Origin: Seriola aureovittata
Taxonomy: Eukaryota > Chordata > Actinopteri > Carangiformes > Carangidae
Assembly: GCF_021018895.1 (NCBI RefSeq)
Contig: NC_079379.1
Location: forward strand, 23,373,776-23,437,775
Direction of reading: 5' to 3'
Length of the DNA: 64,000 nt
The translations under genes were made by a program, and so were the position numbers. Of the stretch, positions 1-64,000 are shown piece by piece. The notes beneath the pieces were generated by a model that was not told the origin of the DNA, made no database searches, and saw nothing but the letters and a program-made list of their open reading frames with translations. The first letter of the stretch is position 1. Each line of letters opens with the position of its first letter.

Positions 1-50
1 CTGAGGCGGATGGAAAGCGATTCTGCGATTGACCAACAAAAAAACCTGGT

Positions 51-272
51 CTGGGGGCATCGAGTGGCGCAGTGGGTTGAGCAGGCGCCCCATATGTGGA
101 AGCTACAGTCCTCGCCGCAGTCGGCCCCGGTTCGAATCCCGCATCGGACGGCCATTTGCTGCATGTCATTCCCCCTCTCTCTGCCTCCCCATGTCCTGTC
201 TCTCTCGACTGTGCTATCATAAAGGCATAAAAAGCCCAAAAAATATACTTAAAAAAAACAAAAAACCCGCTG
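51..272 (+). mobile_element. tRNA-derived SINE, near full length
   Basis: A tRNA-like head carries a box A-like TGGCGCAGTGGG near 65 and a box B GGTTCGAATCC near 130. It is followed by a C/T-rich body and an A-rich tail ending near 265. The body and tail match, by eye, the reverse complement of the two insertions at 54,134-54,340 and 58,210-58,416, including the shared words CTGCATGTCATTCCCCCTCT and AAAGGCATAAAAAGCCC. That recurrence, plus the long non-tRNA tail, shows a retroposed SINE rather than a tRNA gene. Short A-rich stretches at both ends may be the target duplication but are too simple to be sure. Confidence 0.85.
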
Positions 273-565
273 CAGCATTTCACTGTTATTTGAAGGGCGT
301 ATTGTCAAGAGAGTAAACTGTGCCTACACAGGTGGGCTGCACAATGTGCTGAACTGCACTCACACACAGACCAACACAACTCTGGCTGCACTGTTTGTTG
401 TGTGTAGGTGTGTTCTGCTGATGCTGGAACTTAGTGGAGGAAGATCTTGGACAGATAAGAGTGTGTGGGTTTTCTTAACCCACTTCACTTTACATGGTTG
501 CAAATAAAAACTTTCGGCCCTAATTCTGTTTTCCCCAAGGAAATGGGAGGAAAAAGAGGACAGTC

Positions 566-568
<3 letters not shown>

Positions 569-604
<36 letters not shown>

Positions 605-609
605 GAGAG
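569..609. repeat. (GA)n microsatellite
   Basis: About 20 GA dinucleotides with one CA interruption. Confidence 0.95.
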
Positions 610-1791
610 CAGCAAGTTATGAACAGCTGTTTGTGCCTCCCTCTGACAGAGATCAGTTCCTCTCCAGAGAAGTGTTCTTTCTTACTACCTGGCAAATCTG
701 CCGAGGGGCTTTTCAAGGGAATGTGAGGTGGCGCTCTGATTGGTTTATTGCACGTTACTCCCAAAACACATCCAGGATTAATTAAGAAACTAAGTACAAC
801 ACCCTTTTGAACCGTGCACCTGGCGCTGCAGACTTTCTTTTCCGACTGTTAAACAAACAAAAGTGGACCATGCACTTATATCATTAAAATAAAGCCCTGT
901 GAGGTTTCCTTGTCTTATTCTTTAAATGTTCCACTTAAAAGCATTTTAAGTATTGGAATCCATTGATTGCTTAGGTAACAAGAGCAAAACAGTCCAGAAA
1001 TATCTTGTTATTGTACTAATAATGACAACAAAAGCAGCATTAGCTGTTTGTTGAAATCATTCATTCGTGTTCAGTAGCGAGAGTGGAAGGAGCGTGACGT
1101 CTGTATACCGCCACAGAAAGTACAAGGCATGTGATGATAATGTCCCATCTCCCACAGACAGCTGTTTGTTTCACCCCTGGCCACCGTCGTTCACTGAAAC
1201 CACGACACGTAGAATTTAAAAATGTCATACTCAGCGGCGTTATGTTGGAAGCCACTAATGATTTATTTAGGTAAGACATCACTCAGTCTGTTTACTCTAG
1301 AAACTATATCTCTTGAGAACCGCTCGTCACATTGCCGTGAAATCTTCCAGGGATATTCATGGTCCCCAGAGAATTAACGCTGCATTCTTATTGTCAAGAT
1401 ACACAGGAAGCAAATGGAGTGATAACCATGAAATTTACTGAGCACTGTCGTGATCCCCAGAGGGTAAAAGCTTTCTATTTTCAACTATCCATCAGGTCTG
1501 GTTCTATTTTAGTAGGTAAAAAGCACCAACTACACATAACACCATGGCCTCAACATGTACATACTACGTTGAACATAAAATTAAACATTATGGTAAAATC
1601 AAAAGCTCCATTAGTGCATATAAACCACAGTATACTTGGCAGTGTAATAGGAAATGGAGAGCACGTATCTCCACCAAGTCCAAACAATCCTACATGTCTG
1701 TCACATCCAGATTATTATCTGGATCTGCACCAGACCAACAAACTCATAGATCTCAACACCATTAATATGTCTGATTTTATACATCAAGAGA

Positions 1792-1794
<3 letters not shown>

Positions 1795-1832
<38 letters not shown>
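1795..1832. repeat. (AT)n microsatellite
   Basis: About 18 uninterrupted AT dinucleotides. Confidence 0.95.
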
Positions 1833-1834
<2 letters not shown>

Positions 1835-2764
1835 TCCTGAGAAATTCAAGTGTAAAAAATGTAAAAAAAAATCTCATAACGTAAAAAAAAAGTATTTTTC
1901 TATTGATATTTTTTCTGACTTTATCTGTAACTAAATATTACGCTGGGTTTCCCTTTGGTCTGCCCTGCAGCAGGATGATGAATATTTATGAAGGTCATAT
2001 GGCTGAGATGTGGTCGTGGAGCGTGTAACCATGAAATACAGATCTGCGTAGTATACACAGAATCTGAAACAAAGTAAGGAATGAATATTAACTACGCACT
2101 TGGTTATTGAGGTCAGTATAACAGAGGAATGACAAGCGAATCACTGAGCAACAACAGCCACTTGATTCAGTCAGAGCCTCCTGACTGTATCACTTCCGCC
2201 CGCCGGCCGAGCGTCTCTCTACCTCGCCATCATCCTTCTTTAAGCTCATATTCACTCCTCTGAACAGTTATTAGCAGGTTAGCCGTGCTCGTAGCAGCAT
2301 CCAATTTAATTAACATTTGGGGGGGGGGGTCTAAGGATCATTTGCAAGAGCTATTAGGTTTCCTGCCTGAAAATGAAGTTCAACTTTTGACCTGCGGAGC
2401 CTCGGGGGCAGATCCCTTCTTCCACTAAATCCCAACGCGTCAATTAACCGAGGAGATTTCCATCAAGCGCCGTCCTTCCTGAGCTACAGCTACAGCGCCG
2501 GCAAATGTTAATGAAAACCTGCAATTATGGAAACCAAGACAGGAGCAGAATAAAGCTATAAACACACCCCGATAATGAGAGATCATGATCAAACAAGCCC
2601 CATAAGGAATGTACACAGTGTGTTTTGTGCTGTTAAAGCCTGGAGTTTTTAAAACTAATTCATGAAAATGCCCCCCAAAAAAAAGCCAAGTGGAAAATTG
2701 ATATATTTGCAACGGATGTCAGGAAATGTGGGGTTGTATTGTTATCATCTCTGCTACATATTCA

Positions 2765-2766
<2 letters not shown>

Positions 2767-2821
<55 letters not shown>
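2767..2821. repeat. (GT)n microsatellite
   Basis: About 27 uninterrupted GT dinucleotides, long enough to be polymorphic. Confidence 0.95.
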
Positions 2822-2823
<2 letters not shown>

Positions 2824-2967
2824 AGGCATGCATGTGGAAAATTATCTCCTACCAACATTGTGCTGTGGCCATAAAAAAGCTCATGGAAAATAGATTTTTC
2901 CTTTGTTTTGTTCATGCTTTTCTATCTGTGTTCTTGGCAGAGTGATCTTTATTTAATCTGTAGCCAT

Positions 2968-3432
2968 TTAAAGCTCCATATTTTCCTCTTCTCCTGTGTT
3001 TTATTTTGATGTGTTGATCCATCAGAAGATATATTTGTGGTTTTAAGAACAAAAAGCCATCTCAGTGTAGTTTTACATCTCCTCTCTCAGGTTTCTCTCT
3101 GGAGCTCTAGTAACAACAGGTCGGTGACTGTTTTCTGAGTGATGTAATAAAAATAAAGCAGATTTCAGGTAAAAACACTCAGAGAAACCAAATCCTGCAA
3201 GGTTTGGATGGTGGTACCAGGTGGGTGGGACTTGGTGACTGCTTTGTTGTGACATCACAAAGTTCCAGAAGTCCTGACGGCTGGTTTTAAGGCTCAGTTT
3301 CTGAGTACAGGCTGTGTGCATTTCTCTGTGGACTGAGGCTTTGATACTTTCACAGTATTAATATAGAACATAGATCTGCTTTATTTAAAAAAAAAAAAAA
3401 ACATCTACCTTTATACTATATGGGAGCTTTAA
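2968..3432. mobile_element. 465-bp MITE flanked by TTAA
   Basis: The left end reads TTAAAGCTCCATAT and the right end is the reverse complement TTAAAGCTCCCATAT, giving inverted termini of about 14 bp. TTAA stands at both outer edges, the target site used by piggyBac-type transposases. The interior has no open frame and ends with an A run. A non-autonomous piggyBac-like MITE is the simplest reading, but the superfamily assignment is inference from TTAA alone. Confidence 0.65.
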
Positions 3433-4699
3433 GAGCCTGATCTGAGGAAACTATAGCAGTCCAGAGTAGTTAAAAGAGGTATAAATGTTAGAAGTTGGTA
3501 GGAAATAGCGAGTGAGGGCACTTGATGCCATTCCATTGAAATCCCATGAAAGCAAGTGGATTTGGTGTTTGAATAAATGTCAACGCAACGACTTTGTTCT
3601 GACATTTTGAAAGCTCTCTGTATCACTCACCCATTGTTTTGTTGTGCGAACCTCTGTTTTACAATGACATGCAATTTTTGTTCCTTCCTCTCTCGGGACA
3701 TTCTTTTATGTCCTTGTACAAAATTGCAGACAGACCTCAGACAAGCATAAATGCACAGCACTGAAATTTACCAAAAAAATAAAATAAAATAAAGAAAAAA
3801 AATACAGCTTTTCTTTTATAATAGTGTTTTCTTTAAAAATTGCGCAGCGTCTGTGATGACAGGTTGCTCTAGCTGCTGTCCCACCTTTAAAATAACAGCA
3901 GTCTGTAAACACTGCCCATCTCCTCACTGTCTGCCGAGCTGTCATCCAGGACACCTTCAATAAAGTTAATACACAGTAATTGTTTATTGTCGCTGTGTTT
4001 ACCCAGCCGTCACATCGGGCTAGCCGGAAAGGTTGCTCTGAATTTAAATATGCTTCAAGGAGCTGTGGAGCTTCGGCCGGACAGACGGAGACACACTCAC
4101 CGGAAAGCCTGTGGATCTATCGAGCACTGGCACATTGCCCTGATGCGTCACTGTTGCTCATGGTTGAGAACATGACTGTCATTAAAGACACAGGTCTTAC
4201 CAAACAGTAAACTCATGGTGATGAGCTGTATTTATACAACTAGAGTTGAGCTCAGTTACTGGGTGTCGGTCGGATCATCAGGCGTTATCATTGATTTTCC
4301 AGGTTTCCTAATATTCTTGCCTGACTGGAAAAGTGGGACATTTCAAGCACTGGAAAAGTGTCGGGTAGTGCTGTTCTGTTGTATTTAATGAAAATGCACA
4401 GGTGTTCCTGTCATTATGTTCACCCCCCCCCCCCCCCCCCAACGTGTTGTTTCCACACCGTCTTTATCCGCAAAATGCTTCAAACAAATTCATACACACA
4501 CATGAAAACTCATGCTTTTGTTTGATGCCAGCAGGGTTTGCAAATTTATGTTTTGACGCACACAATTAAATTTGTTTCATGAATAACATAAAAGAAACTA
4601 CAATCACCACCTCGTGGTCGTCTGCCTCCGCCGCTCAGACTAGTTTCAGGTTACATCCCCAGTTTATCCAGAATCATGACAAGATAATAAACATTTGTG
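3433..4699. other. non-coding stretch, no gene seen
   Basis: Ordinary AT-rich sequence without splice-bounded open frames. It contains an uninterrupted 18-base C run at 4,423-4,440. Confidence 0.7.
4423..4440. repeat. poly(C) run
   Basis: Eighteen consecutive C residues on the plus strand; G4-forming potential lies on the minus strand. Confidence 0.95.
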
Positions 4700-4881
4700 T
4701 GAAAGATTTTTGTCATGATTGCTGCGTGAAGTCTTGAGTTATGTGCTCTGTGCGGTCACACTTGACCTTGACCTTTGACCACCGAAATCCAATCAGTTCA
4801 TCCTTGAATCATAGTGGACATTTGTGTCAAATGTGAAGGGATTCCCTTGAAGAGCTCCTGAGATATTGCGTTCACACGGCC

Positions 4882-4884
<3 letters not shown>
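4700..4884 (+). mobile_element. decayed interspersed repeat (fish type)
   Basis: The run CACTTGACCTTGACCTTTGA, followed by AATCAGTTCATCCTTGA and GAGATATTGCGTTCAC, has the wording of a very common interspersed repeat of spiny-rayed fish genomes. I recall the pattern but not a reliable family name. The copy is partial and runs straight into a CA microsatellite. Confidence 0.5.
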
Positions 4885-4917
<33 letters not shown>

Positions 4918-4951
4918 TATATACAGTACACACATATATATATATACATAT
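4885..4951. repeat. (AC)n then (AT)n compound microsatellite
   Basis: About 14 AC units, then ATATATACAG, then mixed AC/AT units. Confidence 0.9.
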
Positions 4952-5756
4952 ACAAATACTTAAATAAGTATATCTGGTGGAAAGTGGGCATGACGCTTAG
5001 GATTCTCGGAAATCTTCAATGCGGCAGATTTTCTTTTGTAGCGTTTCACCAGATCTGTTCCTCGACACAATCCTGTCCCTGAGCTCTGCAGGCAGTTTCT
5101 TCCACCTCAACACTCGGATGTTTGCTCTGAACTGCCTTGTCAGATGTGAGACCTTCACATAGACAGGTGTGTGCCTTTTTCCAAATCAGATCCAATGTGC
5201 TGAATTTTACCACAGTCGTTATGGAGTATTCAGTGTAGATTTTTATTTTTTTTTAATTTTAGCATAAAACTACAACATAACAAAATGTGACCAAAGTGAA
5301 AGGGGTCTGAACACGTTCGGATTGCACTGGACCCTCTGGACACAACAGCAGCAGGAACAATAAAAGAGCTGAGTAGGGGACCATCTATAATGCAATCTCT
5401 AACAACACAGAGCTTCAGTTTCTGGACAACCCCCGAGGGGCATGATGGCACCGGATCCATATTCTCTCATTAAGATTTCTCATGAGCATAATCTTGACAT
5501 CATCCGCCTCAGATGAGCATCTTCTCTCCGTTCGGCAGGGACTGAATGTTTTCTTGCACATTTACAATTAATGTTTCCTGGTATCATCTCAATGAGTTTC
5601 CCAGGAAACAGACATTTTCTTCCCATTATGCAGTGTTGAGTTTAAACACAGAACTATGGATTATCAATGAATGTTTTTGCTGCCATTCTTTCATAAAGAT
5701 TGTTTGGATGTGTTCCACATTACTGCATCATCCATGGTCATTTCCTGGCCAGGGGA
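4952..5756. other. non-coding stretch, no gene seen
   Basis: No exon or repeat family recognised. A minus-strand open frame of 76 codons near 5,230-5,460 has no visible domain and no supporting splice structure. Confidence 0.65.
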
Positions 5757-5842
5757 TCTTTGTTGCACACCCCCCCCCCTTCTCTCTGTGTTTCCTGTCT
5801 CTCTCTGCACTAACTGTCAAATAAAAGCAAAATGAAAGCAAT
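5757..5842 (+). mobile_element. 3' fragment of the tRNA-derived SINE
   Basis: The sequence runs GTTGCACA, a C run, TTCTCTCTGTGTTTCCTGTC and TCTCTCTGCACTAACTGTCA, then AAATAAAAGC. It parallels the C/T-rich body and tail of the SINE at 51-272. The tRNA-like head is missing, as expected of a 5'-truncated or decayed copy. Confidence 0.6.
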
Positions 5843-6001
5843 GAAAGCTGTTTGTTCTCTGATTGTCTGTCTATTTTCCTGAGGCAGCCCTGTTGTTGGT
5901 TTCAACATAGTAGAAGAGATAGGAGATTGCAACCTTGAAAACTTTTCCCTGCATGTGTGCATCTTGCTACGCATTAAAAAACGAGCTTCTCCTTCAAGTC
6001 A

Positions 6002-6013
6002 GTGTGTGTGTGT

Positions 6014-6044
<31 letters not shown>
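6002..6044. repeat. (GT)n followed by poly(G)
   Basis: About 13 GT units run into 17 consecutive G residues. Confidence 0.95.
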
Positions 6045-7779
6045 TGTAGCCCCATTTTAACGCAGAGCTGGTTTCTTTTGGTTTGTTACCTGCTAACACT
6101 TCATGCAGACCTTTTTAATATACCGTTAATGATGCAGACTAATAAAACCTAAGAAAGAGGTTAAAGACAGGGTTTGACCCAGAGCCAATCATTGCTCCAA
6201 GGGCAGGATCAGAGCAGGTGTTTCAACATTTATTTCATGAGTTAGCCAAACTATAATATGCAACTGCTGGGCTACACCTGGTAAACATGCTTTTCAAACC
6301 AGCCAAACAGGGAGTTGTTGTTTGTTAGAGAGAAGAATGGCACACAGGGCGAGGGTTGTTAAGACCAACAGAGTGACGAGTCAGTACCTGTCACACGCTG
6401 CACAACACTCCTCCTCCTCAGATCAAAGATTTAAAGGAAATCTTTGGTGCAAAGTAAAAATATGGCTCGGCTAGCTTACAGCTAGCTCAACTAGCTCACT
6501 GTGTGTCGCCGCAGTAGCTTGATGTTTGAATGGCAAGAGAGTTCTGATTCATTAATGTTAGCTCTGTAGACAAAGTGTGACTGAGAGTTGTCAAAAGGAG
6601 CAATATGTTCAGTTTCCGTCAAACGTGACTTACAATCAGTTTATCAATATGTCCGCAGTATAACAAGTTACATAGCTGTCGCCGCTAATTATAATTCCAC
6701 TTTTGAATAAAATGATAATAAAGCTATCATCACCAAATGTGAGCTACTGTAAATTGATATAATTCATATATTGTAATAAAAAACACTCAATATGTGAACA
6801 GTTATCACAGTACTGTTTATATTCTACCGTGAAGATGGAGTGATGACCGCTTAAAACTTATGAATAGTTCCATTTGATCCCTTCCCAGATCTACAGGTCA
6901 CAGGATATTGTGCAGCTCTAATGATTCCAGCCGTCTCCCTGACCTCTCTGCAAGACACCAGCCTACTGTTACAGTTATTTGATGGTGGTCGGTCTCGTTA
7001 GCTAATGTTTCTGTCGTGTGTCAGCAGGCCCTTCGTGGTGAATATCTGGCGTCCCTTCTGCTGCAAAGCTCCTCTGCGGCTCCGGAGCATCTTTTCTGAG
7101 AACCACTCTGCCAGATTAAAGGGGAGTCTGTCGCTTTCAACTGATTACAGTGTCTCCACCCTCAAATTAGTGCCTTTAAGTTGCCCTTCACACACCTCCA
7201 CCTACTCCTATGTCTTGCCTAAATGCTCATCTTAAATTCATGTTACAACAAAGATCTGAGTCAAAGAAGTCACAAAAAATTGCCCTGGACGGCAATTTGA
7301 GTTTTATTGTGAAATGATTGCAGTGGTAAAAGGCATTGCTTCTCGAGCTTCACGCCTTGTGAACTCCTTAAATGAAGCAATGCTTTCTTGCAGTCCCTCA
7401 CCGAGGCATGCATAATGGTGAAGTTCAATCAAAGGAGAATTTTTCTCTTTATAGTTTCATTCAGTTAATTATCAGAGGAGGCCTAGGGGCAGAAAACTAT
7501 TAAGTTTTTCACAAAGCCATGATTGTACATTTCTATTCTAGCAATTAGCCAGTGAACATAGTCGAGTGTTTAGCAGCATAGCTCCTGTAGGAGTTGGTGG
7601 AGACAAAAACAGAGCTAAAAGCAGAGTGAATATTAGGTTCAAATTCATCATGTGGCCAGAAGCATAACTCCAAGTGTCTGCTAATGTTGTGCTGTGTCTG
7701 ACGGCTGTGGAAATAGGCAACAGTGTGCTAACATGTTTGCAATAACAAATTTATGATGTATTAATTGTTTAATTGTTGC
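6045..7779. other. non-coding stretch, no gene seen
   Basis: No exon recognised. Short GCTAGC-type words cluster near 6,470-6,500. Confidence 0.65.
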
Positions 7780-7989
7780 TTTAAAGGAGCTATTTGTTAC
7801 TTCTACTATTGCTACATAGCCAACGTTAGCATTAACAGATCTTTACTTACCAATCTTGCAGAGGATGTATTATAAACTCTTGTAAACGCAAGAAGTGCTC
7901 AAGCTCTCGGCAAGACTTGGAAGTGAACAGCTGTCAACGTTAACGTTAGCTATGTAGCATTGGCAAAACTTACACATAGCTCCTTTAAA
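7780..7989. mobile_element. 210-bp MITE with ~58-bp inverted repeats
   Basis: The left end TTTAAAGGAGCTATTTGT and the reverse complement of the right end TTTAAAGGAGCTATGTGT match. The match continues inward for about 58 bp through GCTACATAGC and AACGTTA. TTAA borders both ends. There is no coding capacity. The TTAA borders suggest piggyBac-type mobilisation, but a TA-targeting element cannot be excluded because the TA lies inside TTAA. Confidence 0.7.
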
Positions 7990-10900
7990 CATTCTGAAAC
8001 AACAAAGCTCTGACTTGGATAGAAACACTGTCTATTTAATAAATGTGTGCTTTGGGGTAAGTGTGCAGCCGTCATTCTTTTCATTAATGTTTTGAGCCTA
8101 GAACATTATAATCATGAGTATTTGGTTATAGGATGATGTCCATGGAGATCATATTTGCCTATAGGCTACATGGAGAATTTATTGATGCCACCCACACTGC
8201 AAACATTGAATGTACTGCTTGAAGCCAGAGCTTTTTTTATTCAGTCCAGAATGTTTTCATGTCCTGAAGGTATGACACAGAAAAATGATTGTTCCAAGCA
8301 ATCAGCATCACTCGGTACTGTACGTTAGCCCAGTGGACAAGACTATCTCGTGCATTGTTCAAATGCACCGCTGTAACGGCATTTCCAATTGCACAAAAAA
8401 AAAGATTGATTAGAAAAACATGCATTGGATAAATGAGTAAAAGAGTTGTGCACTAATAGTGTGCAGAAAATGAGATTTTAAATTGCCTGTAGCTCCATGG
8501 ATTCACATGGGACAAATACCTCAAGTACCACTAAGTGATTTAAAGTTGATTGGAACTGTCTCTGCTGTGATAAATGATGTTGGGTAATGAATTGATCTCC
8601 ATCCTGGGATCAAACTGCATGCAGCGCTGGGTGCGGGCAACTGTTGGGTGTCAGTAGGTCTACTGTAATTCCATACCGCCTGTGCATCCATCTGATAAAA
8701 TGTAAAGTGATTGGCTGCCGTGTGCAGTGCTGTCCCATCAATCATGACTGGGTCAAGTGTTTGAGGCTGCAGAGTGTGAACCTTAGAGAGTCTCCAGGGG
8801 TGTTAATGTGTAACAGGCGCGGCTCTGATGGAATTTGGGCATACCAAGCAGAGCGAGAGCCTCCTTTACCCCTCCCAGCTACTGTCACTGCAGGTGCACC
8901 GTGGACCGTGGACTGTCTTTACTTGACCTCACAGCCAGAGCTAACAACTCTGTTTGTTTGTAATGTACTTTCTTTTTTTTTTTCTTTCTTTCTCACAGCT
9001 TCTCAAAACATTAAAAAAAAAACCAACAAAAAAAAAAAAAACAAAAGCGAAAATAAAATCTGCTGCAGGTCATTTTTTGAAGCTCGGGCCAGAATGGAAA
9101 TAAATAGAAGGTCACTTGAGTCGCTAGTCGCTGAAAAATGGAAGTTCTTAGTTTAGTTCAGCCATGAAAAATGTCAAGACCTGAGCTCGGTGACCTGAGT
9201 TTGTCACATTTGTCACATCCTCTTTATGTTTGTGTACCAACAGTGACCCACTGTGATCCGCTGTCAGCAACCTCTTTCAGTAAATTCATATTCACGATGT
9301 AACCTCACATCTGTTATCCACAGTACAGCATTGGAGAATACGCGTTTGAAGACCTACAACCTTCCTTTTAAAATGAACCTTCAAATAATTTACAATTTTG
9401 AGTAAATGTCATGCTAATTTTTCTTGTGTGTTCACCCACCCATATGCCAAATTGTCAGGCTGTGTTTAACACAAGTAAAGCAAACCATTGATAAATAAAC
9501 ACTTGATGATGTGTGATGTGATGATGATAACTTAATTTAATGGTGTTGTTTACACTTTGCACGTCTGCACAAAGTAGAGGCACATACATCTGTTCCAAGT
9601 GAGTGAGTCTGACTCCCTTTTCTAGGAAATATTTTTTTGCTAACAACCACGGAGCAGATGGTGCGGGTGTTGGGATGCTAATAACTGGGGATTTATTTTT
9701 GTGTCGCAGCATTAAACATAATCAGAATTTACATTTTATATATAAGAAATGCATATTAGAGGAACCCCACAAAGGAGTATATTTGTTGACATATCATGCT
9801 TTAAATTGAATGTTCTCAAACTGTCTGTGGATGACCACAAAGCCTACCAGCAAGTATTGCATGCATTGTTTTTAATATCAAATCAACTCATCTGTAAATG
9901 CAAACATTATTAGGCTTATATGAATTGGCTGTTTTGTCTTATCATGTAGCTTCGCGAGTTTACAGTTTGTTTTACTGTTTGTGTTAAAAGTGATCAGCGT
10001 GACATGTGAAAGAAAATATGGATGAAGCTAACGGTTAGCCTGCCCCGGGACTGTGCCTCAAGAGTAGGATTTTAACATTTTCAGCTTTGGTGCCCCCCAG
10101 TGGTAGTAGCAAGAAAAAACATGCATTATTAAAGATTGTTCTGTTAATGCGAGACTTCACCTCGTGGAATTATGCACAAAAGAGGACGAGATGAATGACT
10201 GGCTGATGAATAGTATGAGCGCCGCACAAGAAGACAAGAAGCACAACTGGGGTATCTGTTCACAGCACAGCCTGACAAAATGTGGGGTAACAGGATTCAT
10301 CATGTCACACTGTTTGGAAAAATAAAAAAAGAGGCTGTCTTCCACAGCTCTTGAAGTTTGCACATCCCCTGGCTCTCACATCCACATGATGTCTAGTACA
10401 TGCATGTGTGTGAAACCCTTGTGTGTGGGAGTATGATCTGCATCTCCCACAGGAAAGGCAGACTCTGCCAGTAACCATGAAAACTACTGCACATACTGTG
10501 TAGGGAATTACAAATGCAAATACAGTGAATGGCACTGAACTGCTGGGGGGGGGGGGGGGGACACCATAAAAAAGCATCAAAATCGAGGTATGATATAATT
10601 CAAATGTTGAGGATTGCAAGTTTAAGAATATGATCTTATGACAACTCTAGACACAGGTGCTTTAAAAGTCAAGGTTTTACGCTCATCAATCGACAGGTGA
10701 GACTGAGGCAGATTGAGATTTGGAATATTTTATTTGGGCTGGAAATCTTAAGCTTATAAGAGGATGCCAAATGAGTTCAGCCACCTTTACATTCGCCACA
10801 TGACAGGCTGCATCCTAAAAATGTACTCCACCACTCAGTGCCTGAAATAATTACCCCATGTCACATCTCTTCTCTTCTGTGAATGATTTCATCATTCAGC

Positions 10901-12687
10901 TATTTCTTTTTATACACACTCTCAATTAAAAAGGGCAATGATGCACATTTTCTGAGAACATAAAAGAAGCATATAGCATTTCATCTTCCCATAAAACTGG
11001 GCATATTTTTCTTTTCTTTTTTTTATTTCTTTGTCCTTAAACTGGCACATAAGCCACACTTTTTTTGGACACTTTTCCAAGTATGAAAAAAGTGTCATGC
11101 CACTTGATAGCTGAATATATAACTACCATCAACTTTTAATTAAAGAGATGAGGGGAAACTATGATGTATATTTTAGACCTAATTAGGACGTCGACTCAGG
11201 GGAGTTGAGTGATTAGATGAGTAAAGACTCCCCATGGATGCTGCAGATGAGTAACCATACAAATGCAGACACACACACAAACTCAGTAAGGGCGTTTTCA
11301 CTTGGACTCCCAGCCGAGCAGCACTTAAAGCTATATTTCACTTTTACAGTGTGCAGTGCTAGTTTTATATTCACCTCCAGTGTTTAAGGCTTTTCCCCAG
11401 CTTTCTTTACCACTAATTGGAGTCGAGCAAAATTATCTATTGAAGGAGAAAAAGACATTAAAAAAAACCTACACACAGTCTTATCAATAACACCACAGAG
11501 CTGTTATATGTTACAGGAGTTGCTTTCAGAGCTCCTATCTACAAAGTGGTCACAGTGAATAAAAGAACAAGCGAGGGATGTCAGCCATTTGCCAAGGCCT
11601 TAGTAATCTAAGCTGAATGGCAACGAGTGAAACGGTGCTTGATTTGCTTCCCAGTGCCATTACAAAGTACCATGGTCCACAGGAGCACCCACTTTGACCA
11701 ATTATAAAAGGGCATTTTCTGTTTGTTGCGAATGTCCTGCATTGCATTCAAGTAGTGCTAAAACAGACAGTAATAGATTGTGCGCAGTCAAAATACTGTA
11801 ATTGCTGCCATAACAACAATTCCGAAGTCTTGGTTGAACAAAGAAAAGTCAGAGTTTGGGAACATATTCTTCTCTTTTAGACAGATTGTCGTAGCAGGCA
11901 AACATTTTCACTGTCCTCAGGCAATCATCTCACTGGCCTTGATGATCTTCTGTCTTATACTCCGGCATATTATTTCAGGTGCTGTACTTACATTTACCCT
12001 GTGAATACCCTCTGTGAATCTCTTTTCCCCAAAGCAGTTTGCTTTCACTGTGTCTGAGGATGACCTCCTGAGCAGAACGGTGAGACCATAAAAGAGAAGC
12101 ATCTCAGAATACACAAGACCTCCCTCGAGGTGAATGAGCCACAACAGAAGAAGACCACGTCGGGTTCCTCTCCTGTCTGACCTTGCGAGGCAGCTGGAAT
12201 TTATCACAAGCGAGAATCCAACTCCCAAGTTGTTTGCGTGCGGCTGAACCGCAGCGGTTCGGTCCAATCAACCGCCGATAAAGGTGGAACTACTACTACT
12301 ACCTGCAAGCATGTCTTAGATGTGATGACAGCCAGAAGCTGCTGTTCATTAACAACAATGGCGGCTCAGTTATATCAGAACTGGAGAGTATTTCCTTAAT
12401 GAAAGAAGCACTGAAGGATTTTCTCAATGGAAGAGATGTTTTTTGCTCTTCTCCTGACTGGGTACGCCAAGCGCTTGTTTTACCAACTGGCTCCGCTGGA
12501 AGTGAAAAAAAATGGGAAGGAACGTAGAATCTGATTGGTTGAAGTTAACCCCGTGATAGACGGTGATAGACAGATGGTTCATCCAATCACCTGCCAAGCT
12601 CTTTTTTTGAAAACGCCCGCCCCCTTTCCGAGCGGTTTTCAACGAACCATCTGTAACGGACCATCTGGTGCGTCAGGTTAACTCCTG
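7990..12687. other. non-coding stretch, no gene seen
   Basis: Nearly 4.7 kb without an exon I would defend. A 170-codon frame at 8,644-9,156 ends in A-run-encoded lysines and shows no domain. Low-complexity parts are a T/C run near 8,971-8,994, an A run near 9,028-9,041 and a 16-base G run at 10,545-10,560. Confidence 0.65.
10545..10560. repeat. poly(G) run
   Basis: Sixteen consecutive G residues. Confidence 0.95.
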
Positions 12688-12934
12688 TCAGCCAAGAACA
12701 GAAATTTGAGGCTGCAGTGACAGTCTCTCCAAGACTGGATAGTTGAAGACTGGAAAAATGAAGCCTGGTCTGATGAATCTGGTGATTCTGCTGAGGCAGC
12801 AGATGGTAGGGTCAGGATCAACATGAATCCATGGACCCAACCTGCCTCGTGTCAACAGTCCAGACTGGTGGTGTAATGGTGTGGGGGCAGTGTTTTCTTG
12901 GCACATGTTGGACCTCTTAATACCAATTAATCAA
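12688..12934 (+). pseudogene. decayed Tc1/mariner-type transposase fragment
   Basis: Translation from 12,691 gives AKNRNLRLQ, then DWKNEAWSDES and DGRVRI, then after a frame change GGVMVWG and FLAHVGPL. This is the order seen in fish Tc1-like transposases (DDE family). The Asp in AWSDES corresponds to the first catalytic residue, and GVMVWG to the conserved strand before the second. Several stops (for example the TGA after LRLQ and the TAA in front of the VMVWG segment) and at least one frameshift break it. The N-terminal DNA-binding domain and the last catalytic acidic residue are absent. It is a dead internal fragment of a cut-and-paste DNA transposon, and no terminal inverted repeats were found around it. 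Confidence 0.85.
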
Positions 12935-14765
12935 TGTGTAACTGCCACAACCTTACAGAGGTATCCTAATATCCTAATAAACTGCTTACATGAGGAAACA
13001 TTAGCAGGCCCTTATAAAAGGTGCAAGTATATCTGGAAATTCAAGTCATATTGTATTTGCAGCTTATTTACAGGCCCTTGTCTCTATGATGTTATTTCCT
13101 ACAGATTTCTACAGTCCAGTAATGAAATTACTGCTCAGAAAGGATTGTCAGAATGTCTGTCTGGGATCTGAGGCACCCTGCTTCTCTATTATACAAGTCC
13201 ACCAGATGTTATTAAATGATATATTTGAGTATTGCATGGACACTCTTCTTAAATTACATTTTTCTCCTTAGCTTTCTATGGGTTGTGTTTGGGTTTCAAA
13301 GAATTATTGAAATAGCCTCCTCTTTAATTTTCTACTCAATTAGAGATGTTTCTTTCAATGACATTGAAGCTCACCCTAATTTTCTGACTCGAACATTCAA
13401 AAGCTGACAGCATTTGTAATCTCTTACATCTCTTCATTCTGCCTCCACAATCTTTCCCCAACCCTCATCTGGTAAAAAAAAAAAGCAACTTAACAGCAGC
13501 TAAAAGTCTTGCTGGTTTCCAGGCGTCTGGTGGTTCAACTCATCGCTTTGCTGCAGTGATGACGACGTGTTTCTTCACTGTGACATTATTGCTGGGTGGT
13601 GTGTTTCCACAAGTAACAAAGGACACTTCTGACTACACCCAAGTTCCTGCTTGATGTATCTTAAGAGAGCTGTTTGGTTTATTTCTTAGCAGGTTTAATT
13701 TTAGATGTCTTCCATCTGTCTAAACTCTGTGTTACATCTATACAGGCTGTAAGTAAAAGGTGACATGGCCTCTCCATATACCGAGTTCATGAACAGTGCC
13801 TTGGCGACTCATCTGACCTCCATAAACAACAACACAAGACTGTGGGTCGGCCGTCTTTAACAGCACACATTCAAAATTCAAAATGTCCTCCTGCACCATA
13901 TCGAAATCATCACACTGGCTTTAATCTCTTAGACAAATTTAATTTAACTGTCCTTTAATGTACAACTCTCTTTCGTAATTGACTACCTTTTACCCAGCCT
14001 GCAGGCTCAACTGTTTGTTCTAACTCAACAATATAATTTTGTGGAAATCTGATTGTGCTCATTCCAGGATGTATTAATCTAAGAGCCCTAAGGACCCATT
14101 GTAGTAAAATACCAGTGTCATAAAATCAAACATATGTCCTGTTTATATATGCTGTATGTTTTTTAGAGCTGTGTGTTTTCAGGAAATTGCTCATAAAACC
14201 AAATGCTATTTATCCTCTGAGACATTTTAACAAATCCCTGGTGGTTTTTTCTCGTTGGTGGAGGGATGACATGAGAGCACCTACTCACATCTTCTCGTCT
14301 CCTGCTGAGCAGTGACAGTGCGACTTCAGTTACTGAGCGCAAAGTAAAACTTTGAATTCTTTCCCAGAGGACTGTAATGTTTGCTGGAGACAGCTCAATG
14401 TTGTTTGTAAGCCTGACTTAAACTCCTAAAACCCCAACTGGACCCACCACTGGGTCCTTCAATACAAATGCATGCTGCATGGACAAGCATTATTGTAAAT
14501 TCATTTTAAATTCTAGTCAAGATATCAAAGTTTCCATAGAAGCTCAGGCTGAATCTGACAAACTAGGAAGATGTGGAACAGGTTTCTATTAAATATACAA
14601 CATATGTTATTTAATGTAAACCTGACGGGGAAAATCAATGAGCCCAATATCTTTAAAACAACTGAAAGAATAACTGAAGCCATTCCGTATTACTGCACTC
14701 AAGATTTTCAATTAATGACATTTGGGCTATAATAGACAGGGTGGATTCACTCCGACCTGCCCACG

Positions 14766-14767
<2 letters not shown>
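12935..14767. other. non-coding stretch, no gene seen
   Basis: AT-rich sequence. Overlapping frames near 12,881-13,407 carry no recognisable domain, and the first begins inside the Tc1 remnant. Some of the flank may be further decayed transposon, but nothing is clear enough to call. Confidence 0.6.

Positions 14768-14812
<45 letters not shown>
14768..14812. repeat. (AC)n microsatellite
   Basis: About 22 uninterrupted AC units. Confidence 0.95.
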
Positions 14813-14814
<2 letters not shown>

Positions 14815-15042
14815 ACAGTCTACCTCTGTAGACTTTACACAGACTCACATTCACAAGTCATTTGCACAGAATATTTTACTTGCACTATATTTGTACTTTT
14901 CTTGTTTTTTTTCCTGTGGTATTTAGTGATGTCTGATGTTGCTGGGAGGTTTTTCCAAATTAAGAATTTCATTGCACTGTGTGACAGACTGTTTCCCGTA
15001 CAGACGACAATAAAGTTTGAATTGAATTGAATTGAAATGAAT
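14813..15042 (+). mobile_element. 3' end of a LINE-like retroposon
   Basis: The sequence AAGAATTTCATTGCACTGTG followed by GACAATAAAGTTTGAATTGA and then repeated GAATT units is the typical 3' end of several fish non-LTR retroposons, which finish in a short tandem repeat instead of poly(A). No reverse-transcriptase coding sequence is present, so this is a 5'-truncated copy. The exact clade is not determined. Confidence 0.6.
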
Positions 15043-17129
15043 TATGCGAAGGTCTCGCTGCCCACAGGCTGGGGATTTAAACAATGGCAACAGCGGGAAA
15101 ATTTGCCAAAAAAGACTTTCCACATTAGTACAAATCTGATGGGCCAGACTGCAATATAATGAAAGAAATGACTGGTACTTAAAAGCTGAAGCAAAATGTC
15201 AGAACATTTTTATATTATCACGCTTCACCACCCGGCCTCAGTAGTATCCTTGCACCATCTAATTTATAAACTCGCTTAGCAAAAATCCTTGTTAATAGAC
15301 AGCTGTTCAAGGCTGTACTAGAGAGTTTTTGAAAAATGTGGATCTTAAATTAACATGCTAAATTTTAAAAAATATGAAATAGGCCTAAAAAAGTGTAGCT
15401 TCAGTTTCTTTTTCTTTCTTTCTTTTTCTTTCTCACCCCAATTAGTTCTCTGACGTCATCCCTTCACGTCCTCCTCAGAAATGAGGTGCCACAGGACTCT
15501 TTGCTTGGTCCATTTACATTATAAATAAATAACATAACTGTTTCTAATCAGTACTTCAATGTCTATTTCATTGGTGATGATTTCAATTTCATATGCCCCA
15601 GGCTCCACGGTGCATTTATACACGAGTAATATTTACTTTTCAAAGAAAATATTGTTTGGATCAATGACTTCTCGTAATAATGATTACTTTTACACAACAT
15701 TTTAGTTTTATACAAATTATGATTCCATTACCAGAATCAAAGAAGTCAAATGTTGTTCTGTCATGTGGCGTGAAACATAGCATGAAGCTGATGTGACAGC
15801 GCACGGTAAACATTTGCCTAGAATAAATGGTGAGAATGTGCAATAAAAGGATGCCATTTTTCAGCAGTGCATAACAGCACACAGCCTTCCTGTTTGGCAT
15901 TGAACTAATGTTTATCTTTCCGTGTGGCTTTGGGACAAAAAAAAAAAAAAAAGGAACATACTGTCACGACAACCTCCAGCAACATGACTGGAGATGGGCC
16001 CATGCAAATGAACGCTATCAGAGACAAAGTGTGATAAATGTGCTGTCAATAGAGATAGTGCAGTGCCACATCACACTGCCCATCACAGCCCAAATGAGCC
16101 AAAAGAAATCTCTGAGGCCCTCACAGGCGGCATCACACATCATCTAAAGTGTACGTGACACGGTGCCGTGCTGCAGCGCCACGATAAACTGCATGAAGTT
16201 TTTCCTCTTACTTCTTCCTGACTACATTTTTTTTTTTTTATAAGATCTGGCCTTGTACATTATGGCTCTCTCTGCTGTAACATTTAAGAGAGAGTCATTT
16301 TAGTTTAAATACCCACTTTTAAAAATGCACCTGACCTTCTTGAATACGCAGTGCAGCCTGGGCTCCGGCCTGAAAATCGCTTTTCTAAATAAAAAAAAAA
16401 AGTACAACAGCCGATAGCAGACTGCTAAATTGTCAGTGAATAGTCTGTCATCTATTCTGAATAGGCTGTGATGGCAGACAATAACATACCTACAGCTCAA
16501 GCACTGCAATGTCCTATTAATTTTCTTGCCAAATCAATCCCACTTAAGCCCGCATAATGTCCCATTTGCAGCCTCAGTGGACATCTAAGGAAAATGAAAA
16601 GGTACTACACATGCCTGTTTGGAGTTATTGGTTGGTCTTGCCGTTCTCCTGTTTCCTTATCACTGCCAAGTATAGAATCCGTCAAATGGTCTATACCTGC
16701 AGAGACTTTCTCCCTGATGGCTGAGATTATTTCACTTCTCTGATGTGATTACTATTTTTGACCGGCCTGACAGGATGGGTAGCTGATTGCCTACATTCCC
16801 ATGGCTGCCGCGACAATAAGGGCCTGCTGCTGCAAAAATTACAAGAGGTTTTTTAAGTGGTTTTCAGGGCCACACTAGAATATGCTGCAGCCCCAAGTGG
16901 CTGTGTGAGACAATGGTTTAAATTTAACAAAGTCTGAAAAGCTTCATTACTGTTTTTGTAGTGTGAACACTGACATTGAGATGGTTCCTGAATCCTGATT
17001 TTTATGACCTGGACGTCGACTGACAAGATCAACAATCACATAAATTAAAGACAAAGACTGAGTTGTGATTTCAGATGGATTTAACTATAAAACGAACATT
17101 GGAAGAGACAGACTATATTTCTTTTTTTT
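15043..17129. other. non-coding stretch, no gene seen
   Basis: A (TTTC)-rich tract lies at 15,403-15,434, an A run at 15,939-15,952 and T/A runs near 16,230 and 16,390. No exon or element recognised. Confidence 0.65.
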
Positions 17130-17275
17130 AAGGTTATTTTTTACAGGCTTTTGCTTTGAGAGAGAGAGAGAGAGAGAGAGAGCATGACATGCAACAAAGG
17201 GCCACATGCTGGACTCAGGCCACCAGGACAAGGACTAAGCCAAAGGTTCGCGCTCCACCAGGTGAGCACTTATGA
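17130..17275 (-). mobile_element. decayed SINE, reverse orientation
   Basis: After a (GA)n run (17,158-17,182) the sequence GCATGACATGCAACAAAGGG, then GGACTCAGGCCACCAGGA and GGACTAAGCC, parallels the reverse-oriented SINE copies inside the array. There the same order reads AATGACATGCAGCGAAAGG, then CGAGCCGGGGCC, then GAGGACTGTAGCC. The box B region has decayed. The (GA)n probably grew from the GAGAGAGACA stretch of the SINE body. Confidence 0.6.
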
Positions 17276-18724
17276 ACACTAACTGAAGCTCCTAATCTGT
17301 ATCTGCAGGATTATATAATTGCATGAATACAGTGTGTACAGGTGTTCCTAATAGAGTTCTGTACTTTATATACACACTCATATACTCATAATAGAGGTTA
17401 ACAGACCAATTTTGTTTACCCTAAAGCAGCTGTGCTGGATGTTGCCTGCAGGCATACGGCGTCTCCCTGAAACTATTGACCTAGCTGCAGTTTTTTTTTA
17501 ATGTTTTGCTCTCTTGCAGTGGAACAGGTGAATGTCCCACCTGGCAGCAAGTGGAAACTCAAAGCTTTTATCTTAAGTACCTGGCAATCAAATGCCAAAA
17601 GGATAACAGCAGGTAAAACTCTGCAGTTGGTGAGTCGAACTCTCTCTGGACCCATTACCATTCAAGAGACATTTTGTTTTTTACTCTATAAAACTGAAAA
17701 GAAATTAAAGTACATTTTTACTGAGAAATCAACGTATCGCTGGTGTTTGTTTGATTGTTTTGACATAAAACAAAGACTGTTTTTCCCCCCTGCACGTGCT
17801 CTACAGGGGGCTTTCTTTTTGGTCTGACTTTAATATATATTTGTTTATATATATTCTTATTATTTATTTATGTTATTATTACGGTACTGTAATTCGATTA
17901 ATGCAATATCTGTGTGGGTGGACACTAAAACAATTACCTAATGCTATCATTCCATGCATAGCTCCTTTTTGTGACTGACATTCCTGAATAGGTGATGAAG
18001 AGGTGATGTCTGCTTCTGTGTTTTGATGGTGAAGGATTATATCTCTACCATATGCAACACCACGTGCTGTTCAGCTGAATAAGTGAATTCAGTGACAGTG
18101 TGAGAAGGAAATTACAGTATCATAACATACACGTATCCTCTTTTTTTTTTTCTTCCTACGTTCAGCAAAGAAGACCACCAGGGTCAGAGCCGCAGGCAGA
18201 GTTGAGCAGTTGTTTGTGGAATACAGGAGGGAAAATAAATAACACTACACAGAGACACACCTGCTAAATGTCAGACGCACCAGTGCAACCAATCAAAGTG
18301 TCTGTGCTGGGATTGCTGGGCTCCTGGAATCCCACCAAAAAAAAAGGTTTATTATTCTTCCTTGTTTTTTTTTTTTTTGGCACCCGAACACACAAAATAG
18401 AAACTTCATTCAATTGTCAAAATGTTAGGACCTTATCAGAATGACTATTATTATTTCTATATTTCATATTACACACCATCATTTTATTAAAACACTGACA
18501 ATTTTGTTTTCTTTAATACAATGTTCCTATATAAACAAAACTAACTTAAACATTTAACGCTATGTGACTCAAAGTGAGACTCATATTTTACAGCAAAACA
18601 CACAATTTATTCTCTCTTTTAGGAAATGATGTACTTTAAGCAATGAGCCCGAGCCTGAAGGATTCCTCTCAGCGTTATCTCTATTCCATGAGTGGTCTGG
18701 CCCTGGAGTCACCATGGCAACACC
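17276..18724. other. non-coding stretch, no gene seen
   Basis: The 108-codon frame at 17,501-17,827 has no domain or splice support. T-rich runs occur near 18,140-18,152 and 18,366-18,378. Confidence 0.65.
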
Positions 18725-19218
18725 TGTCGCGGTTTGCCCTCACAGGATTGTTTATGTTGAATCTTGGTTTGAACTTTTCGTGCTTCGACTCTTTCTGTTT
18801 GGATGTTTGTTCCTTTCCTGGTTTATTTTGAAATTCTGCTTCCCTTGTGAGTCTGGTGTTAGTTTTACTTCCTGTGTTTGTTCTGTTTCCTCCCTCGTTG
18901 ATTGTCTGCCCCCCCCCTCCTATGTGTTTCACCTGTGTTTAATTACCCTTGCCTCCCTTGTGTCTATTTCGTCTCTGTGCTCCCCTTTGTCTTTGTCACT
19001 TCGTCGTGTTTTCCGTTCCGTGCTCTGTTACCCTCGTCTTTTCTACACTTCTGTTTGTGGCTGTTTCTGATTTTCCTGAGTTTGATTTTCTGGAGTTTGC
19101 TTCCTGATGGACTACTTATGAGTTTTGTTTGGACGTTGTTATATTAAAGCCCTTCCATCGCACCTCCCCGCTTCCTGTGCTGCTTGCGTTTGGACCCAGC
19201 CATCCTTCAAACCTGACA
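18725..19218 (+). mobile_element. solo LTR (494 bp) with 5-bp target duplication
   Basis: The element begins TGTCGCGG and ends CCTGACA, giving TG...CA termini with short inverted ends. The 5 bases ACACC stand directly before it (18,720-18,724) and directly after it (19,219-19,223), a perfect target site duplication. Inside is a C/T-rich region and an ATTAAA at 19,143-19,148 about 70 bp before the end, as expected of the polyadenylation signal in an LTR. There is no internal coding region or second LTR, so it is a solo LTR left by recombination. The superfamily is undetermined; 5-bp duplications occur in Ty3/gypsy and in others. Confidence 0.8.
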
Positions 19219-20179
19219 ACACCTTAATCGCAGGTGGGCCTGCACAGCTGACTGAGATTTGCTAATTAGACTGCTGCTCTGATCTCTGTGGCATTTACTG
19301 AACACTTGATTGAAATTTCTCTGAAACTCCTGATATGTGCTCTATCTCTACAGCACAACCATGTTTTTAACTCATTTCATTGCTAAAAAAAAACCCAAAT
19401 TGAGTCATCGTTTATGCCTTTAGCGTAATGATCTACGGGTTTTATATTTATTCCCCAACACAAAGTCACTCTTCTAGTTCTCGGGAGCTACTGTGTGGTC
19501 TATGGGCAGTCTCCTACGGCCGAGGCAGGGGGCGCATAATGCAGGTCGGCGCTCCATCTGAGGTTTAGTAGAAGAAGCAGAATGTTGGATGTTCAGGACG
19601 TGGGGGAGAGCTTCGGCCAAATGTGGCTGGTGGTCGTAGCTTTTAAAGAGAGTGTTTGCCAAACACCCGCAGGTCGCCGAGGTAGCGTGGTGATCCTGCA
19701 CCAGTTAGACGGGGATGTTTAGATTGGTTGCCAATACAACTGTAGCGTGTGGTGCACGCAGAGAAAAGAGAGTCTGGTTCAGACTTTGGGACCGACATGG
19801 TGCAGGCTTCAAAAGTCACAGCTACACTTCTATAAACAGATGTTCTTTTACTTTAATGGATCTTTCATGTCATCGCAGATATAAATCTGAGAGTTGAATT
19901 CTCAAAACCGTCATGATTAATGCCAGTTTATGACAGGTGAGAATACACAGCATCCTAACATTAATTATCACTGTGCATCTATTAAAAACCTTAGTAATAT
20001 TCTAATACTTGAAATTCTGCTATTTAAATGAGACATAGGCTGTGTCCCAATGCAGGGGCCCTTCAGAGGACGCGGTCGATGAAGGCGTGGCCCTTCGTGG
20101 CTGTTGTACCGAAATGTGACGTCTTGGTCTACAGTTCACAAGACAACACCTTCAAAATGAAGATTTTCTTTTCTTTTTA

Positions 20180-20181
<2 letters not shown>

Positions 20182-20235
<54 letters not shown>
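20182..20235. repeat. (AC)n microsatellite
   Basis: About 27 uninterrupted AC units. Confidence 0.95.
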
Positions 20236-20240
<5 letters not shown>

Positions 20241-20382
20241 CTCCTCTCACACTGCTGTGCTTATACGGCTTAGACTTCAGCTGACTGTTTATCATGATTC
20301 CAAGTGAGACACTTGAATGCCTCATAAACTCCTCATACACTTAAGCCCATTTAAGTCCTCACACTTTAACCTTCATTTCAAC

Positions 20383-20385
<3 letters not shown>

Positions 20386-20421
<36 letters not shown>
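20386..20421. repeat. (TA)n microsatellite
   Basis: About 17 TA units. Confidence 0.95.
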
Positions 20422-20425
<4 letters not shown>

Positions 20426-20639
20426 TTGCCCCCTTCATCCCGTTCTCATTATTCCAACTCCTCCAGCTGCTCCTTCATACAAAGTTAAGCCAGTAATGCA
20501 GCATAGCTCCCAGCCATCCATCAAGAAATGCTGTTCAGCCCTCAGCCACATATGAAGCAACAGAGTCCAGCTCAAACCTTTTCCAGCAGTGCAGCTCAGC
20601 ATCAGCTCTTCAGCAGCCAGCAATCACAATTTCTGTCTT

Positions 20640-21110
20640 TTTTTTTATTTATTCCTCATGCAGATGAACCGTCTAATTGACATTTGTATATTTATGACAT
20701 GAATACAAAGTACTGAAACTGACAGCTTCACTGTTTACAGACGTAAATATAAAACACTGTGCACCGTGGCCCTCTCCTGCTCCGAGCCCCGTCTGAGAGG
20801 TTCAGGGTGAAGACATTACACTCCACTCACGTAACACACCTGCTGCTGTGAGAGAGCAAGGACTGTAATAATTACGCACTGTGAAAGTCCCAAAGAGCGA
20901 GCAGAGCGGGAACGAGAGGCAAAATAACCCAGTGAGCCACGGCGGTGAAGGTATCACATGGTGCGCACGTACACACACACACACACACACATACACACAC
21001 ACACACACGGCGGGGACGGCCGTCACTGGTCGTTACACACTGTCTCCAAGAACCTGGTGCAAACAGGTGAGAAGAGAGACTGAGCATGTGACAGCTGCAG
21101 AAGGAGGCTA
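20640..21110 (+). repeat. arm A of a ~480-bp inverted duplication
   Basis: This stretch recurs in reverse complement at 27,929-28,423. Shared landmarks in order are TTTATTTATTCCTCATGCAG, CTGTTTACAGACGTAAATAT, GGCCCTCTCCTGCTCCGAGC, CAAAGAGCGAGCAGAGCGGG, a CA microsatellite (20,970-21,008) and GCAGAAGGAGGCTA. Both copies carry the CA repeat at the same place, so it predates the duplication. No transposon termini or coding sequence were recognised. It may be an unclassified interspersed repeat or a local inverted duplication. Confidence 0.85.
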
Positions 21111-23470
21111 CGAGAATTTACTTATTTTCCCATGAAAAGGCCCAAAGGCGACACAAGCAGACTACTTGACTACTGTAAGTGAATTATTTAAACCGCATTT
21201 GTAATGGGAAATAATCTGAAGCTTTTTGATCCACATAAGTAGTTTCCCTTTGACAGAAAAAGCAAACAGACTTCAAAATTTAGTTTGACTTTTAAAGTGA
21301 CTTGTAGGTAAAAGACGTCACTTATCACCCAATTTTAACTTCCTCTCACTTGCATGAGGCTTGACAGCAATTTTCAGCTCATTGTGTTGGTTTTACAGCC
21401 TTCAGCTTCACTGTGTCGCTTCACTCTCACAGCTCCAGCGGTTTCCAGCTGTTTTCAAGCAGAAAAAAACTCAACTTAATGAAACTGTTAAAGAATTTAA
21501 TATCACGAATACGGTGACCAAAACTATCAGTGACATCTTGATTGGTCGTTAGGTTGGCGACTGGTCGACTGCTCCGTCCCGCCTGCTGTCGGTCCGGAGA
21601 GCCTCTTCAGTGAGAAGGAGGAGAGAGAGAAGGTTTGTCCAAACAGTCACAACATATTTCGCGCCGGCTGCTTTTAAGTAGTTAAAGGGCTTCAAGAGTC
21701 GCCAACTATAGCGAGAAGATCACTAAATTGTCAGCACTAGTCAACAGTGTTGATGAAAACTGGCCTCGTGTTATTTACAATATGACATCGGTGAAGTTAT
21801 TTAGTTATTTATTTAGGTTTTTATTTTTCTTTAAATTTTTATTTTGTAAATTCTACTGACGTGAACATAATAAGGAATAATAAAAAAAAATGTAATAAAA
21901 CAGTGTGGTCCACCATGAGCTGCCAGAGCTCTGTTATTATAGATGTGTGTTCAGATTTCGTACATTTGTGGTTGGTGTCAGATGATTAATCACATAACGG
22001 TGATGGACGCTGATTGGAGGGGGCCCCTGGCAGTTTTTTTGCCCAGGGCCCCACCGGACTCTTGACTCTCCGCTGGTAAGACGTCGGTGTTTTGTTCCCA
22101 GCTCTTGGATTAGATTCGTCACTTCCTCGACGTGACTGTGGCCGACCCCAGAATTTTATTTGAGTAAACTGGTTAAATTGACCGTGCGGTCCCGAGGTCT
22201 GTGAGAATTAGACTGGTGGTGCTTTTTCATGAAGATCTCACCTAATGCAGCTTTGAAGTGACATTCTTGTTAATCCACATAGGTTTCAATTTCAACCCAA
22301 AAGTCACTGCCTGAGAAAGCAGAACTCTATTTAGAGTCTGAGCCGCTAAATTATTTCCCCGTTGCTTCTTCCATGAGTTTTCTTTCTTGCTGCAGATTCT
22401 TAACATTGTGTGAAAGCTTCATTTCTGATGGCGATCTTGGATTCAGAGGCACTTGCGACGCTTCTTGACCCGTGAGGAGAATTGTATGTAAATGACTTGA
22501 TGTATTACCTCCACCTTCACAATGCAGAGCACACTTCTGCAACACAAAGTGCATTTCTGAGTGAAGTGCTTACTGGTGTGAACAGTCCAGGCTGGGTGAT
22601 TTGACTGATAATTCATGTCTCTGGAGGAGGGGGGGGGGGGTCAAATGAAAGAAAGACCTCAGTGTGTCAGGCAATCCACTCGCTCAAACTGTTAATGTTA
22701 ATCTTTCCCCTGCCGTCCCAGAGATGTAAGTCATTACATCAGCCTGAAGAGAGGATCCTGCAGAGAAAAAGGAAGCGCTGGTTAACGATGTGAAGAGAGG
22801 GGAGGATAACAGTCATGACAGGACAAAGGGGAAGTGACCGTGACTTGACAGTCCACTGTAGAAATGTTTCATTATGCAATTGTTCCTTTTAGATTTTGCC
22901 ATCAGTTCCTTAAGCACTAAATTCCCTGTTGCTTCCCAACAAATGGCTTTTCACAAGATTAGTATCCAACGGTTTTGTCCCATTTGTGCCGTCGTGAAGT
23001 ATTAAACTGGAGCAAATCCCCACCTCTATTAGAATAGGTCAATCTCGCTAAATGATTCTCTTCCAATTGATTCGTTCTCTCTCCTGGAAAACATGAGAGC
23101 GATTTCCAACTCAAGAAATCTCACTTTCAGCAGTTGGCTACCGGTGCAACATGTCTGACCGGCGGCTCGTCTTCTGTGTCACTGGGCAGTGTCCGAAGCC
23201 AATTGTCACACTTCGAGAAGCTTTGAATTTCAATCCAGTGTTTCCTCGTGGCACCTCAGTAACCACCACCAATACTGTGTCTATCTTCCTCCTATTTATG
23301 GATCACAAGGCACAAGACGGGAACTGATGGGGGAGTGTTGAGTTTCACACAGGTTCACACAAACTGAGACTCAGAGACAAATGTCTGGATAGTAGTACAT
23401 CAAGGGCACAAAGAGCTAACACAGCTAACATTAACTCCAGGTATTCATGATGGATTCCCAGGGGATGATT
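21111..23470. other. non-coding stretch, no gene seen
   Basis: No exon recognised. It contains a G run at 22,630-22,640. Similarity to the other arm's flank stops close to 21,110. Confidence 0.6.
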
Positions 23471-23550
23471 CTTAAAGTTCATCTCCAGACATGTTTTAAA
23501 CAATGTAAAACATGGTTTTCACACATAAAAAAAAAAATATATATATATAC

Positions 23551-23591
<41 letters not shown>

Positions 23592-24482
23592 GGGAAACTG
23601 GGGCTGGAAGCTCATCTACACTTACTTCCTCATTGAGAAATCTGGATCGGGCCTTGTGCCCCGCCCACCACCTGTTGCTCCAGGTGGACAGGTGAGAGAG
23701 CAGAGAGCATCAAGATGGTGAGAGGAGGAAACATCAGAGAGACTCAGCCACATGTTTGATCCTCAGTCAGACCCAGACTCAGAGGAGGAGTCTGAGACCA
23801 GAACCAGAGACTAGCAGACGGATCAGAACGGTTAGCATAGTTAGCAATGTTTATTTGTTTATGTTGTTTGTTAGCTTGTAACTGGCAGTGGCTTACACAG
23901 TGTTAGCGGTTGTGTTAATGTAAAATATCTCTCTCTCTCTCTCTGTACTGACAAGGTTTCAGGTTTATTTAGCCCCGCCCCCCTGTTCCAACAGGTTCAC
24001 AGGATTTGGTTCTTTAGGTTTGACGTATGAAACCCTGGCTGCCTGAATCATGGAAACCTTCTCGGTACAGGGAGCGAGAGTTTGCATTAGCACATCTGCT
24101 AACATTGCGTCAGCCACTGCCAGTTACAAGCTAACAAGCGACATAAACAAATAACTAGCTTAATGCTCTGATACGTCTTCGTCTGGTCACAACAAACTCC
24201 TGAGTCTGACTCAAACATGTGGCAGCGTCTCTCTGATGTTTCCTCCTCTAACCATCTTCATCCTCTCTGCTCTTTCACCTGTCTCACCTGGAGCAAGCAG
24301 GTGGCGATGGGCGGGGCACGAGGCCTAGTCCAGATTTCTCAACGAGGAAGTAAGTTCTAGATGTGCCTCCGGCCCCAGATTTTATTTTTTATTCTTTTTC
24401 TTTTTTATGTGGGAAAGCAGGTTCAACAAAATAGAATATTATTTTTAAATAGTTTTAAACATGTCCGGAGAGGAACTAAAAG
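23471..24482. mobile_element. ~1-kb foldback element, ~450-500-bp inverted arms
   Basis: The left arm (about 23,471-23,962) and right arm (about 24,046-24,482) are imperfect reverse complements over nearly their whole length, leaving a loop of about 83 bp. Matching landmarks on the left, read toward the centre, are CATCTCCAGACATGTTTTAA, CACTTACTTCCTCATTGAGA, GTTAGCTTGTAACTGGCAGT and ACTGACAAGGTTTC. Each has a reverse-complement partner on the right. The left arm has gained a TA microsatellite (23,527-23,591) where the right has a T-rich tract. No coding sequence is present. A related single arm at 41,075-41,475 shows that it is a dispersed element family. Confidence 0.8.
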
Positions 24483-27215
24483 ACAGCAGACTGGGAGCAA
24501 ATAATGCAATTCTACTGACAGTTCACCTGACATGCAAACTGTGTGTCTTTGCCGTCATATATATGTATATATACTTTTTGGCCTCAGTGTAATATTATCA
24601 AATCTATTCACATTGAGCCTACGAGTTATAAAGAGTGTTGATGGAAGCACATGAAATATATGTTGATATGCCCCAGGGAGTGTTTTTTTTCAGCTCTTCA
24701 GAACAACACAAGACACCCTTAGCAGAATGAAATGATAAGGGACAGATGAGTGGGTAGGAGCTGGGGGTGGCATAAAATGATTCACCATGGCCTAATTCAC
24801 TCCTTGGTCACTCTCAGTCCTAATGTTTCAGAGCAATTTTACACCCTCCCTTGATATGCTGGCAGTTGGCCTCGCCTTCACTCTCAGGAGTCAAAAGGCA
24901 CAGGCACCACTGGCTCGTTCTCAGAGCATACGCTGCAGCCCAGTATTTCCATAGAGATGTCTCATCACCGCGGGCTGAGACAAACATGTGCCCGGCAGAA
25001 TCAGTACAACAGATGAGTCTGAAATCGTGCCTTGAGGCGAGCTTTCATCTACTAACTCAAACCTGGTCTTGCCAGATGACTACCGGCTGCTGCAAACGGA
25101 GAGTCAGTGCTTTGATAAAGCGATGCAGAGCTCAGGGATGTCTGCAGATATGGGCTCTGCAATCTGATAAATATTAAAGGTAAGAGTTCAGCTCGGTTCA
25201 CTGCCCAGTGGTGATGGCTGGCTCCAAAGCACGTTTGTTTGGGTTGGATGTCCGCCGGCTCATTCCACCTGGCCAGAGATGAAAAATCCAAGAGAAGTCT
25301 ATAACAGTAGGCTTCTTAATATTGCACACTTCTACCCCGGTGTTGGTTTCCACAGAAACAGGTATAGCATTTACCATCCACGGCTCTCACTTTCTCTATC
25401 AGTCTGTGTGATGTGATGAGCTCTGCCTTTCTCACACTCTACCACACCACATCACAACACAATGAGATGAACCACTGGTGTTTAAGAGAGGAAAAAAAAA
25501 AAAACTTGCTTAACTCCTCCATCATTTCACTGTGACCAAATTGCCAAACGCTGTTTGACAGAATGAGGCTGGAGAGTTGCCGATAGCTCCGCTGAGAGAT
25601 GTCAAAAGGCTGTGCAGAGAGAGATTTTCATTTGACAGTCACCGAAGCCACGCTTCTATTTTCCTTGACTTCTTTTCACTGTGTGGCTCAAACAGCACAT
25701 TAAAGAGAGGCTGGCATATTCTGTCTGGGTAGATCACAGGACAGGGGAACGGCTCAATATCCCCAATTAGGTTAAAAAATAAAAAAACTAGTTAGTTGAG
25801 AGAGCTGCTGCTCTGCATGAACCCCCAGCTTTACAATCAAGAGGAGTTATCCTGTTGGGTTTTGTGTGCACAAGGCCACAAGTCCAACGGAAAGCAGTGG
25901 AAATGAGGCCCCTCAGGGTAAATGGGTTTCTGTGCTCTAAAGTAAAGGGGAAGGAGTGATGATGATGAAACCCCTCCACCTACATTAAATCGTATCCAGA
26001 GTGAAACTGGATGGAGGAAAAAGCAAATAAAATTCTCTTATGAACGCAGCAAAGAAATTCAGACTGAGAATCCAAAACCATAGATCATTAGTAAGAGACA
26101 CATTTGGACAGTGTGCATTACCAACAACGTGCCTCTGCAAAGTTTTAACCACTGCCTCCAAATAGTTTGATCGTAAAGTTTCCGGTAACTACAACTCCAA
26201 ACTTGTTCAGCTGCACCATCTGCAGTTGCTCTGTAACTCAACTAGCGCTGTAAGGAATCTCCTCTCCGAACCACTTCTCCTCGACCTCAGTGGAAAACAT
26301 CAAGAGGTCAAGGGAAGATGTGAAGGAGAATCAAAATCAATGAATCAAAATAGTTGCTCATTAATTTCCTTTTGGTCAACTAATTGATTTATCAATTAGG
26401 TCCTAGTTTAACTAAGCCGACGATAGTGACAATATCATCTCAGTTATGGCTGAAAATAATAAACCAACTGAGAAATATTTTATTGGATCCTAGGGGCATA
26501 AATTTCACTTCATGCTGCTTTTTATAAAGCGATTTATTGTTGCATTTATTTATTTATTTAATCACTTACTTCATTACCATATTTATTTGATTAACTGGCA
26601 TATTTATTTATATCAATTCGAATGAAACATCATCTGTTCTTTTAAGAATGTGTCAGCGCTCCAACTGAAGCCTGGACAGACGTGAATCACTTTCCCACGG
26701 TGAGTGACAGTGACGATCTTCGCCAACAGCTACACTCTCTCTCTCTCTGTGCACCTGGATAACGGCTGCCATCGCCAAAGGACCCCGGTGAGTGAAGTGT
26801 GTCTCGCCCTAACAGCACCTCTCCTCAGTCCGCCGCCGCCTCACCTCGTCCTGTTCTGTGTTGTGATTAAATCTCAGATGCTTAACGGGGTTTGTGGTGT
26901 TGCCACAGCACCTCACAGTCCTCCAACACACATCACACACAGTGTCGAGGCTGTTCGGAGAGAGAAAGAAGTTCCACACAATACTGTGTTTACGTTCAGC
27001 CATCATCCACCTCAACACTATTCAGTGGCATATGTATTTATAGAGCTGCAGTTTGCATATGATTATAACAGGTAGAAGGAAAAATAGTTTCTATATATAT
27101 GTATATATATAGATTAGATCCTGTGTCCCTGTTGGTGATGAAATACACATTGAACACAAATTAGTGTTCATAGAGTTAGTTAATTTGGAGTTCATAGAAT
27201 CCTAGAACAGAAATT
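24483..27215. other. non-coding stretch, no gene seen
   Basis: The frames at 24,851-25,177 and 26,704-27,075 have no recognisable domain. A short palindromic piece CAACTAATTGATTTATCAAT near 26,376-26,398 resembles part of a common fish repeat but is too short to call. Confidence 0.6.
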
Positions 27216-27595
27216 GTTAGCATGTTAGCATTTTAGCATGTCAGCATGCACGTTCACAAACCTTCAGGTAGCAGACACTTGATGCACTTGATGCACTTCC
27301 CCTAATACCGCTTCAAAGCAGAAGCAGTCAGTCAGCTTAATGTATCCCACAATTCACCATGAGCTACTGCTGCTCACCAGCCCGACTGTTAGCAGCGCTG
27401 CACCTTTTGGTTGATTGTTAGACAAGATAAAATCAACAGACAAGAAGAAATTTAAAAGTCCACTGCACGTTGGAGTCAGTGTGAATACTATTATGAATGT
27501 GCACACACATTCATAATATGGCAGAACCTCCACAGAGTATTATCCCATTAATGTAATCTGTCCTTTTTGAGGGGACTGGTAAGAATAATATTGCT
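27216..27595 (+). repeat. dispersed repeat, copy 1
   Basis: It starts with TTAGCATGTTAGCATTTTAG-type words and ends GAGGGGACTGGTAAGAATAA. The second half shares GGAGTCAGTGTGAATA, GGCAGA-CCTCCACAGA and AGGGGACTGGTAAGAAT, in order and at similar spacing, with 30,395-30,728. The TTAGCATGCTAA wording is widespread in fish repeats, but the family is not identified. Confidence 0.7.
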
Positions 27596-27928
27596 TTTAT
27601 ATGTCTTTATATGTCTCTATGTATGAGGGCCGTAAAAACCTAAACTTCACTGTAAAAGCTTCATACAAGTGAAGACAACTTTGTGTCAACAAGTATCTGA
27701 TCCATTCTGATTCAAATATTGAATATAGTCAAACTAAAACTTGAAGTCTGTTCACGTTTTGTCAAAGGGAACATTAACTTCAGTGGAAACTGAAAAAAGC
27801 TTGGGACAGATTCATTTCTATACAGATGCTGTTTAAATAATTTGCTCATAGTAATCAAGCAAACTGCTTACAGTGTTCACTTTGGGTCTTTTCATACATG
27901 ACAACGTGACAAAACATTTAAACTGTTG
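27596..27928. other. non-coding stretch, no gene seen
   Basis: Short unique-looking stretch between the dispersed repeat and arm B of the inverted duplication. Confidence 0.6.
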
Positions 27929-28050
27929 TAGCCTCCTTCTGCAGCTGCTTCATGCTCAGTCTCTCTTCTCAGCCTACGAGGTTCTTGGAGACACAGTGTG
28001 TAACAACCAGTGACGACCGTCCCTGTCTGCTCTTCCAACATAAGAGGTGT

Positions 28051-28097
<47 letters not shown>

Positions 28098-28423
28098 TGC
28101 GCACCATGTGATACCTTCACCGCCGTGGCTCACTGGGTTATTTTGCCTCTCGTTCCCGCTCTGCTCGCTCTTTGGGACTTTCACAGTGCGTAATTAATAC
28201 AGTCCTTGCTCTCTCACAGCAGCAGGTGTGTTACGTGAGTGGAGTGTAATGTCGTCACCCTGAACCTCTCAGACGGGGCTCGGAGCAGGAGAGGGCCACG
28301 GCGCAGTGTATCTTATATTTACGTCTGTAAACAGTGAAGCTGTCGGTTTCATTACTGTATATTCATGTCATAAATATACAAATGTCAATTAGATGGTTCA
28401 TCTGCATGAGGAATAAATAAAAA
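27929..28423 (-). repeat. arm B of the inverted duplication
   Basis: Reverse-complement partner of 20,640-21,110, carrying a GT microsatellite (28,047-28,094) at the position of arm A's CA repeat. By eye the match outside the microsatellite is high, with scattered substitutions and short indels. It ends at GAATAAATAAAAA, just before a LINE-like tail. Confidence 0.85.
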
Positions 28424-28451
28424 CTATTGTACAATCCCCCATTCATATTGC

Positions 28452-28680
28452 GCATTGTGCATATTTGTATTACATTTAGAATTTTTATAATGTTCTTTCA
28501 CATTGTTATTGTAAATATCTGTTAATATTTAAGCTCTCTGACCAGCAGTACTTACTTTGCTTCATCTTTCTTTATATTTTTTCTTCTGATATGTTTATTG
28601 TTTTGCACCAAAACACCAAAGCAAATTCCTCGTATGTGAAAACCTTCTTGGCAACAAACCTGATTCTGAAAAAGATTTGG
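28452..28680 (+). mobile_element. LINE-like 3' tail fragment
   Basis: TTTTGCACCAAAACACCAAA followed by GCAAATTCCTCGTATGTGAA and AACCTGATTCTGA matches the remembered 3' end of a widespread vertebrate non-LTR retroposon group. A similar tail occurs at 35,340-35,506. No coding part remains. Confidence 0.55.
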
Positions 28681-30394
28681 TTGAAAAAATCATCAAACTA
28701 TATTGATATATCTTGTTTGAAACCTGACCTTTTGACCTTAAGTCGATATACTGCAGCCTCTAAGTGCAAGGTTCAGGTAAATGGGATTATTTAAAAGGTA
28801 ATGTACATCACATTTTAACAAGTATAACTGACGTATTCAACCATTTATCATTTGCTTCTGGTTTTGAAGTATGATCAGGTGTATGAAATTAAAAAACAAA
28901 AAAGAGTTTCTGTTATCTAAAGAGAAAGCAGCATGATGATGAACTATCTCAGTCAGAGTTATTAATCAAAATTGAAAATTCATTAAATCAGCATTAAATA
29001 ATCACCAACTGCTGTAAAAGAAACTAATTACTGATGTAACAAAAATCAATCTCATTTCACAATTAACACTATAACACCTATAAATCATGAAATTATCATT
29101 CTGTTTAGAGTCAGAACAAGATGTATATTTGTGCTGATATACATGTGGGAATTAAAAACATATTAATCACAGATTTGAATAGATTTGTGAACGTTTTGTT
29201 CACAGGGAAAATGAGTTCACCTCACAGCAGGTAGGATTTTTAAAACGCTCAGTGAGGACACAGATATTTTTACACTGAAGATTAAAGATATAGCATCAGT
29301 ATTTGCAGACACCAGTCCATGAAATGCATGAGTGCATTCTTTACATGGATAGAATGATAATTCAAAATGTATTTTTGTTACATCACGTTGCTGCAGTTTA
29401 CCCACAGTATCTCATAGTTATTCAGCTTCAAGTCTGGATAGTGGTAAACACAACTTTTTTTTTTCTCTTAAATTTAGGAAGACACAATTTTACTTTGCAT
29501 AAATAAATAGATATACAAAAATATTCAGCGGCGTGCCAACAGGATACACTACATGTTGACAAAACCTAAAATATATTGGCATATTTTTTGTGGGTGCTGT
29601 TTACATTTTCCACTGAAAATGAAGCTGTTTGTCAGCATGCAATTATGCTACACACATTAGCTGCTGTAGCTCAATATTGCGCTGTGTTGCATGGACATAC
29701 AGTAAGTTTTGCTACGACTTGCAACCAACTTCAAACGGGGGAAAAAATATATCTAACACTGATTCTACTCACAGAGACAGATCAACCCATAAGATGTTTA
29801 TGATCAGTTTGAAGGAGCTTAAATATTAATGATGAGCATGGAAATGTAATGTTTCAATCACTTTACACACAAGATTGCATAATGATAAAACGTAGAACTT
29901 TTTGGTGCACATTAACCATCACTGTTCTCATTTTAGATGCAGTTTTGACTCAACTGATGAAGGATTGGTGGCTGGTTCTGATGTTGGTAATCGAGAGAGT
30001 GGATGCTTTAAGGTTACATAACCTGCTAGTTTCTGCTGAGCATGGAAATATATAGTTTATTATCTTCTAATCATAAATTGTCAACTTGTCATATGTTGTT
30101 CCTCAGGTAATATTATCATGAGTTTGTATTTTCATCTATTCAGTTCCAAAACACTCCAACGCCTATTGTTAGCCATGTTAGCAGCATGGCTCTGAGGGTG
30201 GCAGTGCTAGTTTATTGGTCAGTCCATCACTATAATTAGTAAATGTTAGCATGCTAACATGCTAAACTATCATGGTGATAATAGTAAGCATTATATGCTT
30301 AACATCAGCATGTTGGCATTGTCATTCTTAGCATGTTAGCATGCATATTAGCAATTACCTTCATGCTCCACTGAGTGAGAGTCACTGACTAAAG
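28681..30394. other. non-coding AT-rich stretch
   Basis: No exon recognised. GTTAGCATGCTAACATGCTA and similar words cluster at 30,160-30,360, just ahead of the second dispersed-repeat copy, and may be part of the same repeat. Confidence 0.6.
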
Positions 30395-30728
30395 CCTTAG
30401 CATTTTAGGATGCATATTAGGATTAGCACATGCATATCAGCACACATGTGAGTATGGGAACTTAGGTGCATGTCTACAAGCGTACAGGTAGTAGTACTAC
30501 ACTAGTACCTAATATGGCTTTAAAACAGTATTCAGTGCTAAGTGTTTCCCAAAATTAAACAACTGCTCCTCACCATGACTTTAGGTTGATTTTGGAGCCA
30601 CTAAAATGGAGTCAGTGTGAATATTATTAAGCAAGTGCAAACACACAATCTTGGCAGAGCCTCCACAGAAAGTAAAAGTAAAAGTAATTCAAATTTTTTT
30701 TAGAGGGGACTGGTAAGAATGATGTTGC
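30395..30728 (+). repeat. dispersed repeat, copy 2
   Basis: Direct-orientation relative of 27,216-27,595, more diverged. The shared 3' block ends AGAGGGGACTGGTAAGAATG. Confidence 0.65.
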
Positions 30729-31297
30729 ATATTTGACACTGTCAAGATAAATATTAAATATATCAATTCTTAAAAGATTTTGAGAAACATGATCCATCCT
30801 CAAGAATTTCTATCAGGGAGAAACCTTCCAAAATAATATCATGTGAAGTCTTTATACATACAGTGTGATTCTAGAACACAATTAAATTGAATGTGCAGTT
30901 TTCTTCACTCTAACTGTAAAACTCTATCTCTGATCCTACTTATGTGTTTCAACAAATCATCTGTGCTGGATTGTGCTTTGTGCAGAATGTGCTTATTCAC
31001 CCAAGAGTGTCCCAATGAGCTCTCATAATCCGCCACCTGCTGCCAATCTAAACGGTTACTTGACCACTTTGGCAATTAGCATTACAATTATGTCACAATT
31101 ACGATCCTATGAAGTTGCATTATGGGAAGTGCAGGATCTAGTGTTTTTGGAGCTTGATTAAGGACAAAAAGTCAGGTATCTATGGCTTGCTACTTTAATT
31201 TTTAACTGTCTTTCTTCAATCTGTCTCTTACAAGACTCACATCCTTATGGAAGAGGAATACAAAGTCCCTGAAGTGGTCTTTTAAATTAATTTTAAG
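30729..31297. other. non-coding stretch, no gene seen
   Basis: Nothing recognised apart from AT-rich sequence. Confidence 0.6.
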
Positions 31298-31620
31298 TAC
31301 ACTGTAAAAGAAAAATCATTAAAAAAAAGTCAAATGACTGGCCACAGCGGCTGCTATACAAAAAACGTTAAATTAAAATAAAATATCCAGAGAAAAACTG
31401 TTATTTTACAGATTTTTCCTAATTTATTATGATCAAACTCCTTCAATACAGCGATGCCACTCGCAGTTCTGCAGAGAAAAACTGTTAAAACTGTTTCTGC
31501 AGAGAAACTTTTTCCTAATAATAAAATTAAGTCTTAATCAATTAAATATTAACACATGCTTAATACTGTAAAGTAAACCTTTGTTTTGGAAGACAAAGTA
31601 AAAAATACTGTGTAAAACAG
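31298..31620. mobile_element. AT-rich repeat with CACTGTAAAA-type words
   Basis: It begins ACACTGTAAAAG and contains GTTATTTTACAGATTTTT and repeated CTGCAGAGAAA words. CACTGTAAAA with internal TTTTACAG is typical of an abundant fish MITE group. A similar piece lies at 40,385-40,692. The boundaries are uncertain. Confidence 0.4.
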
Positions 31621-32450
31621 ATTAAAAGCATCTCAAACTTCAACTTGCAGTATTTGTGTTAACATTTAATCTTTAAGTTTGTAAAGTAATGTTAGAAACC
31701 TGTAGAAGCACAATCTAAATACAATATTTTCTGATTAAGATCAATTTTCTTACATTTCTCATAAAATATAATATACTGAAGAAACGCAAATTAAATTGTT
31801 AAGTCTCTGAAATTTACCAGTTCTGCTCCAGCACCCACAGCTCTCTGCTGCTTATAGCGAATTTCACTGATTCAGCATTTGTTTACATGCTATTTCGAAC
31901 TGATTGTTACTTTAGCTTAGCAGTTAGCTCTGGCTTCTCTCTCTCTCTCTCTCCGTTGCTCAATGTGTGTGTCTCGGACCAACAAATTAACTTGTACATA
32001 AGAGTGTTGTGTTTTTGTAGTTTCAGAATATTGGATTGTGAACTTTATTACAACTTCAGCGATGTGTGCTGTCATGCCGTCAACACAGCTCCGGACCCGG
32101 TTAGCGAGCGGAGCTGTGTCGAGGGCTACAAACAAAATACTATGTTAGTTATTACTTACAAATCCCCGAGTTGTAAGTAACATGGGTGAACAATGAGGAA
32201 CTGACTAACTGAATGATGCCTGGCGATGGGAACCAAGCGATAGCTGCGTGAGAGACTTCTGCTCCTCAATGTGTTTCCTGGTCCTCTCTGTCTAAGTGTA
32301 CAAGTGTGTACAAGACAGTTTTCTCAGCCTATTTTTTGCTTACCAAAATTAGCATCCCTGTTAATATCACAGTTCAGGTGAAGGTGCACCTTGCTAACCA
32401 AGCTAGCCAGCGACTGCTAGCGTTAGATCCGGTAGCTGGTCCTGGGTAAT
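31621..32450. other. non-coding stretch ahead of a gene remnant
   Basis: No exon recognised. A (CT)n run sits near 31,936-31,953. The 97-codon frame at 31,887-32,180 shows no domain. Confidence 0.55.
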
Positions 32451-33009
32451 CAGATCAGTCAAACAACACTGGTTCAATGGAACAACAAGAGACTGAAGAG
32501 GCAGGGCAGTATTATTCTGCTTCAAGGGGTCAACCTCCCTGCCTCTATTCCATTGTACAGGTGCGCCCCGCAGCTGCACCCCCACGCCCTGGCCCCCAGC
32601 ATCAGTACCACTTGCCCCAGAGTACAGCAGGACAGGCAGCGGTCAAGAGGAAGTCTGCAGCTCAGAGGCAGTTGTTCCCTCAGCTGCCACCTCCACCTAC
32701 ATCAGCCACATCGCCTGTTGTCCCCAACCCCGGCCCTGTCATCGCTCCATTTATATTTCTAACCCCACAAGTACCTGGAGCCCAACAGATTGCTCCTTCT
32801 GGCCCGTCTCCCTCCCCACCACCTGCCCGCAGGGCTTACACCCGGACAGTTGAAAAGAATAAATGTAGTCAGTGCCACCAGCCCCGCAATAAGGAAACTG
32901 GTCACAGTCACAGTCACAGTATTATGGACACATATACTGTCCCCAAAAAGCCAACATGCCAGTTGATCAGTGGATGGAGGAGATGCGGAGGAAAAGGGCA
33001 GATAAATAA
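32451..33009 (+). pseudogene. C-terminal fragment of an unnamed gene family, frameshifted
   Basis: From the possible splice acceptor at 32,451-32,453 the sequence reads ISQTTLVQWNNKRLKRQ, a likely helix, then ILLQGVNLP. After a shift it reads a proline-rich linker with HQYHLPQSTAGQAAV and runs of PPPP, then RRAYTRTVEKNKCSQC. A second shift in a CACAGT-repeated stretch (about 32,901-32,920) must be crossed to reach QYYGHIYCPQK and WMEEMRRKRADK before TAA (33,007-33,009). The Cys-x2-Cys plus later Cys suggests a small zinc-binding motif. The proline-rich segment and the RAY...C ending resemble the last exon of the remnant at 34,498-38,280, so both belong to one family. The family is not recognised. 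All three frames are needed, so this copy is dead or badly rearranged. Confidence 0.6.
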
Positions 33010-33205
33010 TAGATTTGTGACATTCTTTGTCTCTATGTGTACATAATGTAAATAGTTTTAAAAGGAAAAAAATGTCTTGTTATATTTTAGTCTTATTCTA
33101 ATAGTTTCCTAGCCTTATTTATCTTCTATTTTTAGTTCATTTATTATATTTTATTTATTTTATTTTATACACTTCATTTATTTCTTAGTATGTGTGCTAT
33201 AATTA

Positions 33206-33208
<3 letters not shown>

Positions 33209-33247
<39 letters not shown>
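33209..33247. repeat. (GT)n microsatellite
   Basis: About 19 GT units. Confidence 0.95.
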
Positions 33248-33249
<2 letters not shown>

Positions 33250-33726
33250 AGAGGGAGAATTAAGGTGTGAAATTTGTAATAAATTTGCTATATTTCTACA
33301 GAAGTATCTTTCACTTATTCAAACACTAGCATATAATCAAAATACAACAAAGGAACAGAATAGTATTTCAAACAGTTCCACATTGCATGAAAGCATGCAA
33401 ACTAATCAGTCAGAATTACATTGTTGCAGTACTTTCAATACTTATTGTATTCATTGGTCAGAAATTTAAAAATAAATATCAAATATATTCTAGCCAAAAG
33501 AAAATGCAAAACGTATGTGTCTAGGTGTGGTGATTTTTACAAATATTTCTTACATTGCTATATAAAGTTTATTATTATTTAATTATTAATAATCAAATTT
33601 TTACATTATGTAAACACTAAACAACACAATGAACTGCTATTTGGCATTCACACACAGTCCCCATCCAATTCGTATCATTTATTAAGTGATATTTGATAGA
33701 TTTACAATGCTTGGTAATTTTGGGTA

Positions 33727-33800
33727 GCAACATGTTCCAGTCGGGAACCGAACCGGCGACCTTTGGATCCGCAGCTTCCTATGCCATACTCCAGTTAAGT
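33727..33800 (-). other. possible tRNA-like/SINE head fragment
   Basis: On the minus strand GGTTCGGTTCCC (33,743-33,754) fits a box B, preceded by TGCGGATCCAAAGGTCGCC and by ATGGCATAGG in about the box A position. No cloverleaf with paired acceptor stem could be formed by eye, so a SINE head or tRNA pseudogene is more likely than a tRNA gene. Confidence 0.3.
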
Positions 33801-33979
33801 GTCTTGTTTGGTCAACTGTGTCCAATAACTTGTGATGGGCAGCAGAGACACTAATGACTATCAGTTCACTTAATTTCTCTCAATTTCTCAATTTTTCCTC
33901 TCTTTTCCTTCATATTTCTCCTTCCCCCTTCCCCCTCTATACAGACTATTGTTCCCCAGCTTCAGATTCAACCTGCTGT

Positions 33980-34385
33980 AGTCATAGACTGTATATAAAA
34001 ATGAACGTAGTCTACGGGGCTGAAAAGTGAAGCCAACCCGGAAGTGCCTTAATGTGCAACACCACCGAGGTTCCGCTGGGGGCGGGCTCCAAAAAACTCT
34101 GGTTCCAATACACACTCATTATAAAAACACCAACTTCTCTCATGAAATACTCAGGAACTCATTACTGTGTGATGGGCTAAATTCACACTTCTTGTTCAGT
34201 GTTCTGGTGGTCCATCTGAAAATAATCACCAAATTAATTAAATATTAGGCCTTAAAAACAGATATTTTTGGGGGCGTGGCTGTTTGATTGATATACCTGG
34301 TCTGCAACGATTGATCAGATGACACGGCAGGCCGGGAGGTCGATCACCGGAGGAGAGCTTGGGTCGTGAGCGTTTCGTATTGAAT
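33980..34385 (+). mobile_element. interspersed repeat, probable MITE-like copy
   Basis: The sequence starts TAGACTGTATATAAAAATGA and includes AAGCCAACCCGGAAGTGCC and GGGGGCGGGCTCC, with GGGGGCGTGGC further on. This wording recurs widely in fish genomes as I remember it. It lies just upstream of the gene remnant that starts at 34,498 and may have provided upstream sequence to it. Termini not resolved. Confidence 0.45.
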
Positions 34386-34929
34386 CAGTTGTGTTGAATA
34401 TTATTTTTCTCAATATTTATCCGTGGAAGAATAATTTAGCACCGACAGTTTTGCTGTTAGTTATTTAGTTTTAATGAGTTTTCGGTTCACAGTAATTATG
34501 GCTCATTCTTCGTCACTAACAAACTGGAGAGATGATGAGTTTAAGTGAGTTTTTTTCGGTAAGTAAATGTTTATTTTCTGAACGTCCTACAGTTTTAATG
34601 TGTATGATGCTAGTAAAAAAGCTAGTTCGTTTTTTCCCTACATGCTTTGACCGGAGAACGGCGACAGTTAACACTTTGCTAACCTAGCTAGCTAGCTAGC
34701 GGGTAATTTAAGTGTTTGTTATACTAACCGTACCTGGTCCCAAACATGTAAACATTTGCAGGACAAGGATAAATATAGTTTAACTTATCTCACTCTCATG
34801 TTATTAGAAAAAGTCAGTTGCTGATAGAATTTTCCTATATGCAGCAAAACATTCAGGTTTATCTCATTAACTTATTTTCTGTCTCCTCTTCTCGCTGGTA
34901 TCTTGTTGTATTGAGTTCAATACAGCGTT

Positions 34930-35117
34930 AGCATTTTTTTTTTTTTTTAATTCTTTATTGGTGAAAAAAACATGGACAAGCAGAACACAGGGGGTGGGTG
35001 CTAGCTTGCTAGCATTAGTAGATAGCATTAGCATTTTTTTTTCTCCATTATTTGTGAAAAAAATATGGACAAGCAGAACACAGGGTTGGGGGCTAGCTTG
35101 CTAGCTTTAGCATTAGC
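34930..35117. repeat. 93-bp tandem duplication
   Basis: A T run, then GTGAAAAAAACATGGACAAG and CAGAACACAGG, then CTAGCTTGCTAGC occurs twice with a 93-bp shift and a few substitutions. It lies in intron 1 of the gene remnant. Confidence 0.85.
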
Positions 35118-35339
35118 ATCTACCAATGGATTGCAAATAAAAAATGGTGGGCTAGCATTTCCAATAGCACTGATCATCAAAATTAGCTTCTTTTCCACAA
35201 TAATAACATTGATTACAATTATAATGCTAACAATGATATACAATACATTTTCATTAGCTCTAGCATTAGCAGCTGGCTTACTGGCATTGTTCATTGATGA
35301 ATGAATTCAACAATTTCATTATAAGATTGGGGGGTGCTA

Positions 35340-35506
35340 GTTTGCGTTTCTTTTCTCTCTTTTTTTTGTATATTTATGTTTGACTGTTGCAGTATTTTAC
35401 TTTTTTTTTTTTATTTCCTCTGAATACGTTAATTGGATTCTACACCAAGCCAAATATCTTGTAAGTGAAAACCTACCTGTCAATAAACCTTATTTTCTGA
35501 GTCTGG
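35340..35506 (+). mobile_element. LINE-like 3' tail fragment
   Basis: ACACCAAGCCAAATATCTTG followed by TAAGTGAAAACCTACCTGTC and AATAAACCTTATTTTCTGA parallels the tail at 28,590-28,680. It is inside intron 1 of the gene remnant. Confidence 0.5.
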
Positions 35507-36396
35507 CTTTGTGATGTTGTCGTTGTCATCATCATCATGCTGCTATACCCTGCCAAGGACCACTCATGTGTCCTGCGGTATGCCCTTGCCTTCATACATC
35601 TGCAAGTGTATGGAGGTTACAAGTAGAATTTAGACCCTATTTTTACACCTGAATTTAAATTCTTGTATTTGTAACCTCAATGTCACAGTGTTTTGTGCTT
35701 TGTATGTGACACAGATGTTGACAGAAGCTCTTCCTCTTCCAGTGTCTTTGCGTTGCTTCATCACTAATGGGTGTGTTTGTTTATATATGAATCTCTTCTA
35801 CAAATTCTTCACATGTACATGTATCGTTAGTTCAGATTTATTCATAAAGTATATGCTAAATGAGGTTTAAGTGGATTATTGATACAGCTTTCATGTTCTG
35901 AAGTCCTTACCCTGCCTCAAACATTTCATAGTGAAAAGAGGAGCTGCTTGACATGTCCTTATTTTTCCTTTCGTTTTCATAGGGACGGCAGAATCCACCT
36001 CTGGCCAGAACTGTACCTTGCGGAACCCAGGAATAAATGGTAAGTCATGCGCATTACTCCACCCCATACATACATTTAAGTTGTAGTCATATGAAATGCA
36101 TCAGGAAACAACATGGATGTGATTATTAATATTTGGCTTGAATAATATTTAGATACTTGTTTGGAAACTTGCTGTGTCTGATTTGTTGTTAAGGAACTTA
36201 TTGTGATGGAGTAATGAGGAACTACTCAGTAACAACTGTTTATCAATTCACCCACCAAAGCTCTACAAAAAGTAAACTACCAGTTAAACCACAACCATGT
36301 AAAGTTTATGCTGAGAGATGTGTATTAGCTAGCAGATGTTTTTAAAAACAAAACTGTTGTTGGTTGTAACTGTGTATCCAGGCTACAATTAGGGTC

Positions 36397-37006
36397 AAAA
36401 TGATTTTGAGCTTGTAAAGTGATGTTCACAAATAATTCCAATGTTTGTAGTTGTAAATCAACCTTTGTAAACCTGTAAAATAAATCTGCTTGAGAAATTC
36501 AAGTTTGCGTATGTGAAACAATTGCGCTTGTGTCAGAGATTTGTATTTGTTGAAAGTCTGAATCAACTTAACAAATGATCAGTGTTGAGGTTGAACAAAG
36601 ACACTTAAAGAAGAAATGGATTTGTCAACATCTGTGTTGCGATACGGAGCAGAAAACTAAAACTCTGGTCAAAAGTTCCCACAATGTCACACTGAAGTGA
36701 CAAGGATCAAAATTTGGTGTTTGTCAGTGTCACACACTGGGAATGTTGCGCACTGAGTTTTCTGCTCTTTATCTCTGTGCAGACGTCCACAAAAGCATTT
36801 CTTCTTTCCCTGTGTCTTTGTTGAACCTCACCACTGATCACTTGTCCAGTTTTGATTCACACTGTCTTAATACAAATCTCTTTTTTTTTCACATGCACAA
36901 ACTTAGATATTTCATGCAGATTTATTTTCCAGGTTTACAAAGTTTGATTTACAACTACACATATTTGAATTATTTGAGCTTATAAAGTAATGTTCACAAT
37001 CATTTT
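36397..37006. mobile_element. 610-bp foldback MITE
   Basis: The two halves are imperfect reverse complements almost to the centre. Left-arm landmarks are TGTAGTTGTAAATCAACCTT, AAACCTGTAAAATAAATCTG, TGAGGTTGAACAAAGACAC and GCAGAAAACT, and each has a reverse-complement partner between 36,765 and 36,990. The outer ends are AAAATGATT and AATCATTTT. A ~24-bp block beginning TTGAGCTT near each end is in direct, not inverted, orientation. No coding capacity. It sits in intron 2 of the gene remnant. Confidence 0.75.
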
Positions 37007-38067
37007 GATGATTGAATGAATGATTGTATGAATTTAATTTTATAAGATTATTAGTAGTAGTAGTAATACCAAAAATAATGATTGTAAAAAAACAGTACTG
37101 ATATTGATTATAATGCTAACAATGATATATTGTAATATATGGTAATGATTATTATGGCAGCAATTTACATGTGCGCTGTACAGCTGCCCCCTATTTTCAT
37201 TAGCGCTAGCATTGATAAATGAATTTCACGATATATAAGATGTGTGGGCGCCCATGGGATAGCAGAATCTGCTGCATTCAGGACCCAGCAGGTGTGCAGC
37301 TGTACAAAGACTGGTAGACTGACAAAGGCTGGCGTCAGCCTTCCAGCTTCCACATTAACCAGTTCATCCCAGGTACATACGTCTCAGAGCTTGTGATTAA
37401 GTAAGTTGTGTATTATTTCATGCAAACATAAAATTCATTTTTGATCCAAAACCTTTTTCCTCAAGCCAGTGACAAGTACTTCCAAGCTCCTGGCAACACC
37501 TGCCAGACAGAGCAGGAGGAAGAGCGAGTTGTCTTCCCTCCCAGAGACCAGGAGAGGCAGCCCAGGTGACAGTTCAAGGCAGCGACGGGGAAGAACACCT
37601 CCTGTCCTGGGAAGGAGAGTCTCCAGAGGTGAGATTCACCTCAAATATCACTGTTTCCTCTAATGAATATCAGATCTATATTAACACACACTGCTCTCTG
37701 ATTATCTTTCAGCTGTCTTCTTGGACTGAACGCGGGCCCTGCAAACTGGGCCAGTGTTGGCCGGACCATGAGGACTCGGTCTTTCATTCTCAAGGATTAT
37801 GTGGCATCAGAGAGGCAGTGCTGGCCGGCCCGAGGTTCATGGCTCAGACCAACATCCAGCTTTTTAGAATTGACTCAGTGGTAAGAGTTTGTCATAAAGC
37901 TGTTGGTGTGTTGTAATCTGTTCTGTGATTTATCTTTTAATGAAAGCTGAAAATCCTGTGTGTTCAGGTGCTGGCCAGACTCTCCCTTCAGCAAAGGGTC
38001 AGTAATTAGTCCAGGTGGGACAAGGACTTCAATGTCCCAGAGGAGCAGCCTGGGCCCTCCAGCAGGG

Positions 38068-38098
38068 GTCTGCCTCCTCCTCCTCCTCCTCCTCTTCC
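38068..38098. repeat. (CCT)n trinucleotide run
   Basis: About nine CCT triplets encode the polyproline stretch in the last exon of the gene remnant. Confidence 0.9.
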
Positions 38099-38280
38099 TT
38101 CAAACAATGAACAGCATGGCCCCTCATCCAGTTGGTCCTGTTGGTCCTCCCCTCGCTCCGGCACCACTACCCTCTTCTGTTCGTCCACCTCTTCTGCCTG
38201 GACTACCTGTACCCAGGACCAGAGCCTACAGGAAGAGGAAAGTAACCCGAAGCTGCTGTGGCAGATCAACTTCTGTTAGG

Positions 38281-40060
38281 GCATGTATGTGTGTGTGTGC
38301 ATGTCTTGCTGTGGTTGTGTGGACAAATTTGGGTTTGAAACCATCTGTGAGTTTGTTTTGGTCAGTCGTGACAGCTTCAAAAGGCTTTTTGAGGGACACC
38401 AGAAGTGACTGAGGTCAGTGTCAGGATGAGTCTCTACGACATGAGTGAAACTTTTTTGTGCAGATTGAAACGAGGAGTAAAGTTCACGCGCCAAGCAGCA
38501 GGAACATTCAAAATTTCTCCAGATATTTTCTAGTTTGGTTTATTCTGTCCTCAGTGTTCACAGATTCACTTTCTTGCCTTTTATTTCATTTCTACTGTTG
38601 TTGATGGATGATAGTAACAACATTTGAAGAGCAGAATGTGTTCAGCTCTTGCACAGTCACCACACACAAGTATCGACCAGCTTAACATCAAACGGTGTTT
38701 AGTAGGAAACAGATGGAACTGACCCACCAGAACTGCAACCTGGAACAAAACCAGACTCTTCATAGATGTGATGCTGTGACCTCAGAGACGGATGTGTTCA
38801 CCTCACACACTCTTTAGTGTGAACTGAACATTGACAGTTCAGATTGTGAAGCAGGTGTCAGTGTAGTACAGCTCATGTACATTAGTTTTATTCAGAACTT
38901 AATTGTCATTGAAAAGGTGTTTAATAAATAAACCTTCTGTGATTAAATTGTACGGAGTGTTTCTTCATATTTACCATCTGCCTCATGATGAATCCAACAG
39001 GTCACTTTGGTGAATTAGTGTTTTCATTGTTATTAAAATTGGTAAGTTCATAAGACAAATTAGAAAAGCACAAACTCTAGTATCTATCTCTAGATCCTGT
39101 ATTGTCACTGTTGAAGGACGGACACATTTAAACATTTCTACGATGTTTTTTGTTGATTAAAGCAACATAGAAAGTCTTTGATTAATTACAGATTCAGGAA
39201 AAACTTCAATGTGTTGTGATTTCTATACTGTGCTGCTGCGACTGTTAAAATTCATACAAGACACGCTCCATAAAACCCATCAACAAAGCAAAGCTTCATA
39301 AAACATTTTATTTCACATTAAAACTTAATTTCAACAATTTACAATCAACGGGAGCTGTGTAAAAAAGAATGTAATAAATGGATGAAATAAATGTGTGCAA
39401 TTTACAATCAACTAACTGACAAATTAAAAAAAAAATACAGTTGTGAATGAAGGTACAGGTGAACTTCACTGACAAAAGTTTGCATAATAAAGAGGTGGAT
39501 AAATCTTATTTAGTAATGAGTATAAATTACAGTAGAAATGTAAAATAATACTTCATAGCTCAGTGAGGACAGAGCAACAGTCTGACTGGTTGACTGGAAG
39601 CTGTTGCAGCCGTCCATAAGTGATGGAGGAAAGGTGCAAAAAGTCCAGGAGCCGTTATTCATCAGTCTTAGTGTTAGAAAACGTTTTACACTGTGGTTTT
39701 ACAGTTTAACGTTAGCACACATGCTAACTTCAACTACAATAACATTACAAGTTACTCCTCACATATATGATATTTGCAATTAGCCTGTAAGACTAATGTA
39801 ACAGTTGTGACAGCTAACCGTGTTAGCAGCATCTCCGCACGGCTCAGCCAGGAGCCTGTTGCTGTCAGGTTGCTGATGCAGGTGGGTGTACTCGGTGTCC
39901 TCGAGGACACAGGTCAGTTCTAGTTTATTGAACAAGGTTGAGCTGATGGAATCTGGTGGCCCCAGCAAAATAATTGGTCATTGTCAAATTTGTACTGTTT
40001 TCTTTTATGGTATATGGTGCATGTACAAACACACAGCCTTGTAAAGTCCAGGCAGGAAGA
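38281..40060. other. non-coding stretch, no gene seen
   Basis: AT-rich sequence downstream of the gene remnant. AATAAA words occur at several places (for example 38,924-38,936), but none can be tied to a transcript. Confidence 0.6.
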
Positions 40061-40288
40061 CAACAGCAAGAAGCGCCTGGGTTCAGCTTCAACCCTGGTT
40101 CTTTCTTGCAGTGTTGCATGTTCTCCTTGTGTTTCCTCCCAGGGACTCTGATTACTCTTACAAAGACATGCACATTTAATTCATTAAGGACTCTAAATTG
40201 TTCATAGGTCTGAATGTGTGTGCGTGTGTGTTTGTGATAAACCATTTTCCTGCTTTCCTTCCAGTGCATGCTGGGATACATTCCAGTA
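40061..40288 (+). mobile_element. decayed SINE-like interspersed repeat, body part
   Basis: AACAGCAAGAAGCGCCTGGG, GTTGCATGTTCTCCTTGTG, AAAGACATGCACATTTAATT and GACTCTAAATTGTTCATAGG follow each other in the order of a well-known fish repeat with a tRNA-like head and a long body. The true head is mostly lost here. A head of the same type is found alone at 45,301-45,380. Confidence 0.65.
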
Positions 40289-40384
40289 CTTCAAACTTTT
40301 TTTTGTTTGAAGTTTGAATGTTTGATGTGATGAAAAAAAGTTTGCTACATTTCATCCAGAATTACAAAGTTTGAATGTAGAAGT

Positions 40385-40692
40385 CACATAAATGTAAAAC
40401 TAATAAGATTTACCTAAAATTACAGAGAAAATCTTTAAATTGTTCGTATGGACATTAACCTTTATTATAACAAGCTACATTTTGAATTACAGATAAAATG
40501 TCATTTTACATAGATTTGTATGTAATTTAAGAAAGCCAAAAAAATACTGCATAAATAATACTCATTACATTTTTCTTTACAAAAATGGGAAATAAATGTA
40601 ATTAATTATTATTGGACTTTTGTACACAATTTTAAAAAAGTGAAAATTACTGTTAGAAAACTTAGATATTTTCTGTAAAAATTTTTACAGTG
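40385..40692. mobile_element. AT-rich repeat ending TTTTTACAGTG
   Basis: It contains AAAATTACAGAGAAAATC and CATTTTACATAGATTTG and ends CTGTAAAAATTTTTACAGTG, a palindromic terminus. Similar wording is seen at 31,298-31,620. The left boundary is uncertain. Confidence 0.4.
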
Positions 40693-41074
40693 AAACGTTT
40701 GGGGTGAACATATGGGTTACAATATTTATGATTCATAATGGTTTCAGTTTTGTTTACTGTCATGGGTGCATTGATTGATTTCTGTGCTCCTTTTCACCAA
40801 AAAAACAAGAAATTATTAATTTTTTTTTTTACAAATCATCACCTGCCTTGAGAGATTAGGTTGACCAGAGAGGATTGTGTAAATGATCATGATAAATGAT
40901 TATACTTTCTGAATCCACAAGGATCCGCTAGAGTCCGAGTAACGTAAATTTCATCTTCAGAAGTTGTACGTGAGGCTCCGTGCGGATGTAACATGTTGAA
41001 TGATGAAACAGTCAACAGTCCAAGTGGTAGTAGTGGTAGTGGTATTTGAGGCCTAAGAATCCAGATATAAAATG
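40693..41074. other. non-coding stretch, no gene seen
   Basis: Nothing recognised except a short GTAGTGGTAGTGGTA run near 41,024-41,044. Confidence 0.6.
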
Positions 41075-41475
41075 TTAATGTTAATGTTAAAAGTGCACAA
41101 CCATTAACTGTGTGTCAGCCACTGCTAGTTACAAGCCAACAAACATAAAAGATGCTAACTACGCTAAGTGTTCACATACATCTGCTAGTCTCTGGTTCTG
41201 GTCTCAACAGACTCTGAGTCTGGGTCTGACTGAGGCTCAAACACATGGCTGAGTCTCTCTGATATTTCCTCCTTATCTCGATGCTCTCTGCTCTTTCACC
41301 TGTCCACCTGGAGCAAGCAGGTGGTGGGCGGGGCACAAGGCCTGATCCAGAATTTTCTCAATGAGGAAGTAAAAGTAGATTTGACTTTTTATGTGAGACA
41401 AACATGTTAAACAAAATATTACTCACAGCAGACTATTTTTACAGTTTAAATCGTGTCTGTAAAGAAACTGTAATA
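41075..41475 (+). mobile_element. single-arm copy of the foldback element
   Basis: It matches the right arm of the element at 23,471-24,482 in the same orientation. Landmarks are GTCAGCCACTGCTAGTTACA, AGACTCTGAGTCTGGGTCTG, TCACCTGTCCACCTGGAGCA, GGGCGGGGCACAAGGCCTGA and AATGAGGAAGTAA, then TTTTTATGTGAGACAAACAT. No opposite arm lies next to it, so this is a half element. Confidence 0.8.
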
Positions 41476-43049
41476 TTGAAGACGAAATATAATAGTAAAA
41501 GTTTCTGCATAAAAAGCTGAATAATATGGAGAGTGTGACGTGTGTCCCTCTCTTTGCTGTTTATTGCTCTATTGTGTAACTAAACCAGATCTTTGCTAAC
41601 AGCCTCTGGCCCTTCAGGAAGACTCTAACTAACCAAAACAAAAACTAATTGGTGTTGCTGAGGGCAAGTCTGTAGTGTATGACTCATTAAGTTTAGTTTT
41701 AATTAACATAAGAGTGTAGTGCATGATTAGGAGTGCAGGACAGAGACCCTATGCCCTGGCACATTAGTGTACTTTATAGTCTGACAAGTTGGGTCCTGGA
41801 GATTCAGGAGAGTTTGAAGTGCTTCCTGACGCCACACATCTATTTTTGGAGAATAAGTAATGAGTTTTTTTGAGGTGAGGAGAGGGGAACTTCTACTTCA
41901 GGTTGTGATAATGGCATCTGAACCAAAGCGACAAACCCAGAAGCCCACTCTCCTGCATCAACAGCTGAGAGTAACCAGATAATGATGCAGTTTATGAAGG
42001 ATTTAGAGCAGAAACCGGTGGAAAAACTTCAGAGTGAAGTTAAAAAATATTGTGGCATTATTAATCAACCAATATGCTGCAGCTCTAACAGCTATCTTTT
42101 ATCATGCTGTGCTGGTTTATGTCCCAGAGCTGTATGCTCAGTGTGCTCTGCTATCATTAGACTGACAGACATGCATGGTTTCACTCAGCTCACTTGTGCG
42201 CATCAACATTTTACTCACTGGTTGCTGCAGTGCGATTGCGGAGGCACAGCAACGCGGCTTTGATCCCAATAAGAAAACCAAGCTCTCCTGGCAATTAGTT
42301 TGAAATGAACATGTTGGCATTGATTTTCCACCCAAATCTACTTTAATTACTGAATGCAATGTTAACCTTACAGATCTCTTAAAAGATATAGCGAGACTGA
42401 TCCCCAAGAGCTCAGTCAGTGCATCCTGGAGCTGCTTTCATTAGTGTTTCCACATCGACACCTCAGCCTGGTAAATTAAAGCACTCAGAAGTGCAGCCCT
42501 GGAGAAGATTACCAGGAACACTGGCTAAACTAGATCGCCAATGGCATCTCAGGATCACCTGAAGTTCACCATTCAAGGGAAGGTTCACTAGTCCCCTGAT
42601 GAGAAAACCTCTTTATCCGTCTCTCTTACTGCCTGTCTCTATTATTTATCTGTCTGTTCCTCTGAAGGGAGAAGATAGATTTTGAGCTCCTTACATCATA
42701 TAATGCAAGTTGTTATTTCTGAATGCAGCCCTGCTTTATTAAAAAGATAAGGATAGCATTACAAATTCCATGAAAAGGCAAAACCAGAGATGAATTTATC
42801 CTACTGAAACAGTTGTGCTGTTGCACTGCATGGCACACTCTTTCATTACAATGAGCACAGCCAGTGTAAGAATGGCAGCATTGGCCATTTCTTCAGACAC
42901 CAAAAGTGATGAAAAGGACCTGTGTTGGAGGATGTGCAGTGTCTTGATTAATGGATTAGAAAACTATGGAAATAGTATAGAAAATAGAAAAGAAAATGAA
43001 CCCAAGGTCCACTTTCTACAGCTATTTCAGCCACATCTCTTAGTATTAT
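41476..43049. other. non-coding stretch, no gene seen
   Basis: No exon with splice support. The stretch 42,270-42,600 looks like unique, moderate-GC sequence and could hold conserved non-coding elements, but that cannot be judged from one sequence. Confidence 0.55.
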
Positions 43050-43270
43050 AGGGATGGCTGTGGCTCAGGAGGTAAAGTAGGTTGTCCTCTCTTGGGAAGG
43101 TCAGTAGTTCGATTCACGAGTCCTCCTGTCCGCTTTTCCTTGAGCAAGATACTGAACCCCAGATTGCCCCCGATGTATCATCGGTGTGTGAATCTAGTTT
43201 CTATTGTAAAGTGTTTTGAGTGGTCGGTAAGAGTTACAAAAATGCTATATAAGTGCAGTCCATTCACTAT
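43050..43270 (+). mobile_element. tRNA-derived SINE, second family
   Basis: The head has box A TGGCTCAGGAGG and box B GTTCGATTC. The body reads TTGAGCAAGATACTGAACCC, AGATTGCCCCCGATG and CGGTGTGTGAAT, and the end reads AAATGCTATATAAGTGCAGT CCATTCAC. This order is that of an abundant SINE in spiny-rayed fish. It differs from the SINE at 51-272. The copy is complete but mutated. No clear target duplication. Confidence 0.8.
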
Positions 43271-44032
43271 TCATCACCTGATGAAGGCTGCTCAGTTGTC
43301 ATGGAGATGGTTGAGTTTTGCAAGCGTTGATTGGATGTTGAGTTGAATTTTTTGTGCAACACTGACCACATGTGATACAATAGTATTGATTTTATATGTG
43401 TTTTTACAAGTATTTAAAGGATAATGGGAGCTATGAGTGTATGAAGGCAGCAGGTACAGGTAGTCAATGTGGCTTTGGCCACACATTTTTAGAGGAATAC
43501 ATTTATTGTCTTCATGGGATTTCATTTAAATCAAAAGATTAAATGACAGAGACATTAAGCTAAATAGCTAATTGCAATAAGCTAATTGTTTGCTAAGTGT
43601 ACCTGAGCACCTGATTCTAACTAGTGTCTGTTAGCATGCACAGCTAGCTAGCTAAAAGGATGTGGAACTTTCTCCCTTTCTAAACTGTTCAATAGATCAA
43701 TTATAAATCTATGTATCAGGTTAAATATCCCTGTTCCACTTGATACACACAGACAGGTGCATTGTGCAACATTCAGTGCGAGGATAACAGTGGTTCCTGT
43801 TCGCCCGGGCTTTTGTTTTTTCTTACCTTCTTTTATCTCCATACTAACCCAAGTCCACAGTTTCAAAGAGAGGCCTACAGCAGTAAGGAGCCATGTGTTT
43901 TCATACAGCTGGCATAAAAGTGAAAGAAACCATTGATCATACTCCCGTGTGTTCACAGAGCCCTGCTATTATTCACTGCTGTTCCCTCAGGTCCATTTCA
44001 TGGGCACTGCAATGTCTTTGAAACTGTGCATG

Positions 44033-44077
44033 ACAACACACATACATACACACACAGAGACACACACACACACATAG
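44033..44077. repeat. interrupted (AC)n microsatellite
   Basis: AC units interrupted by AT and AG dinucleotides. Confidence 0.85.
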
Positions 44078-45090
44078 TAAACCATTAGATGTAGATAATA
44101 ATAAAAAAAAACATCTCTCCGATAAATGCTTGGTAATTTTGCAGTCTTAATCTGAATGGAAACATTTCTCCAGTAGGTTATGTAACCACACCAATTCACG
44201 TCTTTGCTAGGTGATTGGCTATTGATTTTCCATCCGTGTAGTGGGCTGGTCAGTGGAGTTTACCCAGCAGAGACAGAGGAGAGAGCTATGGTCCTTTGCC
44301 ATTTAATTTCCAGGACCATTAGCGCTGAGGAACTTATCAACGGCTGCTCATGGGCTGTCTGTCATGTTCAAACATGACACTGCTTCATTGTGTAAAGTCC
44401 ATGAAATCGCTGCTGTGCTATAATCAATTCAGAGGTGTAATGGTATGTAGCGCATTACTTTGGAGGTATTGACTGGAGTCACTCTCTGGTGATGTGGTAG
44501 TGCAGCCCTCTTACATACAGTGACAGTGTGTCTGCTGTCTGCTGCCATCTTGGCTAATCAGTAGCACCAAACATATTAATACAAGGTGAGACTGGACTCC
44601 AATATGTTTAATGAACAGTGATGTGATATATTAGTATTCACTGTGTGCAGACAAACTGGGTTCTTTGCAGACTCTCTTCACTTTTCTCCCCATTTGAATG
44701 ACACAGAGAAATCAAAAGAGCGCCGGAGAGGCGCAGAGGCCTTTCATCTGCCACCAAGCAAAAGTAAGTGAAAGAACAGGGCAGAGTTAAAAGAACTGAT
44801 TCACTAGTTCTTCTGTACATTATGTCTTTTTGCTCTGCATGCCATCCAAAAATTCTCTCTGACTTTGTTTTTCTGGCTGTGGCCATCCTCTCCTCTCCTT
44901 TCACACAAAGCAGACTGTTTCCAGAGGTGGAAGATATCAGTTTGAGTTTAAAATTTATTTTTGAAATAACTTGTTAATTAAAGTTAAAGGTTTCCGAAAT
45001 TGAATAATTTTAAGTGATTGAATTTTGGCCTTTTGAGGGCTTTTGAATCGTAAGGATTCAAACGATGACGTTCAGATTTGTTTTAAGATT

Positions 45091-45099
45091 TTTGTGTGT

Positions 45100-45132
<33 letters not shown>
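45091..45132. repeat. (GT)n microsatellite next to the array
   Basis: About 20 GT units with one TA interruption, ending about 95 bp before the first recognisable array monomer. Confidence 0.95.
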
Positions 45133-45136
<4 letters not shown>

Positions 45137-45300
45137 ATCTTACTTTTACAGTCTGGAAAAACAGGTGGAAAAAGAAGGGTTTGACATGCAAAGAATCAAA
45201 CTACTGCCTGGCTGATTACCATATCCAATAACGTTTTTATGACATATTATGCCTTACTATATTATGACGTTGTTACGTTTTACTATACCATAACATTTTT

Positions 45301-45380
45301 GGTGAAGCTTGTTGGTGCAATGGATATAACTGTTGCCTCTCACAGAGAAGGTTGTGGGTTCGAAACCTAGCTCAAGCGTA
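45301..45380 (+). mobile_element. tRNA-like SINE head inserted in the array edge
   Basis: GTTGGTGCAATGGATATAAC TGTTGCCTCTCACAG is the head of the fish repeat whose body is seen at 40,061-40,288. GGTTCGAAACC (about 45,357-45,367) is a good box B. Array-like sequence resumes around 45,400. It is truncated; no body follows. Confidence 0.6.
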
Positions 45381-46487
45381 ACACATTATGTTACAAGGCA
45401 ACGCCTTACAATATTATAACTTTTTATGCCTTACTATAATATGACTTTTTTATGCCTTACTATACTATGTCATTTTTTAAACTTTTTGTGCCTTACTATA
45501 ATATGTTGTTTTTATGAGTTTTTATGTATTGCTATAATATGACTTTGTTATGCCTTACATTACTATATCGTTTTCATGGATTTTTATGCCTTACTATACT
45601 ATGACGCTTCCTTTACTTATTTCATTTTCATGTATTTTTATGCCTTACTATACTGTTTTTTTTAATGATTTTTATGCCTTATTATAATATGATGTTTTTA
45701 GAAATCACTATACTATGTCGTTTTCATGTATTTTTATGCCTTACCGTACTATGTCGTTTTTATGGATTTTTATGCCTTACTATACTATGATGTTTTTAGA
45801 AATTACTCTATTATGACATTTTTATGCCTTACTATACTATGTCGTTTTTTTTACCTTTTGTGCCTCACTATAATATGACATTTTTATTACTCTTTGCCTT
45901 AATATGACGTTTTTAGGCCTCACTAAATCATGTCGTTTTTATGTATTTTTATACCTTCCTGTACTATGTCGTTTTCATGTATTTTTATGCCTTACTATAC
46001 TATATTGTTTTTATGGATTTTTATGCCTTACTATACTATGTCATTTTCATGACATTTTATGCCATCACATTTTTATGACTTTTTATACCTTACTATACTA
46101 TGACATTTTTAGGCCTCAATAAACAATGTCATTTTTATGGATTTTTATGCCTTTTTATGACTTTCTATATTATGACATTTTTAGGACTTTTCATACCTTA
46201 CTATACTATGACATTTTATGCCTAATTATACTTTGACTTTTTATGACTTTTTATTCCTTACTTTACTATGGCGTTTTTGATATCTTACTATACTTTGACG
46301 TTTTTATGCCTTACTATACTATGTCCTTTTTATGACTTTTTATGCCTTACTATACTATGACATTTTTATGACTTTTTATGCCTTACTATACTATGACGCT
46401 TTTAGGCCTCACTAAACAATGTCATTTTTATGGATTTTTATGCCTTACAATACTATGACGTTTTTAAGACTTTCTATATCTTACTAT

Positions 46488-47241
46488 TGTCACATTGTGG
46501 TGAGGTTGTCTTGTCTTGGGTTTGTTTTGTCCTGTCATTTCCTGTTTTATTTTGAAAAGTAATTCTCCTCTCGTTTCAGGTCACTTGCCCTTCCTCATGT
46601 GTCTCAGTCTGATTGCCCTAAGTGTTTCCACCTGTCCCCTATTTCCCTCCATGTGTTTAAATAGTCTGTAGTCCCCTTGTCTTGCGCCAGAGTGTCTTCA
46701 TCCTTGACCTGCACCCGAGCCTTTGTCCATGTCCACAGCCATAGTAATAGCAAAAGTAAGCCGTTTGTACCTCGAGAAGAGTGATTTTTTTTGTTTGTAA
46801 ATTTTTGCCATAGTTTAGGTTCATAGCCCTTTTGTTTTTCCTCTTTAAGAGTGAATTTTTGTTTGTATTTCTTCCCTTAGCCTATTTCCATAGATCTTAG
46901 TTTTTCTTTGGTATGAGTGATTTTTATTTCATGTAGCCTAGTTATTAATTATTCTAAATCCTCCGCTTAGGAGTGTGAGTAGATTATTTTAATTTATTTT
47001 TATGTAGTCAGGTTTTTCCTCCGTACGGAGCGATTTGTGTTAATCGGTTTGTTGCTTTTGATTAGAGCCTTTTTCCTCCTCCTGGAGTGTTTTTCGTTCC
47101 TCAGGATTCAGAGTTAGTGTCTATTCTTTTTCATAGCCATTTTGTTTATCACTCTGTCTGACGTCTGAGGTGAATTCAATAAAAGCCTATTGTTTTCTAA
47201 AATCTCTGCATCTGAGTACTGCTTCGAGTCCCTGCCTGACA
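46488..47241 (+). mobile_element. solo LTR (754 bp) with ACTAT target duplication, inside the array
   Basis: The element starts TGTCACATTG and ends GCCTGACA. ACTAT, a word of the array monomer, stands immediately before (46,483-46,487) and after (47,242-47,246), so both termini are certain. An AATAAA at 47,178-47,183 lies about 60 bp before the 3' end. There is no internal retroelement sequence. Its termini TGTCA...TGACA resemble those of the LTR at 18,725-19,218, but the bodies are not obviously the same family. It dates an insertion after the array existed. Confidence 0.85.
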
Positions 47242-49279
47242 ACTATAGTATAATGTTTTTATGACTTTTTATTACTTACTATACTGTGACTTATGACTTT
47301 TTATGCCTTACAATACTATGACATTTTTAGGACTTTTTATATTTTACTATAGTATGACGTTTTTAGGACTTTTTTACATTACTAAATAGTATGACTTTTT
47401 TTGCCTTACTTTACTATGTTGTTGTTTTATTTTTATTTTTTTTATGCGTTACTATACTGTAACGTTTTTATGACCTTTTATGTCTTATTATACTGTGAAG
47501 TTTTTAGGACTTTCTATACTATGTAGTTTTCATGTATTTTTATGCCTAAATATACTATGTCATTTTTATGCCTTACTATACTATGTTTTAGAAATTACTA
47601 TACTGACATTTTTATGACTTTTTAGGCCTTCTTATACTATGATGTTTTGAGGCCTCACTAAACAATGTCATTTTTATGGATTTTTATGCCTTACTATACT
47701 ATGATGTTTTCAGGACCTTTCATACTTTACTATACTATGTCGTTTTCAAGACTTTTTATGACTTACTATACGATGTCGTTTTCATGGATTTTTATGACTT
47801 ACTATATTATGTCGATTTTATGCCTTACAATACTATGACATTTTTAGGACTTTTTATATCTTACTATAGTATGACGTTTTTATGCCTTACTATAGTATGT
47901 CATTTTCATGACTTTTTATGCCTTACTATACTATGGTGTTTTCATGCCTTAGTATACTATGCCGTTTTAAGACTTTTTATACCTTACTATACTATGACAT
48001 TTTTATGACTTTGTTTGCCTTCCTATACTATGTCGTTTTTAAGACTTTTTATGCCTTACTATACGATGTCGTTTTCATGGATTTTTATGACTTACTATAC
48101 TATGACGTTTTTATGCCTTACAATACTATGACATTTTTAGGACTTTTTATATATTACTATAGTATGACGTTTTTAGTCCTTGCTATACTATGTTATTTTT
48201 TTGACTTTTAATGCATTACTATACTAGGACGTTTTTATGCCTTACTATACTATGACGTTTTTAAGTCTTTTTATACCTTACTATACTATGACATTTTTAT
48301 GACTTTGTTTGCCTTCCTATACTATGTCGTTTTTAAGACTTTTTATGCCTTACTATATTATGTCGTTTTTATGCCTTACAATACTTTGACATTTTTAGGA
48401 CTTTTTATATCTTACTATAGTATGACGTTTTTATGCCTTACTATACTATGTCATTTTCATGACTTTTTATGCCTTACTATACTATGATGTTTTTATGCCT
48501 TACTATACTATGTCATTTTCATGACTTTTTATGCCTTACTATACTATGACGTTTTCAGGCCTTAGTATAATATGCCGTTTTAAGACTTTTTATACCTTAC
48601 TATACTATGACGTTTTCAGGCCTTAGTATAATATGCCGTTTTAAGACTTTTTATACCTCACTGTACTATGACATTTTTATGAGTTTGTTTGCCTTCCTAT
48701 ACTTTGTCGTTTTTAAGACTTTTTATGACTTACTATACTATGATGTTTTTATGCCTTAGTATAATATGCCGTTTTAAGACTTTTTATATCTTATTATATT
48801 ATGTTGTTTCTATGACATTTTATGCCTTACTATACTATGACGTTTTTATACCTTACTATACTATGACGTTTTTATGACTTTTTATGCCTTACTATACTAT
48901 GACGTTTTCAGGCCTTAGTATAATATGACGTTTCATGACTTTTTATATCTTATTATATTATGTTGTTTCTATGACATTTTATGCCTTACTATACTATGAC
49001 GTTTTTATACCTTACTATACTATGACGTTTTTATGACTTTTTATGCCTTACTATACTATGACGTTTTCAGGCCTTAGTATAATATGACGTTTCATGACTT
49101 TTTATGCCTTACTATACTATGACGTTTTCAGGCCTTAGTATAATATGCCGTTTTAAGACTTTTTATATCTTATTATATTATGTTGTTTCTATGACATTTT
49201 ATGCCTTACTATACTATGACGTTTTTATACCTTACTATACTATGACGTTTTTATGACTTTTTATGCCTTACTATACTAT

Positions 49280-50760
49280 GACGTTTTCAGGCCTTAGTAT
49301 AATATGACGTTTCATGACTTTTTATGCCTTACTATACTATGACGTTTTCAGGCCTTAGTATAATATGCCGTTTTAGGACTTTTTATACCTTATTATATAA
49401 TGTTGTTTTTATGACATTTTATGCCTTACTATACTATGACGTTTTTATGACATTTTATGCCTTACTATACTATGACGTTTTTATGACTTTTTATGCCTTA
49501 CTATACTATGACGTTTTTTTGACTTTTTATGCCTTACAATACTATGACATTTTTCTGACTTTGTTTGCCTTCCTATACTATGTCGTTTTTAAGACTTTTT
49601 ATGACTTACTATACTATGACCTTTTTATGCCTTACTATATTATGTCGTTTTTATGACTTTTTATGCCTTATTATACCATGACGTTTTTATGACTTTTTAT
49701 GCCTTACTATACTATGACGTTTTCAGGCCTTAGTATAATATGACGTTTCATGACTTTTTATGCCTTACTATACTATGACGTTTTCAGGCCTTAGTATAAT
49801 ATGCCGTTTTAGGACTTTTTATACCTTATTATATAATGTTGTTTTTATGACATTTTATGCCTTACTATACTATGACGTTTTTATGACATTTTATGCCTTA
49901 CTATACTATGACGTTTTTATGACTTTTTATGCCTTACTATACTATGACGTTTTTTTGACTTTTTATGCCTTACAATACTATGACATTTTTCTGACTTTGT
50001 TTGCCTTCCTATACTATGTCGTTTTTAAGACTTTTTATGACTTACTATACTATGACCTTTTTATGCCTTACTATATTATGTCGTTTTTATGACTTTTTAT
50101 GCCTTATTATACCATGACGTTTTTATGACTTTTTATGCCTTATTATACTATGACGTTTTCAGGCCTTAGTATAATATGCCGTTTTAAGACTTTTTATACC
50201 TTACTATACTATGTCGTTTTTATGACTTTTTATATCTTACTATAGTATGACGTTTTTATGCCTTACTATACTATGTCATTTTAAGACTTTTTATATCTTA
50301 TTATATTATGTTGTTTCTATGACATTTTATGCCTTACTATTACTATGACGTTTTTATACCTTACTATACTATGACGTTTTTATGACTTTTTATGCCTTAC
50401 TATACTATGACGTTTTCAGGCCTTAGTATAATATGACGTTTCATGACTTTTTATGCCTTACTATACTATGACGTTTTCAGGCCTTAGTATAATATGCCGT
50501 TTTAGGACTTTTTATACCTTATTATATAATGTTGTTTTTATGACATTTTATGCCTTACTATACTATGACGTTTTTATGACATTTTATGCCTTACTATACT
50601 ATGACGTTTTTATGACTTTTTATGCCTTACTATACGATGACGTTTTTTTGACTTTTTATGCCTTACAATACTATGACATTTTTCTGACTTTGTTTGCCTT
50701 CCTATACTATGTCGTTTTTAAGACTTTTTATGACTTACTATACTATGACCTCTTTATGCC
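49280..50760 (+). repeat. 436-bp higher-order repeat
   Basis: The segment beginning at 49,324 recurs at 49,760 (shift 436 bp) with no difference over at least 330 bp, then again at 50,453 (shift 693 bp) with few changes, for example TATACTATGAC becoming TATACGATGAC near 50,630. This is an amplified block of about 12 monomers. Confidence 0.9.
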
Positions 50761-53700
50761 TTACTATACTATGACTTTTTTTTTACTTTTTATGCCTTAC
50801 TATACTATGATGTTTTTATGACTTTTTATGCCTTAATATACTATGAAGTTTTTATGACTTTTTATTCCTTACTATACTATGACGTTTTTTTGACTTTTTA
50901 TGCCTTACTATACTATGACGTTTTTATGACTTTTTATGCCTTACTATACTATGACGTTTTCAGGCCTTAGTATAATATGCCGTTTTGAGACTTTTTATAC
51001 CTTACTATACTATGTCATTTTCATGACTTTTTCTGCCTTACTATACTATGACGTTTTCAGTCCTTAGTATAATATGCCGTTTTAGGACTTTTTATACCTT
51101 ATTATATTATGTTGTTTTTATGACATTTTATGCCTTACTATACTATGACGTTTTTATTACTTTTTATGCCTTACTATACTATGACGTTTTTATGACTTTT
51201 TATGCCTTACTATACTATGACGTTTTTATGACTTTTTATGCCTTACAATACTATGACATTTTTATGACTTTATATGACTTACTATACTATGTCGTTGTTA
51301 TGACTTTTTATGACTTACTATACTATGACGTTTTTATGACTTTTTATGCCTTATTATACCATGACGTTTTTATGACTTTTTATGCCTTATTATACTATGA
51401 CGTTTTCAGGCCTTAGTATAATATGCCGTTTTAAGACTTTTTATACCTTACTATACTATGTCGTTTTTATGACTTTTTATATCTTACAATAGTATGACGT
51501 TTTTATGCCTTACTATACTATGTCATTTTCATGACTTTTTATGCCTTATTATACTATGACGTTTTTATGACTTTTTATGCCTTACTATACTATGACGTTT
51601 ATATGACTTTTTATGCCTTACTATACTATGACGTTTTTATGACTTTTTATGCCTTACTATTACTATGACGTTTTTATGACTTTTTATGCCTTACTATACT
51701 ATGTCGTTTTTAAGACTTTTTATGACTTACTATACCATTACGTTTTTATGCCTTATAATATTATGTCGTTTTTATGCCTTACAATACTTTGACATTTTTC
51801 GGACTTTTTATATCTTGCTATAGTATGTCATTTTCATGACTTTTTATGCCTTACTATACTATGACGTTTTTATGCCTTACTATACTATGTCATTTTCATG
51901 ACTTTTTATGCCATATTATACTATGACGTTTTTATGACTTTTTATGCCTTACTATACTATGACGTTTTCAGGCCTTAGTATAATATGACGTTTCATGACT
52001 TTTTATGCCTTACTATACTATGACGTTTTTATGACTTTTTATATCGTACTATAGTTTTTATGACTTTTTATATCTTACTATAGTATGACGTACTATTTCA
52101 TGTCATTTTCATGACTTTTTATGCATTACTATACAGTGACTTTTTTTGACTTTTTATGCCTTACTATACTATGACGTTTTTATGACTTTTTATGCCTTAC
52201 TATACTATGACGTTTTCATGCCTTAGTATAATATGCTGTTTTAAGACTTTTTATATCTTATTATATTATGTTGTTTTTATGACATTTTATGCCTTACTAT
52301 ACTATGACATTTTCATGACTTTTTATGGCTTACTATACTATGACGTTTTCAGTCCTTAGTATAATATTCCGTTTTAGGACTTTTTATACCTTATTATATT
52401 ATGTCATTTTCATGACTTTTTATGCCTTACTATACTATGAGGTTTTTATGCCTTACTATACTATGACGTTTTTATGACTTTTTATGCCTTACTATACTAT
52501 GACGTTTTTATTACTTTTTATGCCTTACTATACTATGACGTTTTCAGGCCTTAGTATAATATGCCGTTTTAGGACTTTTTATACCTTACTATACTATGTC
52601 GTTTTTATGACTTTTTATATCTTACTATAGTATGACGTTTTTATGCCTTACTATACTATGTCATTTTCATGACTTTTTATGCCTTATTATACTATGACGT
52701 TTTTATGACTTTTTATGCCTTACTATACTATGACGTTTATATGACTTTTTATGCCTTACTATACTATGACGTTTTTATGACTTTTTATGCCTTACTATAC
52801 TATGACTTTTTTTTTACTTTTTATGCCTTACTATACTATGTCGTTTTTAAGACTTTTTATGACTTACTATACCATTACGTTTTTATGCCTTATAATATTA
52901 TGTCGTTTTTATGCCTTACAATACTTTGACATTTTTCGGACTTTTTATATCTTGCTATAGTATGTCATTTTCATGACTTTTTATGCCTTACTATACTATG
53001 ACGTTTTTATGCCTTACTATACTATGTCATTTTCATGACTTTTTATGCCATATTATACTATGATGTTTTTATGACTTTTTATGCCTTACTATACTATGAC
53101 GTTTTCAGGCCTTAGTAAAATATGCCGTTTTAAGACTTTTTATACATTACTATACTATGTCATTTTCATGACTTTTTATGCCTTACTATACTATGATGTT
53201 TTCAGGCCTTAGTATAATATGCCGTTTTAAGACTTTTTATATCTTATTATATTATGTTGTTTTTATGACATTTTATGCCTTACTATACTATGACGTTTTT
53301 ATGCCTTAATATACTATGTCATTTTCATGACTTTTTATGCCTTACTATACTATGACGTTTTTATGACTTTTTATGCCTTACTATACTATGACGTTTTCAG
53401 GCCTTAGTATAATATGACGTTTTCATGACTTTTTATGCCTTACTATACTATGACGTTTTTATGACTTTTTATATCGTACTATAGTTTTTATGACTTTTTA
53501 TATCTTACTATAGTATGACGTACTATTTCATGTCATTTTCATGACTTTTTATGCATTACTATACAGTGACTTTTTTTGACTTTTTATGCCTTACTATACT
53601 ATGACGTTTTCATGCCTTAGTATAATATGCTGTTTTAAGACTTTTTATATCTTATTATATTATGTTGTTTTTATGACATTTTATGCCTTACTATACTATG

Positions 53701-54133
53701 ACATTTTCATGACTTTTTATGCCTTACTATACTATGACGTTTTCAGTCCTTAGTACAATATGCCGTTTTAGGACTTTTTATACCTTATTATATTATGTCA
53801 TTTTCATGACTTTTTATGCCTTACTATACTATGACGTTTTTATGCCTTACTATACTATGATGTTTTTATGACTTTTTATGCCTTACTATACTATGACGTT
53901 TTTATGACTTTTTATGCCTTACTATACTATGACGTTTTCAGGCCTTAGTATAATATGCCGTTTTAGGACTTTTTATACCTTATTATATTATGTCATTTTC
54001 ATGACATTTTATGCCCTTCTATACTATGACGTTTTTAGGACTTTTTATGCCTTACTATACTATGACGTTTTCAGGCCTTAGTATAATATGCCGTTTTAAG
54101 ACTTTTTATACCTTACTATACTACGTCATTTTC

Positions 54134-54340
54134 TTTCTTTTTTTCTTTTAAATATATTTTTGTTGGGCTTTTTATGCCTTTATTCGATAGTATAGTGGAG
54201 AGAGACAAGAAACGGGGAGGCAGAAAGAGGGGGAATGACATGCAGCGAAAGGCCGTCCGATGCAGGATTCGAGCCGGGGCCAGCTGCAGCGAGGACTGTA
54301 GCCTGCTTAGACCACTACGCTACACAATGGCCCATACAAT
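54134..54340 (-). mobile_element. tRNA-derived SINE inside the array, copy 1
   Basis: On the minus strand the head has GTAGCGTAGTGG and box B GGCTCGAATCC, followed by the C/T-rich body and A-rich tail of the family at 51-272. GTCATTTTC flanks it on both sides (54,125-54,133 and 54,341-54,349), a target duplication made from monomer sequence. Confidence 0.9.
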
Positions 54341-57300
54341 GTCATTTTCATGACCTTTTATGCCTTACTATACTATGACGTTTTCAGGCCTTAGTATAAT
54401 ATGCCGTTTTAGGACTTTTTATACCTTATTATATTATGTTGTTTTTATGACATTTTATACCTTATTATATTATGTTGTTTTTATGACTTTTTATGCCTTA
54501 CTATACTATGACGTTTTTATGCCTTACTATACTATGTCATTTTCATGACTTTTTATGCCATATTATACTATGACGTTTTTATGACTTTTTATGCCTTACT
54601 ATACTATGACGTTTTCAGGCCTTAGTAAAATATGCCGTTTTAAGACTTTTTATACATTACTATACTATGTCATTTTCATGACTTTTTATGCCTTACTATA
54701 CTATGATGTTTTCAGGCCTTAGTATAATATGCCGTTTTAAGACTTTTTATATCTTATTATATTATGTTGTTTTTATGACATTTTATGCCTTACTATACTA
54801 TGACGTTTTTATGCCTTAATATACTATGTCATTTTCATGACTTTTTATGCCTTACTATACAATGACGTTTTTATGACTTTTTATGCCTTACTATACTATG
54901 ACGTTTTCAGGCCTTAGTATAATATGACGTTTCATGACTCTTTATGCCTTACTATACTATGACGTTTTTATGACTTTTTATATCGTACTATAGTTTTTAT
55001 GACTTTTTATATCTTACTATAGTATGACGTACTATTTCATGTCATTTTCATGACTTTTTATGCATTACTATACAGTGACTTTTTTTGACTTTTTATGCCT
55101 TACTATACTATGACGTTTTTATGACTTTTTATGCCTTACTATACTATGACGTTTTCATGCCTTAGTATAATATGCTGTTTTAAGACTTTTTATATCTTAT
55201 TATATTATGTTGTTTTTATGACATTTTATGCCTTACTATACTATGACATTTTCATGACTTTTTATGGCTTACTATACTATGACGTTTTCAGTCCTTAGTA
55301 TAATATGCCGTTTTAGGACTTTTTATACCTTATTATATTATGTCATTTTCATGACTTTTTATGCCTTACTATACTATGACGTTTTTATGCCTTACTATAC
55401 TATGACGTTTTTATGACTTTTTATGCCTTACTATACTATGACGTTTTTATTACTTTTTATGCCTTACTATACTATGACGTTTTCAGGCCTTAGTATAATA
55501 TGCCGTTTTAGGACTTTTTATACCTTACTATACTATGTCGTTTTTATGACTTTTTATATCTTACTATAGTATGACGTTTTTATGCCTTACTATACTATGT
55601 CATTTTCATGACTTTTTATGCCTTATTATACTATGACGTTTTTATGACTTTTTATGCCTTACTATACTATGACGTTTATATGACTTTTTATGCCTTACTA
55701 TACTATGACGTTTTTATGACTTTTTATGCCTTACTATACTATGACTTTTTTTTTACTTTTTATGCCTTACTATACTATGTCGTTTTTAAGACTTTTTATG
55801 ACTTACTATACCATTACGTTTTTATGCCTTATAATATTATGTCGTTTTTATGCCTTACAATACTTTGACATTTTTCGGACTTTTTATATCTTGCTATAGT
55901 ATGTCATTTTCATGACTTTTTATGCCTTACTATACTATGACGTTTTTATGCCTTACTATACTATGTCATTTTCATGACTTTTTATGCCATATTATACTAT
56001 GACGTTTTTATGACTTTTTATGCCTTACTATACTATGACGTTTTCAGGCCTTAGTAAAATATGCCGTTTTAAGACTTTTTATACATTACTATACTATGTC
56101 ATTTTCATGACTTTTTATGCCTTACTATACTATGATGTTTTCAGGCCTTAGTATAATATGCCGTTTTAAGACTTTTTATATCTTATTATATTATGTTGTT
56201 TTTATGACATTTTATGCCTTACTATACTATGACGTTTTTATGCCTTAATATACTATGTCATTTTCATGACTTTTTTGCCTTACTATACTATGACGTTTTT
56301 ATGACTTTTTATGCCTTACTATACTATGACGTTTTCAGGCCTTAGTATAATATGACGTTTTTATGACTTTTTATATCGTACTATAGTTTTTATGACTTTT
56401 TATATCTTACTATAGTATGACGTACTATTTCATGTCATTTTCATGACTTTTTATGCATTACTATACAGTGACTTTTTTTGACTTTTTATGCCTTACTATA
56501 CTATGACGTTTTTATGACTTTTTATGCCTTACTATACTATGACGTTTTCATGCCTTAGTATAATATGCTGTTTTAAGACTTTTTATATCTTATTATATTA
56601 TGTTGTTTTTATGACATTTTATGCCTTACTATACTATGACATTTTCATGACTTTTTATACCTTACTATACTATGTCGTTTTTATGACTTTTTATATCTTA
56701 CTATAGTATGACGTTTTTATGCCTTACTATACTATGTCATTTTCATGACTTTTTATGCCTTATTATACTATGACGTTTTTATGACTTTTTATGCCTTACT
56801 ATACTATGACGTTTATATGACTTTTTATGCCTTACTATACTATGACGTTTTTATGACTTTTTATGCCTTACTATACTATGACTTTTTTTTTACTTTTTAT
56901 GCCTTACTATACTATGTCGTTTTTAAGACTTTTTATGACTTACTATACCATTACGTTTTTATGCCTTATAATATTATGTCGTTTTTATGCCTTACAATAC
57001 TTTGACATTTTTCGGACTTTTTATATCTTGCTATAGTATGTCATTTTCATGACTTTTTATGCCTTACTATACTATGACGTTTTTATGCCTTACTATACTA
57101 TGTCATTTTCATGACTTTTTATGCCATATTATACTATGACGTTTTTATGACTTTTTATGCCTTACTATACTATGACGTTTTCAGGCCTTAGTAAAATATG
57201 CCGTTTTAAGACTTTTTATACATTACTATACTATGTCATTTTCATGACTTTTTATGCCTTACTATACTATGATGTTTTCAGGCCTTAGTATAATATGCCG

Positions 57301-58209
57301 TTTTAAGACTTTTTATATCTTATTATATTATGTTGTTTTTATGACATTTTATGCCTTACTATACTATGACGTTTTTATGCCTTAATATACTATGTCATTT
57401 TCATGACTTTTTTGCCTTACTATACTATGACGTTTTTATGACTTTTTATGCCTTACTATACTATGACGTTTTCAGGCCTTAGTATAATATGACGTTTTTA
57501 TGACTTTTTATATCGTACTATAGTTTTTATGACTTTTTATATCTTACTATAGTATGACGTACTATTTCATGTCATTTTCATGACTTTTTATGCATTACTA
57601 TACAGTGACTTTTTTTGACTTTTTATGCCTTACTATACTATGACGTTTTTATGACTTTTTATGCCTTACTATACTATGACGTTTTCATGCCTTAGTATAA
57701 TATGCTGTTTTAAGACTTTTTATATCTTATTATATTATGTTGTTTTTATGACATTTTATGCCTTACTATACTATGACATTTTCATGACATTTTATGCCTT
57801 ACTATACTATGACGTTTTCAGTCCTTAGTATAATATGCCGTTTTAGGACTTTTTATACCTTATTATATTATGTCATTTTCATGACTTTTTATGCCTTACT
57901 ATACTATGACGTTTTTATGCCTTACTATACTATGATGTTTTTATGACTTTTTATGCCTTACTATACTATGACGTTTTTATGACTTTTTATGCCTTACTAT
58001 ACTATGACGTTTTCAGGCCTTAGTATAATATGCCGTTTTAGGACTTTTTATACCTTATTATATTATGTCATTTTCATGACATTTTTATGCCCTTCTATAC
58101 TATGACGTTTTTAGGACTTTTTATGCCTTACTATACTATGACGTTTTCAGGCCTTAGTATAATATGCCGTTTTAAGACTTTTTATACCTTACTATACTAC
58201 GTCATTTTC

Positions 58210-58416
58210 TTTCTTTTTTTCTTTTAAATATATTTTTGTTGGGCTTTTTATGCCTTTATTCGATAGTATAGTGGAGAGAGACAAGAAACGGGGAGGCAGA
58301 AAGAGGGGGAATGACATGCAGCGAAAGGCCGTCCGATGCAGGATTCGAGCCGGGGCCAGCTGCAGCGAGGACTGTAGCCTGCTTAGACCACTACGCTACA
58401 CAATGGCCCATACAAT
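58210..58416 (-). mobile_element. tRNA-derived SINE inside the array, copy 2
   Basis: By eye identical to copy 1 over its full length, with the same flanking GTCATTTTC words and the same neighbouring variant monomers, 4,076 bp downstream. It therefore arose by duplication of the array segment, not by a second insertion. Confidence 0.9.
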
Positions 58417-59086
58417 GTCATTTTCATGACCTTTTATGCCTTACTATACTATGACGTTTTTATGACTTTTTATGCCATATTATACTATGACTTTTTTTTT
58501 ACTTTTTATGCCTTACAATACTATGATATTTTTCTGACTTTGTTTGCCTTCCTATACTATGTCGTTTTTAAGACTTTTTATGACTTACTATACTATGACG
58601 TTTTTATGCCTTACTATATTATGTCGTTTTTAATACTTTTTATGACTTACTATACTATGACATTTTTATGCCTTACTACATTATGTCGTTTTTATGACTT
58701 TTTATGCCTTACTATACTATGACGTTTTCAGGCCTTAGTATAATATGCCGATTTAAGACTTTTTATACATTACTATATAATGACATTTTTATGACTTTTT
58801 ATATCTTACTATAGTATTACGTTTTCATGCCTTACTATACTATGTCATTTTCATGACTTTTTATGCCTTACTATACTATGCCGTTTTAAGACTTTTTATG
58901 ACTTACTATACTATGACGTTTTTATGCCATATAATATTATGTCGTTTTTATGCCTTACAATACTTTGACATTTTTCTGACTTTTTATATCTTACTATAGT
59001 ATGTCATTTTCATGACTTTTTATGCCTTACTATACTATGACGTTTTTATGCCTTACTATACTATGTCATTTTCATGACTTTTTATG

Positions 59087-62000
59087 CCTTACTATACTAT
59101 GTCGTTTTCATGACTTTTTATGCCTTACTATACTATGACGTTTTTATGACTTTTTATGCCTTACTATACTATGTCGTTTTTATGACTTTTTATGCCTTAC
59201 TATACTATGACGTTTTCAGGCCTTAGTATAATATGCCGTTTTAAGACTTTTAATACCTTACTATATTATGTCGTTTTTATGACTTTTTATATCTTACTAT
59301 AGTATGACGTTTTTATGCCTTACTATACTATGTCATTTTCATGACTTTTTATGCCTTAATATACTATGACGTTTTTATGACTTTTTATGCCTTATTATAC
59401 TATGACGTTTTTATGACTTTTTATGCCTTACTATACTATGACGTTTTTATGACTTTTTATGCCTTACTATACTATGACGTTTTCAGGCCTTAGTATAATA
59501 TGCCGATTTAAGACTTTTTATACCTTACTATATAATGACATTTTTATGACTTTTTATATCTTACTATAGTATTACGTTTTCATGCCTTACTATACTATGT
59601 CATTTTCATGACTTTTTATGCCTTACTATACTATGCCGTTTTAAGACTTTTTATACCTTACTATACTATGACGTTTTTATGCCTTAGTATAATATGCTGT
59701 TTTAAGACTTTTTATATCTTATTATATTATGTTGTTTTTATGACATTTTATGCCTTACTATACTATGACGTTTTCAGTTCTTAGTATAATATGCCGTTTT
59801 AGGACTTTTTATACCTTATTATATTATGTCATTTTCATGACATTTTATGCCTTACTATACTATGACGTTTTTATGACTTTTTATGCCTTACTATACTATG
59901 ACTTTTTTTTTACTTTTTATGCCTTACAATACTATGACATTTTTCTGACTTTGTTTGCCTTCCTATACTATGTCGTTTTTAAGACTTTTTATGACTCACT
60001 ATACTATGACGTTTTTATGCCTTACTATATTATGTCGTTTTTATGACTTTTTATGCCTTACAATACTATGACGTTTTTATGACTTTGTTTGACTTCCTAT
60101 ACTATGTCGTTTTTAAGACTTTTTATGACTTACTATACTATGACATTTTTATGACTTTGTTTGACTTCCTATACTATGTCGTTTTTAAGACTTTTTATGA
60201 CTTACTATACTATGACGTTTTTATGCCATATAATATTATGTCGTTTTTATGCCTTACAATACTTTGACATTTTTCGGACTTTTTATATCTTACTATAGTA
60301 TGTCATTTTCATGACTTTTTATGCCTTACTATACTATAACGTTTTTATACCTTACTATACTATGTCGTTTTCATGACTTTTTATGCCTTACTATACTATG
60401 ACGTTTTTATGACTTTTTATGCCTTACTATACTATGTCGTTTTTATGACTTTTTATGCCTTACTATACTATGACGTTTTCAGGCCTTAGTATAATATGCC
60501 GTTTTAAGACTTTTAATACCTTACTATATTATGTCGTTTTTATGACTTTTTATATCTTACTATAGTATGACGTTTTTATGCCTTACTATACTATGTCATT
60601 TTCATGACTTTTTATGCCTTAATATACTATGACGTTTTTATGACTTTTTATGCCTTATTATACTATGACGTTTTTATGACTTTTTATGCCTTACTATACT
60701 ATGACGTTTTTATGACTTTTTATGCCTTACTATACTATGACGTTTTCAGGCCTTAGTATAATATGCCGATTTAAGACTTTTTATACCTTACTATATAATG
60801 ACATTTTTATGACTTTTTATATCTTACTATAGTATTACGTTTTCATGCCTTACTATACTATGTCATTTTCATGACTTTTTATGCCTTACTATACTATGCC
60901 GTTTTAAGACTTTTTATACCTTACTATACTATGACGTTTTTATGCCTTAGTATAATATGCTGTTTTAAGACTTTTTATATCTTATTATATTATGTTGTTT
61001 TTATGACATTTTATGCCTTACTATACTATGACGTTTTCAGTTCTTAGTATAATATGCCGTTTTAGGACTTTTTATACCTTATTATATTATGTCATTTTCA
61101 TGACATTTTATGCCTTACTATACTATGACGTTTTTATGACTTTTTATGCCTTACTATACTATGACTTTTTTTTTACTTTTTATGCCTTACAATACTATGA
61201 CATTTTTCTGACTTTGTTTGCCTTCCTATACTATGTCGTTTTTAAGACTTTTTATGACTCACTATACTATGACGTTTTTATGCCTTACTATATTATGTCG
61301 TTTTTATGACTTTTTATGCCTTACAATACTATGACGTTTTTATGACTTTGTTTGACTTCCTATACTATGTCGTTTTTAAGACTTTTTATGACTTACTATA
61401 CTATGACATTTTTATGACTTTGTTTGACTTCCTATACTATGTCGTTTTTAAGACTTTTTATGACTTACTATACTATGACGTTTTTATGCCATATAATATT
61501 ATGTCGTTTTTATGCCTTACAATACTTTGACATTTTTCGGACTTTTTATATCTTACTATAGTATGTCATTTTCATGACTTTTTATGCCTTACTATACTAT
61601 AACGTTTTTATACCTTACTATACTATGTCGTTTTCATGACTTTTTATGCCTTACTATACTATGACGTTTTTATGACTTTTTATGCCTTACTATACTATGT
61701 CGTTTTTATGACTTTTTATGCCTTACTATACTATGACGTTTTCAGGCCTTAGTATAATATGCCGTTTTAAGACTTTTAATACCTTACTATATTATGTCGT
61801 TTTTATGACTTTTTATATCTTACTATAGTATGACGTTTTTATGCCTTACTATACTATGTCATTTTCATGACTTTTTATGCCTTAATATACTATGACGTTT
61901 TTATGACTTTTTATGCCTTATTATACTATGACGTTTTTATGACTTTTTATGCCTTACTATACTATGACGTTTTTATGACTTTTTATGCCTTACTATACTA

Positions 62001-62360
62001 TGACGTTTTCAGGCCTTAGTATAATATGCCGATTTAAGACTTTTTATACCTTACTATATAATGACATTTTTATGACTTTTTATATCTTACTATAGTATTA
62101 CGTTTTCATGCCTTACTATACTATGTCATTTTCATGACTTTTTATGCCTTACTATACTATGCCGTTTTAAGACTTTTTATACCTTACTATACTATGACGT
62201 TTTTATGCCTTAGTATAATATGCTGTTTTAAGAATTTTTATATCTTATTATATTATGTTGTTTTTATGACATTTTATGCCTTACTATACTATGACGTTTT
62301 CAGTCCTTAGTATAATATGCCGTTTTAGGACTTTTTATACCTTATTATATTATGTCATTT
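59087..62360 (+). repeat. 1,263-bp higher-order repeat, about 2.6 copies
   Basis: Copies start near 59,087, 60,350 and 61,613. Open frames at 59,750, 61,013 and 62,276 are exactly 1,263 bp apart, and copies 1 and 2 appear identical. The third diverges near 62,365, where it switches to a TTTGTTTGCC variant. The lack of divergence points to very recent amplification, or to assembly duplication. Confidence 0.9.
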
Positions 62361-64000
62361 TCATGACTTTGTTTGCCTTCCTATACTATGTCGTTTTTAA
62401 GACTTTTTATGACTTACTTTACTATGTCATTTTCATGACTTTTTATGCCTTACTATACTATGACATTTTCAGGCCTTAGTATAATATGCCGTTTTAAGAC
62501 TTTTTATATTTTATTATATTATGTTGTTTTTATGACATTTTATGCCTTACTATACTATGACGTTTTTATGACTTTTTATGCCTTACTATACTATGACTTT
62601 TTATGACTTTTTATGCCTTACAATACTATGACATTTTTTGACTTCTTTTGCCTTCCTATACTATGTCGTTTTTAAGCCTTTTTATGACTTACTATACTAT
62701 GACGTTTTTATGCCTTACTATATTATGTCGTTTTTATGACTTTTTATGCCTTACTATACTATGACGTTTTTATGACTTTTTATGCCTTACTATACTATGA
62801 CGTTTTCAGGCCTTAGTATAATATGCCGATTTAAGACTTTTTATACATTACTATATAATGACATTTTTATGACTTTTTATATCTTACTATAGTATTACGT
62901 TTTCATGCCTTACTATACTATGTCATTTTCATGACTTTTTATGCCTTACTATACTATGCCGTTTTAAGACTTTTTATGACTTACTATACTATTACGTTTT
63001 TATGCCATATAATATTATGTCGTTTTTATGCCTTACAATACTTTGACATTTTTCTGACTTTTTATATCTTACTATAGTATGTCATTTTCATGACTTTTTA
63101 TGCCTTACTATACTATGACATTTTTATGCCTTACTATACTTTGTCATTTTCATGACTTTTTATGCCTTACTATACTATGTCGTTTTCATGACTTTTTATG
63201 CCTTACTATACTATGACGTTTTTATGACTTTTTATGCCTTACTATACTATGACGTTTTTATGACTTTTTATGCCTTACTATACTATGACGTTTTTTTGAC
63301 TTTTTATGCCTTTCTATACTATGACATTTTTTATGACTTTTTATGCCTTACTATACTATGACGTTTTTATGACTTTTTATGCCTTACTATACTATGTCGT
63401 TTTTATGACTTTTTATGCCTTACTATACTATGACGTTTTCAGGCCTTAGTATAATATGCCGTTTTAAGACTTTTAATACCTTACTATAATATGCCGTTTT
63501 AAGACTTTTAATACCTTACTATATTATGTCGTTTTTATGACTTTTTATATCTCACTATAGTATGACGTTTTTATGCCTTAATATACTATGTCATTTTCAT
63601 GACTTTTTATGCCTTACTATACTATGTCATTTTCATGACTTTTTATGCCTTAATATACTATGACGTTTTTATGACTTTTTATGCCTTATTATACTATGAC
63701 GTTTTTATGACTTTTTATGCCTTACTATACTATGACGTTTTTATGACTTTTTATGCCTTACTATACTATGACGTTTTCAGGCCTTAGTATAATATGCCGA
63801 TTTAAGACTTTTTATACCTTACTATATAATGACATTTTTATGACTTTTTATATCTTACTATAGTATTACGTTTTCATGCCTTACTATACTATGTCATTTT
63901 CATGACTTTTTATGCCTTACTATACTATGCCGTTTTAAGACTTTTTATGACTCACTATACTATGACGTTTTTATGCCTTACTATATTATTTCGTTTTTAT

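What the first reader, a model, noticed from the sequence alone, without database searches (positions are those of the whole stretch)
45228..64000. Large 36-bp AT-rich satellite-like array, at least 18.8 kb and unfinished
The array is far longer than a typical minisatellite, has one orientation throughout, and extends past the window. It has higher-order structure like centromeric or heterochromatic satellites, but with a very short unit. I do not recognise the unit as a described fish satellite.
Basis: partly seen in the sequence, partly recalled or inferred. Interest (0 to 1): 0.8.

Follow-up and report, generated by a model that had tools for sequence, protein, structure and literature searches.

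The report
Dispersed short-unit satellite DNA array
This is one block of an abundant short tandem repeat that sits in many multi-kilobase blocks scattered along the chromosomes of one genome, and some of those blocks start at or near a shared mobile-element-like sequence, which hints at how satellite DNA can spread.

Summary
The array is real. It runs from about 45231, in one orientation, and ends 1.7 kb past the window: about 20.5 kb in all. The unit is a 26-bp core with or without a 10-bp insert, spaced 36, 26 or 35 bp. The array carries a solo LTR, a SINE copied with its surroundings, and block copies at lags of 436 to 4076 bp. Its left edge is more divergent than its interior.

The host genome (647 Mb, 31 contigs) holds 249,343 core matches within 3 mismatches (reversed control 0), about 1.3% of it; I located 55 array loci on 16 contigs. 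So it is a true satellite, but dispersed rather than centromere-like.

Arrays probably grow by unequal exchange. At 3 of 18 array starts a shared repeat (368 bp at full length) lies within 80 bp of the array; a fourth has a piece 490 bp away; all in one orientation. This suggests seeding by a mobile element. Against that: this array lacks it, as do most starts; no terminal repeats or target duplication were found; and the genome query for it included 61 bp of array, which may tilt the association. I found no published match to the unit in the papers searched. New family of a known kind, moderately interesting.

The parts
45231..64000 (+). Satellite array (26-bp core, with or without a 10-bp insert); continues about 1.7 kb past the window to near C16:23,439,467
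   Evidence: 516 cores, all +; last core ends at L009:1692; exact left end uncertain by some 20 bp
45231..48227 (+). Divergent left edge of the array (3.67 and 3.39 mismatches per core in the first two 1.5-kb bins, against 2.13-2.80 in the other eleven)
45302..45404 (+). 103-bp non-satellite insert, ends set by eye; tRNA-like promoter boxes (recalled; ARAGORN finds no tRNA); 49-bp match at L036:963-1011
46488..47241 (+). Solo LTR, 754 bp, TG...CA ends, flanked by 5-bp direct repeats ACTAT (46483-46487 and 47242-47246)
49222..50220 (+). 436-bp block, about 2.3 copies, 98.4%
51842..56374 (+). 2939-bp lag block copy (51842-53436 with 54781-56374), 99.4%
55512..57818 (+). 1137-bp block, two copies, 99.7%
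54138..54338 (-). tRNA-derived SINE (type recalled; ends set by eye) inserted in the array
   Evidence: 87% to window 102-262
58214..58414 (-). Second SINE copy at +4076, identical over the 260 bp compared; copied with its array surroundings (53542-54384 with 57616-58460, 99.1%)
59079..62469 (+). 1263-bp block, about 2.7 copies, 99.2%

Best explanation
The array is one locus of an abundant, dispersed interstitial satellite DNA family. Shown: tandem one-orientation arrays at many chromosomal sites, block copies, divergent edges, and no sign of site-by-site constraint on the monomer. Inferred: each array grows and homogenises by unequal exchange, so that blocks of 0.4-4 kb, with any inserted SINE, are copied whole while edges decay. 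The 26/36 alternation is gain or loss of one of two adjacent 10-bp words (TTTTTATGAC/TTTTTATGCC) inside the unit. Inferred with less support: the family was scattered as part of, or at the 3' end of, a mobile element, because a dispersed repeat of about 368 bp lies at or near the array start, in the same orientation, at some loci. At most loci read, this one included, that repeat is not recognisable. No function was demonstrated.
For: 16,534 exact and 249,343 <=3-mismatch matches genome-wide, reversed controls 0. 55 array loci on 16 contigs after merging places that I picked. Block copies at 97-99.7%. A spacing defect (65 then 51 bp) occurs at five places. At 7 of 10 block boundaries checked the neighbouring spacings are the usual 26/35/36; at the other 3 the 65/51 defect lies beside them. 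SINE copied at +4076, 260 of 260 identical. Edge cores more divergent than interior at 12 of 13 edges. Rare variants fall fairly evenly over 25 positions (mean 27.8, sd 7.3, highest 51 at position 13). Head repeat 2, 79 and 12 bp from the array at C22, L036 and L035 and, as a 99-bp piece, 490 bp from it at L037, same orientation in all four, of 18 starts. All 40 places scored match it, on 18 contigs; of the 39 besides the query, 28 begin at query 16-23 and 27 end at 385-388, the C22 array beginning at 391. 3 of those 39 lie within 30 kb upstream of a known array in the same orientation, 0 in the opposite; none of 5000 random placements gave 3, and 10 gave 2.
Against: 14 of 18 array starts, this window's included, show no part of the head repeat; 7 of 9 array ends show no tail repeat. 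No terminal inverted repeat and no shared 7-10-bp word (target duplication) was found for the C22 composite, whose outer end on the tail side is uncertain. The genome query for the head repeat held 61 bp of array at its end, so the 40 places scored out of 940 candidates may be tilted towards copies beside arrays, and the 940 may include plain array windows; a query without the array part did not complete. One of the 3 associated copies (L036) was already known from the flank comparison. Mean identity of cores within loci (0.863) is hardly above that between loci (0.855), and within this array neighbouring cores (0.832) are no more alike than distant ones (0.843 at 300 units), with small rises only at block lags (0.867 at 38, 0.861 at 113). 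Simple neighbour-by-neighbour homogenisation of old arrays would not predict this; copying in blocks and a fairly recent spread, or exchange between loci, fit better. The genome-wide tail-repeat search did not complete.
Confidence: 0.6

Rival explanations
1. Arrays spread without a transposon, by excision as circular DNA (rolling-circle copies) and re-insertion at many sites; the shared repeat at some starts is a frequent repeat that was captured or inserted there.
For: 18 of 27 flanks compared match no other flank; within- and between-locus identity are nearly equal, as expected from exchange between loci; the head repeat has at least 40 copies.
Against: The head repeat lies on the start side in one orientation in 4 of 4 cases and the tail repeat keeps one orientation relative to the nearest monomers in 3 of 3 cases, though in C7 it is some 0.7 kb from the first inverted core. 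The overlap with known arrays exceeds 5000 random placements, with the query caveat given above.
Confidence: 0.27
2. It is a centromeric or pericentromeric satellite, and the interstitial arrays are stray copies.
For: AT-rich, abundant, tandem, copied in blocks.
Against: Scattered over at least 16 contigs with several places on contigs such as C1, C2, C3, C7 and C9; the array is bounded at about 20.5 kb; no full CENP-B box in the window; no regular higher-order unit. A large unassembled centromeric block cannot be excluded.
Confidence: 0.08
3. A purely local minisatellite.
For: Short unit and mixed unit length.
Against: 249,343 matches genome-wide, reversed control 0.
Confidence: 0.01
4. The unit is kept by selection because a protein binds it (for instance for chromosome pairing or nuclear-matrix attachment).
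For: Same majority core at 14 of 14 loci apart from the last base, G or T.
Against: New rare variants fall fairly evenly over the 25 positions; no unusual folding or curvature in the stretches tested.
Confidence: 0.04

Closest known systems
Scattered satellite DNAs of the Pacific oyster Crassostrea gigas, mostly carried in Helitrons (PMC8268682; abstract and section 2.3 read)
   Same: Satellite dispersed over chromosomes; conserved sequence boxes beside arrays at part of the loci, the rest standing alone.
   Different: There arrays are described as relatively short, single monomers being the commonest class for most of the satellites studied, with a longest standalone array of about 40 kb. Here the six arrays with both ends located span about 14-43 kb (the 43-kb C18 array was not read through) with a far shorter unit. 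The element here is not identified; Helitron end signals were not tested.
Tetris foldback transposon and TIR-220 satellite of Drosophila virilis (PMC4079207; abstract and outline read)
   Same: Transposon-borne tandem repeats that expand into kb-size arrays; some arrays here have inverted monomers at their edges (C7, C6b, C2b, C4).
   Different: No terminal inverted repeats were found for the C22 composite; unit of 26/36 bp instead of about 220 bp; arrays here are spread along the contigs.
Classical centromeric satellites with higher-order repeats (recalled; a fish centromere paper, PMC5705604, seen only as a search listing)
   Same: Homogenised blocks, divergent edges.
   Different: Scattered interstitial arrays, no regular higher-order unit, no CENP-B box match in the window.

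Membership tests
Satellite DNA family (multi-locus tandem repeat) | Head-to-tail units in one orientation over kilobases | tested here: met
   516 of 516 cores on + over 18.8 kb
Satellite DNA family (multi-locus tandem repeat) | High copy number at many loci | tested here: met
   249,343 matches <=3 mismatches; 55 loci on 16 contigs
Satellite DNA family (multi-locus tandem repeat) | Location in heterochromatin | not testable with these tools
   No chromatin data
Centromeric satellite | Concentrated at one place per chromosome | tested here: not met
   Several scattered places per contig where listed; listings are partial and unassembled blocks cannot be seen
Centromeric satellite | CENP-A occupancy | not testable with these tools
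   No ChIP data; CENP-B box TTCGnnnnAnnCGGG absent from the window
Tandem repeat carried by a transposon (Helitron or foldback type) | Shared element sequence flanking arrays | tested here: inconclusive
   Head repeat at or near 4 of 18 starts (one only a distant piece), tail repeat at 2 of 9 ends plus, reversed beside inverted monomers, at the C7 head
Tandem repeat carried by a transposon (Helitron or foldback type) | Terminal inverted repeats (foldback type) | tested here: not met
   C22 composite: 74 of 200 shuffles score at least as well; one locus only, outer tail end uncertain
Tandem repeat carried by a transposon (Helitron or foldback type) | Helitron 5'-TC / 3'-CTRR hairpin ends (recalled) | not tested
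   -
Minisatellite confined to one locus | Single locus | tested here: not met

The most novel reading that the evidence does not exclude
A vertebrate mobile element with a head of about 368 bp seeds satellite arrays: tandem copies of a 26/36-bp unit at the 3' side of that head have expanded to 15-40 kb at several hundred interstitial sites and now make up over 1% of the genome, so that a transposon has turned into a dispersed satellite in long arrays rather than the mostly short arrays known from oysters.
Probability: 0.3. Interest if true: 0.6.

Novelty: new member of a known kind. Interest (0 to 1): 0.4.

Why it matters
How satellite DNA reaches new chromosomal sites is an open question. 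A genome in which one short-unit satellite occupies many separate, assembled, bounded interstitial arrays, with a shared repeat on the same side of some of them, lets the two candidate routes (carriage by an element, or re-insertion of circular copies) be told apart by reading junctions. It also means that over 1% of this genome is easily collapsed or misplaced in assemblies.

Tried and rejected
Protein coding: one frame of the 36-mer is open and gives open frames of up to 129 aa in the array, but 26- and 35-bp spacings break it, Pfam finds nothing in the one array frame scanned, and the only database relative, P0001, is the 125-aa product of a 604-bp ENA contig whose first 29 aa match and whose remainder reads like sequencing-adapter read-through (adapter reading recalled). 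A second, shorter query found none among 519 candidates.

CpG decay as a sign of methylation: the CpG site is CG in 331 of 516 cores, CA in 107, TG in 49, but a non-CpG G (position 8) turns to A about as often (107 against 109); inconclusive. Hairpins: z 0.68 and 0.25 for one 290-bp stretch, no excess. Curvature: 1.061 against 1.081 +- 0.007 in shuffles of one 5-kb stretch; none. Rfam: three weak SCARNA7 matches far below the cut-off, each overlapping a GT/CA microsatellite, taken as chance. ARAGORN: no tRNA. Viral contigs: no exact match to a 17-mer of the unit.

Fixed array phase: six array starts seemed to share one monomer phase, but I had set the starts by core hits. By free alignment 6 of 8 starts fall at phases 3-11 of 36 and two at 20 and 25. 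This is post hoc, the edges are degenerate, and I did not follow it up; it stays open. A first, stricter comparison of fewer flanks found only simple repeats and one 50-bp match; a more sensitive one found the shared repeats. In one search L039 was left out because its array runs from its first bases; flank lengths varied from about 100 to 4000 bp.

Genes beside the array: 29 of 91 flank ORFs of >=75 aa (stop to stop; 91 is my count of the list) were scanned against Pfam. None reached a cut-off; two weak matches at E 0.061 and 0.096 lie below theirs. Gene context therefore remains open.

Literature: motif searches found 0 papers; keyword searches. The '36 bp' of PMC11590113 is a read-trimming length (passages).

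Change made on checking: the probability of the transposon reading is lowered from 0.35 to 0.3, the confidence of the main explanation from 0.62 to 0.6, and the circle rival is raised from 0.25 to 0.27, because the query contained 61 bp of array.
Full report
What is there. Tandem Repeats Finder reports overlapping periods, among them 26, 36, 62, 72 and 98 bp, over the last 18.6 kb of the window. A direct count of the 26-bp core TTTTTATGCCTTACTATACTATGACG finds 516 matches at >=18/26 from 45244 on, every one on the + strand, none in the first 45,227 bases, and none at >=20/26 in 20 shuffles. Spacings are 36 (264 of 515), 26 (144) and 35 (78) bp. In 181 of the 342 spacings of 35 or 36 bp the spacer is TTTTTATGAC or TTTTCATGAC. 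The unit thus contains two near-identical adjacent 10-bp words, and the short spacing lacks one of them.

Extent. The window lies at C16:23,373,776-23,437,775 of a held assembly of 647,093,275 bases in 31 contigs. The last core ends 1692 bases past the window: about 20.5 kb in all, bounded, some 2.5 Mb from the end of a 25.9-Mb contig.

Internal history. Four stretches of more than 110 bp break the monomer run: a 103-bp insert near 45302-45404; a solo LTR of 754 bp at 46488-47241 with TG...CA ends and the 5-bp direct repeat ACTAT on both sides; and two copies of a SINE-like element at 54138-54338 and 58214-58414. The two SINE copies are identical over the 260 bp compared, because the surrounding array was copied with them: 53542-54384 matches 57616-58460 at 99.1%. 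Other block copies have lags of 436, 1137, 1263 and 2939 bp at 97-99.7%. One spacing defect (65 then 51 bp) occurs at five places; at 7 of 10 block boundaries checked the neighbouring spacings are the usual ones, and at the other 3 that defect lies beside them. This is what unequal exchange in register would leave. Neighbouring cores are no more alike (0.832) than cores 300 units apart (0.843), with small rises at block lags, so copying works in blocks rather than monomer by monomer. The left edge is more divergent: 3.67 and 3.39 mismatches per core in the first two 1.5-kb bins, 2.13 to 2.80 after that. Edge cores are more divergent than interior ones at 12 of 13 array edges looked at in this genome.

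Genome-wide. The exact core occurs 8178 + 8356 times and, with up to 3 mismatches, 128,664 + 120,679 = 249,343 times; the reversed pattern gives 0 in both searches. At about 34 bp per core this is some 8.5 Mb, 1.3% of the assembly. Of the 5428 cores (>=18/26) in 14 loci read, 81.6% fall within 3 mismatches, so the total may be nearer 10 Mb; both figures are my arithmetic. Places that I picked from the partial listings merge into 55 array loci on 16 contigs. Six arrays with both ends located span about 14 to 43 kb (the 43-kb C18 array was not read through, and the C4 array contains non-satellite stretches and 500 N). The total then suggests several hundred loci; this is an inference. The loci are scattered along contigs and lie in both orientations.

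Evolution of the unit. Over 14 loci the majority core is the same at every locus except for its last base (G or T), and mean identity of cores within a locus (0.863) is scarcely above that between loci (0.855). Rare variants (<1% of a locus) are spread fairly evenly over the 25 positions at 13 loci (mean 27.8, sd 7.3 per position, highest 51 at position 13), so I see no site-by-site constraint. Spread from a common source, or exchange between loci, explains the likeness better than selection. I found no hairpin or curvature signal in the stretches tested.

How it spread. The flanks of 18 array starts and 9 array ends were compared; 18 of the 27 match no other. The starts of C22, L036 and L035 share one sequence in the same orientation, 2, 79 and 12 bp from the array; L037 has a 99-bp piece of it 490 bp from its array. 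L035 lacks both ends of it. The ends of C22 and C2b share another sequence, which also lies at the head side of C7, reverse-complemented, about 0.7 kb from inverted monomers. L041 and L042 share a further 140 bp. In the 336 kb compared (147 kb of it non-array) the head and tail repeats were found only at these loci, and not beside the window's own array.

A genome search with the C22 start scored 40 of 940 candidates. All 40 match, on 18 contigs, the 39 others at 73-78%; 28 of 39 begin at query 16-23 and 27 of 39 end at 385-388, whereas the array in the query begins at 391. So it is a dispersed repeat of about 368 bp that ends where the array starts in C22. Two copies (C18:11,620,935 and C5:20,697,126) align on into the array part of the query, and C19:7,655,015 has an array-like piece about 200 bp downstream. 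Of the 39, 3 lie within 30 kb upstream of one of the 55 known arrays in the same orientation and 0 in the opposite; of 5000 random placements none reached 3 and 10 reached 2. Two cautions: the query held 61 bp of array, which may have tilted the choice of candidates and means that 940 is not a copy number, and one of the 3 (L036) was already known. A query without the array part did not complete.

I take this as fair evidence of an association and modest evidence that an element carried or seeded the arrays. Against it stand the 14 of 18 starts without the repeat, the absence of terminal inverted repeats or a target duplication in the C22 composite, and the tail-repeat search, which did not complete.

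What is known. The closest described pattern is the oyster Crassostrea gigas, whose satellites are scattered over the genome and largely associated with Helitrons; arrays there are described as relatively short, though one standalone array reaches about 40 kb (PMC8268682, abstract and section 2.3). Tetris of Drosophila virilis shows a foldback transposon giving rise to a satellite (PMC4079207, abstract). A review calls satellite or satellite-like repeats a common component of euchromatin (PMC10048060, passages). Searches of 5.39 million open papers for pieces of the unit found nothing; Dfam and Repbase could not be searched. I therefore file it as a new family of a known kind (dispersed satellite DNA), with arrays that are long for that kind, and hold the transposon origin as the bold reading.

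Verdict. Interest is moderate.

Noticed in passing
window 102-265: A SINE-like element in the flank, 87% identical to the SINE inside the array; further copies at L022:7726-7881 and L034:526-670.
   Followed up: partly
window 20642-21290 and 27727-28423: Inverted pair of related sequences, 82% over 706 aligned positions, probably copies of one dispersed element.
   Followed up: no
window 23614-23914 and 41096-41380 (inverted); 24100-24353 and 41105-41372 (direct): Related repeats, 75-83% identical.
   Followed up: no
L032 5730-6076 and L027 9596-9857 (locus C7): Array with inverted monomers near both ends, and the tail repeat reverse-complemented at its head side: a foldback-like arrangement.
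   Followed up: partly
Array starts of eight loci: 6 of 8 starts align at phases 3-11 of the 36-bp unit; post hoc, possibly an effect of degenerate edges.
   Followed up: partly
L015 (C4:4,505,000-4,514,999): 500 N in a stretch with a satellite array, an assembly gap or withheld stretch; the array's length there is uncertain.
   Followed up: no
P0001 (ENA contig of 604 bases): A public contig encodes about two of the same 36-bp units followed by what looks like adapter read-through, so the satellite was probably sampled in another data set.
   Followed up: partly
window 14700-14903, 2691-2855, 4847-5018: Weak SCARNA7 model matches far below cut-off, overlapping GT/CA microsatellites; probably chance.
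   Followed up: no
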